The notes under the pieces: generated by a model
The model's database searches: none
Seen by the model: only the letters and a program-made list of their open reading frames with translations
What the model was told of the DNA's origin: nothing
Position numbers and translations under genes: made by a program
Shown: piece by piece, positions 1 through 42,580 of the stretch
How the letters are laid out: each line of letters opens with the position of its first letter
How positions within the stretch are numbered: the stretch's first letter is position 1
Source: Candidatus Falkowbacteria bacterium RIFOXYA2_FULL_38_12
GTDB lineage: Bacteria; Patescibacteriota; Patescibacteriia; XYB2-FULL-38-15
Assembly (NCBI GenBank): GCA_001778095.1
Contig: MFGA01000020.1
Span: 139,805 to 182,384 of the forward strand
Reading direction: 5' to 3'
Length of the DNA: 42,580 nt

Positions 1-240
1 AATATTTTTTCGGAACAAGTTTTTGACGATACCACTTATAATGTGATTTCATTTTATTTTAAGAAAAAACAAAAAATATCCGAAAAAAATATTATAAATG
101 CGACAATTTACCCGGAAAATAAAAAAATTAAATTGACGTTGGAAAAAAAATGTGGCTGGCAATTTGGCGGAGAATTTATTTATAAGATAAAGAGTGTTAA
201 AAATGATTTATGTGTTTCATGCCGATTGATTTATAATTAA
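1..240 (+). CDS. C-terminal fragment of a probable DNA (adenine) methyltransferase / RM protein, truncated by window edge
   Basis: Frame is open from base 1 (NIFSEQVFDDTTYNVISFYFKKKQ...VSCRLIYN*). Resembles C-termini of Eco57I/TaqI-like methylases. Followed by a nuclease-like gene. Confidence 0.4.
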   Translation, partial: NIFSEQVFDDTTYNVISFYFKKKQKISEKNIINATIYPENKKIKLTLEKKCGWQFGGEFIYKIKSVKNDLCVSCRLIYN

Positions 241-254
241 AGAAATAAAAAATT

Positions 255-884
255 ATGAGCAAAATAACTGAAAAACAAATTTTGTATATTTTTGAGCACA
301 ATATTAAAGATGTTTGTAAAATAGGTATTGGAACTTTAGAGCGAGCAAAAAATGCACATAGATATTTCGAAAGTAATGAGAAATCAAAGAAAAATAAATT
401 AGCAATTTTTGATTTTGAAAGTACAACAGTTTTAGTTATTGAAAAAATATGCAAACAAGTACTGAAAAGAATAAATACTACTGAATTTTATCAAATTGAA
501 TTTTACAAAGCTTGTATATTATTTAAGTGTCTAGGTGGAAATTTAGACGATAAGAACTCCCAAAATATAGACAGAAGCAAAATTAGCGTTAAAATAACAT
601 CGTCGACAACAAAAAATGAAATTCCATTAACCACTCGCTTTGCTGAACAAACAATTTCGTTAATAGATAAGGCTAATGGTGAAAAAATAAATAAAATTAA
701 AAATTTATTAAACAATAATGGCAACAGAAATGTTTTATTAACTGAAAAAGAATTCGAGGAATTTAATAAACATGGAACAAGAACTGGCTGGAAAAAATAT
801 AAGGATTGGTATTACAGAACTGGTGTTGATGCCACATCTCTGTCTAATTTCATAAGAATAATGGAGCAAAATATGAATAATTAA
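255..884 (+). CDS. Hypothetical protein, possible GIY-YIG/T5orf172-like nuclease domain at N-terminus
   Basis: 209-aa ORF; ILYIFEHNIKDVCKIGIGTLERAK...EKICKQVLKRINTTEFYQI weakly resembles the T5orf172 pattern (YI..KIG...R...E..EF). Confidence 0.5.
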   Translation: MSKITEKQILYIFEHNIKDVCKIGIGTLERAKNAHRYFESNEKSKKNKLAIFDFESTTVLVIEKICKQVLKRINTTEFYQIEFYKACILFKCLGGNLDDKNSQNIDRSKISVKITSSTTKNEIPLTTRFAEQTISLIDKANGEKINKIKNLLNNNGNRNVLLTEKEFEEFNKHGTRTGWKKYKDWYYRTGVDATSLSNFIRIMEQNMNN

Positions 885-902
885 CATAAAAAATAAAAAA
901 AT

Positions 903-1115
903 ATGAATAAAGAAAATTTTATAAAATGTTATTATTGCAATAAAAATTCAAGGTTTAATTTACAAAAAATTTGGGTTAAATACAATATAGATAAAAAAGG
1001 AAATTATAATGAAGATAAAAATTTTGATACTTTTGATGTAGAAGAACCAATAAATGACGACAATCTTCACCTATGCAAAAGTTGTTTTGAAAATTGGTCA
1101 AATGGAAAAATTTGA
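903..1115 (+). CDS. Small zinc-ribbon-like protein (two CxxC pairs)
   Basis: CYYCNKN...LCKSCFENW; spaced CxxC motifs in a 70-aa ORF. Confidence 0.5.
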   Translation: MNKENFIKCYYCNKNSRFNLQKIWVKYNIDKKGNYNEDKNFDTFDVEEPINDDNLHLCKSCFENWSNGKI

Positions 1116-1715
1116 AAATAATAAAAAAATAACCGAAAGATATTTTGCTAAAAGAGTTTTAAATGAAATAGCGCCAGAAGAATGGGTGCAGGCGATATTA
1201 GACACAAACTCATCTCGCAAAAAGGGTAAAAGCGGTGAAAATAAACTTATCTTTATTTTAAAAAAACAAGGATTTAAGGAAGTTTTTGATTGGATGATTT
1301 TTTAAAAACTAATTATTGCGTGGTAAAATTTTCTAAAAAATTCAACTTAAAAAATGTCCGCGAAAATTTGGATGTGAAAATTAATGCTAAAAAGCAAAAC
1401 AAAACTCTTGATTTGATAATTAAGGCGAATAATAAAATTTTGCTTTGCGAAGCCAAACATCTTAACACCGCCGGAGGTGGTCAAGATAAACAAATCTCAG
1501 AGTTGATTGAAATACTTAATCTAAACGAAAAAAATGGAGTTTCTTATATTTCATTTCTAGATGGAAAATATTCTAATATTTTATTGAGCGAAAATGGACA
1601 CGGCGACAAAATAACCACGCAGAGAAAAGAAATAAAAAAATTCCTCAATAATAATCCTAATAACTACTGGGTAAACACTGCTGGTTTTACACGCCTTATT
1701 TCTGATTTAAAATAA
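1102..1715 (+). pseudogene. Probable type II restriction endonuclease (PD-(D/E)XK) interrupted by a frameshift at T6 (1298-1303)
   Basis: Frame 1102-1305 (MEKFENNKKITERYFAKRVLNEIAPEEWVQ...EVFDWMIF*) continues in another frame at 1290-1715 (DDFLKTNYCVVKF...KTLDLIIKANNKILLCEAKHLNTAGGGQDKQISELIEIL). D-x(n)-EAK motif. One extra T in the T6 run restores a single frame (...FDWMIFLKTNYCVVKF...). Confidence 0.55.
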
Positions 1716-1725
1716 GGAGTTTTCT

Positions 1726-1754
1726 TTGAATTTAGATTATCCGCGTGTTATAAT
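1726..1754 (+). promoter_or_regulatory. Sigma70-type promoter TTGAAT-N17-TATAAT
   Basis: TTGAAT at 1726-1731, TATAAT at 1749-1754, 17-nt spacer; lies ~280 nt upstream of the htrA-like start. Confidence 0.6.
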
Positions 1755-1873
1755 ATACTCATAATCAATTCTCTAAAAAATTGTTTAGTTTTGTGTTAAA
1801 ATTATAAAGAAATTTTAAAAACATTTTATTTTTTCTCATATTCTAGAATTATATTTCAAAACACTAAGCGATT

Positions 1874-1976
1874 TTCCCCTCTTAAGCTAAGAGGGAATTA
1901 AGGGGAGTTATGAATCTTTGTTTATAAATTCATCCCTCATAACCCCTCCTATCCTCCCCTTATCTTAAGGGGAGGA
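1874..1976. repeat. Imperfect inverted repeat in the htrA leader
   Basis: cccctcttaagctaagaggg local hairpin; ggggagttatga ... tcataacccctcc and ccccttatcttaagggg arms. Confidence 0.6.
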
Positions 1977-2031
1977 GACGCAAGTCCGGTTTTGACATTT
2001 GATATCTAAGATTTGAGATCTTGCAAATATT

Positions 2032-3312
2032 ATGTTAGAAAAAAAAGACATCAAAAAAGTATTTGCGATTACAATAATAGTCGGGTTTTTGTTTGGAGGT
2101 TTTGCGGGCGGTTCGCTCGGAGTTTTGGGAGGGGTTTATGGGGAAAGTCATATAATTCCTTGGTTTCAAGATAGATTCTTGGGGGGTACTGAAAATGCCG
2201 AAAACGATCAGGCAAACGAAAATAAAACTCAAGCTGTAGTTGAAGACTCTGCGACGATTGAAGCGGTAAAAAAAGTTTCTCCATCAGTTGTTTCCATTAT
2301 AATTTCTAAAGATTTAAGCAAATTATACAATTCCACCGGCACCAATCCATTTTTTCCCGGTTTTGGTTTTCCCTTTGGATTTAGTTTTGGTTCGCCCGCC
2401 CCCACCACCCCAAGTGAAGGGGGTAAGCCGGGAGAGGGGAATAAGCAGGAAATCGGTGGCGGAACAGGATTTATCATTTCCGAGGACGGCTTGATTTTGA
2501 CTAACAAACATGTTGTTTCCGACAAAGAGGCGGAATATACGGTTCTTACCAACGATAATCAAAAATATGATGCTAAGGTAATTGCCACGGACCAATTCCT
2601 TGATATAGCCGTGATTAAAATTGAAGCAAAGGGATTGCCGACAGTGGAATTGGGCGATTCTGATACAATAGAGTTGGGTCAAACAGTTATTGCGATTGGA
2701 AATGCGCTGGGCGAATATAAAAATACTGTAACCAAAGGGGTGATTTCGGGAGTGGGAAGAAGGGTGGTGGCAAGCGATAAAAGCGGAGGATCGGAAGTCA
2801 TTGAGGAGGCCATTCAAACAGACGCGGCGATTAATCCGGGAAATTCCGGCGGACCGCTCGTCAATTTAGCCGGGCAAGTAATTGGAATAAATACGGCAGT
2901 AAGCGGAGAGGGGCAATTGATTGGCTTTACTATACCGATAAATGTTGCCAAGCAGGCGATAGAAAGTGTCAAAACTAATGGAAAAATCGTCAGGCCGTGG
3001 TTGGGAGTCAGATATATTCTTTTGGATGAGACTATTGCTAAAAATAACCATATTGAGGTAAGCTATGGAGCTTTGGTAGTAAGAGGCAAAGTAGATACGG
3101 ATTTAGCAATTATTCCGGGTTCGCCGGCAGATAAAGCGGGTTTGGTGGAGAATGATATAATTTTAGAAATTAACGGTCAGAAAATAGACGGGGAGCACCC
3201 GCTGGCGAATGAAATCGCCAAACACAAAATCGGCGAGGAGATAGAATTGAAAGTTTTAAGCAAAGGAAAAGAAAAAATGGTAAAGGTGAGTTTAGAGGAA
3301 TTTAAGGAATAA
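2032..3312 (+). CDS. HtrA/DegP-like S1C serine protease with PDZ domain, N-terminal membrane anchor
   Basis: TNKHVV, DIAVIKI, NPGNSGGPLVN catalytic motifs; C-terminal PDZ (GSPADKAGLVENDIILEINGQKI); hydrophobic N-terminus. Confidence 0.9.
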   Translation: MLEKKDIKKVFAITIIVGFLFGGFAGGSLGVLGGVYGESHIIPWFQDRFLGGTENAENDQANENKTQAVVEDSATIEAVKKVSPSVVSIIISKDLSKLYNSTGTNPFFPGFGFPFGFSFGSPAPTTPSEGGKPGEGNKQEIGGGTGFIISEDGLILTNKHVVSDKEAEYTVLTNDNQKYDAKVIATDQFLDIAVIKIEAKGLPTVELGDSDTIELGQTVIAIGNALGEYKNTVTKGVISGVGRRVVASDKSGGSEVIEEAIQTDAAINPGNSGGPLVNLAGQVIGINTAVSGEGQLIGFTIPINVAKQAIESVKTNGKIVRPWLGVRYILLDETIAKNNHIEVSYGALVVRGKVDTDLAIIPGSPADKAGLVENDIILEINGQKIDGEHPLANEIAKHKIGEEIELKVLSKGKEKMVKVSLEEFKE

Positions 3313-3348
3313 TTTAACGACATTTGATGTTATTTGTTTTTGTTTTTT

Positions 3349-3414
3349 GTCATCCCCGCGAAGGCGGGGATCCACTCTTCTAAAAAAGTAGATTCCCGCC
3401 TGCGCGGGAATGAC
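3349..3414. repeat. Palindromic repeat family A (GTCATCCCCGCG...CGCGGGAATGAC)
   Basis: GTCATCCCCGCGAAGGCGGGGATCCACTC...GTAGATTCCCGCCTGCGCGGGAATGAC; also at 7045-7134 and 40586-40655. Confidence 0.85.
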
Positions 3415-3425
3415 AATTAGTTTTT

Positions 3426-4527
3426 ATGAAAGAAATCACCCAACAATTAAAAAATTTAATAGAGAAAATCTCTGTCGCCTGGAGGTTACTTTGACCTTCC
3501 AAAAGATAAGCTAACGATCATTGCCCTTGAAGAAAAAATGAACGAGCCGAATTTTTGGAAAGATACAAACGAGGCAAAAAAAATCACCCAAGAATTAAAA
3601 GCGTTGAAAGACAGATTTTTAGCTTGGGAAAATTTAAAAAAAGAAGCGGAAGAAATTTTTGAATTGTCCGAGGTTGCCGATGAGGAGAAAATGATTGATG
3701 AGATAAAAATTAAAGCAGAAGAGCTTGAAAAAATATATAAAAAATTAGAGTTTCAGATTTTCTTTGATAAAGAATATGATAGTAAAAATGCGATTTTGAG
3801 TATCCATGCCGGAACGGGTGGAACTGATGCCGAGGATTGGACGGAAATGCTTTTGCGAATGTATTTAAGATTTTCCGAAAAGAAAGGATGGAAAGCTAAA
3901 ATTATTGACGAGAATCGCGGAGGAGAGGCGGGGATTAAAAATGTTACTTTGGAAATAAGTGGTCAAATGGTTTATGGATGGTTAAAAAGCGAATCGGGCG
4001 TTCATAGACTGGTACGCATTTCTCCGTTTGATGCGGAAAAGATGCGTCACACTTCATTCGCTCTTGTGGAAGTTTTGCCAGAGCTTGATGATGTTTCGGA
4101 AATTGAAATTGATCCGAAGGATTTACGCATAGATACTTTTTTATCAAGCGGACACGGCGGACAATCTGTCCAGACAACATATTCGGCAGTAAGATTGGTC
4201 CATTTGCCAACAGGAATTACAGTAAGCTGTCAAAATGAGCGATCGCAAACGCAAAATAGGGAAATAGCTTTGAAGATTTTGAAAACAAAGTTATTACGAT
4301 TGCAGGAAGAAACAAAAGAGAAAGAAATTGGAAAAATGAAAGCCGGGGTTATGGCTGCTTGGGGGAATCAGATTAGATCTTATGTTCTTCAGCCATATAA
4401 AATGGTAAAAGACCATAGGACAAAATACGAAACGGCTGATACAGACGCAGTTTTAGATGGGGAGCTGGAGTTGTTCGCCGAAGAGTATCTTAGACAAATC
4501 ACTAAGCGAATAGAAAGCAAATCATAA
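3426..4527 (+). CDS. prfB: Peptide chain release factor 2 with programmed +1 frameshift (in-frame TGA at 3492-3494)
   Basis: Zero frame MKEITQQLKNLIEKISVAWRLL-TGA; +1 frame continues LDLPKDKLTIIALEEKMNEPNFW...; GGQ region SGHGGQSVQTTYSAVRLVHLPTGI; shift site GGAGG-TTA-CTT-TGA-C. Confidence 0.95.
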
Positions 4528-4533
4528 GCGAAT

Positions 4534-4917
4534 ATGCGGGAGGAAATTGTTTACCCCGAACTTAGCTATAAATTAGTTGGAACCGCTTTTAAGGTTTATA
4601 ATTCTTTAGGATTTGGATGCCGAGAATTATACATGCAAAGAGCTTATGCTAAAGAATTATCTACGGAAGGAATTATTTTTATACGCGAGAAAGAGATTAA
4701 ATTGATATATGACGGTCAAGAAATAGGAAAATATAGATTAGATTTTATTGTTGATAATAAAGTAATAGTTGAGTTAAAAGTTGTGCCCATTGTAAAAAAC
4801 ATTCACATACGACAAGTGCTTGAATATTTAAACGCTACCAAATTTAAGTTAGCAATTTTAATTTATTTTACTTCTAATGGCGTAGTTTATAAACGCGTGG
4901 TTAATCCCAACATTTAA
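4534..4917 (+). CDS. GxxExxY family protein
   Basis: GTAFKVYNSLGFGCRELYMQRAY...LDFIVDNKVIVELKVV...HIRQVLEYLNATKFKLAILI; characteristic family motifs. Confidence 0.85.
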   Translation: MREEIVYPELSYKLVGTAFKVYNSLGFGCRELYMQRAYAKELSTEGIIFIREKEIKLIYDGQEIGKYRLDFIVDNKVIVELKVVPIVKNIHIRQVLEYLNATKFKLAILIYFTSNGVVYKRVVNPNI

Positions 4918-4947
4918 CATTCGTTTATTATTCGCTTTAATTAGCTT

Positions 4948-5871
4948 ATGATTCGCGTATTAGTGACTGGCGGAGCGGGGTTTATCGGCTCCAATATCGT
5001 TGACGCTTTAATAGAAGATGGAAATAGCGTTGTTGTGGTTGATAATTTATCTACCGGTAAAAAAGAAAATCTAAATCCCAAGGCGAAGTTTTATCAAGTT
5101 GATATTAGAGACAAGGGGATTGAGGATATTTTTAAAAAAGAAAAGCCGGATTATGTTTGTCATCAAGCGGCACATCTTGATGTTCGCGAATCTGTCCGAA
5201 AGCCTATTTGGGACGCGGAAAATAACATCATCGGTTCGCTAAATATTTTAGAAAATTGTGTAAAATATAAAGTTAAAAAAATTGTTGTTGCTTCAACCGG
5301 CGGGGCGATATACGGCGACGCGAAAATTATCCCCACGCCTGAAAACTATTTAGCCGCTCCGATTTCTCCCTATGGCGTTTCAAAGCTTTCTATTGAGCAT
5401 TATCTTCATTATTATTCCAAAGTTTTTAATCTGCCCTATGTTGCTCTTCGCTACGCCAATGTTTACGGCCCACGTCAAGACTCAAAAGGGGAGGCGGGAG
5501 TGATCGCTATTTTTACGGGAAAATTATTAAAGGGAGAAGAACCGTTGATTTTTGGCAAAGGCAGGCAGACAAGAGATTATGTTTTTGTCGGCGATGTTGC
5601 CCGAGCTAATGTTTTAGCTTTAAAAAATAAAAAAGTTGGTTCGTATAACGTCGGGACTGGAGTTGAGACGAGTGTTAACCAAATATTTAGAAATTTGGTT
5701 AAATTAACTGGAGCTAGTGTAAAAGAAAAGCATATTGATGCCGTTTTGGGAGAGCAGAAGAGGAGTTGTCTTGATGCTTCAAAAATCAAGAAAGATTTTG
5801 GGTGGAAGGTTGGGGTTAATTTTAGTGAGGGATTGAAAAAGACGGTGGAGTGGTTTAAAAATAACAAATAA
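4948..5871 (+). CDS. NAD-dependent epimerase/dehydratase (UDP-glucose 4-epimerase-like, SDR)
   Basis: VTGGAGFIGSNIVDAL Rossmann motif; YGVSKLSIEHY (YxxxK); LRYANVYGPRQ. Confidence 0.9.
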   Translation: MIRVLVTGGAGFIGSNIVDALIEDGNSVVVVDNLSTGKKENLNPKAKFYQVDIRDKGIEDIFKKEKPDYVCHQAAHLDVRESVRKPIWDAENNIIGSLNILENCVKYKVKKIVVASTGGAIYGDAKIIPTPENYLAAPISPYGVSKLSIEHYLHYYSKVFNLPYVALRYANVYGPRQDSKGEAGVIAIFTGKLLKGEEPLIFGKGRQTRDYVFVGDVARANVLALKNKKVGSYNVGTGVETSVNQIFRNLVKLTGASVKEKHIDAVLGEQKRSCLDASKIKKDFGWKVGVNFSEGLKKTVEWFKNNK

Positions 5872-5874
5872 AAT

Positions 5875-7038
5875 TTGCAAGGAGTGTTTTTAAAAAATTT
5901 TTTTCATAAATATTTTGCCGGCAAAATGTCGCGTGAAGTTAAAGAGTTGTTTTTGTCCACGGCCATTTTGGATTTTGCGGTTTCGGCTGTCAGTATTTTT
6001 GAGCCGATTTATCTTTACACTATCGGTTTTTCCGTGGAAAAAATAATTCTTTTTTATATCGCCGTCTATGCGATATATTTTTTTCTCGCGCCTTTGGGCG
6101 GGAAGTTGGCAAGGAGCTATGGCTATGAGCATAGTATTATTTACAGCTCTCCATTTCTCATAATTTTTTATTTGTCTCTCTTTGCTATCCCTTATCATCC
6201 ATTTTTTATTGCCAGCGCGATCATTTCTTTTTCTTTGCAAAAAATGCTTTATTGGCCGGGCTATCACGCCGATTTTGCTCGGTTTGGGAAAGGGAAGGAA
6301 CGGGGGAAGGAAATTTCTAACATGGTGGTTGCAAGTTCTATTGTTTGGATTATCGGGCCTTTTTTGGGAGGAATATTTTTGACGATTTTCGGCTTTAAAC
6401 CACTATTTATAATAGTATCTTTTTTAATTTTAATTTCCAATATTCCTCTTTTAACTACGCCGGAAAAGTTTGTTCCTGTTTATTTTTCATACAAGGAAGC
6501 AATGAAGAAGATTTTCATCAAGGAAAATTGGAGAAAACTTTTTGCTTATTTGGGTTTTGGAGAAGAGCACATAGCTCTTGTTTTGTGGCCATTGTTTATT
6601 TTTTTAGTTATTGGAGAATATGACAAGATCGGACTCCTTGTTTCAACTTCAATATTTTTAGCCACTTTATTGACATTATACTTCGGTTGGCTCGCTGACA
6701 GGGCGCCAAAAAGGAAAATGTTAAAAGTGGGAGTCGGTTTTACTTTATTGAGTTGGATTTTAAAATCCCTTGCTTTTTCCGCTTTGGGAGTTTTTGTGGC
6801 CGATTTTCTATACAGAGTAACCAAAAGAGTGATATATATTCCTTTTACAAGCATTACTTATGAAGAAGCAAAGGATAAAAGCGTAATGCAGGAAATTATT
6901 TTTTTCCAAATGGCTTTGTCTCTGGGGAAAGTTCTTGTGAGTATACTGGCTCTTATTTTGCTTTTCTTCTTCCCGGGAAACTGGGCGATGATTTTTATTT
7001 TGGGAGCAATCATGTCTTTGTTGTATTGTTTAATGTAA
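5875..7038 (+). CDS. MFS-type multi-pass membrane transporter
   Basis: Many hydrophobic segments; loop motif YFGWLADRAPKRKM. Confidence 0.75.
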   Translation: MQGVFLKNFFHKYFAGKMSREVKELFLSTAILDFAVSAVSIFEPIYLYTIGFSVEKIILFYIAVYAIYFFLAPLGGKLARSYGYEHSIIYSSPFLIIFYLSLFAIPYHPFFIASAIISFSLQKMLYWPGYHADFARFGKGKERGKEISNMVVASSIVWIIGPFLGGIFLTIFGFKPLFIIVSFLILISNIPLLTTPEKFVPVYFSYKEAMKKIFIKENWRKLFAYLGFGEEHIALVLWPLFIFLVIGEYDKIGLLVSTSIFLATLLTLYFGWLADRAPKRKMLKVGVGFTLLSWILKSLAFSALGVFVADFLYRVTKRVIYIPFTSITYEEAKDKSVMQEIIFFQMALSLGKVLVSILALILLFFFPGNWAMIFILGAIMSLLYCLM

Positions 7039-7044
7039 TTTCCT

Positions 7045-7134
7045 GTCATTCCCGCCCGCTTCGCCATAGCTTCAGCGAGGCGGGAATCTACTTTTGTAAA
7101 ATTGAGAGTGGATCCCCGCCTTCGCGGGGATGAC
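7045..7134. repeat. Palindromic repeat family A, inverted orientation, with extended arm
   Basis: GTCATTCCCGCC...GGCGGGAATCTAC...GTGGATCCCCGCCTTCGCGGGGATGAC. Confidence 0.8.
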
Positions 7135-7157
7135 AAAAGACTATTATAAAATATATT

Positions 7158-8030
7158 ATGGATTTAACCTCGTCCGAAACAATTAAAGAGTTTCTTCGAA
7201 AAAATAATATTAGTCCAAGCCGAGATCGAGGACAAAATTTTTTGATTGATAAAAATGTTTTAGAAAAAATAGTTGAGACCGCTGACCTCAAAAAAAACGA
7301 TATTGTTTTGGAAATCGGCGCCGGCTTTGGCACTTTGACGGAGAGATTAGTTCAAAAAGCGGGGAAAGTTATCACAGTTGAGTCGGATAGAGGGATATTG
7401 CCGATCCTAAGGAGAAATTTAGAAAATTATAAAAACGTAGAAATTATTGAAAAAGATGTTTTGCAGATTCCCAGTAATTTGTTACCAGTTATCAGTTATT
7501 CATATAAAATCGTCGCTAACTTACCCTACCAAATAACATCAATAGTTTTGCGAAAATTTTTAGAAAGTGAACCTCGACCCAGCGAAATGGTAGTTATGGT
7601 ACAAAAAGAAGTAGCCGAGAGGATCTGCGCTCTTCCCCTCCTTTGCAATGCTACGGCGAGACGAGCGGGCGAGATGAGTATTCTTGCTATTTCCGTTCAA
7701 TTCTTCGGGGAGCCGGAAATAATTGAGATAGTACCCCGAAGCTCTTTTTATCCCGCTCCGGAAGTTGATTCGGCTATTTTAAAAATTTCAAATATCAAAA
7801 AACAAACAGAAAAAAATATTAAAAAAATAGCTCCAAAAGATTTTTTTAGAGTAGTAAAAGTTGGGTTTTCCGCGCGACGAAAACAGCTACATAATAATTT
7901 GACAAATGGGTTGCACCTAAAGAGCGAAGAAGTAAAAAATATTTTACTGGATTTAGGTTTGGATATTCAAGTCCGAGCGCAGGATTTGAGCGTGGACGAT
8001 TGGATAAATTTAGGGAATAAATTAAAATAA
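7158..8030 (+). CDS. rsmA: 16S rRNA (adenine1518/1519-N6)-dimethyltransferase, KsgA/RsmA
   Basis: RGQNFLIDKNVLEKIV; VLEIGAGFGTLTERL; VANLPYQITS; QKEVAERI; contains an unusual internal insertion. Confidence 0.93.
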   Translation: MDLTSSETIKEFLRKNNISPSRDRGQNFLIDKNVLEKIVETADLKKNDIVLEIGAGFGTLTERLVQKAGKVITVESDRGILPILRRNLENYKNVEIIEKDVLQIPSNLLPVISYSYKIVANLPYQITSIVLRKFLESEPRPSEMVVMVQKEVAERICALPLLCNATARRAGEMSILAISVQFFGEPEIIEIVPRSSFYPAPEVDSAILKISNIKKQTEKNIKKIAPKDFFRVVKVGFSARRKQLHNNLTNGLHLKSEEVKNILLDLGLDIQVRAQDLSVDDWINLGNKLK

Positions 8031-8037
8031 TTATAAT

Positions 8038-8084
8038 TTATCCACAGCCATAAAGTTGCTACAAGTATTTTGCGGTGGTATATT
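8038..8084 (+). promoter_or_regulatory. Promoter with upstream DnaA-box-like 9-mer
   Basis: TTATCCACA 8038-8046, 9 nt, TTGCTA 8056-8061, 17 nt, TATATT 8079-8084. Confidence 0.75.
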
Positions 8085-8121
8085 AAGAAAAGGAAAGATA
8101 AAAATATTGGGGGATATTTTT

Positions 8122-8649
8122 ATGGATATAAAGAGAAAACAAATCTTTATTGTAGTTTCGATTTCACTAGTGGCAATATTAGTTAGTATTGTCTTTTTTT
8201 ATTTACGAAATAAACAAGGCGTTAAAACGAATACACCCAAAACAGATTTTCAGATTTTTACGATAAGTGAGAATAGAAAAAGAGAATTACTTTTAGATGA
8301 CACGGACGTAATTTTTTATGATGCCGTAGCGGCGGAATTAATATTGAAAAATAAAACATTTGAAAAAATCAATAAACTCCCATATATTGACGCCAAGCCG
8401 GAACAAGCGGCAGTCATGCTGGGCGGTAAAGAACTTTTCAAAGGTTCGCTGGGTAATCTAAGAATATTGTCGTGCGCTCCGGCTGATTGTGTTGGTGGTG
8501 GCTTATTCGGTCCCCAAGCTATTTTTATAGATATTGTTAATGAGCGTGGAGGTTTTATACAATTTTTAATATACAATAAAGATACAAAACGCATGGTACC
8601 GTTTTATATAGATGAACTTGCTAATTACCTTTCCGGTAAGTCGCCATGA
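8122..8649 (+). CDS. Small membrane-anchored protein of unknown function
   Basis: The ORF track starts at TTG 8056, but that lies in the -35 box; ATG 8122 gives MDIKRKQIFIVVSISLVAILVSIVFFYLRNK, a signal anchor. Confidence 0.7.
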   Translation: MDIKRKQIFIVVSISLVAILVSIVFFYLRNKQGVKTNTPKTDFQIFTISENRKRELLLDDTDVIFYDAVAAELILKNKTFEKINKLPYIDAKPEQAAVMLGGKELFKGSLGNLRILSCAPADCVGGGLFGPQAIFIDIVNERGGFIQFLIYNKDTKRMVPFYIDELANYLSGKSP

Positions 8650-8697
8650 AAGTAACTAAATTTTTGATATTCAATTTAAAAATAACCGTTAGATAAT

Positions 8698-9861
8698 ATG
8701 ACAAAATTTAAACTTAACTTAATGATGGTAGCAGTTTCATTATTTGCCTTTTTATCTATGCCAGCCTTAACAGAGGCACATTCAGTCGTAACTGCCACTT
8801 GGCATTCTGTCTCTCACGGACATTATGGTTTTTGTGGTCCAAATGGCTGTCCTACAGCAGATGCTACATTTGAGAGGAGCTATAGTTTTTTATCTCGAGA
8901 TAGGGTATTTTCGGGAACAGGAGCGTGGAACTGTCATGGCAGGACTTTTGACCTTAGAAGATCATGGATTTCACTTGCCGAACCTTATATAAATTACGAC
9001 AGACCGTATAGCCCCTCCAGCCCTAGAAGCGGAGACGCTATTATTTTTTGGCAAAGTGGACAAACCAGCCATTCAATAACCATGCTTAGCTCGTGGTCGG
9101 GGCTGGACACGCAAGTTATGAGTAAATATGGTACGCAAGGACAATACAGGCATAGATTAAGAGATGTCGCGCGTGTTTACGGAGGAGATTGGGCGATAAC
9201 CCGTTTTGCCGCAGGCACAAGAATTTATACCAGTCTAAGAGACGGTCAATTTACCAATCAGCCTTTTTCTAATTATTTTATTTTAGCCAGCAGTTCGTTA
9301 TTATCTCCCGGTGAAAAATTACGCGAGCAGAGAAAAACAATGCCATGGTACAAAGATGTTTTGGAATCACAAAAGATTTACGGAGAAGAGCATCCAAAAT
9401 TTGTTAAAAAAATTACCGGTTTAAATTCCAATCGAGTCAAGCAATTAGAAGATACTACGGATGTGTCAAAAGAAATATTGATTTTATTGGAAGACCTGAA
9501 AGACTTAAAACATTACGAATTATTGGGTGTATATAATAGCCCCGCGTTTTCAGCCGAGTTTATAGAAGAAATTGAAGCTGGTAAAAAACTTGTGGAAATT
9601 GCCAAAAAATATTCCAGCGAGAAAAAATACATCGCAGAATCTCTTTATGAGATTATAGAAAAATCCGATCACTATAACGAGGATCGTCTTCGCGGCGCAG
9701 CCGTATATTTTTTAACGCAGATATTGTCTGAAAAAGATATTGCCAAATTAAAAGAAAAGATGGGGCAAGAAATCAAGAGGGAACAAAAAGATATTGACAT
9801 GCCGTCGTATGTTGAATTTTATTTAGATAAGGCAGTGGAGGAAAAAGCCGCAAGCGCTTAA
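8698..9861 (+). CDS. Secreted protein with putative NlpC/P60-like cysteine hydrolase domain plus helical C-terminus
   Basis: Signal peptide; GAWNCHGRTFDLRRSW ... RSGDAIIFWQSGQTSHSITML (candidate Cys and His). Confidence 0.5.
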   Translation: MTKFKLNLMMVAVSLFAFLSMPALTEAHSVVTATWHSVSHGHYGFCGPNGCPTADATFERSYSFLSRDRVFSGTGAWNCHGRTFDLRRSWISLAEPYINYDRPYSPSSPRSGDAIIFWQSGQTSHSITMLSSWSGLDTQVMSKYGTQGQYRHRLRDVARVYGGDWAITRFAAGTRIYTSLRDGQFTNQPFSNYFILASSSLLSPGEKLREQRKTMPWYKDVLESQKIYGEEHPKFVKKITGLNSNRVKQLEDTTDVSKEILILLEDLKDLKHYELLGVYNSPAFSAEFIEEIEAGKKLVEIAKKYSSEKKYIAESLYEIIEKSDHYNEDRLRGAAVYFLTQILSEKDIAKLKEKMGQEIKREQKDIDMPSYVEFYLDKAVEEKAASA

Positions 9862-9905
9862 GATAGCAACTCACGGAGTAGTTTTCACTATAAAGAAGTA
9901 ATTGC

Positions 9906-9935
9906 GGGAGGAGTCTTTGACACTCCCCCCATTTT
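9906..9935 (+). terminator. Rho-independent terminator-like hairpin
   Basis: gggaggagtc ttt gacactccc followed by a T-rich tract. Confidence 0.5.
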
Positions 9936-9966
9936 TGTTATTATAAAATCGAGGTAAATTAAAAGT

Positions 9967-10179
9967 ATGTCTCCAAAATCAAAAATATTAGAATACGCAG
10001 TTCTATTTACTCCAGAGGAAGAGTATGGCGGTTTTGTCGTTGAAGTTCCTTCATTACCAGGATGCGTTACGCAAGGAGAAACAGTTGAAGAAGCAAAAAA
10101 GAACGTGAAAGAAGCCATTGAATTATTTTTAGAAACTCTTGAGGAAAGAGGATTAAAGGCGCCTGTAAATAACATTTGA
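9967..10179 (+). CDS. HicB-like antitoxin-family protein, no adjacent hicA
   Basis: YAVLFTPEEEYGGFVVEVPSLPGCVTQGETVEEAKKNVKEAIELFLETL. Confidence 0.85.
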   Translation: MSPKSKILEYAVLFTPEEEYGGFVVEVPSLPGCVTQGETVEEAKKNVKEAIELFLETLEERGLKAPVNNI

Positions 10180-10197
10180 AATTACTAGAGTAAATAT

Positions 10198-10244
10198 TTA
10201 TCCACAGGCATAAAATTGCTACAAGTATTCCAAGGTGATATATT
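10198..10244 (+). promoter_or_regulatory. Promoter with upstream DnaA-box-like 9-mer
   Basis: TTATCCACA 10198-10206, 9 nt, TTGCTA 10216-10221, 17 nt, TATATT 10239-10244. Confidence 0.75.
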
Positions 10245-10281
10245 AAAAGTAGAAAAGATAAAAATATTAGGGAATATTTTT

Positions 10282-10377
10282 ATGGATACAGGGAGAGGGA
10301 AAATTTTAATTACTATTTTACTTCGTGTAATTATTTTGCGGCATTTTTGTCCGCATTTTTTTATTAATTTAACGTAA
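10282..10377 (+). pseudogene. Truncated relic of a signal-anchor gene related to the ORF at 26232
   Basis: atggatacagggagag... ; gtaattattttgcggcatttttgtccgcattttttt closely matches ataattatttttgcggcattattgaccgcatttttt at ~26275. Confidence 0.5.
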
Positions 10378-10440
10378 GAATATCTTCGCCGGAGAGGAGG
10401 TGAAATAAAAGGCATATAATTAATTTAAATCACTATATTT

Positions 10441-11178
10441 ATGAGTAAAAGTAAAATTTTTGTTTTTGGTTTTGTTGGCGTTGTAGTATTTTTTAGCGTA
10501 CTTGTTGGCGTAAGCGCCCAAAGCGACTTGGTGGGCGATAAAATCGGAGTAATAGTGAAAAGCCTAAAGGATGCCGTTAATAAAGAACTGGCGAGCGGTG
10601 AATTTACGCAAACAAGATTTGGAAAATTTTTTAGCGGAGAATCGGCCACGAGGGTGCAAAAATTGCACGACGAAGCCTCGCAACAGATTGACGCGCTAAT
10701 TGCCCGTCCGGAAAATCAGCGCCAAATTGCTATCGCTAAAATTCGTGATTTTAGGGGAGACCAAAATTTAATGCCAGCCTATAAATTTACCACCCCTTCG
10801 GCATATGACAGTAATACTCCTGCGGAAATATATTATGTAGATGCAAATCAGTATGAAATAAATGCTCTCAATAACAATATAATTCAATTTGGGCCTAGAT
10901 TACTTGAATTGAGCGAGACTAAGGCGCAAGAATATAAAATTTCGCCAGCTCTTTCTTTGGCTCAGCTTGAAAAAACCGCCCGCCAGATTATCAGTAAAAA
11001 TACTAATATTAATGTTGACAATTTAATCGCCGATCATAGTAATAAAGAAAAGACAATGTATTTTTTTAGGTGGGTGGACAAAACAAAGGAATTGCAGGGG
11101 ATGTATCGTTTTGTGCAAGTCGGGATTTCCGTTGGTGGCGAACTTGCCAGCTATACCAACACTTTTAGTATTAATTAA
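10441..11178 (+). CDS. Secreted protein of unknown function
   Basis: Signal peptide (KIFVFGFVGVVVFFSVLVGVSAQ); 245 aa. Confidence 0.7.
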   Translation: MSKSKIFVFGFVGVVVFFSVLVGVSAQSDLVGDKIGVIVKSLKDAVNKELASGEFTQTRFGKFFSGESATRVQKLHDEASQQIDALIARPENQRQIAIAKIRDFRGDQNLMPAYKFTTPSAYDSNTPAEIYYVDANQYEINALNNNIIQFGPRLLELSETKAQEYKISPALSLAQLEKTARQIISKNTNINVDNLIADHSNKEKTMYFFRWVDKTKELQGMYRFVQVGISVGGELASYTNTFSIN

Positions 11179-11186
11179 GGAATATT

Positions 11187-11711
11187 ATGTCTAAAAAATA
11201 TTTATTTGTTATTTGCACCGCATTGATATTTTCAACTTTTTTTAGTCTTTATGGGGCAAAAATAGCCAAAGCGTTGTCTGGAGTTTATATATACGCTAAC
11301 AATGGAGGTTATTACAGACAGTATGGGCCATTAGCTTATTGGTACACTAGAAATGGTGAGGGTTATTGTGGCCATTTGAGCAGTTGCAGTCCCGCCTATA
11401 TGAAATATACCTATACCGCAGGATGTATTGGATCAACAAATTCCGCGGTTTGGGACAATATCGATTCTCCTCAGTATGGGACTCATAAGATTTTTGTTCC
11501 TCGGGTCAACGCTACAACAAGGAGCGCGCCATACCTTATCACTTATAACGGCGCGTCATCTTACAGTCGTTCGCTAAATCAATATGCTTATTCCGACGCA
11601 TGGATTACTACAGCCAGACTTTTTGACATAAGAAATACGTGGTTGAGTGATAATACTTGCGAAGCAGGAAGATACCAAATCGGTTTTGATGAAATTCAAA
11701 TTTTGTACTAG
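11187..11711 (+). CDS. Secreted protein of unknown function
   Basis: Signal peptide (LFVICTALIFSTFFSLYGAKIAKA), four Cys in the mature region. Confidence 0.7.
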   Translation: MSKKYLFVICTALIFSTFFSLYGAKIAKALSGVYIYANNGGYYRQYGPLAYWYTRNGEGYCGHLSSCSPAYMKYTYTAGCIGSTNSAVWDNIDSPQYGTHKIFVPRVNATTRSAPYLITYNGASSYSRSLNQYAYSDAWITTARLFDIRNTWLSDNTCEAGRYQIGFDEIQILY

Positions 11712-11730
11712 TACTAGTCGGAAAAATAAA

Positions 11731-11766
11731 AAATGGCTACTTTATTTAATAAAGTAGCCATTTTTT
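11731..11766 (+). terminator. Rho-independent terminator
   Basis: aaatggctacttt atttaat aaagtagccattttttattt; perfect stem plus T-tract. Confidence 0.85.
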
Positions 11767-11811
11767 ATTTAAGAAGTAACGGCTTATTTATATAAAATCT
11801 TCCTCAAAACT

Positions 11812-11868
11812 TTATCCACAAAATTCACCTTATAGATATTTGCCATAGAAATTTTCAGATGGTATAAT
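11812..11868 (+). promoter_or_regulatory. Promoter with upstream DnaA-box-like 9-mer, spacing one helical turn longer
   Basis: TTATCCACA 11812-11820, 19 nt, TTGCCA 11840-11845, 17 nt, TATAAT 11863-11868. Confidence 0.75.
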
Positions 11869-11889
11869 ATTTTAATAATAAGTGAAGCT

Positions 11890-12720
11890 ATGGGGGATAT
11901 GTTACAAGAAGAGCGAGGCGGAAATAACTGGTCCGGAAAAAAGAGTTTAGGGCTGGGAGTTTTTTTAATTGTGGGAATCGCGATTGTCGGTTTTGGTTTA
12001 TGGCAATTTAACTATCGGATTAAGGCTCCTTTTTTAGGCAAAGCAACCGGTTTAAAAAATTTCAAATCTCTTGATCAAAAAGAACTGGAGACAATGATTG
12101 AAAAACAAAAAAAAGATACTGATAGTGATGGTCTAACTGATTTTGATGAAGAATATGTTTATAAAACTAGCGCCTATCTTGATGATTCCGATTCCGACGG
12201 GTTCACCGATAAAATGGAAATTGATTCGGGAAATGATCCAAATTGTCCTTCGGGACAAAGTTGCGGAGTCGCTATCGCGGTCGGGGATGATGCGAAGACT
12301 TCTTCGGGAGAAATTGTTTTGCCGAGTGTGGATACTTTTTTGGATGGCAATGCCACGCCGGAAATGGTGAGAGAAGCCTTGAGACAATCGGGAGCGAGCG
12401 AAGAAATGCTTGCCTCGCTTGATGACGAAGCGTTGATGGCTGCTTACGCCGAAGTTGTAAAAGAAACCGGATCGGCGAGCGCGGTTCAAAATTTAAAAAC
12501 AGAAACAATAGACGAGACGGATGAAACTGTTCCGGCGGATACTGTCCCACCAAAAGATGAAGGCGCGGTTTCTTCGGAAATTGATTTAGCCAGTTTGACT
12601 CCGGCGCAAATCAGAGAATTGCTGTTGCAATCCGGAATGGATGAGGCGACCTTAAATAGCGTTGACGACGAGACCTTGCTTGATGTTTTAAAAGAAGCGA
12701 TGAAAGAAGTTAAGGAATAG
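11890..12720 (+). CDS. Membrane-anchored protein with TSP type-3-like Ca-binding repeats
   Basis: DTDSDGLTDFDEEYVYKT...DSDSDGFTDKMEIDSGNDP; TM near N-terminus; two PxxxREALRQSG/PAQIRELLLQSG helical repeats. Confidence 0.8.
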   Translation: MGDMLQEERGGNNWSGKKSLGLGVFLIVGIAIVGFGLWQFNYRIKAPFLGKATGLKNFKSLDQKELETMIEKQKKDTDSDGLTDFDEEYVYKTSAYLDDSDSDGFTDKMEIDSGNDPNCPSGQSCGVAIAVGDDAKTSSGEIVLPSVDTFLDGNATPEMVREALRQSGASEEMLASLDDEALMAAYAEVVKETGSASAVQNLKTETIDETDETVPADTVPPKDEGAVSSEIDLASLTPAQIRELLLQSGMDEATLNSVDDETLLDVLKEAMKEVKE

Positions 12721-12818
12721 TGAACTTTAGTTCGCGTCAATCTTGTTTTGCCGTAGCCCCCAGTGTAGGCGGGTAAGGCGCAGGCTAAAGCCTGCTATTC
12801 CATTGATCTCAAATTCAA

Positions 12819-12853
12819 TTTTTAACCGTAACTTTTCACTTCTCACTTTTAAC
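12819..12853. repeat. Left arm of inverted repeat flanking the giant gene
   Basis: TTTTTAACCGTAACTTTTCACTTCTCACTTTTAAC; reverse complement near-match at 22017-22051. Confidence 0.7.
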
Positions 12854-12867
12854 CTTTAACTAACCTT

Positions 12868-15800
12868 GTGTTATTTAACTTCCCATCAAAATTAAAAAAA
12901 CACGCCCATATTCTGATTTTGGGTTTGTTTATTTTTACTCAAGTTTTTAGTGGGTTATTTTTATATGTAAAGTCGGCCGAGGCGCAGGGGTTGCCAACTA
13001 GCAATGCTATTCTAGATTCTGCGAGTGTTAAGGAGACCATAGATAGAGCTGCGGCAAAAAGATTGGAAGAGTTGCAAGGTTCGTGGTGGATGGGTCTTAT
13101 TTCTGCAGTGACCAACGCAGTTGGATATTTTGCCAACAAAATCGCTTACGACGCGGCCGTGGCTGTCGCCAGCTTGGGTTCGGGGCAAACTCCGGCTTTT
13201 TTTACTCAAGATTGGGGATCGTATCTTTCTGAAACAGGACTTAATTCTGCCGGAGAATTTATCGGGTCATTAGGCGAGGCTTATGGCGATGAGTTGGAGG
13301 GATCCGGTCTTGGAAATCTTTGTATGCCGCCGGATCCGCAATTTCGTTTGAATATTGGTTTAAGTCTTGCCGGATCAGTTGCTCCCAATGGACCGCAACC
13401 GCGTTGCGAATGGTCTAATATTGTTGATCAATGGGATACATTTATTACCGAAGCCAGCACTCCGGAAGTTTTGAGTCGTGTCAGTTTACAATTTAGCCCC
13501 GGAAGTGGCAGTGGTTTAGGAGCTTGGGTGCAAGCGCATGGTACAATGCAAGAAGGGATGCGGGACAGCGAGAAAAAGGCTACAAAGGAGAGAGAAGAAG
13601 GGCAAGGATTCAAATCAGTTGGAGAATTAATTACAAAGCGAATTAAAACACCTTCAGGTGTTATAAAAGATTCCATTACCAAACAAATTGATCCGAAAAG
13701 CGCGACTGAAGCAGATATAGAATCGGCTGGTAGCAAGTCTAGTTCAGCCGGCGCATTGATTGGATACAATGCTCTTGGTATGCTTGGCGGTATTGCTTCC
13801 AATTTTGTAAATACTCTTGCTTCAAAGTTGATGGATAGAGTAATGCACGGTTTGTCCTCTATAAAAGATATTGGCAAGCTTTTTCCCAAAGGAGGAAGCG
13901 GGCTGGATAACCCGGAATTTGCCGGTTTGGGTGGCAGGGCAGTGGCAGAGGCAACCTTTGCCGATTTTCTTGCGCCAAAGATTCAGGAGACAGGCAAATA
14001 CGATCCATTGGTTGAAATGATGACTTGCCCTTCGGGAGTCAATAAATCTCCGGAAAATTGTGTTTTGGATGGACAATTTGCTCAAGCTATCACTCAAGCG
14101 ACTATGGGAGATCCGATTACAGTCGCAGAAGCAATCAAAGACGGACTATTAAAAGGAACATGGCCATTAATTTCATCCGGTGATACTCGTCATAATGATC
14201 AATATTGTTTTCAAAAAGGCTATTGCTATAGCAATTTAGTTAAATTAAGAAAATATAGAATTATTCCAGTTGGTTGGGAGATGGCGGCAAATCTAGCCAC
14301 TGGAGATAGAACAGGGACAACTCTGGAAACAGTGGTAAAAGGTTTTAATACTTGTAATTCCAAAGGAATTGCCGATAATGATCACCCGTGGTGCCACCTC
14401 ATTGATCCGAATTGGGTTATAAAAGTTCCGGCTCATCAATGTAGGGCTAGAGTTTACGGGGCAATTTCAATAGAGGGTACAAGAGCCGAAACTTGTGTTG
14501 ATGCGCCGTCTTGTATTGCCGAAGATGGCGATGGAAATTGTGAAGGTGGCTGGGGTTATTGCACCAGAGAAAAAAATGTTTGGCGTTTACCCGGTGATCC
14601 TTGCGATTCTCAATTTGAATCTTGTCGAGCTCTCCGCACGAGAAGCGGAGAAGTAGAATCATATTTAATAAGTACGGTTGATTATGGTCCGCCTTGTTCG
14701 GCTGATGATGTTGGATGCAAGTGGTATTCAACTTATCAAGAGAAAGTTGGGGATGAATACAAATGGCAGGATAGGCCAAATGGCGCTGATCCGGAAGAAA
14801 AAACCGATAGAATCTATTTTAATAAAAATGTTGCCCAATGCAATGAAGAAGGATGTAGCGAGTTTTATAAAACAGACCAAGCGACGAATTTAAATTTAAT
14901 TGCCAATAGCAGTTTTGAGGAAGCGGAAAATATTGATGACGATGAAAAAGAAGCAAAATATTGGAGAGGAAGCAATGATAGATTTTCTTCTGTGGCTAAA
15001 GATGGAGGGAGTTCTTTGCAATTTGATGGAGGGGTGAGGACAATAACACAAGATGTTAGTGTGGGAAAACCTTTATCCGGGAGAAATTTTGTTTTATCTC
15101 TTTACGCAAGAAATTTTGAGGCGGGAGATTGCAACGGTACGGCAACAATTGGACCTCTGGGAGCGGGAGCCATATTCAAAAATGTGGCCATTGGAAGCAG
15201 TTCTTCTTGGAAAAGATACAAAACAGAAAGTCATTATTTCGCTAACAATCCAAGTGAAAATTTAAGAGTAATAATTACCGGCAATAATTGCTTAATTGAT
15301 GCGGTTCAACTTGAAGAAGCAAGTTCTGCTACCAATTATCATAGTGGCTGGGCCGGCTTGGGAGATGGGTTAAATCTCAAAAAAGCGCCGGAATATTATA
15401 ATTGTTATAACTATAATAATGACGGCACCGTAAAAACCAATGATGACGCTCCGCAATGTTCCGGCTTTATCGGCGCTTGTCAGGAAAACGAAGCCGGTTG
15501 CGAGATGTATTCTCCTCGCGATGGCGATCCGGCGATTCCCGGAATCACTAATTTTCCGAATGATTATTGTCCGCAGGAGTGCGTTGGTTATCAAACATTT
15601 AAACAATTAAAAACAAATTTTGAACAAGATAAATATCCGCTTTTCTTTATTCCAAAAACCGCAGAGAAGTGTTCGGCAAGTGAAGATGGTTGCGATGAGT
15701 TTACATCTTTAGAAACAGAGGCAGTAGAAAATTACAGTTCTTTGCGTCAATGTCAAAAACCCGGAGACGATTCAGCGGTATATTATACATGGGAAGGTTC

Positions 15801-18800
15801 GGATACAACCGGCTATCAGTTGAAGACTTGGAATTTAAAAGAAAGTGGAGAGCCGGCGGGGGTGAGTAACGCTGATCCGGAAAGCGGAATAGCGCCTTGT
15901 GTCAGTTTTGCTCCGGGAGTCGGTCCTGACGGCAGAAGAGCTTGCGCTCCATTACCCATATTGGCAGTTGGCACACCCGGAGTTTGCGTAAAAAATAATA
16001 CGATTGTCGGTTCAATAGATTATAATCCCGATTGTCGCGAATTTTATGATGCCCTGGGAAAAAGGCATTATCGTTTATATTCCAAAACAATAGTCTCTGC
16101 AGACGATTGTCATGAATACAGAAAGACATATTCAAACGAGGCTGATTGTTCTTCTTCGGGAGGGCTTTGGAATGTAGTAAATAACGATTGTAAATATGAT
16201 GTTTATCCGGCAGAATCAAAGAGGTGCAAATCGGTTGGTTGCCGAGCTTATCGGGGTAATGCCGGAGCTAATGTTAGAAATGTTTTTCAAAATAATTTTG
16301 AAACCGGAGCCGAAGAATGGACCGGTCCGGCAGCGCAAGTTTCACAAAGTTCGGAAGCGGTTGATAATGGTGGACATTCTTTAAAGATTGAAAGTCGTGC
16401 TGTGGCGGAAAAATCGGTCGCTGGTGGAATAAAAAAAGACGGTATTTATTTGATTTCTTTTTGGGCAAAGACAGAAGCCGCAAGAGGTCAAGCGAGTTTT
16501 CAGTTTAATGATGGGGCAATAGCGCCAGCTCTAAGACCGGTTCCGGCGATTTCCGAAGACCTATCTTTATCTTGGCAACAATACACAATCGGGCCGATTG
16601 AAATAACTTGGGAGCCGACCCCGGATAATTTAGCTACAGGTGACGTCGTGGAAGGGGATCGTCTCCAAGTAACGGCCAATAACGCGACAATTTATCTTGA
16701 CAATATTTTATTTAAAGAAGTCATAGACAGAATTTATTTAGTCAAAGATTCGTGGAATACTCCGGCGACTTGCGACCAGACTGCTTTTGGCGGATATCTA
16801 CCGCAAGCAATGCTCGGTTGCGAAGAATACAGAGACAGAGATAATCGCCAACATTTCTTAAAATCGTTCACCAGTCTTTGTCGCGAAGAAGCGATCGGGT
16901 GCCAGAAATTGGTTGATACAAAAAATAGCCAGTCGCCCTACGGAGAATTTTATAATGGGGTTTGTGTTATATCTGATGTAGCTGTTGATAGAGACAGAGA
17001 TGGAGACGTTGATGATCATGATATTTGTATTGATGCGGCAGGATGCGGTTGCAGTGTTAATGGAGCCAGAGTCTGCATCGTACCCCGCGGAGAAAATTCT
17101 TGCCGATACAATTCAGTCGGAATTATTCCGGCGCCGGCAAATAGAGTAGCTGATACGGTTGAGATTAAGGCCGATTCATACTCATTCTTAGTCGTGGACA
17201 AATCAAAAACTTGCAACCCCAGCAATATCGGTTGCGAGGCCTTTGGCGCGCCAAAATTGGATTCCATGGGGTCAATAATTTGTACTTTAGCGGCTAATTG
17301 CGGAGAAGAAGCTGGTTGTGAATGTAAACGCGACGGGGCAAAGATGTGTACAGTAGAAGACGGGAAGAGATCTTGCACCGGAGATTTTGACGCTGTTAAT
17401 TTCTTAAATAATCCTAAATTTTACGAAGGTCAAAGTAAGATTTTATGCGAAGCGTCTTATGATACTTGCGAAGAATATTTGGGAAGTGACGGAGCTAAAT
17501 TTTATTTCCGCGATCCGGGCAAACGCACTTGCGATTGGAAAGAAAGCGTTACCTATGGCGGAGAAAAACGTTCCGGATGGTTCAGGAAAGATGATAACGG
17601 AACAGATGTTCCTTGCTATCCCGATTATACTATGGCCGGAACCTTTGGCATTTGGAAAAACGCCGATCCCGACTACGAAGGGCGAGTCGGAAATTGTCCG
17701 GCGGATCAGAATCTTTGCACTAAATTTGTTGACCCAACAGCCACTTCCGGTGAAAATCCGGACGGCGAGCCATATTTCTATCTAAACAATGATAAATTGG
17801 AAAAACAAAAAGGAGAATGTAATGGTGAAGTTTCCTTGCAACAAGGATGTATTCTATTTGATGATACTTCCAATTTGAATAAGCTTTATAACGCCAACTC
17901 TACTTACTTGATAAGTGAAAAAGGATCGAGCAGCATTGAACCGGGCGGCAAAGTTGCTCCGGTTGATTGCACAAAGGGGGAGTGCAAAACATGCGGTCCT
18001 GAACAAATAGTTGGTCGTGCTCCTCCTGTATGCGACATAGATGATCCAAATGCTTATTGCAATACGGATCACTATTGTGTTTCTAATGGAGATTGCTCTT
18101 GGGACGATCCTTGGCCGTTGACATGTCAGTCGGATGAACACCTAAAAAACAACACCAACGTAATATTTAAAGTTAAAAAAGATCGTGTTTGCGGAGAATG
18201 GCTGGCTTGCAAGACAAGCACTACCACTTGGGATTCTTTCAGTAATAAAAAAAGAGAAATTTGCGATGGAATAGGTCTCTGTAATAAAGTTGCCGAAGGC
18301 AATCAGGCCGTTACTTGCGGTCAATGGATTGACGATTCTCCGGAAAATAAAACAGCGGAATTTTTAGATCTTGAAAAATACACCTCGCGCAACACCGGTT
18401 GGGAGGGTTCGGATTATTCCGGTTACTCTATTCCCAATCAATTTCCGGCCTATAAATTATCACAAGTTAATATTGCTGACGAAAAAACATCAAACGCCAT
18501 TAGCGCGGAAAGTGAGTGGAGATTAGGACTGATTGAAGAAAAGTATTGTTATGGGTTTCCTCCTCCTGCAGGTGATCCTCTTTCGAGGAATCCTGTTAGG
18601 AGTCGTCTTTGCGGTTTTCCCGGACGCGGACCGGTTAATGAAGAAAAGGGGACATGCTATGCCGAAAATGGTGTAAAATGTTCTACTAATCAAGTGGAAG
18701 AAGGTAAATCGATAATTCGCGAAGGAAAATGTTGGAATAAAAAATGTATTTACGACCCGGAAGGAAAACCAATAGACGGTTTCCCCAAATTTGCCGAATA

Positions 18801-21800
18801 TAAACCATTGGAAGCGGAAAGTGTTTATAGTCCAATGTGTCGAGCATATCCGGAAAAAAATTCTCCATTTCCTCGAGCAGTTGCCTATAATGAAGATGAT
18901 GAATCAGCTATAAAACAAGGTTTTGGCAATGCTCAAGTTTGCGAAGAACAATTTGTTTGTGAGGGGGGCGATACTTCCGGAGAATTTTGTTTTTCCGAAG
19001 AAGATGATTGTGGCGAAGAAGGAACTTGTAAAAAAATTGATAATCCTTGCGATTGTAGTTATACAAAGTTGACTTATCACGGGACAACAAAATATATTCA
19101 TAAAGATAATGATAAAATGCCGGAAAATATTTGCGTTGGCGGAAGTAAGGCCGGACAGTCATGCAAGCCTGAAGACTGTCCTTCAACCGAAGAAAGTCCG
19201 GAGAGTTGTGCTTGTGGTTCTTTTGGCAAATCCAATACCGGATCCTGCACCGGCAAAGATAAGGTGGAAACCGTTCTCGGCCTGGAAGGATATTGTCTGG
19301 AAAAAGATAAAACAACCTATATTAACGGCAGTCCGGAAGAAAATGCTTGTTTGACTTGGCTCCCGATTGACCATTTAAGCGGTTCGGTTGATGTTTACAA
19401 TCAATTTGTCAAGGCTGGTTACGCGCCGGGGGATAGTGGGCAGATGTGCATAGAAGCTGAATTATTCGTTAGGCCAACACCGATATGGGGTTGCGTTCAA
19501 GCTACGGGTGTAAACGGGTATAGAAGTGATGGTGCTTGCGAATATGAAACTATCTATGATGGTTCTGGGGCTTATGATGTAGATGATGTGTATTGTCAAT
19601 GGGAAAATAGTAGAAATGCAGGAGAGGGAGGTTGCATCTCCGGGAATATTACTCCCGCAACTTGTACAAGTTGCCCAACAGGGTGGACATATATTGAAAC
19701 AGGATGCTCTCCGACTAATGATGAGAACTACTGTGGCGCAAATGGATTTGGTCTTGACCAATGTATCTATTATTGTATTCCCCCAGGGCCATTACTAAAT
19801 AATTTAGGAGACGATGACCCAAATACAGAAGAAAAACCGATTATTCCAGGCGAAGCTTCAGTTTGTTTTCCTGATTTTATCACTGAGGCTGATAGGAGAA
19901 GCGAAAGGAGAGGCGGTTATTTTGAAGTAAAAAATGAAGCCAATACTTTTGAAATTGGAACAAGCGGAAATTCTCGCAAGTCCCCCGCTCTTTATTGTGA
20001 AGCTGATTATTACATGAAATATTCAGATTATCGTGAAATAATTGAAGGAACTGACGGTATACTCATTCGCTACAAAGGCACTGGTTATGGTAGGGAGAGT
20101 TGGCATAATCTTAAAAAAGTTGCGCCAACATTTGTTCCTGTTTGTAATAGGCTTGTTGAGGCTTCAGAAAGTAAAAATAGTTCAAAGGCTTGGACCGATC
20201 GTTTGTATAAAGATTCTAAAAAAGAATCTTGTGATGATATAAATGACGACGGTGAGGGAACTTGTATAAAGGGAACTTTAAGATCAGGGCTTCCTTGTAG
20301 TCAAAACTCAGATTGCGAAAAAATACGATCAAATGTTCTTAGAAGCGGAGATTTTCCTTCGCTTGAGTATACTTACGATAGTTCGTTGTCTCCATTCGGT
20401 TATAGACATAAAGACTTAAATAAACCGGCTGGAATTCCTTTTTGTTCGGATGAAGAGATTGGTAAAATGGAATTACCATCAGCTGATAACTTAGGATGTA
20501 GCCCGGGGATGAGTCTTTATGGAGAAAGGGACGGTCATTCAGCTTCAGCAAGACCATACTTAAATTTTTCTTATCAAATAAGGAGAAGTTGTGACGATGA
20601 CGCTGATTGTAGTTCAGAAGTAATTAGATGCGATATGGAGTGTAGACAAAAATGTGGAGAGGGTTTACCAGTATGTCCGCCCGAGACTGAGTGTTCCCCA
20701 GAAGATCATGAGTCTATTCCAACAATGGGAGATCTTATGACTCGTGCAGAAAAAGCTCTGTGTCCGGACGTAGTGGATGATAAAATAAGGTATTGTGTTC
20801 CTGTGGATGATTCAGAACCAGTTATTGGTAGAGGTTTGTTAAGGTTTGGAACATCGGGGGATCCCACGTGTACATCGGAGTGTGAAAGAGCTGAAAATGA
20901 TGGTATAGCTGTTGGTACTTGTAGCAATGTAGAGCGTAATTGTTTAAGAAAAGAAGATTGTTATACTTCTTTGTGCGCTTGGGAGGGTCGTCGTTCGGAT
21001 GATCCTATTGTGCAGAGGTGGCAAGATAATACTCGGCGGGAGTGGGATGAGTGGTCTGGCGGAGAGGGAGGATTTTGTAATGGTCTTGACGCAGAGGTTG
21101 ATGATCTTCCGGATGATGAAGGGGGAAAATATGATTTGGGAAAAACAAGAATCGCCGAGCTTTTTGCCAAAACCTTTAAAATATATGAATGGGAACCTAA
21201 AAATACAGCGATAGAGAGAGAAACTGATATAGATAATACAGATTTCGGGGCATATGTATTAATTGATTCAGAAATTGGCATACCACTTGAAGAGGACACT
21301 TTTTCCACCTGGGACATCACCGAATCCGGCGACCCGATCACTCGCGAAGCTCCAACCCCACCTCATGTCGCCCCCATCAAACTCCCTTGCATTAACAATA
21401 AATGTTCTCCAATGCAGGAGGTAGGAGAATATGTCTCCGGCTTTACCGTCAACGACAAAAACTCCGGCACTATTATTTCCCGTTCCGGCGAACTGGCCGC
21501 CAGTATTAAATTCTTTGCCTGGGCCGACAAAAACCAAATGCCTATAAAGAAAGTCTGCGTTGACTTTGGAAATGGTGATGATTCCCCGGATTGCGATGGA
21601 GGCTCTCCAATTAATTTCTACAAAAATCATTGGGGATATGATAGCTCCGGAGCTTCCGCCTGCGATGGATCGGATTTTGGCCATGCCAAACAAGCCTGCA
21701 CTGAAGAGCCATTTAGCTATAACGTAGTCTATACTTGCCCAAGCGATGCGGAAGATAGTATGGATCCTTGCCCCGAAGGAGATCCAACAGCAACAAATTG

Positions 21801-22017
21801 CTATACACCAAGTTGTGATTCTATCACCGGCGGTTGTTGCATCTTCCGTCCCAAGGTTCACGTTTTGGATAATTGGGGGTGGTGCACAGGGGAATGTGAT
21901 GGAAGATCGCAGGGGGGGTGCTATGGGACGGGGGGGATTGCTGGGGAATGTGATATAAATCAAAATTATCCTCATTGGACTACTTCAGGGGTAAAAGTGA
22001 TTGTAGCGCCGAGATAG
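12868..22017 (+). CDS. Giant secreted Cys-rich protein (3049 aa) with carbohydrate-binding-like jelly-roll segments and repeated Cys modules
   Basis: GTG start, signal-like hydrophobic segment ending KSAEAQG; CBM-like regions ~14889-15345 (NLIANSSFEEA...IDAVQLEEA) and ~16270-16720 (NVFQNNFETGAEEW...IYLDNILFKEV); at least ten C-x(n)-C-xx-[FYL] repeats. Confidence 0.85.
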   Translation: MLFNFPSKLKKHAHILILGLFIFTQVFSGLFLYVKSAEAQGLPTSNAILDSASVKETIDRAAAKRLEELQGSWWMGLISAVTNAVGYFANKIAYDAAVAVASLGSGQTPAFFTQDWGSYLSETGLNSAGEFIGSLGEAYGDELEGSGLGNLCMPPDPQFRLNIGLSLAGSVAPNGPQPRCEWSNIVDQWDTFITEASTPEVLSRVSLQFSPGSGSGLGAWVQAHGTMQEGMRDSEKKATKEREEGQGFKSVGELITKRIKTPSGVIKDSITKQIDPKSATEADIESAGSKSSSAGALIGYNALGMLGGIASNFVNTLASKLMDRVMHGLSSIKDIGKLFPKGGSGLDNPEFAGLGGRAVAEATFADFLAPKIQETGKYDPLVEMMTCPSGVNKSPENCVLDGQFAQAITQATMGDPITVAEAIKDGLLKGTWPLISSGDTRHNDQYCFQKGYCYSNLVKLRKYRIIPVGWEMAANLATGDRTGTTLETVVKGFNTCNSKGIADNDHPWCHLIDPNWVIKVPAHQCRARVYGAISIEGTRAETCVDAPSCIAEDGDGNCEGGWGYCTREKNVWRLPGDPCDSQFESCRALRTRSGEVESYLISTVDYGPPCSADDVGCKWYSTYQEKVGDEYKWQDRPNGADPEEKTDRIYFNKNVAQCNEEGCSEFYKTDQATNLNLIANSSFEEAENIDDDEKEAKYWRGSNDRFSSVAKDGGSSLQFDGGVRTITQDVSVGKPLSGRNFVLSLYARNFEAGDCNGTATIGPLGAGAIFKNVAIGSSSSWKRYKTESHYFANNPSENLRVIITGNNCLIDAVQLEEASSATNYHSGWAGLGDGLNLKKAPEYYNCYNYNNDGTVKTNDDAPQCSGFIGACQENEAGCEMYSPRDGDPAIPGITNFPNDYCPQECVGYQTFKQLKTNFEQDKYPLFFIPKTAEKCSASEDGCDEFTSLETEAVENYSSLRQCQKPGDDSAVYYTWEGSDTTGYQLKTWNLKESGEPAGVSNADPESGIAPCVSFAPGVGPDGRRACAPLPILAVGTPGVCVKNNTIVGSIDYNPDCREFYDALGKRHYRLYSKTIVSADDCHEYRKTYSNEADCSSSGGLWNVVNNDCKYDVYPAESKRCKSVGCRAYRGNAGANVRNVFQNNFETGAEEWTGPAAQVSQSSEAVDNGGHSLKIESRAVAEKSVAGGIKKDGIYLISFWAKTEAARGQASFQFNDGAIAPALRPVPAISEDLSLSWQQYTIGPIEITWEPTPDNLATGDVVEGDRLQVTANNATIYLDNILFKEVIDRIYLVKDSWNTPATCDQTAFGGYLPQAMLGCEEYRDRDNRQHFLKSFTSLCREEAIGCQKLVDTKNSQSPYGEFYNGVCVISDVAVDRDRDGDVDDHDICIDAAGCGCSVNGARVCIVPRGENSCRYNSVGIIPAPANRVADTVEIKADSYSFLVVDKSKTCNPSNIGCEAFGAPKLDSMGSIICTLAANCGEEAGCECKRDGAKMCTVEDGKRSCTGDFDAVNFLNNPKFYEGQSKILCEASYDTCEEYLGSDGAKFYFRDPGKRTCDWKESVTYGGEKRSGWFRKDDNGTDVPCYPDYTMAGTFGIWKNADPDYEGRVGNCPADQNLCTKFVDPTATSGENPDGEPYFYLNNDKLEKQKGECNGEVSLQQGCILFDDTSNLNKLYNANSTYLISEKGSSSIEPGGKVAPVDCTKGECKTCGPEQIVGRAPPVCDIDDPNAYCNTDHYCVSNGDCSWDDPWPLTCQSDEHLKNNTNVIFKVKKDRVCGEWLACKTSTTTWDSFSNKKREICDGIGLCNKVAEGNQAVTCGQWIDDSPENKTAEFLDLEKYTSRNTGWEGSDYSGYSIPNQFPAYKLSQVNIADEKTSNAISAESEWRLGLIEEKYCYGFPPPAGDPLSRNPVRSRLCGFPGRGPVNEEKGTCYAENGVKCSTNQVEEGKSIIREGKCWNKKCIYDPEGKPIDGFPKFAEYKPLEAESVYSPMCRAYPEKNSPFPRAVAYNEDDESAIKQGFGNAQVCEEQFVCEGGDTSGEFCFSEEDDCGEEGTCKKIDNPCDCSYTKLTYHGTTKYIHKDNDKMPENICVGGSKAGQSCKPEDCPSTEESPESCACGSFGKSNTGSCTGKDKVETVLGLEGYCLEKDKTTYINGSPEENACLTWLPIDHLSGSVDVYNQFVKAGYAPGDSGQMCIEAELFVRPTPIWGCVQATGVNGYRSDGACEYETIYDGSGAYDVDDVYCQWENSRNAGEGGCISGNITPATCTSCPTGWTYIETGCSPTNDENYCGANGFGLDQCIYYCIPPGPLLNNLGDDDPNTEEKPIIPGEASVCFPDFITEADRRSERRGGYFEVKNEANTFEIGTSGNSRKSPALYCEADYYMKYSDYREIIEGTDGILIRYKGTGYGRESWHNLKKVAPTFVPVCNRLVEASESKNSSKAWTDRLYKDSKKESCDDINDDGEGTCIKGTLRSGLPCSQNSDCEKIRSNVLRSGDFPSLEYTYDSSLSPFGYRHKDLNKPAGIPFCSDEEIGKMELPSADNLGCSPGMSLYGERDGHSASARPYLNFSYQIRRSCDDDADCSSEVIRCDMECRQKCGEGLPVCPPETECSPEDHESIPTMGDLMTRAEKALCPDVVDDKIRYCVPVDDSEPVIGRGLLRFGTSGDPTCTSECERAENDGIAVGTCSNVERNCLRKEDCYTSLCAWEGRRSDDPIVQRWQDNTRREWDEWSGGEGGFCNGLDAEVDDLPDDEGGKYDLGKTRIAELFAKTFKIYEWEPKNTAIERETDIDNTDFGAYVLIDSEIGIPLEEDTFSTWDITESGDPITREAPTPPHVAPIKLPCINNKCSPMQEVGEYVSGFTVNDKNSGTIISRSGELAASIKFFAWADKNQMPIKKVCVDFGNGDDSPDCDGGSPINFYKNHWGYDSSGASACDGSDFGHAKQACTEEPFSYNVVYTCPSDAEDSMDPCPEGDPTATNCYTPSCDSITGGCCIFRPKVHVLDNWGWCTGECDGRSQGGCYGTGGIAGECDINQNYPHWTTSGVKVIVAPR

Positions 22018-22051
22018 TTAAAAGTGAAAAGTGAAAAGTTGCAGTTAAAAA
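22017..22051. repeat. Right arm of inverted repeat flanking the giant gene
   Basis: GTTAAAAGTGAAAAGTGAAAAGTTGCAGTTAAAAA, reverse complement of 12819-12853 with few mismatches. Confidence 0.7.
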
Positions 22052-22071
22052 TTTAAAGTTGAAAGCACGCT

Positions 22072-22102
22072 GTCATTGCGAGCGAGAGCGAAGCAATCCC
22101 AT
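22072..22102. repeat. Truncated copy of palindromic repeat family B (GTCATTGCGAG)
   Basis: gtcattgcgagcgagagcgaagcaatcccatgg. Confidence 0.6.
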
Positions 22103-22123
22103 GGAATAAGGGTTAAAGAATAA

Positions 22124-22164
22124 AATAAAAAAAGAGTTCCTTAAAACAAGGACTCTTTTTTTTA
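22124..22164 (+). terminator. Rho-independent terminator
   Basis: aaaaaaagagttcctt aaaac aaggactctttttttt. Confidence 0.8.
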
Positions 22165-22301
22165 AAGCAAGGGTAAAATTTCTATTAAGTAGAAGTTTAG
22201 CCTCTGCTTTCTTTTTTGTGTTTTTTATCTCCGCCGTAGCTTCTTGCCTTGCCGTAGCCTTAGCGAAAACGGATATGCTTTTCATTTCTCTAAAAAGATT
22301 G

Positions 22302-22345
22302 GCCGGTGCGAGATGTACATTGCCCAAGTGTACAATCTCGCACCG
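22302..22345 (-). terminator. Strong hairpin at 3' end of the minus-strand lipoprotein gene
   Basis: ccggtgcgagatgtaca ttgcccaag tgtacaatctcgcaccgg. Confidence 0.7.
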
Positions 22346-22364
22346 GCTTCGGGGGCGGGGTCGT

Positions 22365-23057
22365 TTATGGCCATACGATTCGCCATTCCCCTGAATCTCC
22401 CCGAGGGCTATCCCACGTCCCCTCGAGAACCGAGGAGGAGACGCGGGTTCCGGTCAAGGTGGTGTCTCGATCAACCAAGACCATTAAACCCTCGTGGGTG
22501 ATGCTTCCATATACGGAAGCTCCCCCGATTTCCCCCGTCAAATCCGTGCCTTCCTGGAGAATGAAGGCGACCGGATATTCCCCCTCTGTCCCCAAGAATT
22601 CATTGTGCAACCAGAGGGTTCCCTCTTCACCCTCCACCAAAGGGTAGAGCACGAAGGGAGTGGCGGGGGAGGAACAGTCCTCGGTCACGATGAGCGTGTC
22701 CGGGGACTCGTCGTAGTCGTTCAGGTCGAACGACAAGACGACTTCCTGCCCTCGGGGGAGAGGCAGGGTGGCGGGAGTGAACGATCCAGAAGGGATTCCA
22801 TTCACCATGACCTCCGCGTTTTGAGGCACGGAGTCGATGAGGATGCTTGGGCAAAGCTCCTCATCGCCATCGTTGTCCGCGTCGGCGTCGCCGTCACCAT
22901 CGGGAGGGCAAGGTCGCCCCCCCGCGAAGTCGGCTCCGCCGCCGACTTCGATGCAGTCCGCATCGGCGTCGGGTTGGATGCCGTCGTCGCATGCTGCGAC
23001 TACGGCCAGTGAAATAACCAGCGCCGTCAGAAGGACGGACTTCAGTTTTTTTTCCAT
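22365..23057 (-). CDS. GC-rich putative lipoprotein with Asp/Gly/Ala-rich linker and PEGA-like domain
   Basis: Minus strand; MEKKLKSVLLTALVISLAVVAACDDG lipobox; SD ggaggaggg upstream of ATG at 23057; PDGDGDADADNDGDEELC linker; SILIDSVPQNAEVMVNGIPSGSFTPATLPL PEGA-like. Confidence 0.75.
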   Translation of the reverse strand: MEKKLKSVLLTALVISLAVVAACDDGIQPDADADCIEVGGGADFAGGRPCPPDGDGDADADNDGDEELCPSILIDSVPQNAEVMVNGIPSGSFTPATLPLPRGQEVVLSFDLNDYDESPDTLIVTEDCSSPATPFVLYPLVEGEEGTLWLHNEFLGTEGEYPVAFILQEGTDLTGEIGGASVYGSITHEGLMVLVDRDTTLTGTRVSSSVLEGTWDSPRGDSGEWRIVWP

Positions 23058-23096
23058 CTTTCCCTCCTCCCCGTTGGGGGGGTTGTTGAAAATTAC

Positions 23097-23154
23097 CAAG
23101 TAGCAGTTTTTAACTGTGTATTTTTTCCTTAATACAAGGCTAAAAACTGCTACT
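23097..23154. repeat. Hairpin with ~15-bp perfect arms upstream of the lipoprotein gene
   Basis: aagtagcagttttta ... taaaaactgctactt. Confidence 0.75.
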
Positions 23155-23321
23155 TTGCAAATAGACAAAGGAGGTTTTTGAGATGTTTTTCGGTTTTTGT
23201 TTCAAACCTATTTTTCAAAGAATATTTTGTGTCTTTTGACACACCAAAATTGCAGATGCGGTATCTGTCCCTCTTAGCATCTACATTATTTTAACCTACA
23301 CCTTTTTTGAGGTTTTGTCAA

Positions 23322-23422
23322 CCACGGACGAAGTTTAGGTTATTAAAAGTACCCGGCGGAGCAACATACTTCAACATTGATTGTTTACTGAAGACTATAA
23401 ATTACTTTTACTTCGTACGTGG
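23322..23422. mobile_element. 101-bp MITE-like element, copy 1
   Basis: CCACGGACGAAGT...ACTTCGTACGTGG termini; flanked by TCAA (23318-23321 and 23423-23426). Confidence 0.75.
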
Positions 23423-23472
23423 TCAAGCCATTTTTGTTTATTTTTGTTGACAAAACTTAATTCTTTAGTTCT

Positions 23473-23608
23473 GTCATTGCGAGCCCCGACCCTTTAGTCG
23501 GGGCGTGGCAATCTCCCATTATCTATTTAAAGAAGGGGATTGCTTGCACCGTCGCTAAAGCTATGGCGCACATAGTCGTCGCTCCCTTTGGTCGCTCCTC
23601 GCAATGAC
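23473..23608. repeat. Palindromic repeat family B (GTCATTGCGAG...CTCGCAATGAC)
   Basis: GTCATTGCGAGCCCCGACCCTTTAGTCGGGGCGTGGCAATC...CTCGCAATGAC; full copy also at 35301-35408. Confidence 0.85.
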
Positions 23609-23812
23609 TATATTTTTGTCAAAGAACGCCGACGTGTCTTCATTTTTAGTATAGCTTAGTTTTATTAAGAGGGGATGAAGAAGTGGGGGGGGTAGTTTTT
23701 GTCCGTTTCTCGTTTTTCTGGTATATTAAGGGTGGAGAAAAATTAAAATATCTGCCGGAGAGGAGGTGAATAAATAAAAGACATCTAACTAAAATTTAAT
23801 CAAGCACTTTTT

Positions 23813-24307
23813 ATGAAGAAAATTTTATTTGTGTTGACGTTGGTGTTGGTTTTTGTTTTTTCCTTTAGTATAGCTTTTGCCGACACACACTACGTTTCAG
23901 GGCATTCATCAGTGGATGCTGGTGAAATAAGATGGGGTGGTTCAACGAGATATTCGACTCAATGGAATGCAGGGATTTCTACATGGAACGCTTTGGGAAG
24001 AATTAGCATAGCTCCCGATACTATCTGGACTTACGAGGATTTGAGGGTCTCGGATGTTAGCATACCTGATAGTGGATGGTCTGGCAGGTATAGAAATAGC
24101 GTGGGCGCAGATACCTTACAATTGAACATTTTTTATATGAATCGTGTTACCAGTGCCCGGAAACAAAATATTATCACGCATGAGCTCGGTCATGCATTAG
24201 GTTTAGCTCATAGTATTTCTGGCAATATTATGTATGCCTCACCAATCACACAAACATCATTAGGCACTCAAGATGTAAGCGATTACAACTATTTGTGGGG
24301 AATTTAA
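23813..24307 (+). CDS. Secreted matrixin-like zinc metalloprotease
   Basis: Signal peptide; HELGHALGLAH zinc motif followed by NIMY Met-turn. Confidence 0.85.
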   Translation: MKKILFVLTLVLVFVFSFSIAFADTHYVSGHSSVDAGEIRWGGSTRYSTQWNAGISTWNALGRISIAPDTIWTYEDLRVSDVSIPDSGWSGRYRNSVGADTLQLNIFYMNRVTSARKQNIITHELGHALGLAHSISGNIMYASPITQTSLGTQDVSDYNYLWGI

Positions 24308-24325
24308 AATATAACAATCAAAAAT

Positions 24326-24961
24326 ATGATTAAAAAATCTATATTTTTTATGGCAGGAGCAGGCAGTTTGTTGGCGATCATTGTTCTAGGTATTGCCCTA
24401 AGAACAAATGTAATAAAATTACCCATAACAAGACAAATTCATGCGCAATACGTAGCCGATTTTAGCAATGACAAAATTTTGGTGGGTGCCTCTCATAATG
24501 TGTTTGTCGGAAAAGTGATTAAAAAAATCGGAGAAAAAAACAGAGGAATAGGACCAGAGACGCAGTTCGCCGTTGAGATAATATATAATATTAAGGGGAA
24601 TTTACAAGGAATAGCTAAAATTAATCAGGAGGGTGGTTATGAAAATGGAATTCTTTATTTGATGTATGACGGAGACTCTCTTCTTCCCGAGGCTAATGGC
24701 GGGGATGCTCTTTTGGAAGAAGGAGCGACCTATTTATTTACCTCCAGATATAGCAAGGTTGAAAACTGGTATACAATCATATCCCACCCCAACGCCAGAA
24801 AATTAATCAGCCAAGACAAAAACCTAAGCAACATCCAACTATTGGATTTAGCCAAGAACGATCAAAGAGTAAAAGAATTGCAAGAAGCGTACAAGAACGA
24901 AATTTTATTGGAAGCAGATGTTTTAAATAATAACACCTTCAACAGCGTTGAACGGAAATAA
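24326..24961 (+). CDS. Secreted/membrane-anchored protein, possible TIMP/netrin-like (OB-fold) domain
   Basis: N-terminal hydrophobic segment; VFVGKVIKKIGE...ETQFAVEIIYNIKGNLQGIAKINQEGGYENG...LLEEGATYLFTSRYS pattern. Confidence 0.5.
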   Translation: MIKKSIFFMAGAGSLLAIIVLGIALRTNVIKLPITRQIHAQYVADFSNDKILVGASHNVFVGKVIKKIGEKNRGIGPETQFAVEIIYNIKGNLQGIAKINQEGGYENGILYLMYDGDSLLPEANGGDALLEEGATYLFTSRYSKVENWYTIISHPNARKLISQDKNLSNIQLLDLAKNDQRVKELQEAYKNEILLEADVLNNNTFNSVERK

Positions 24962-24993
24962 GTAGTTGTAACTAATTACAAAAGAGAAACTAA

Positions 24994-25029
24994 GAAGACA
25001 ACCGCTAAAAACGGTTGTCTTCGGTTTTT
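24994..25029 (+). terminator. Rho-independent terminator
   Basis: gaagacaaccg ctaaaaa cggttgtcttc ggttttt. Confidence 0.8.
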
Positions 25030-25044
25030 CTTCACGCAAAAAAT

Positions 25045-25209
25045 ATTAAAATTAAAGAGATGAACAGACTTTTCTCGCCACCGTCCGTGACTTGCGTCCC
25101 GCCTTTCATCCAACGCAACGAACACGGGATTTTTTTGAGACGGAAAGGCGCGAGAGTTGAGATATGGAAATATTTTGTTTTTGACATATCTTCTTTTTTA
25201 GTATACTAT
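25045..25209 (+). promoter_or_regulatory. Repeated leader (terminator plus promoter) ahead of the MntA/HepT module, copy 1
   Basis: CCACCGTCCGTGACTTGCGTCCCGCC...cacgggattttttt...TTGACA-N17-TACTAT; related to 27837-28000. Confidence 0.65.
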
Positions 25210-25252
25210 CCAACCATAGAGGATAAAAAAATTATCCAAATCAAAACATATT

Positions 25253-25549
25253 ATGAGCAAGGAACTTAAAAGACAACTTAAAATCATTGATGAAAATTTG
25301 GAAAAATTCAGAAAAGATTACTGTATTAAAAAAATCGGTATTTTTGGTTCAGTGGCGCGAGGCGCGGAAAAAAGAAAAAGCGATATTGATATTCTTGTTG
25401 AATTTGGAGAACCGATCGGCATTTTTAAATTTATAGAGCTGGAAAATAATTTAACCAAGCTCCTCAAACGCAAAGTTGATCTGGTGAGCAAAGGCGCTCT
25501 AAAACCTATTTTAAAAAACGCTATCTTAAAGGAAGTAGTATATGTTTAA
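25253..25549 (+). CDS. mntA: MNT-type minimal nucleotidyltransferase (MntA antitoxin family)
   Basis: IGIFGSVARGAEKRKSDIDILVEFGEPIG; GSxARG and DxD motifs. Confidence 0.9.
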   Translation: MSKELKRQLKIIDENLEKFRKDYCIKKIGIFGSVARGAEKRKSDIDILVEFGEPIGIFKFIELENNLTKLLKRKVDLVSKGALKPILKNAILKEVVYV

Positions 25550-25880
25550 AGAACGCGAGGCGCTTTATCTTAAAGATATCTTAGGCTCAATCCAAAGTAT
25601 TAAGAGCTATACTTATGGTTTTACTTTCGAACAATTTTTAAGAGACCCAAAAACCCAAGACGCCGTTTTGAGAAATTTAGAAGTTGTCGGCGAAGCGGCG
25701 CGCCACATTACCAAAGAAACAAAGAAAAATTATTCAGAAATTCCATGGCGACAAATTGTTGATATGAGAAATAAAGTAATTCATGAATATTTTGGCGTAG
25801 ATTTAAAAATTCTTTGGAAAACGGTTCAAGAAGATATTCCTTATTTAGAAAAAGAAATTAAAAAGATTTTGGAAAATTGA
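25542..25880 (+). CDS. hepT: HEPN-domain toxin (HepT/DUF86 family)
   Basis: DAVLRNLEVVGEAARHI...WRQIVDMRNKVIHEYFGVD; RNKVIHEY motif; 8-nt overlap with mntA. Confidence 0.9.
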   Translation: MFKEREALYLKDILGSIQSIKSYTYGFTFEQFLRDPKTQDAVLRNLEVVGEAARHITKETKKNYSEIPWRQIVDMRNKVIHEYFGVDLKILWKTVQEDIPYLEKEIKKILEN

Positions 25881-25930
25881 TTTTTATTATGGAATAATCC
25901 TTGTGTCGGAAATTTTAATACAGTCAATTA

Positions 25931-26068
25931 ATGACACCCTCTCCACCTGGAACATCACCGAAACCGGCGACTCGATTACCGGAGAAATACCAAAACCTCC
26001 CCACGTCGCACCCCTTAAACTTCCTTGCGTCAAAGAACGCCGATGCGCCTCCATCTTTAGTATAGCTT
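25931..26068 (+). pseudogene. Relic of the giant-gene 3' region, fragment 1
   Basis: DTLSTWNITETGDSITGEIPKPPHVAPLKLPCV matches giant DTFSTWDITESGDPITREAPTPPHVAPIKLPCI, then KERRCASIFSIA*. Confidence 0.85.
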
Positions 26069-26123
26069 AGTTTTATTAAGGGGGGACAAAGAACACATTA
26101 TTTTTTAATACAGTACTGAAAAT

Positions 26124-26170
26124 TTATCCACAAGAGTAAAGTTGTTATAAGTATTTTAGTATGCTATATT
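26124..26170 (+). promoter_or_regulatory. Promoter with upstream DnaA-box-like 9-mer
   Basis: TTATCCACA 26124-26132, 9 nt, TTGTTA 26142-26147, 17 nt, TATATT 26165-26170. Confidence 0.75.
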
Positions 26171-26231
26171 GAAATTAGAAAAGAAGAAAAAATAAAAATA
26201 TTTTTACCATGAGAGGAGGTGAATTATTTTT

Positions 26232-26657
26232 ATGAGAACAAAGAGAGAAAAAATCTCAATTATTGTTTTGGTTTTTATAATTATTTTTGCGGCATTATTG
26301 ACCGCATTTTTTGTTCTAAATGGGCCGGAGAGTTGCAGTATTGTTTTGGATGATTATTTTAGAGAAAGACGCGCAAAAGATTTTTACGGGAGCCAGGGTC
26401 AAAAATATTATAATTACATGCCAAAAGATATTATGGAAAAGCATAGAAATACAATAAAAGCAGTTGATGAAATAATGAAAAAAGGAAATATGAACGGCTA
26501 TACTTCCGACAATGATCATTTCGATCTAAACACATACGTTCATCTCATCCAAGTTGGTGTAGTTCCTTATATCAGCAAAGAAGATCCGTTACTCAAAAAA
26601 GTTAATGAACTGATAGGCGATATTCTGGATCGTATCACTATTAAAAATAAAATTTAA
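26232..26657 (+). CDS. Membrane-anchored stand-alone copy of the N-terminal domain of the downstream amidase
   Basis: KYYNYMPKDIMEKHRNTIKAVDEIMKKGN...LIQVGVVPYI aligns with NFYDYIPKELLQKYGATINKIDDLIKNGN...WIQVAIFPYI at 26677; SD AGGAGGTGA 9 nt before ATG. Confidence 0.8.
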   Translation: MRTKREKISIIVLVFIIIFAALLTAFFVLNGPESCSIVLDDYFRERRAKDFYGSQGQKYYNYMPKDIMEKHRNTIKAVDEIMKKGNMNGYTSDNDHFDLNTYVHLIQVGVVPYISKEDPLLKKVNELIGDILDRITIKNKI

Positions 26658-26676
26658 TTAATCAAAATTAAAGTTT

Positions 26677-27705
26677 ATGTGTAAAATTCCTAAGAAAAAA
26701 TACCTGACATTTTTGCTAGTTTTAGCGACATTATTCTTCTTGTCTTCCCCGATAATCAATGCCGAAGATAATAAATTTAAGTTGGCCTCAAAAGAAAGTT
26801 TAAAGGAATATTATGAGAGCGAGGATGAAAATTTCTATGATTATATTCCGAAAGAATTATTGCAAAAGTATGGTGCTACTATTAATAAGATTGATGATTT
26901 AATTAAAAATGGAAATTACATCGGAGGAGTTCTTTCAACTAATAACGAGTTTTCTCTGAATTATTATATAAAATGGATACAAGTAGCCATATTTCCCTAT
27001 ATTAAAGATAAAAAGTTTACTAACGAAGTTAATCTTTTTTTAAGCGATGCCTCAGAGTACGTAATTAATAAGGAAAAAATAAAAAAGAGATGGGAAAAAT
27101 TGGGGGGAGAACCCCAGTCAACGGTTTGGAGAGATGGCAAAGATAATAAAATAAGTTCCGTAAGAATAGCAATAGATGGGCTAGGTTATAATGCGACGAA
27201 GGCCGTGGAATATGCAAAAAAATGGACAGATAATACGCGGGAACTTAGAAATCCGAATTATAGTTATTATATAGGAAGATTTGATTGCACTGATTTTGTT
27301 TCCCAGGTTTTACACGATTCAACTGCTGGCAATCTATCAGAGATTAGAATTGATCACTGGGGTTTTGATTATGATGATTTAGATAATTGGTATTATGCAA
27401 ACGGGTTCTTAAATCCACCAAGTTGGACATGGGGGGGCGCACAAAATTTCTATTCTCACTTGGGTTCATATAGACGAAATATAACAAGGTTAACTAATTG
27501 GAGAGATGTCCGAGTCGGCGATATTATTCAATGGGATATGACGCCAAGTAATAGAACTGTCGATATCGGCCATTCAACAGTTGTTACTAAAATTGAGCGG
27601 GGGAATTATTATCTTACTTATCACAGCACAGACAAAGAAGATGAGCCAATAACTACTTTTACTAGTAGCGGTTATATTCCCTACGCATGGGCAATAAACC
27701 ATTAA
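26677..27705 (+). CDS. Secreted putative amidase (Amidase_6-like NlpC/CHAP-fold) with N-terminal paralogous domain
   Basis: Signal peptide; YNATKAVEYAKKWTDNTRELRNPNYSYYIGRFDCTDFVSQVLHD...VGDIIQWD...IGHSTVVTKIE. Confidence 0.8.
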   Translation: MCKIPKKKYLTFLLVLATLFFLSSPIINAEDNKFKLASKESLKEYYESEDENFYDYIPKELLQKYGATINKIDDLIKNGNYIGGVLSTNNEFSLNYYIKWIQVAIFPYIKDKKFTNEVNLFLSDASEYVINKEKIKKRWEKLGGEPQSTVWRDGKDNKISSVRIAIDGLGYNATKAVEYAKKWTDNTRELRNPNYSYYIGRFDCTDFVSQVLHDSTAGNLSEIRIDHWGFDYDDLDNWYYANGFLNPPSWTWGGAQNFYSHLGSYRRNITRLTNWRDVRVGDIIQWDMTPSNRTVDIGHSTVVTKIERGNYYLTYHSTDKEDEPITTFTSSGYIPYAWAINH

Positions 27706-27745
27706 AAAAAATAAATAAAAGTAATAATAAAAAATAGCCACTATA

Positions 27746-27797
27746 ATCTGTACCCCAAAAAGTAGACAAGAAAGTGTCTGCTTTAAAGGGTGCAGAT
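27746..27797. repeat. ~52-bp imperfect palindrome resembling IS3-family terminal inverted repeats
   Basis: atctgtaccccaaaaagtagaca agaaag tgtctgctttaaagggtgcagat. Confidence 0.5.
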
Positions 27798-27836
27798 CAT
27801 TTTTAGCGGTTGTTTTTTATTATTACGCCAAAATAG

Positions 27837-28000
27837 TAGAATCAAAGAGATGGGAAGTCCTTTCCAAAATCGCGCGTCGCCGTCCGTGACTTGCGTCCCG
27901 CCTTAAGAACGCGGGCTTTTTTTAAAGCGCAAGGACGTGAAAGAAATCGCAAAAACGCAAAGTTATTTTTGACATTCTTTCTTTTTTTTGATATCCTGAA
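27837..28000 (+). promoter_or_regulatory. Repeated leader (terminator plus promoter) ahead of the HicBA module, copy 2
   Basis: CGCCGTCCGTGACTTGCGTCCCGCC...gcgggcttttttt...TTGACA-N17-TATCCT. Confidence 0.65.
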
Positions 28001-28025
28001 ATTAGAAAAATATTAAACTAAATTT

Positions 28026-28283
28026 ATGAGACAAAAACAATATCATTACAATTTAATTTTCAAAACAGAGCCTGAGGGAGGGTACACAGTTTTAGTTCCC
28101 GCTCTTCCGGGGTGTATTACTTATGGTAGAACGTTAGATGAAGCGCGCGAAATGGCGATAGATGCGATTGGAGGCTATATCAAAAGTCTTAAGAAGCATA
28201 ACGAATCAATTCCTAACGATGAAAAGAGCTTTATCACGTCTTTGAATTTTAATTTAGACGGACGTTATGCTTCACCTGCCTAG
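28026..28283 (+). CDS. hicB: HicB antitoxin
   Basis: YHYNLIFKTEPEGGYTVLVPALPGCITYGRTLDEAREMAIDAIGGYI. Confidence 0.92.
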   Translation: MRQKQYHYNLIFKTEPEGGYTVLVPALPGCITYGRTLDEAREMAIDAIGGYIKSLKKHNESIPNDEKSFITSLNFNLDGRYASPA

Positions 28284-28464
28284 ATTAAATTCAAAACAAG
28301 TTATTAAACTTTTAGAGAAAAATGGCTTTGTCCACGATCACACAACTGGCAGCCATTTTATTTTTTATCATCCAATCACTAAAAAAAGAGCGGTCGTGCC
28401 ATATCACACTAAAAATTTATCCATAGGTACACTGAAAAGTATCTTACGTGAGGCCGGTATTTAA
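28267..28464 (+). CDS. hicA: HicA toxin (mRNA interferase family)
   Basis: LNSKQVIKLLEKNGFVHDHTTGSHFIFYHPITKKRAVVPYHTKNLSIGTLKSILREAGI; overlaps hicB by 17 nt. Confidence 0.92.
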   Translation: MLHLPRLNSKQVIKLLEKNGFVHDHTTGSHFIFYHPITKKRAVVPYHTKNLSIGTLKSILREAGI

Positions 28465-28466
28465 GA

Positions 28467-28560
28467 ATATCGCTCCCCTTAAACTCCCCTGCATCAACGA
28501 CAAATATTCTCCGCTAAAAGAAAGAGAAGAATATGTCTCCGGTTTGTCAATCTTGGTTGA
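28467..28560 (+). pseudogene. Relic of the giant-gene 3' region, fragment 2
   Basis: IAPLKLPCINDKYSPLKEREEYVSGLS matches giant VAPIKLPCINNKCSPMQEVGEYVSGFT. Confidence 0.85.
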
Positions 28561-28750
28561 CGGAATTTTCGTTTTAAGATGCCATCCAGTCAGAGTCCGT
28601 CCCTTTAGGGCGAGATAAATTCTGTCTCTGCCTAAAGGCAGGGCTCCAACAAGCGGACAATTTGTCAAAGAACGCCGATGCGCCTCCATTTTTAGTATAG
28701 CTTAATTTTATTAAGGGGGGATGAAGAGGGGGTTGTATGGCTCTTTGTCC

Positions 28751-28779
28751 TTTGTCCACTTCTCATTTTTTTGGTATAC
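28751..28779 (+). promoter_or_regulatory. Promoter TTGTCC-N17-TATACT, in a duplicated ~125-bp region (other copy ~23618-23730)
   Basis: tttgtccacttctcatttttttggtatact vs tttgtccgtttctcgtttttctggtatatt. Confidence 0.55.
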
Positions 28780-28846
28780 TTCAAGTAGATTACAAAACAT
28801 TAAACTAAAAAATGTAGATCAAGAAATAAAACAAGAATTTGAAAAA

Positions 28847-29161
28847 ATGGATGAAAGATTTGATGTTTTAACTCAAATTATTAAGAGTGGTTTTGATTCT
28901 ATAGATGAACGTTTTAATGTCGTGGATCAAAGATTTGAAGCCGTGGACAAGAGATTTGAGAAAATAGAAAATCGCCTTGATTCCATTGAAAGTCGCCTTG
29001 TTGAAATTCAAAGAGACATTCAATCTCTTCGCCACCAGCTTGAAGGTTTAGAAAAAAGAACAAAAGAAGATACTGACGCTTTAGCGAATGACGTTGTAGA
29101 ATTTTGTAAAAGATTAGATGTTCTTGAAAAACAAGCGAAGCAACTGCAAGCTTCTCAATAA
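28847..29161 (+). CDS. Coiled-coil protein
   Basis: The upstream ATG at 28721 precedes the promoter, so start is uncertain; MDERFDVLTQIIKSGFDSIDERFNVVDQRFEAVDKRFEKIENRLDSIESRL heptads. Confidence 0.7.
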   Translation: MDERFDVLTQIIKSGFDSIDERFNVVDQRFEAVDKRFEKIENRLDSIESRLVEIQRDIQSLRHQLEGLEKRTKEDTDALANDVVEFCKRLDVLEKQAKQLQASQ

Positions 29162-29186
29162 TGTGATAGTTTTCAATAAGATAAAA

Positions 29187-29225
29187 AACAGCTTTTTAAA
29201 AAATAAAGGCTGTTTTTATTTTAAA
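29187..29225 (+). terminator. Rho-independent terminator-like hairpin
   Basis: aaaacagctttttaaaaaataaaggctgtttttatttt. Confidence 0.6.
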
Positions 29226-29305
29226 AATGCGCCATTATTTTAAATATGCTATAATGAAAAAGTACAAGATTATTTTGCGTTTTGTTTTGCGAGACTTGTT
29301 GTAGA

Positions 29306-29459
29306 CTTGTCCCCCAATAATCCTTTCTACTGCAACTAGTAATTTTGGCTCCAAATTGTTCAAAGCTCGTTGAGGTATTACCAATATCTCTCCTCGCTTT
29401 TCATAATTTTCGCCTACCCCGCCACGGCGGGGCGTAACGAAAGATTATTAGGGGACAAG
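29306..29459. repeat. ~154-bp element with terminal inverted repeats
   Basis: cttgtcccccaataatcctttc ... gaaagattattaggggacaag. Confidence 0.7.
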
Positions 29460-29530
29460 GCTAATATTTTGTGGTATAATAATAAAAGCAGTGGATAAGT
29501 TAAATTTCAAAAGATGAAAAAATATTTTTT

Positions 29531-32431
29531 ATGATTATTTTTTCACGCTTGAAAAATTTTATTTATAAAATTTCAAGCGGAGTTTCGAAGAAAATAGGAG
29601 GCAAAAAGAAAATTTTTGCGATGGTTTTGAGCCTTATTTTAATAGGGTTAATTTTTGTTATTCCGCAGATAATATTTGCGCAAGATGGAGCAACTCCCGC
29701 AACGCCGCCACCAGCTGGTGTAAGTGGAGGCGGAGGTGGGGTCAGTGGAGGTGGGGTCGGAGGTGCAGCCGGTGGCGGTGGAGCTGGTGGTAGCACCGGC
29801 CTAGAAGGGGTAGTCGCTGATTTTTTAATTGCTATTTTTCGTATTTTTCTTTATGTAGGTGGTAACCTTTTGCTTTTTATGACAAAAGCTTTGATAGCTT
29901 TTTGCTCTTATAATGATTTTGCTAACTCCACAGCCGTTATTAGTGGGTGGGTAATTGTTCGTGATTTGGTTAATATGTTTTTTGTCGTTGTTCTTTTAGT
30001 GATTGCTATTGCTACAATTTTGAAAATAGAGTCTTACAGCTATAAAAAAATGTTGGGAAGATTAGTTCTAATGGCAGTGCTGGTCAATTTCAGTAAAACA
30101 ATATCTCTTCTTTTTATAGATTTTGCCCAAGTGGTGATGATGACTTTTGTTAATGGTTTTCAGGCCGCGGGTGGAGGCAATTTTGTTACCGCTTTGGGAT
30201 TAACGGAGATTTTGGCAGTTAGAAACACCGCAACTGCTGCAGAATTGAGTAGTTTTACTACCGCAGGGGCGTATCTTTTGGGTCTAATTATGATTATAAT
30301 CTCTACTGTGGTAGTGGGGATGATGCTGGTTATCCTCGTAATGAGAATGATTGTGCTATGGATTTTGATAGTTCTCTCTCCCTTAGCTTTTTTTCTTTCT
30401 ATTATTCCGCAAGCAAAAAAATACGCCGATCAATGGTGGAGTATGTTTACCGAATATGTCCTTGTCGGACCAATTTTGGCTTTTTTCCTTTGGCTGTCCC
30501 TTGTTTCAGTGACATCTTTAAGCGAAACCGATAAGCCTAGATTTGAGGAAGATACGCCAGAGACTCAACAAGATGTTGGTATTTCAGCGATTGGTTCGCA
30601 GGACAATTTAATTTCTTTTGCTATTGCTATAGGAATGCTCGTCGGCGGATTAACGATGACCGGAAAAATGGGGGTTATCGGCGCGGGGATTGGGGTGGGG
30701 GTTTTGGCCGGGGCGAAGAGGATGGGAATGGGGGCGGCGAGATCTGCAGGTAAGGTGGGAAAATGGGGTGGAAAGAAGGCTTTCAACTATGCGGGGAGAA
30801 AATATAACGAGAGAGGGTTACCAAATCCTGTGGCATTTTTTCGCGCCTGGGGACAGAGAAGCGAGGAAAAAAACAAGCAGGCCAAGGAAGATGCTACGGC
30901 AAGATCAAGGGGTTATGTTGATTACCTAGCTAGTAAAAAATTTTTAGGAATAGGGGGGACTGGCGTTAGATTACCTCATGAAGACATGATTAAGAGAAAG
31001 AGAGAAGCAGAACACACCAAAGAATGGTCGCATATGCAGGAAAAGCAAAAAGCAAAGATACTTGAACAACTATGGGGCAAGACTGATCACGAGTCGGTTG
31101 ATATGAGAAGATCTTTGATGACGGCTATGGCCGCCGAAGGGCATTTGGATGATGCCTTAGAGACAGATTTTTTCAGAAAAGAGCTCGACGTTGATAAAAT
31201 CGATAAAAAAGCTATTGATAAATTGTTAAAAGCTGGTTGCGGAACAGATCAACAAGGTTTACGAGCAATTTATGATATTGGCGAGCTTGGTAAAAAAATT
31301 GGACATTTTGAATATGTTGGTGCATCAGATATAGACTCTGACGGAAAATGGAAGGAAAACGATGAGAATTCTTCAAAAACAAGGGCTTGGGCTGAAATTT
31401 CTAAGGTTAAGTCTAGAGATCAATTATCTGTAGCCCCTCATAATTTTGGCGTTAAAAGTTGGGATGAGTCTGCAAATGGAGGCAAAGGTGATTGGCAATG
31501 GAGCATGGACACCGAAGATGAGGAAAGTTTTGAAAACATGAATTGGGATAATAGATTTGTTACAAAAGAAAGTCAAGAAATTATTAGATATTCTCAAGAT
31601 AGGGCAACTAATTTGGTCGGATACAATATGGTTTCGGGAGAATTTGATGTCAATGAGGGAAATAAAGAAGGAATTAAAAAAAGATGGGAAACGGGAAGAG
31701 TGGCAGTAGAGGCATTGGAAGAAAAAGCTGGTAAAAAGGGAGTTAATTATAATGGGAAGCATTTTGATAGTTTTAGAATTTTTATGCATGATCCTAATGG
31801 AGCGAATCTTCCGAAGACAGATGAGGAAATTAAAGAGGAAGAAGAAGAGAGGAAGGCAAAGGAAAAGAAAGAAAGGGCTGAAGCGACGGAAAAAAGGAAG
31901 GCAGAGCGAGAAGAAGCGTCTCAAAAAGAGGAGCGAGTAGGAAAGATAGACGTGGTCGTTAGTAGCGGTGGCGGAGCGAGAACGTCTGAGGACAAAGAAG
32001 AGATGAATAACATAAGGATGGAAATTGAAAAAAGGAAAGAAACAAAGGGACGTAGGGAGCAAGTAGATAAAAGATTAGATGAAAATATCAAACGAAAAAA
32101 AAAGATATCTTCATCGGAGCGATATAATGAGTTGTACGAAAAGGTGATTATTAAAGGAGAAGAGCTTAATGAAGAAGAACAACAACAAATGGATGCTTTT
32201 GATAGAGAAGATGAAGAAATATTGAAAGAATCAATAGCGTTACATAAAGAAAGAGATGAATTAATGGATAGTAACGAAATAAATGACGCGATTAAAGGTC
32301 TTGAAAAAAATTTAAAAATGACTATGGAAGGGAAGGATAAGACACTAAAAGACAGGCAAAGGAAAGAAGTAATGGTAGCAAAGCTTCAAGGAAGTATAAA
32401 AAAACTTCAAGAGAGATTGAAGAAAAAATAA
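29531..32431 (+). CDS. VirB6/TrbL-like polytopic T4SS membrane protein with long charged C-terminus
   Basis: Signal segment, Gly-rich linker, multiple TM helices (VVADFLIAIFRIFLYVGGNLLLFMTKALIAF; IVRDLVNMFFVVVLLVIAIATIL); position next to PrgI/VirB4 genes. Confidence 0.75.
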   Translation: MIIFSRLKNFIYKISSGVSKKIGGKKKIFAMVLSLILIGLIFVIPQIIFAQDGATPATPPPAGVSGGGGGVSGGGVGGAAGGGGAGGSTGLEGVVADFLIAIFRIFLYVGGNLLLFMTKALIAFCSYNDFANSTAVISGWVIVRDLVNMFFVVVLLVIAIATILKIESYSYKKMLGRLVLMAVLVNFSKTISLLFIDFAQVVMMTFVNGFQAAGGGNFVTALGLTEILAVRNTATAAELSSFTTAGAYLLGLIMIIISTVVVGMMLVILVMRMIVLWILIVLSPLAFFLSIIPQAKKYADQWWSMFTEYVLVGPILAFFLWLSLVSVTSLSETDKPRFEEDTPETQQDVGISAIGSQDNLISFAIAIGMLVGGLTMTGKMGVIGAGIGVGVLAGAKRMGMGAARSAGKVGKWGGKKAFNYAGRKYNERGLPNPVAFFRAWGQRSEEKNKQAKEDATARSRGYVDYLASKKFLGIGGTGVRLPHEDMIKRKREAEHTKEWSHMQEKQKAKILEQLWGKTDHESVDMRRSLMTAMAAEGHLDDALETDFFRKELDVDKIDKKAIDKLLKAGCGTDQQGLRAIYDIGELGKKIGHFEYVGASDIDSDGKWKENDENSSKTRAWAEISKVKSRDQLSVAPHNFGVKSWDESANGGKGDWQWSMDTEDEESFENMNWDNRFVTKESQEIIRYSQDRATNLVGYNMVSGEFDVNEGNKEGIKKRWETGRVAVEALEEKAGKKGVNYNGKHFDSFRIFMHDPNGANLPKTDEEIKEEEEERKAKEKKERAEATEKRKAEREEASQKEERVGKIDVVVSSGGGARTSEDKEEMNNIRMEIEKRKETKGRREQVDKRLDENIKRKKKISSSERYNELYEKVIIKGEELNEEEQQQMDAFDREDEEILKESIALHKERDELMDSNEINDAIKGLEKNLKMTMEGKDKTLKDRQRKEVMVAKLQGSIKKLQERLKKK

Positions 32432-32493
32432 AATGTATTTGGGAAGTATCGAAAGATAAAAGAATAAAAAATTATCCATAGATAATTTGAAAT

Positions 32494-33924
32494 ATGAATT
32501 TAACAGAACAATTTAAAAATTTACTCAACGAATCTTTTGTTAGTAATAAAGAAAGAAACGAATGGCTAGATTTGATTCCGGAGATAGAAGAAGATGAATT
32601 AAAAAAATTGATAAGTCTTTTATTGCAACGTAAAGAGGTGGCGGAAATAAAAAATATAGGAGCGACTCAAGCTTTACAACAAAACCCAGTTGAGCCAAAT
32701 ATTAGCATTGAGAAAATTTCACAATGGGGAATTATCCAAATTAATGACAGGGCAATATTTGCTAAATTAAAAATTCTCTCGGAGGGAATTATAAAAAACG
32801 AAGAAATCGGTGAGGGGGCAGATCTGTTTCGCACCTTAAAAGATTTATTAAGCAAGAATCCTAAATTTAAAGAAGAAAATCATGCCTTGGCGAGAGAATA
32901 TGATGTGTTGATAGCGAGATTGGCTTATTTAGCCTTGTCCTCAATTGAAGACAAAGACGTTGATGAGCTGTTTAAAAATTTCCTTCTTTTGGGATTAAAT
33001 TCAGAAGACGTGGATATAAAAAAGAGGATGGATTTGCGGTCCATGCTTTATCACGATGAAGTAAATGACGGTGCAGAAAGAAAAAGAATTTTAAGAGCAA
33101 TTAAAGAAAATGTAGAAACTATCGGAAAAGAAAAAATTGAAATTTCCGGAGAGGAAAAATTAGTTTCCCCAACAGTTAAAAATTGGCTTCGTGATTATGA
33201 ATTGTCTTTTGAGGAAAGAAAAGTACGTACCACGGTTGAGGCAGTTACTTATTTAAACCAAAACAAAAACGCGAGAAAACTTACAAAAGAAGACAAAGAA
33301 CTGTTACTAAAGGTTTTAAGTTTTTATGATTCTTTGATGTTTTCTGGAGCAGTGGAGGAGGTTAAAGCAAGAGATGTTCAGAGATCTGTGGCGAGGTCGG
33401 TCAAGAATGAAGCACCAAATATTTCCCCCGAAGATATTGAAAAGAAATATCAAGATAATCTCGGGGACGAAGAGAAAGTCAAGAAAGTGGAAGAAGAAAT
33501 CTTGATTATTATAAAAAATAACGGCACAAAAATAGAAGATTTGATTTACGAAGAAATTTCTCCGAAAGATACTACTAAAATATTTAATAAAGAAAAAATT
33601 ATAGCTGGCTTAAGAGTTGTGGCCGGATTGGGAGAGCTAGGTAAGTTATTAAATGACAATCGTTTTTCGGATTTGGTTAAAAAATATTTGAACCAAAAGA
33701 ATCTATCGCAAACTGTTAATGGTTTTGAAATAAATCCCACAGATCCAAAATATCTGGTTTCTCTTTTAAGGTATATTTTAGAATATTTATTGAAGTTAAA
33801 CGAAGAAAAATCAGCCGGAATTGGCATTCAATTGGTTAATTTGATGAAAAAGGGCGGAGAAAATAAGTATAATAGTATTGTTTATTTTGATGAAGAAAAA
33901 GGTGGGTTTGTCTGGGAGGAATAG
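32494..33924 (+). CDS. Hypothetical helical protein in T4SS-like locus
   Basis: 476-aa intact ORF, no recognisable motif. Confidence 0.7.
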   Translation: MNLTEQFKNLLNESFVSNKERNEWLDLIPEIEEDELKKLISLLLQRKEVAEIKNIGATQALQQNPVEPNISIEKISQWGIIQINDRAIFAKLKILSEGIIKNEEIGEGADLFRTLKDLLSKNPKFKEENHALAREYDVLIARLAYLALSSIEDKDVDELFKNFLLLGLNSEDVDIKKRMDLRSMLYHDEVNDGAERKRILRAIKENVETIGKEKIEISGEEKLVSPTVKNWLRDYELSFEERKVRTTVEAVTYLNQNKNARKLTKEDKELLLKVLSFYDSLMFSGAVEEVKARDVQRSVARSVKNEAPNISPEDIEKKYQDNLGDEEKVKKVEEEILIIIKNNGTKIEDLIYEEISPKDTTKIFNKEKIIAGLRVVAGLGELGKLLNDNRFSDLVKKYLNQKNLSQTVNGFEINPTDPKYLVSLLRYILEYLLKLNEEKSAGIGIQLVNLMKKGGENKYNSIVYFDEEKGGFVWEE

Positions 33925-33953
33925 TAGGGGGGACTACGGAGATCCTTTTTCGC

Positions 33954-34049
33954 GTCATTCTGAGCGAAGCGAAGAATCTCCCGCGTATGCGGGCTAGAAA
34001 AGAATATCGCGGACATTCGTCCGAGATCCTTCACTGCGTTCAGGATGAC
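33954..34049. repeat. Palindromic repeat, GTCATTCTGAGCGAAGCGAAGAATCTCC...AGGATGAC type
   Basis: gtcattctgagcgaagcgaagaatctcc ... gagatccttcactgcgttcaggatgac. Confidence 0.8.
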
Positions 34050-34112
34050 TTTTCTAGGACGGAGGCGTAGAAAAATTTTCACTAATCTTATTTAAATCAT
34101 TGAATAAATCAT

Positions 34113-35291
34113 ATGTCCAATCATGTTTTTCTAACTTCCGAATCCGTCACCGAAGGCCATCCCGACAAAGTCTGCGATCAAATCGCTGACTCTGTTTTGG
34201 ATAATATTCTAAAAAACGATCCATACGCGAGAGTTGCTTGCGAAGTAATGGCCGGCATGGGATTTATTGTCGTGACTGGCGAAATTACCACAAACACTTA
34301 CATCAATATTCAATCCATCGTCCGCAATGTTTTGGGCGATGTTGGTTATGACAAGCCGGAATATGGTTTTGATTACCATACGGTTGGAATTTTGAATTCC
34401 ATTCACGAGCAAAGCCCGGATATCGCGATGGGCGTTGTAAAAAGTAAAAAAAGAGTGGGTGCCGGAGACCAGGGGATTATGTCCGGCTACGCGTGTTCCG
34501 AGACGCCAGAATTAATGCCCTTGCCGATTACGATCGCTCATAAATTAGCTTTGAAATTAGCAGAAGTCAGAAAAAAAGAAATTTTGAAATATCTAAGGCC
34601 GGACGGAAAAACACAGGTGACGATTGAATATGAAGTGATAAATAAAGAGCATGGGCGGGTAGAAAGGATTCCCAAAAGAATTGAAGCTGTGGTTGTGGCC
34701 GCGCAACATGATCCGGATGTTAGTTTAGAAAAATTAAGGAAAGATATTTTGGAAAAAGTCGTTAAACCGGTTTGCGGAGAATGGATTGATAGTAAAACCA
34801 AATTTTTTATAAACAATACTGGAAGATTTGTCATCGGCGGACCGGTGGCTGATACCGGATGCACGGGCAGAAAAATTATAGTTGATACTTATGGAGGAAC
34901 CGGAAGCCATGGCGGTGGCGCTTATTCAGGAAAAGATCCAACAAAAGTAGATCGTTCCGGCTCTTATATATCTCGCTATGCCGCGAAAAATGTTGTCGCT
35001 TCGGGCTTGGCGGAAAAATGCGAGATCCAATTGGCTTATGTGATTGGCGGAGAAGGTCCTTTGGCAATCAACTTAAATACTTTTGGGACAGGAAAGTATG
35101 ATGACGAAAAAATATTAAATGCTGTTAAAAAAGTTTTTGATTTTACCCCGGCGGGAATTATTAAAATGTTAAATTTACGCCGGCCGATTTATCGCCAAAC
35201 CGCGGCCTACGGACATTTTGGAAGGTCGGATTTGGACTTACCTTGGGAAAAGATTGATCGGGTAAATAATTTAAGGAAGATTTTAAAATAA
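34113..35291 (+). CDS. metK: S-adenosylmethionine synthetase
   Basis: [69 protein letters not shown]. Confidence 0.97.
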
Positions 35292-35300
35292 AAGAATACT

Positions 35301-35408
35301 GTCATTGCGAGCCCCGACCCTTTAGTTGGGGCGTGGCAATCCCCTGATTATTTATTTAAAGAAGGGGATTGCTTCGTCCTCCGCAAAAGGCGGAGGCCTC
35401 GCAATGAC
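35301..35408. repeat. Palindromic repeat family B
   Basis: GTCATTGCGAGCCCCGACCC...CCTCGCAATGAC. Confidence 0.85.
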
Positions 35409-35426
35409 ATGATAAAGGGAGGAGCA

Positions 35427-37157
35427 ATGGTTCTAAACGACGACGAAATATTGGTTAAAGACAAAACCGGCAAGTTTAAAATTTTGCGAGGCGGGAAGTT
35501 TTATGATATAGAAGAAAATGCTCCGGCAAAACCGCAGCCGGTTTTAGTTTCAAATAATGTTGACGAGATTTTAAAACAAATCAGATTTAGAGTTGACGAA
35601 AATCTAAAGGGGAGATTGGCCGATATTATTGAAGCTTATCTAAAAGATGTTCGTGATAGATATGAAACGAAAAGTGTTTTGACGCGCGAGACAAAAAGCG
35701 GGGGATTGGGATTTTTGGGAGAGCAAGCTGATATTGTCATTGGTTTAATCGATAAAGTCGGTAATAAAAAAGAAGAAGAAAAACCCCTGCAAGTCTTGGA
35801 AGTTAAAGCCGAACAAAAAAACAAAGAATTTTTACCAAAAGAAGAAAAAAAAACAGAGACTGAAAAAGAAGCTGAAATAGTTAAGACCGAAGAGAAAAAA
35901 ATAAGGCCCGTTGCCGTCACCACAATTCCAAAAACTGAGTTGGAGGTAAAAGTTGAAGAGATTATTAAAGAGAGCGGAATCAAAATACCCGAGAGCGAGA
36001 GACAAAAATTAAATAATATTTTGTTAACACACCTTAAAGATATTAGAGACGGCTACGAACTTCAAGACACTTTATCTAGTTCTTTTTCGGCCGGTGTTTT
36101 GTCAAAAGAAAAAATAAATAAGATTTTGGAAATTGCGAGAAGAAAGAGTAAGAGTGACGAGACAGACTTACATCGAAAAAAACTGGAAGAAATCAAGGAA
36201 GCGTTGGAGGCGGAACAAAGAAGACGAGAGATGGTTTTTGAGGAAAACCAGAGCAAATTAAACGATAAGATGAAAAATAGATGGCAAGAGATCACCAAGA
36301 GAAAAGAGTCTTCTCCGATCTCTTTGCCCGAAGAAAGTATTGTTCGCCCCGGAAAAGAAAGGCCGGAAATTTTATCATTGGTTGAATTTGCCGATTTTTT
36401 AGATAGCAAAGTTGAAAAAAAAGATGAGACAGTGAAATCAAAAGAGGAAGCAACAACGTCGATTATTGCCCCAGTCTCAAAAACAGAACTAGAAAATAAA
36501 GTAGAGAAAACGCTTCCGCCGAATGTGGAAGAAAAAACGGTTGTAAAAAAAGAAGTGATTTATCCTGCATCAGCTCCCACTATCCAATCTCCCGCCATAG
36601 CCACTCGTGTTGCAACGGATAATCCAACAGATGAACCTACGAGCGAATCCGCCTACGCTAAAGCTACGGCTACGGAGGACAAGTCGGCGAGCGAAGCCGC
36701 CTTCACTAAAGTTTCGGCGAGCGAACCAAAACCGCTCCAGGTTTTTAAACCGGTGAGCATTCCGATTCGCCGTCCACCGCCGGTTTTTAGAAAAGATCAG
36801 CCACGACTTGATGATATCAAATATATTCCCAAAATTATCGGGCCGATAGATGAGTTGAGAGATATGACTTTGGTTAATTTTAGGAGACTGGGCGCGAGTC
36901 CGGAGGAGGCCGTGGCAAAAATTAAGGAAAAACTAGATATTTTAGAACGTGATTCTGTGATAAAAAGAATAGCCGGCATTAAGGCGTGGCAAGAAGCTGA
37001 AGTTACAAAAATTTATTTGGAAATCAGCCGAGATTGTTTATCAAAAGGAGCTTCGGCCGATCAAATTATTTCTCTTCGCGAGGCTTCAGAGAGACCAACC
37101 TTAACCGCAGAAGAATATAAGGCTGTTTTGGAATTAAATAAATTTTTAAGGTATTAG
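35427..37157 (+). CDS. Hypothetical protein in T4SS-like locus, with inserted repeat peptide
   Basis: SD gggagga before ATG 35427; Glu/Lys-rich; two related helical segments (VDEILKQIRFRVDENLKGRLADIIEAYLKDVRDRYE / LEVKVEEIIKESGIKIPESERQKLNNILLTHLKDIRDGYE). Confidence 0.75.
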   Translation: MVLNDDEILVKDKTGKFKILRGGKFYDIEENAPAKPQPVLVSNNVDEILKQIRFRVDENLKGRLADIIEAYLKDVRDRYETKSVLTRETKSGGLGFLGEQADIVIGLIDKVGNKKEEEKPLQVLEVKAEQKNKEFLPKEEKKTETEKEAEIVKTEEKKIRPVAVTTIPKTELEVKVEEIIKESGIKIPESERQKLNNILLTHLKDIRDGYELQDTLSSSFSAGVLSKEKINKILEIARRKSKSDETDLHRKKLEEIKEALEAEQRRREMVFEENQSKLNDKMKNRWQEITKRKESSPISLPEESIVRPGKERPEILSLVEFADFLDSKVEKKDETVKSKEEATTSIIAPVSKTELENKVEKTLPPNVEEKTVVKKEVIYPASAPTIQSPAIATRVATDNPTDEPTSESAYAKATATEDKSASEAAFTKVSASEPKPLQVFKPVSIPIRRPPPVFRKDQPRLDDIKYIPKIIGPIDELRDMTLVNFRRLGASPEEAVAKIKEKLDILERDSVIKRIAGIKAWQEAEVTKIYLEISRDCLSKGASADQIISLREASERPTLTAEEYKAVLELNKFLRY

Positions 37158-37178
37158 GAAGTGTGATATAATTAAGAT

Positions 37179-37610
37179 ATGCAACAATTCGTTATCCCTC
37201 AATTTATTGACGTAGAAGATAAAATTATCGGTCCGATCACAACTCGGCAGTTTGTTATTCTTCTTTCTGCAGCGATAGTTTTATTTATTCTTTACAAACT
37301 GGCTACATTCACATTTTTTTTAATTTTTGGTTTTCCAACTTTTGCGATAGGGGTAGTTTTAGCTTTTATCAAAATTAATGGTCAACCTTTTCATTTTTTT
37401 CTTTTAAATTTATTACAGACAAGTCGCCGACCAAATCTTAGAGTGTGGAATAAAGAATTAACAAGCGATGAATTGATGGGAAATTTAAAAAAAGAAGAAA
37501 TAAAGGCAGTTATAAAAAGACCGATAAAAGATGTTCTGGAAGAAACCAAACTTTCAGAATTGTCTTTAATAGTGAACACAGGCGGAGCTTATAGAGGAGA
37601 AGATAATTGA
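37179..37610 (+). CDS. PrgI family protein
   Basis: QFVIPQFIDVEDKIIGPITTRQFVILLSAAIVLFILYKL; typical PrgI N-terminus, upstream of VirB4. Confidence 0.85.
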   Translation: MQQFVIPQFIDVEDKIIGPITTRQFVILLSAAIVLFILYKLATFTFFLIFGFPTFAIGVVLAFIKINGQPFHFFLLNLLQTSRRPNLRVWNKELTSDELMGNLKKEEIKAVIKRPIKDVLEETKLSELSLIVNTGGAYRGEDN

Positions 37611-37650
37611 AGTCGTAATTAGAATTTTTAATTTTATAATTTTGTAATTT

Positions 37651-37752
37651 TTAAACTTGAATTATACGGAGTGACAGCCTTTAGGCTGTTATGGGTATTA
37701 TGGGTAATAAGTTTGATAACACGCTAAAGCGTGTCAGTCCGTTCAAGTTTAA
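37651..37752. repeat. Inverted-repeat element
   Basis: aaacttgaattatacggagtgacagcc ... acgctaaagcgtgtcagtccgttcaagttt. Confidence 0.65.
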
Positions 37753-37826
37753 GACATTAAAACATTAGAAAATTATTTATAAAATTAAAAATTATATTAG
37801 AGCTTAGAATTTAGTGTTTATTCTTT

Positions 37827-38507
37827 ATGCAGAGCAAGAAACTTGCCGGAAAAAAAGTCGGAGTATCCACAAGAGAACGTTTGGATATAGCGGAAATCCG
37901 CGAAGATTGTGTTGTCTTGAAAGACGGGACAATGCGAGCGGTAATGCTTATCTCAAGCATTAATTTTGCGTTAAAATCCGAGGAAGAGCAAAACGCGATC
38001 ATTGCGGCTTACGTTTCTTTTTTAAACGCGATAGAATTTCCTTTGCAAATTGTTATCCAGTCAAGAAAACTTAATATTGACGCCTACTTGGAAAGATTAA
38101 GAAAAGCGGAAAAAGAGCAGGGAAACGATTTATTGAGAATTCAAATTGCCGACTATCGCGAATATGTGAAAGAACTTGTGGAGATGGGGGATATCATGAG
38201 CAAGCGTTTTTATATCACGGTTCCCTATGATCCGCTTTCCGACAAACGAAAAGGATTTTGGTCAAGATTAAACGAGGTTATTCGTCCGGGATCTGCCATT
38301 AAATTGGGCGCGGAAAGATTTAGAAAAAGGAAAAAAGATCTTTTTGCTCGAGTTGAGCATGTGCAGATGTTGTTGTCGGGTATGGGGCTTACTTCGGTTG
38401 TTTTGGATACGCAAAGTCTAATAGAACTTTATTATAATCTCTATAATCCTGAACTGGCAGAAACGGAAAAAATGGTTGATATGGGAAAACTAAGGGTTGG
38501 AGAATAA
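37827..38507 (+). CDS. VirB4/TraC N-terminal-domain protein (split VirB4)
   Basis: LDIAEIREDCVVLKDGTMRAVMLISSINFALKSEEEQNAII...; TraC-type N-domain directly upstream of the VirB4 ATPase. Confidence 0.75.
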   Translation: MQSKKLAGKKVGVSTRERLDIAEIREDCVVLKDGTMRAVMLISSINFALKSEEEQNAIIAAYVSFLNAIEFPLQIVIQSRKLNIDAYLERLRKAEKEQGNDLLRIQIADYREYVKELVEMGDIMSKRFYITVPYDPLSDKRKGFWSRLNEVIRPGSAIKLGAERFRKRKKDLFARVEHVQMLLSGMGLTSVVLDTQSLIELYYNLYNPELAETEKMVDMGKLRVGE

Positions 38508-38510
38508 AAA

Positions 38511-38612
38511 AGTTAAAAGTTAAAAATGAAAAATGTAAAGTTCAGTTAAAATTAAATAATTTTTCATTTTAAACCGTAACTTTTAATTTTTCACTTTTCA
38601 CTTTTAACTTTA
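38511..38612. repeat. AT-rich inverted repeat between the two VirB4 halves
   Basis: agttaaaagttaaaaatgaaaaatg ... tttcattttaaaccgtaacttttaatttttcacttttcacttttaactt; same family as the giant-gene flanking repeats. Confidence 0.65.
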
Positions 38613-38617
38613 CTAAC

Positions 38618-40534
38618 ATGGCTTTTACACCAAGCGCGGTCTATAAAAAAGAAAAAGTAGCGACTGAGATAAGCAATATTTCTCCGGAAGAACAGAAGCG
38701 TCTCGCAGAAGAGGAAAAAATACTGCTTGAAGAGGAGCGGATTTATCGTCGTGGTTCTGTCTCGGTGCAAGATTTGATTTCACCAGCTTCAATGAAAATT
38801 GAGCCGTCTTATGTTCTCCTGGGTGATAAGTATGTCCGGACGATTTTTGTTGTCACTTATCCGCGTTATATTACTGTCGGTTGGTTTACGCCGATTGTGA
38901 ATTTGAATACGGCTTTGGACATCGGAATGTTTTTTTATCCGGTTAAAGCAGAAATAATTTTAAAGCAACTTAAAAAGAAAGCCGGAGCTATTGAGGCGCA
39001 AATTTTGGGAGACGCGGAAAAAGGCGCTCCTCGCGATCCGCTTCGCGAAACGGCTCTTCGCGACATTGAACAGCTTCGCGATGACTTGACTCAAGGCATT
39101 GAACATTTTTTTCAATACGCTCTTTATGTGACAATTTATGCCAAAAGTAAAGAAGAACTGGATAAAACGTCTGAAGAGATAGAATCGATTTTTGGCTCAA
39201 AACTAATTTATACCAAAAGAGTTTTTTATCAGGCGGAGCAAGGTTTTAATTCCACATTACCCCTTTGCAATGATGAATTGATGATTACTTTTAACATGAA
39301 CTCTTCGCCGATTGCCTCGTCTTTTCCATTTATGTCGGCGGAGCTAAGTTCGGATAATGGAATTTTATATGGCATAAATCGCCATAATAACAGTTTAATT
39401 TTGTTTGATCGTTTTTCTCTGCAAAACGCTAATGCCGTTGTTTTTGCGACCTCCGGCGCTGGGAAAAGTTATGCTATTAAGCTCGAAGTTCTGCGTTCGT
39501 TGATGCTTGGCGTTGATGTTTTAGTTATTGATCCGGAAATGGAATATAAGCATTTGTCGGATGCGGTGGGTGGAGCTTATATTAATATTTCTTTAGCGTC
39601 TGATTCTAAAATAAATCCATTTGATTTGCCGCGTCCGGTAGGGGATGATACGAGCGCGGAAGATATTATCAGGAGTGCAGTTATTACCTTAAAGGGATTG
39701 TTGCGCCTGATGCTTGCTCGTCCAGGTGAGGGAGGAAAACTTATTTTTTCTCCGGAAGAAGATTCTTTGCTTGATAGAGCGCTAATTGAAACATATGCCA
39801 GAAAAGATATTACGCCGGACACCAACTTAAAATCGGGAATTGAGCCTCCGATCATGAGAGATTTGCAAAATATATTAGAAGGAATGACCGGGGCGGAAAG
39901 CTTGGTGGAAAGATTAAAAAAATATACTGAAGGAACATTTTCCGGACTTCTAAATTCGCCGACTACGGTTGATGTAAGAAATCCTTTGGTTATTTTTAGC
40001 GTCAGAGATCTTGAAGACGAACTTCGTCCGATTGCCATCTATAATATTATAAATTTTATTTGGGCGGTTGTTAGATCGGAAAGAAAAAGGAGAATCTTGG
40101 TGGTTGACGAGGCGTGGTGGCTTATGCAACATGAAGATAGCGCCAAATTTATTTTTGCTTTAGCTAAAAGATGTCGTAAATATTATTTGGGATTGACAAC
40201 GATCACACAAGACGTCAATGATTTTCTTACTTCTCCTTATGGTCAGGCGATCGTTACCAACTCTTCCATTCAGATTCTTCTGAAACAATCATCAGCGTCG
40301 ATTGACTTGATTCAAAAAACATTTATGTTGACGCAAGGTGAAAAATATTTGCTCTTAGAGTGCGGAGTCGGCGAAGGAATCTTCTTTGCCGGAGCGAAAC
40401 ACGCGGCTATAAAAATCGTCGCGTCATATTCCGAAGATCAATTAATAACTTCCGATCCTAAACAACTCTTGGAAATTGAAGCAGCCAAAAAAGAATTTGA
40501 CGAAGAACTCGCCATGGAGAATGAGCCGGCTTGA
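38618..40534 (+). CDS. virB4: VirB4-like T4SS ATPase
   Basis: Walker A VFATSGAGKSYAIKLE; VLVIDPEMEYKHLSDAVGG; Walker B RRILVVDEAWWLM. Confidence 0.9.
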   Translation: MAFTPSAVYKKEKVATEISNISPEEQKRLAEEEKILLEEERIYRRGSVSVQDLISPASMKIEPSYVLLGDKYVRTIFVVTYPRYITVGWFTPIVNLNTALDIGMFFYPVKAEIILKQLKKKAGAIEAQILGDAEKGAPRDPLRETALRDIEQLRDDLTQGIEHFFQYALYVTIYAKSKEELDKTSEEIESIFGSKLIYTKRVFYQAEQGFNSTLPLCNDELMITFNMNSSPIASSFPFMSAELSSDNGILYGINRHNNSLILFDRFSLQNANAVVFATSGAGKSYAIKLEVLRSLMLGVDVLVIDPEMEYKHLSDAVGGAYINISLASDSKINPFDLPRPVGDDTSAEDIIRSAVITLKGLLRLMLARPGEGGKLIFSPEEDSLLDRALIETYARKDITPDTNLKSGIEPPIMRDLQNILEGMTGAESLVERLKKYTEGTFSGLLNSPTTVDVRNPLVIFSVRDLEDELRPIAIYNIINFIWAVVRSERKRRILVVDEAWWLMQHEDSAKFIFALAKRCRKYYLGLTTITQDVNDFLTSPYGQAIVTNSSIQILLKQSSASIDLIQKTFMLTQGEKYLLLECGVGEGIFFAGAKHAAIKIVASYSEDQLITSDPKQLLEIEAAKKEFDEELAMENEPA

Positions 40535-40585
40535 TGTTTAAGTATAAGATTTACGTATTTGTTTTTTCTTCCCCGTTTTTTTTCT

Positions 40586-40655
40586 GTCATCCCCGCGAAG
40601 GCGGGGATCCACTCGCAATTATTTTAAAGTAGATTCCCGCCTGCGCGGGAATGAC
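40586..40655. repeat. Palindromic repeat family A
   Basis: GTCATCCCCGCGAAGGCGGGGATCCACTC...GTAGATTCCCGCCTGCGCGGGAATGAC. Confidence 0.85.
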
Positions 40656-40683
40656 AAATATATAAGTCATAAAATTTTATAAT

Positions 40684-41271
40684 ATGTATTTTTCCCGCAG
40701 AACAAAAATAGTTATTGCTATCGTAATCATTCTTTTACTTGCCTTTTTACTTTATTGGTTTTTGTGGCGAGGAAAATCGGTTAACGATGAAGAGGTTCAG
40801 AGTCCGCCTCCGCCGATTGCCATTGTTCCTCAAAATAAACCGGCGGGAAGTGTTCCGCCAGAGCCGGTCAAAGGAGAAGAAAAGACAAAAGCAGATCTTG
40901 GTCGCTTGGCGGCAGCTTTTGCGGAAAGATTTGGGAGCTACTCCAATCAAGGTGAGTATGCTAATGTCTTGGATTTAAAACCGATAATGACTGGCACGAT
41001 GCAAAAATGGGTGGATGATTATGTCGCGGAAAGCAAAGCGGCGATTACTGATGTTTCGGTTTATTCGGGAATTACGACCAAGGCAGTCTCGTCAAAGATC
41101 ACTGCCATAAATGAAAAAGGCGGGACAGCAACGGTCGTTGTCAACACACAGCGCGAAGGAGCTGGAGAAAAAACAGCAGAAAATAAAGAAATTTATTATC
41201 AAAATTTAGAACTGGAATTTCAGAAAATAAGCGACGAATGGAAAGTGAACAAGGCGAATTGGTTGGAGTAA
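40684..41271 (+). CDS. Single-TM protein with C-terminal NTF2-like (VirB8-like?) domain
   Basis: IVIAIVIILLLAFLLYWFLW anchor; Pro-rich linker; C-terminal ...ENKEIYYQNLELEFQKISDEWKVNKANW. Confidence 0.55.
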   Translation: MYFSRRTKIVIAIVIILLLAFLLYWFLWRGKSVNDEEVQSPPPPIAIVPQNKPAGSVPPEPVKGEEKTKADLGRLAAAFAERFGSYSNQGEYANVLDLKPIMTGTMQKWVDDYVAESKAAITDVSVYSGITTKAVSSKITAINEKGGTATVVVNTQREGAGEKTAENKEIYYQNLELEFQKISDEWKVNKANWLE

Positions 41272-41308
41272 ATTGAATCATGAATCAAGAATTATGAATC
41301 ATGATACT

Positions 41309-41553
41309 TAAGCACCAAATCCAAAATTACAAATCCCAAATAAATTACAATGACCAAAATTCAAATGTTCAAAACAACCGTTGTTTAGAATTTTGAGCAT
41401 TAGATATTTGAATTTATTTGGACCACGGACAAAGTAAAGGTAATTTATAGCCTGGAGTAAACAATTGACTTTATAGATTATTACCCCGTTGAACGCTCCG
41501 AATAACCTAAACTTTGTACGTGGTGGAGCTTGTTATTTTGGATTTGGTGCTTA
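41309..41553. repeat. Large palindromic repeat (ttaagcaccaaatccaaaatta...ttattttggatttggtgcttaa) hosting a nested MITE
   Basis: ~21-bp near-perfect outer arms, interrupted by the 101-bp element at 41423-41523. Confidence 0.75.
41423..41523. mobile_element. 101-bp MITE-like element, copy 2 (inverted relative to copy 1)
   Basis: CCACGGACAAAGT...ACTTTGTACGTGG termini; flanked by TGGA (41419-41422 and 41524-41527). Confidence 0.75.
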
Positions 41554-41584
41554 AAACATTGATTTGATTTTTAGATTTAAACGA

Positions 41585-42253
41585 ATGAATTTTTCTGAAG
41601 CGGTTAGGTATTTGTCCATACTCAAGAAGTTTATCTTAGATATTTTATTCCCCGTAGAGTGTCTTGGTTGCGGTAAAGAAAAAGAATGGATTTGTTCCAG
41701 TTGCCAAGACAAAATGAAGATGGATATTTTTGTCGCAAGAGGGGTGTTTCTGGATAAAATTATCGCCCCGTATTCTTACGACGAGAAAATAATAAAGCAG
41801 GGAATACATTTATTTAAATATAAATTTGTTGAAGATATCGGCAGAGATTTGGGAAAAATATTTGTTAATGGTTTAGAAAAATTGATAAAGAAAAATGATT
41901 TTGAAGCGATTGTTATCCCGGTTCCGCTCCACAAAAAAAGATTGCTGGAAAGGGGATTTAATCAAGCGGAGATTTTAGCCTCTTGTGTTGGGAATTTTTT
42001 CAGTTGGGGAGTGGAAACCAATGTTCTTTCCCGCTCTCGTTTTACTGTGCCTCAAGTAGGGCTTCCCAAAGAAGAGAGAATGAACAATATTAAGGAAGCT
42101 TTTGAGGTTTTGGATAAAAATAAAATTTTTAATAAAAAAATAGTTTTAATAGACGACGTTTTTACCACTGGCGCGACAATGGAAGAATGCGCTAAGGTTT
42201 TAAAGGAGGCCGGGGCAGGAGAGATTTGGGGTTTTACTTTAGCTAAGGGCTAG
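41585..42253 (+). CDS. comF: ComF family phosphoribosyltransferase
   Basis: CLGCGKEKEWICSSCQ zinc motif; PVPLHKKRLLERGFNQAEILA; VLIDDVFTTGATMEECAKVLKEAGA PRPP-binding motif. Confidence 0.9.
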   Translation: MNFSEAVRYLSILKKFILDILFPVECLGCGKEKEWICSSCQDKMKMDIFVARGVFLDKIIAPYSYDEKIIKQGIHLFKYKFVEDIGRDLGKIFVNGLEKLIKKNDFEAIVIPVPLHKKRLLERGFNQAEILASCVGNFFSWGVETNVLSRSRFTVPQVGLPKEERMNNIKEAFEVLDKNKIFNKKIVLIDDVFTTGATMEECAKVLKEAGAGEIWGFTLAKG

Positions 42254-42294
42254 CTGGACAGGTGATTTCAAAAATGGTAAATTACTTTAATTCT

Positions 42295-42381
42295 GGAGAG
42301 GTCGCATAGTGGTTTAGTGCACCGGTCTTGAAAACCGGAGTCCATGCAAGTGGACCGAGGGTTCGAATCCCTCCCTCTCCG
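42295..42381 (+). tRNA. tRNA-Ser (anticodon TGA), no encoded CCA
   Basis: GGAGAGG/CCTCTCC acceptor; anticodon arm CCGGT-CTTGAAA-ACCGG; long variable arm; GGTTCGAATCC T-arm. Confidence 0.93.
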
Positions 42382-42442
42382 AGTGAATTTTTGCTGTTGC
42401 AAAAAATTTGAGTAGTCTGTAATTAGTAATTTGGGTAAAAAT

Positions 42443-42536
42443 GGAGAGGTGGCCGAGAGGCTGAAGGCGGCAGGTTGCTAACCTGTTATACGGGTTTAAA
42501 TCCGTATCGAGGGTTCGAATCCCTCCCTCTCCGCCA
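42443..42536 (+). tRNA. tRNA-Ser (anticodon GCT), CCA encoded
   Basis: GGAGAGG/CCTCTCC acceptor; GCAGG-TTGCTAA-CCTGT anticodon arm; long variable arm; ends GCCA. Confidence 0.94.
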
Positions 42537-42580
42537 ATTTTCACTTTTTGTGAAATCGTAAGAAACAGCCTCGGCGCAAA

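Follow-up and report, generated by a model that had tools for sequence, protein, structure and literature searches.

A cysteine-rich giant protein encoded with type IV secretion genes in ABY1 Patescibacteria is a strong candidate for a host-contact arm

Introduction

Which part of a Patescibacteria type IV secretion system (T4SS) touches the host cell? Epibiotic growth of Ca. S. epibionticum is reported to require the T4SS, and the genome survey in the same study reported no PrgB-like adhesin for the Patescibacteria T4SS (PMC12102498). The window analysed here, a 42,580-nt stretch from Candidatus Falkowbacteria bacterium RIFOXYA2_FULL_38_12, carries T4SS genes (VirB6, PrgI and VirB4) in one locus with a gene for a very large Cys-rich protein, hereafter the giant (Table 1). 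A first-pass annotation had read this protein as a secreted, disulfide-rich attachment structure tied to the T4SS and built on a recurring module of no family that it recognised. Our analysis makes the giant a strong candidate for the arm, so far undescribed, by which the T4SS touches the host cell.

Table 1. Features of the giant and its locus, in window positions (res, residues of the giant)
Feature	Position	Strand	Basis
Thrombospondin type-3 (Ca-binding) repeat protein gene	11890..12720	+	NCBIfam MtsD-like, 6e-6; directly upstream of giant
Giant Cys-rich secreted protein, 3049 aa, 152 Cys	12868..22017	+	ORF, orthologs, Cys conservation
Predicted signal peptide, hydrophobic h-region, AEA|QG-type site	12868..12987	+	Hydropathy in window and nearly all full-length orthologs
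N-terminal helical domain, T4SS-locus domain (res 42-300)	12991..13767	+	Profile A2/A3; stand-alone homologs upstream of VirB6 elsewhere
Cys block A (res 440-675), modules at 610 and 658	14185..14892	+	Alignment A1; mean pairwise identity 43%
Jelly roll 1, CBM_4_9 type (res 676-838)	14893..15381	+	Profile matches CBM16 chains, e.g. 2zey; Foldseek TMt about 0.7
Cys block B (res 839-1139), modules at 871, 935 and 1120	15382..16284	+	Mean pairwise identity 43%
Jelly roll 2, CBM_4_9/CBM22 type (res 1140-1296)	16285..16755	+	4xup, 8.8e-9, with profile A4
Cys block C (res 1297-1820), modules at 1338, 1449, 1527, 1610 and 1651, degenerate module at 1775	16756..18327	+	Alignment A7
Variable region (res 2201-2750)	19468..21117	+	Low occupancy and conservation
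Conserved C-terminal PKD-like domain	21325..22014	+	Motif x-DWGDG ... H.Y.C ... V.DNWGWC ... I.V.P, alignment A6
VirB6-like polytopic membrane protein	29531..32431	+	8-9 TM segments; conserved across classes
PrgI/VirB3	37179..37610	+	PF12666, 6e-10
TrsD-like, VirB4 N-terminal paralog	37827..38507	+	Position; homologs beside VirB4 in most cross-class loci
VirB4 ATPase	38618..40534	+	TraG P-loop PF19044, 3e-28
Single-TM protein, possibly VirB8-like	40684..41271	+	Topology and conserved position; inferred

A conserved, secreted giant

The reading frame is intact, running from a GTG start without internal stop as one protein, and with its predicted signal peptide and Cys content it bears out the first-pass description of a secreted Cys-rich giant. 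By hydropathy, the N terminus holds a single hydrophobic stretch that closes at a typical A-x-A site, and a C-terminal transmembrane (TM) segment is absent from the window protein and from nearly all full-length orthologs. The giant also lacks an LPXTG anchor, leaving no anchor motif or C-terminal TM to explain surface retention.

A contig scan with the single giant protein as query returned no relatives; with an alignment as query it returned 308. Orthologs occur in 90 of 95 genomes of the same class, ABY1 of the Patescibacteria, across 59 families, mostly as a single copy and with a median of about 3.1 kaa and 134 Cys; the first-pass annotation had seen the giant itself and missed this near class-wide family. 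Among 74 orthologs, 57 Cys are conserved at 90% or more, and most invariant residues are Cys, Gly, Pro or aromatic, not acid/base pairs. Outside the class, alignment A1 gave weak matches in a phylum scan to the jelly rolls only. By assembly, 5 genomes are without the giant and 6 without VirB4, and genomes with one of the two alone probably reflect gaps in MAGs. A 26141-aa frame in genome G002 was rejected as a gene, being a masked (N) stretch.

That the giant is disulfide-rich and surface-exposed, as first proposed, is well supported by inference, because it combines a predicted signal peptide and 57 near-invariant Cys with DsbA-like oxidases, the disulfide-forming enzymes that the proposal had suggested seeking, encoded in all 57 of 57 genomes. 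In 14 genomes a DsbA-like copy lies no more than 10 kb from VirB4; about 3.7 such genomes would be expected. VKOR was rejected as a universal oxidant: it is found in only 23 of 57 genomes and not in the giant's own.

Could the giant instead be cargo, an effector or toxin passed into the host by the T4SS? Its gene lies in the T4SS locus, it is very large and its C terminus is conserved, all of which would suit a substrate. We nevertheless regard this reading as very improbable: the signal peptide is of Sec type, a Cys-rich fold fits an oxidising exterior, the whole class keeps the giant as one unit with a C-terminal domain that is conserved, not hypervariable, and Pfam and NCBIfam searches found no toxin- or effector-type domain.

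Cys modules with embedded jelly rolls

The module C-x(n)-[GTL]-C-xx-[FYL] recurs 11 times in the giant, against a mean of 1.47 in shuffled sequences (maximum 7 among 2000 shuffles) and 2.37 (maximum 13) when the shuffles keep Cys positions fixed. All ten motifs first quoted are present (window 14695-17859; residues in Table 1). Module profiles built from 74 orthologs match one another, 17 of 55 pairs exceeding an hhalign probability of 50%, compared with 1 of 121 matches between module profiles and control segments. In the AF2 model, each module consists of a Cys, a short helix, the GC pair and a strand (pLDDT 80). The recurring module is thus real, enriched over shuffles and mutually alignable. 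It also holds as an undescribed family, since the C-x-GC modules have no match in Pfam, and EGF, TSP1 and similar Cys-repeat families were not found.

The modules and both termini of the giant are covered by no Pfam family. The AF2 model of Cys block B is of high confidence over most of the block, and Cys block C has no PDB homolog by alignment A7. Searched whole, the giant gave nothing useful in Pfam and NCBIfam (Mep72, at 0.004, overlaps jelly roll 2 only) and, as a single sequence, no match in the PDB. The DWGDG and V.DNWG motifs of the C-terminal domain are kept among orthologs; its PKD label comes from these motifs alone, its profile having no match in Pfam or the PDB.

Both jelly rolls are CBM_4_9-type plug-ins, by profile and by fold. 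The two jelly-roll/CBM-like segments noticed at first are real, with their CBM_4_9 membership now added. CBM_4_9 (PF02018) was detected in 15 of 20 members (best 6e-17); the window's own copy, alone, has no Pfam match. Against the PDB, the profiles match xylanase, laminarinase and endoglucanase modules, including 1gui (3e-6) besides 4xup. The likeness to CBM_4_9 and to CBM16/CBM22 structures has one clear departure, in that the copies of the giant are embedded among the hairpin modules with no recognised enzyme domain alongside. Orthologs carry 2-4 jelly rolls (jelly roll 1 is missing in L050), at 28-34% identity, below the 43% of the Cys scaffold. The Cys/jelly-roll model also drew Foldseek matches to Cry toxins, reelin and Elapor1; these were set aside as low-TM and probably driven by the jelly rolls.

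CBM_4_9 domains usually go with glycoside hydrolases. The giant might accordingly be a secreted hydrolase or glycan-processing factor, a VirB1-like helper with its CBMs aimed at host wall polymers and a catalytic site in an unrecognised part, and the enzyme origin of the PDB matches and a separate amidase-like secreted protein encoded close by (26677-27705) would fit. Against this, no part of the giant matches an enzyme family in Pfam, NCBIfam or the PDB, and its invariant residues are mostly other than acid/base pairs; we judge a hydrolase improbable.

An N-terminal domain shared with T4SS loci

What links the giant to the secretion system is its N-terminal domain, which the first-pass annotation, while seeing the tie to the T4SS, had missed. 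Outside ABY1, its homologs are short secreted stand-alone proteins of 280-540 aa encoded at or directly upstream of VirB6 (L139, L140, L142, L143, L154 and L155; hhalign 98.9%, E 2.7e-17); the upstream-of-VirB6 proteins of L144, L145 and L153 have no detectable N-domain. The AF2 model is helical and of moderate confidence only (pLDDT 67), with no match among PDB folds, and the only profile matches in the PDB, weak ones to coronavirus nsp8 helices (E of at least 0.004), were judged chance matches of helical segments. VirB5-type minor pilins are likewise secreted helical proteins encoded beside VirB6 in T4SS loci; they have no giant extension, and for the N-domain no VirB5/TrbJ match came from Pfam or, with the same moderate model, from PDB folds.

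Gene order points the same way. VirB4 lies 8-25 kb downstream of the giant on the same strand in 38 of the 39 genomes with both on one contig, the co-occurrence that the first reading had proposed checking, and is itself found in 365 of 381 genomes of the phylum. VirB6 starts 3, 8, 10 and 30 bp past the giant in four other loci; among the 38 loci offering over 4 kb of sequence, only 17 showed a VirB6 downstream within reach, and in the window VirB6 begins 7.5 kb past the giant, with unrelated small genes inserted between. On the upstream side, 48 of 56 loci have a homolog of the thrombospondin type-3 gene before the giant, in most cases no more than 50 bp away. The TrsD/VirB4-N and VirB6 labels are based on gene order, topology and cross-class homologs; TrbL Pfam and PDB profile searches gave the VirB6 label no support. 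The order VirB6-PrgI-TrsD-VirB4 is that of the described MPF-FATA-like Patescibacteria T4SS, TrsD included, and comF lies nearby, as that study reports for ABY1; neither the giant nor the N-domain protein encoded upstream of VirB6 appears in its main text (PMC12102498). Because of this conserved synteny, and because the N-domain is common to the short upstream-of-VirB6 proteins of other classes, the proposed tie of the giant to the T4SS is well supported.

The linkage is lost in some lineages, in which giant and VirB4 sit on separate large contigs or are parted by tens to hundreds of kb (among them G057, G063, G023, G092, G043, G016 and G086). Such cases would be expected if the giant served ABY1 cells as a general envelope or S-layer-like scaffold and sat near the T4SS only through old operon organisation, its disulfides making a tough coat with no specific host contact. 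A near class-wide, mostly single-copy protein with a strongly conserved Cys scaffold would suit that role, and PKD and jelly-roll domains are found in structural surface proteins too. What makes a scaffold rather unlikely, in our view, is that the N-domain stands alone beside VirB6 in other classes, that linkage on shared contigs is nearly complete and in one orientation, and that the carbohydrate-binding-type modules differ in number.

Proposed role

The homology of its N-domain to the upstream-of-VirB6 proteins means that the giant is best read as a T4SS-locus surface subunit with an ABY1 arm of ~2500 aa. We somewhat favour a specific form of this reading, in which a Sec-exported subunit, extended in ABY1 into a disulfide-pinned arm, touches host glycans or envelope and holds the T4SS against the host. 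The N-domain (about residues 42-300) would dock on the VirB6/VirB3/VirB4 complex at its outer face, carrying in ABY1 about 2500 further residues. These would be beta-hairpin modules strung into a chain, a C...GC pair pinning each one and the whole stiffened as DsbA-like enzymes make the disulfides, with the CBM_4_9 jelly rolls plugged in and the PKD-like domain at the end. Contact with glycans or envelope polymers of the host would fall to the variable jelly rolls and to the distal part, and this contact would hold the T4SS in place. An attachment fibre is plausible from the sequence, given the CBM-type jelly rolls and PKD-like C terminus.

PrgB-type adhesins of Gram-positive T4SSs are comparable as large secreted surface proteins linked to a monoderm-type T4SS; they hold cells together, as the proposed arm would. 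They differ in that the giant has no sequence similarity to them and no LPXTG, is Cys-rich and carries CBM modules in place of the PrgB adhesin domain; Pfam and NCBIfam searches found no PrgB domains in it. The giant VirB6 extensions of Rickettsiales also place a giant extension on a T4SS component. Theirs belongs to a polytopic VirB6, whereas in the present case VirB6 has a gene of its own and the only TM of the giant is its signal peptide; its chain, with one N-terminal hydrophobic segment, holds no polytopic TrbL/VirB6 domain.

The family is near-universal in its class, large, modular and probably exposed, and two of its parts, the C-x-GC hairpin module and the N-domain, are without a Pfam entry. 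The gene position upstream of VirB6 may mark a candidate T4SS contact subunit across the phylum.

The same contig carries, about 23 kb upstream, another Cys-rich giant of 3.2 kaa, which is unrelated and has a T4SS-pilin head. Tentatively, the ABY1 T4SS might carry a giant sugar-reading arm beside VirB6 together with this second giant, pilin-headed and of VWA type; host choice would then be set by the giants of the machine and not by type IV pili alone.

A giant protein family linked to T4SS loci

A single unbroken frame with a GTG start encodes a protein of 3049 aa and 152 cysteines (hereafter the giant), which has a clearly signal-peptide-like N terminus and no further transmembrane segment in the chain. 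We rate the giant as a T4SS-linked surface protein of a family not described before; searches of the open literature turned up no account of it. The family was detected in 90 of 95 same-class genomes (59 families sampled), named relatives being Uhrbacteria, Falkowbacteria and Komeilibacteria, and a typical member is one ORF of 2.4–3.9 kaa; the median ortholog has 3095 aa and 134 cysteines (n = 60, both ends closed). Among 381 genomes of the phylum, its Cys/jelly-roll profile is strong in its own class only, with weak matches elsewhere, all inside the jelly rolls.

We take the lineages with the giant to be GTDB class ABY1. This name is supported because comF adjoins the T4SS, as PMC12102498 reports for ABY1. 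Patescibacteria T4SSs are already known, and that paper, citing earlier work, describes one cultured species in which the T4SS is essential if the cells are to grow as epibionts; its survey found no PrgB-like adhesin, and its text contains no mention of large cysteine-rich proteins.

VirB4 lies 8–25 kb downstream of the giant on the same strand in 38 of the 39 genomes with both on one contig, VirB6 starts 3–30 bp after the giant in several loci, and the gene directly upstream encodes a thrombospondin type-3 repeat (TSP3) protein in 48 of 56 loci. This linkage has exceptions: in one genome (G057) 529 kb separate giant and VirB4, and some lineages, G023, G063 and G092 among them, have the two genes on different, large contigs.

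In the window, a 7.5-kb block separates the giant from VirB6; several other loci have no such gap. The two proteins between VirB6 and PrgI, with at most one cysteine each, are probably cytoplasmic; they have no Pfam family, and their homologs hold the same position in other Patescibacteria classes.

Coordinates of the giants and neighbouring or comparable features
Feature	Location	Remark
Giant	window:12868-22017 (+)	
N-domain	giant residues 42-300	N-terminal helical domain
Small secreted protein	window:11187-11711	upstream of TSP3 gene; weak Golvesin_C match
Intervening block	window:22018-29530	
Matrixin-like secreted protease	window:23813-24307	in block
MntA/HepT toxin-antitoxin pair	window:25253-25880	in block
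Amidase_6 secreted protein	window:26677-27705	in block
Two proteins between VirB6 and PrgI	window:32494-33924, 35409-37157	
Second giant	C20:119884-129462 (= L168:4885-14463)	window's own genome; 3192 aa, 152 Cys
Large secreted protein, another class	L146, rc 429-6308	1959 aa, 27 Cys; upstream of VirB6
TrsD/VirB4-like frame	L157, rc 16005-18626	873 aa

An N-terminal domain shared with other classes

The decisive clue to the T4SS tie is the N-domain. Its profile matches every giant in the class sample and also five out-of-class genomes, there in short frames of 316–544 aa. When T4SS loci were read out from 20 genomes of other classes, short secreted N-domain proteins stood at or directly upstream of VirB6 in six (L139, L140, L142, L143, L154 and L155), the usual order being TSP3 protein, N-domain protein, VirB6, PrgI, TrsD and VirB4, with one other gene intervening before VirB6 in L139 and L143. 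Profile–profile comparison matched these proteins to the giant's N-domain (98.9% probability, E = 2.7e-17), and the out-of-class family extends to two further loci, L141 and L150; in L144, L145 and L153 the protein in this position has no detectable similarity to the N-domain. The short proteins beside VirB6 are the reason that we read the giant, most simply, as a standard T4SS-locus protein carrying a huge class-specific extension. The N-domain is predicted to be helical (pLDDT 67), and this model found no match among solved folds.

No N-domain was detected in the large L146 protein, which may represent a large extension that arose independently. Similarity to both TrsD and VirB4 within one L157 frame suggests a probable fusion.

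Cysteine modules and DsbA-like enzymes

All ten cysteine motifs listed in the first-pass annotation were found in the giant. There are 11 matches to the pattern C-x(3-12)-[GTL]-C-x-x-[FYLM], versus a mean of 1.5 (maximum 7) in 2000 shuffles, or 2.4 (maximum 13) with cysteine positions fixed. Mutual matches among the modules are more telling than this count: in profiles built from 74 orthologs, 17 of 55 module pairs exceeded 50% probability, versus 1 of 121 for control segments. An AlphaFold2 model of residues 500–1380 (mean pLDDT 80, pTM 0.63, 58 sequences) predicts that the modules have a secondary-structure order in common, running cysteine, short helix, GC, beta strand. Across the 74 orthologs, conservation reaches 90% or more at 57 of the giant's 152 cysteines.

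Every one of 57 class genomes carries DsbA-like thioredoxins (PF13462). A copy lies within 10 kb of VirB4 in 14 genomes, where copy number and genome size would predict about 3.7 (P about 3e-5, rough, with copies hand-counted and one genome size assumed). VKOR occurs in only 23 of the 57, and a search of the window's own genome found none.

Jelly rolls, C-terminal domain and proposed mode of action

The two jelly-roll/CBM-like segments noted at first pass proved to be of the CBM_4_9 carbohydrate-binding type, at residues about 676–838 and 1140–1296. PF02018 is matched by 15 of 20 members, jelly-roll profiles match CBM22, CBM4 and CBM16 structures (down to 9e-9), and CBM16 and CBM61 align to the predicted jelly rolls at TM about 0.7 (Foldseek). 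Orthologs mostly have two, ten have three or four, and one aligned ortholog lacks the first; the jelly rolls thus behave as plug-ins, with mean pairwise identities of 28 and 34% versus 43% for flanking cysteine blocks. A conserved domain bearing the motifs DWGDG and V.DNWGWC makes up the final 230 residues and by eye seems to resemble PKD; Pfam and PDB profile searches with it gave no match.

We infer that the giant docks on the T4SS, binds a ligand and serves in attachment. It would be exported by Sec, its N-domain remaining with the T4SS on the surface of the cell. A chain of oxidised hairpins would project the jelly rolls and C-terminal domain towards a partner cell, and ligand contact would draw the VirB channel to the host. 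The main rival to this reading is that the giant is a general envelope scaffold.

A second giant family

A second giant, with no relatedness to the first detectable by similarity, lies about 23 kb upstream of it. It starts with a signal peptide and a T4SS_pilin-like double-TM head; judged by eye, TIG-like segments, cysteine-rich and DUF4215-like repeats and a VWA-like C-terminal region with a MIDAS motif appear to follow. Further loci carry this family (L163, L164 and L167), and parts of the protein, often just the pilin head, are matched in 57 of 57 class genomes. PF18895 pilin domains occur in all 38 class genomes tested, some of them standing at the head of proteins of 2–3.3 kaa.

What the first reader, a model, noticed from the sequence alone, without database searches (positions are those of the whole stretch)
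26232..27705. Secreted amidase paired with a stand-alone paralog of its own N-terminal domain: candidate enzyme-immunity/propeptide-inhibitor system
The 141-aa protein aligns along its soluble part with the N-terminal ~90 residues of the amidase (YNYMPKDIMEKHRNTIKAVDEIMKKGN...LIQVGVVPYI vs YDYIPKELLQKYGATINKIDDLIKNGN...WIQVAIFPYI). A membrane-tethered copy of a putative prodomain is a plausible inhibitor of the secreted enzyme, analogous to stand-alone cysteine-protease propeptide inhibitors. A decayed relic of its signal-anchor region exists at 10282.
Basis: partly seen in the sequence, partly recalled or inferred. Interest (0 to 1): 0.75.

Follow-up and report, generated by a model that had tools for sequence, protein, structure and literature searches.

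The report
Secreted amidase with membrane-anchored N-domain twin
A Patescibacterium carries, inside its type IV secretion locus, a gene for a secreted cell-wall-hydrolase-like enzyme next to a gene for a membrane-anchored copy of that enzyme's own front domain; the copy may restrain or position the enzyme, but nothing computed here shows which.

Summary
The 141-aa product of 26232-26657 matches residues 43-135 of the 342-aa product of 26677-27705 (36% identity; 73 bits against a maximum of 30 in about 2000 shuffles). Codon-position differences (38/22/53) and a consensus Shine-Dalgarno indicate a maintained gene. The anchor relic at 10282 is real. The enzyme's C-terminal half is Amidase_6 (PF12671), with Cys204 and His299 kept. 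Clostridial Amidase_6 proteins lack this N-domain and are often stand-alone, so 'prodomain' is not supported. The N-domain was found nowhere else (145 relatives, 382 phylum genomes, PDB by sequence and fold). Both genes lie in an island inserted in the Patescibacterial T4SS locus. Their promoter type occurs four times in the genome, all at this locus, one at the head of the T4SS operon. Inhibition was not testable: the full-length model failed (pLDDT 45) and a two-chain model was not possible. Trans-regulation of the amidase by its anchored N-domain copy (restraint at the own membrane) is the best guess at about 0.4; rivals are a positive tether, shared docking to the T4SS, and a duplication by-product. 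In plasmid-borne actinobacterial loci, Amidase_6 enzymes are often followed by an unrelated small lipoprotein, a weak parallel.

The parts
26124..26170 (+). Promoter of the pair: TTATCCACA box, 9 nt, TTGTTA (-35), 17 nt, TATATT (-10)
   Evidence: Aligned with copies at 8038 and 10198; pattern found 4 times in the genome, all in this window; sigma-70-like hit
26214..26222 (+). Shine-Dalgarno AGGAGGTGA, 9 nt before the ATG of the small gene
   Evidence: Sequence; the other 16 start regions listed show no such consensus
26232..26657 (+). 141-aa small protein: N-terminal hydrophobic anchor and soluble N-domain copy
   Evidence: hydropathy peak up to 3.3 for windows starting at residues 3-16, no lipobox or clear signal-peptidase site by eye; no Pfam or NCBIfam family
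26376..26654 (+). Soluble domain paralogous to the amidase N-domain (residues 49-141)
   Evidence: tblastn 36% over 94 columns, E 6e-17; shuffle control; codon-position differences 38/22/53
26677..27705 (+). 342-aa secreted amidase; signal peptide about residues 1-29
   Evidence: hydrophobic segment followed by INA-E (signal peptide read by eye; hydropathy windows at residues 8-12)
26803..27081 (+). Amidase N-domain (residues 43-135), predicted helical
   Evidence: AlphaFold2 on the domain alone pLDDT 73.4, pTM 0.68; no fold match
27187..27666 (+). Amidase_6 catalytic domain (residues 171-330)
   Evidence: PF12671 76.4 bits, cut-off 23.2; Cys204 and His299 conserved in homologues
27286..27288 (+). 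Codon of the putative catalytic Cys204 (FDCTDF)
   Evidence: 95% conserved among 22 aligned proteins
27571..27573 (+). Codon of the putative catalytic His299
   Evidence: 100% conserved among 22 aligned proteins
10198..10374 (+). Relic: second copy of promoter, leader and signal anchor, stopped after 31 codons
8038..8136 (+). Third copy of the promoter/leader, in front of anchored 175-aa protein 8122-8649 and secreted 387-aa protein 8698-9861
11812..11868 (+). Fourth promoter of the same pattern (box 10 bp farther from -35), upstream of 11890 and the giant gene 12868
25879..26067 (+). Decayed fragment of the giant protein's C-terminal region, directly before the pair
   Evidence: tblastn 39% over 94 aa, E 3e-13, with stops

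Best explanation
A gene for a secreted Amidase_6 enzyme with an otherwise unseen helical N-domain sits in the T4SS locus of a Patescibacterium, probably after lateral acquisition. A partial duplication left a second, N-terminally anchored copy of the N-domain as the first gene of the same putative operon. The most likely working model is regulation in trans. The anchored copy is made first and probably in excess. It sits on the outer face of the producer's membrane and engages the enzyme through the surface that the enzyme's own N-domain uses, either towards the catalytic domain or N-domain to N-domain. This keeps the hydrolase restrained near the producer's own envelope until it is released or reaches a neighbouring cell. 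Shown: the paralogy, the hydrophobic anchor, the catalytic residues, the genomic setting and the shared promoter. Inferred: co-transcription, excess, binding and restraint.
For: Adjacent paralogy well above chance. Small gene maintained: more differences at codon position 3 than 1 than 2 (53/38/22 of 92 codons), and an open frame with chance about 2e-5 at local base composition. Small gene first, with a consensus Shine-Dalgarno that the amidase start lacks. Anchored versus exported N-termini. Catalytic Cys and His kept, so the enzyme is probably active. Promoter type shared with the T4SS operon and found nowhere else in the genome. Loose parallel: in plasmid-borne actinobacterial loci, Amidase_6 enzymes are followed by a small lipoprotein or anchored protein in 6 of 8 loci, three of four sequence clusters. 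Precedent for the idea: stand-alone propeptide-like protease inhibitors (PMC6993865, PMC4089206; abstracts).
Against: No structural or biochemical evidence of binding; the full-length model failed. Clostridial Amidase_6 genes mostly have no small partner within 150 nt, so the enzyme family does not need one. The actinobacterial lipoproteins are not detectably related to the enzymes' N-domains or to the small protein here. The pair is known from one genome only, so co-evolution cannot be tested.
Confidence: 0.4

Rival explanations
1. Positive tether or scaffold: the N-domain is a self-association (or wall/partner-binding) module, and the anchored copy holds the secreted amidase at the membrane, near the T4SS, so that it opens the wall locally. 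The copy localises the enzyme rather than inhibiting it.
For: Duplicated domains often self-associate (general knowledge). The pair lies inside the T4SS locus and shares the T4SS promoter type. Monoderm T4SS carry wall hydrolases (VirB1-like, with CHAP domain), and in a Saccharibacterium peptidase and lysozyme homologues next to virB4 are essential (PMC12102498). The amidase also matches CHAP below the cut-off.
Against: No evidence of self-association; the single-chain N-domain model says nothing on oligomers. The pair is absent from relatives that have the T4SS, so the T4SS does not need it.
Confidence: 0.27
2. The two N-domains bind the same third partner (a T4SS surface part or a wall component), without direct effect on each other; the N-domain is a docking or delivery module.
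For: Both copies keep the same motifs (YxYxPK, GN, IQV..PYI) while the rest diverged. T4SS neighbourhood.
Against: No partner identified; only one genome.
Confidence: 0.15
3. By-product of duplication: the small gene is a truncated or shuffled copy with no present role, in an island full of fragments.
For: The islands contain a broken anchor copy (10282) and fragments of the giant gene (25879, 28454). Single-genome occurrence.
Against: Open frame, position-3-biased divergence and a consensus Shine-Dalgarno argue for maintenance after duplication. With 36% identity the copy is old, so a free-running copy should have decayed as the 10282 relic did. The codon pattern cannot fully separate constraint on this copy from constraint on the amidase alone.
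Confidence: 0.13

Closest known systems
Amidase_6 (PF12671) proteins, e.g. B. subtilis YhbB and YjcM
   Same: Catalytic domain family, Cys and His positions; export-type
   Different: Clostridial and actinobacterial members examined have no N-domain or an unrelated one (NTF2-like by eye); the activity of YhbB and YjcM is listed as not determined (PMC10653849)
Stand-alone propeptide-like protease inhibitors (I29 crammer/CTLA-2alpha; Plasmodium SUB1 propeptide-like protein)
   Same: Idea of a separate gene product related to an enzyme's own N-terminal domain
   Different: No match to the I29 propeptide family in Pfam; the N-domain is not shown to be a propeptide; here the copy is membrane-anchored and encoded in tandem
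VirB1-like wall hydrolases of monoderm (MPF-FATA) T4SS such as PrgK, TraG, CD419
   Same: Related papain-like amidase class and T4SS neighbourhood
   Different: No lytic transglycosylase domain, different family (CHAP only below cut-off), absent from related T4SS loci
Peptidoglycan amidase effector-immunity pairs (T6SS Tae/Tai; Tae3 placed with Amidase_6 in PMC10318531)
   Same: Amidase paired with a small envelope-located protein
   Different: Immunity proteins there are not described as paralogues of the effector (own knowledge); a PDB profile search with the amidase domain found nothing
Actinobacterial Amidase_6 plus downstream small lipoprotein (plasmid loci L010, L110, L112, L116, L117)
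   Same: Secreted Amidase_6 enzyme next to a small membrane-tethered protein
   Different: Reverse gene order, unrelated small proteins, no detected similarity between lipoprotein and enzyme N-domain

Membership tests
Amidase_6 (PF12671) | Profile match above the curated cut-off | tested here: met
   76.4 bits against 23.2
Amidase_6 (PF12671) | Catalytic Cys and His conserved | tested here: met
   Cys204 95%, His299 100% of 22 aligned proteins
Amidase_6 (PF12671) | Hydrolysis of peptidoglycan or another amide bond | not testable with these tools
   Needs an enzyme assay
I29-type propeptide inhibitor | Sequence similarity to the cathepsin propeptide family | tested here: not met
   No I29 match at E up to 1 in Pfam; no convincing PDB relative
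I29-type propeptide inhibitor | Binds and blocks the active site of the enzyme | tested here: inconclusive
VirB1-like T4SS hydrolase | Encoded within a T4SS locus | tested here: met
   Between the giant gene and the VirB6-like gene; PrgI and VirB4 in the window
VirB1-like T4SS hydrolase | SLT and/or CHAP domain | tested here: not met
   CHAP 23.1 bits, below the cut-off 26; no SLT
Effector-immunity pair | Second gene protects the producer | not testable with these tools
   Needs an expression assay
Effector-immunity pair | Pair conserved together across strains | tested here: inconclusive
   Only one genome has either gene; no second strain at hand

The most novel reading that the evidence does not exclude
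The junctions ksgA/11890 and giant/VirB6 of the Patescibacterial T4SS locus are acquisition sites for small cassettes under a T4SS-type promoter, each made of a membrane-anchored small protein and a secreted protein. In the amidase cassette the immunity protein is an anchored duplicate of the enzyme's own N-domain: immunity made by partial duplication of the enzyme.
Probability: 0.17. Interest if true: 0.65.

Novelty: new variant of a known kind. Interest (0 to 1): 0.36.

Why it matters
If the anchored copy restrains the enzyme, self-protection can arise by partial duplication of the enzyme itself, and wall-active enzymes in an epibiont-type secretion locus would become directly testable candidates for attack on the host bacterium. 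If not, it is still a clean case of a domain split from its enzyme inside a variable T4SS island.

Tried and rejected
Scans of viral contigs for N-domain or amidase relatives: the machine gave no answer in eight attempts, so no deeper alignment was available for structure prediction. Structure of the full amidase from 3 sequences: unusable. Fold search with the N-domain model: no match, best probability 0.30. Profile of the two N-domains over 382 phylum genomes: outside the own genome only hits with E of 6.5e-4 or worse and at most 19 bits, judged chance. Idea that 8698 (secreted, next to anchored 8122) is a distant amidase: no profile similarity, no family. Idea that the actinobacterial lipoprotein is a copy of its enzyme's N-domain: no similarity. 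Idea that the TTATCCACA box is private to this locus: 31 copies genome-wide, although the full promoter pattern is private; the box is absent upstream of the 11890 homologue in seven relatives.

Full report
Observation. Two + strand genes lie 19 nt apart: 26232-26657 (141 aa) and 26677-27705 (342 aa). Their products match over the soluble part: 36% over 94 columns, E 6e-17 in a tblastn search of the window, and 69 bits in the pairwise comparison. Against about 2000 shuffles of the small protein's soluble part the real score is 73.2 bits, the shuffled maximum 30.0. There are only these two copies in the 914-kb genome.

Anatomy. The small protein begins with a long hydrophobic segment (19-residue mean hydropathy up to 3.3) after a positive start, without a lipobox or clear cleavage site, so it is read as a signal anchor. 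The amidase has a shorter hydrophobic stretch followed by INA-E, read as a cleaved signal peptide (both readings by eye). Residues 171-330 of the amidase are Amidase_6, PF12671, 76.4 bits. In an alignment of 22 proteins Cys204 (DCT[ND]F) and His299 are kept. The N-domain and the small protein match no Pfam or NCBIfam family and no PDB chain convincingly by profile. The N-domain alone is modelled as a helical domain, pLDDT 73.4, with no fold match in PDB or viral models.

Is the small gene alive? Between the copies the differences by codon position are 38, 22 and 53 in 92 codons, and an open frame of 141 codons has a chance of about 2e-5 at the local base composition. The small gene has AGGAGGTGA 9 nt before its ATG; the other start regions listed, the amidase among them, lack it. 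Together this favours a maintained gene, translated more strongly than the amidase behind it (inference). The codon pattern cannot fully separate constraint on one copy from constraint on both.

Distribution. No relative of either protein was found in 145 related genomes. PF12671 reached a strong score only in the own genome out of 382 in the phylum; the three other matches are weak and their proteins look different. The N-domain profile found nothing convincing in the same 382. In Clostridia PF12671 is common (27 of 60 genomes above cut-off), as a stand-alone domain of about 160-200 aa or behind an unrelated N-domain. The gene here was therefore probably acquired laterally, and its N-domain is not a general propeptide of the family.

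Setting. The window holds a Patescibacterial T4SS locus: PrgI (37179), VirB4 (38618), a VirB6-like protein (29531) and a giant Cys-rich protein (12868). In six of seven relatives with usable stretches, ksgA, an 11890 homologue, the giant gene and the VirB6-like gene follow in that order; in the seventh the 11890 homologue was not matched. ksgA and the following gene are close together in all seven. Between giant and VirB6 there is no gene or one gene in five of them and several genes in two (L104, L109). Here 3.9 kb is inserted after ksgA and 7.5 kb after the giant gene, and the pair lies in the second island. That island also holds a metalloprotease-like gene, an MNT/HEPN pair, HicBA and decayed fragments of the giant gene's C-terminal region.

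Promoter. The promoter part recurs at 8038, before an anchored 175-aa protein that is followed by a secreted 387-aa protein. The pattern TTATCCACA-N8-22-TTGnnA-N16-18-TATAnT occurs four times in the genome, all + strand and all in this locus; the fourth is upstream of 11890 and the giant gene, with the box 10 bp farther out. Three of the four are evident duplicates, so they count as one event; the fourth is the independent link to the T4SS operon. The 9-mer alone occurs 31 times in the genome (reversed control: 1) and is absent upstream of the 11890 homologue in seven relatives.

Parallel. In eight plasmid-borne actinobacterial loci, Amidase_6 enzymes are followed in six by a small lipoprotein (L010, L110, L112, L116, L117) or anchored protein (L113), in two by neither (L114, L115). 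One Streptomyces plasmid carries a stand-alone relative of that group's enzyme N-domain without a catalytic domain (L111). The lipoproteins show no similarity to the N-domains, and those tested are unrelated to the small protein here. This is a resemblance in layout only, from few and partly near-identical loci. Clostridial loci mostly have no small partner.

Mechanism. The layout fits regulation in trans by an anchored copy of the enzyme's N-domain, made first and perhaps in excess. Restraint at the own membrane is the reading I rank first (0.4), before a positive tether for the T4SS (0.27), docking of both N-domains to a third partner (0.15) and a by-product of duplication (0.13). The tools could not decide: the full-length model has pLDDT 45 and no two-chain model could be run.

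Verdict. Observation confirmed; interpretation partly supported and untested at its core. A new variant of a known kind, of moderate interest, limited by its occurrence in a single genome.

Noticed in passing
window 8122-8649 and 8698-9861: Anchored 175-aa protein followed by a secreted 387-aa protein with Cys and GD..HS motifs reminiscent of papain-like amidases, behind a copy of the same promoter; no family match and no relative of 8698 in 96 genomes.
   Followed up: partly
window 25879-26067 and 28454-28552: Decayed fragments of the C-terminal region of the giant T4SS-linked protein (12868-22017), bracketing the amidase pair and HicBA; resembles displaced C-terminal modules in polymorphic toxin loci.
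   Followed up: partly
window 8038, 10198, 11812, 26124: TTATCCACA (identical to a DnaA-box consensus) upstream of the -35 in four promoters of the T4SS locus, at two spacings 10 bp apart (about one helical turn).
   Followed up: partly
window 23584-23671, 26007-26091, 28642-28726: Short repeat (KERRCASIFSIA in one frame) at three places in the second island.
   Followed up: no
window 37827-40534: VirB4 appears as two ORFs (37827-38507 and 38618-40534); split gene or separate domains.
   Followed up: no
L111 2411-2962: Stand-alone relative of the Streptomyces Amidase_6 N-domain, with an export-type N-terminus and no amidase next to it.
   Followed up: partly
window 22365-23168: Minus-strand Asp-rich lipoprotein-like gene between the giant gene and the island; Asp-rich lipoprotein-like genes also sit near the same junction in relatives (L102, L104, L109).
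   Followed up: no
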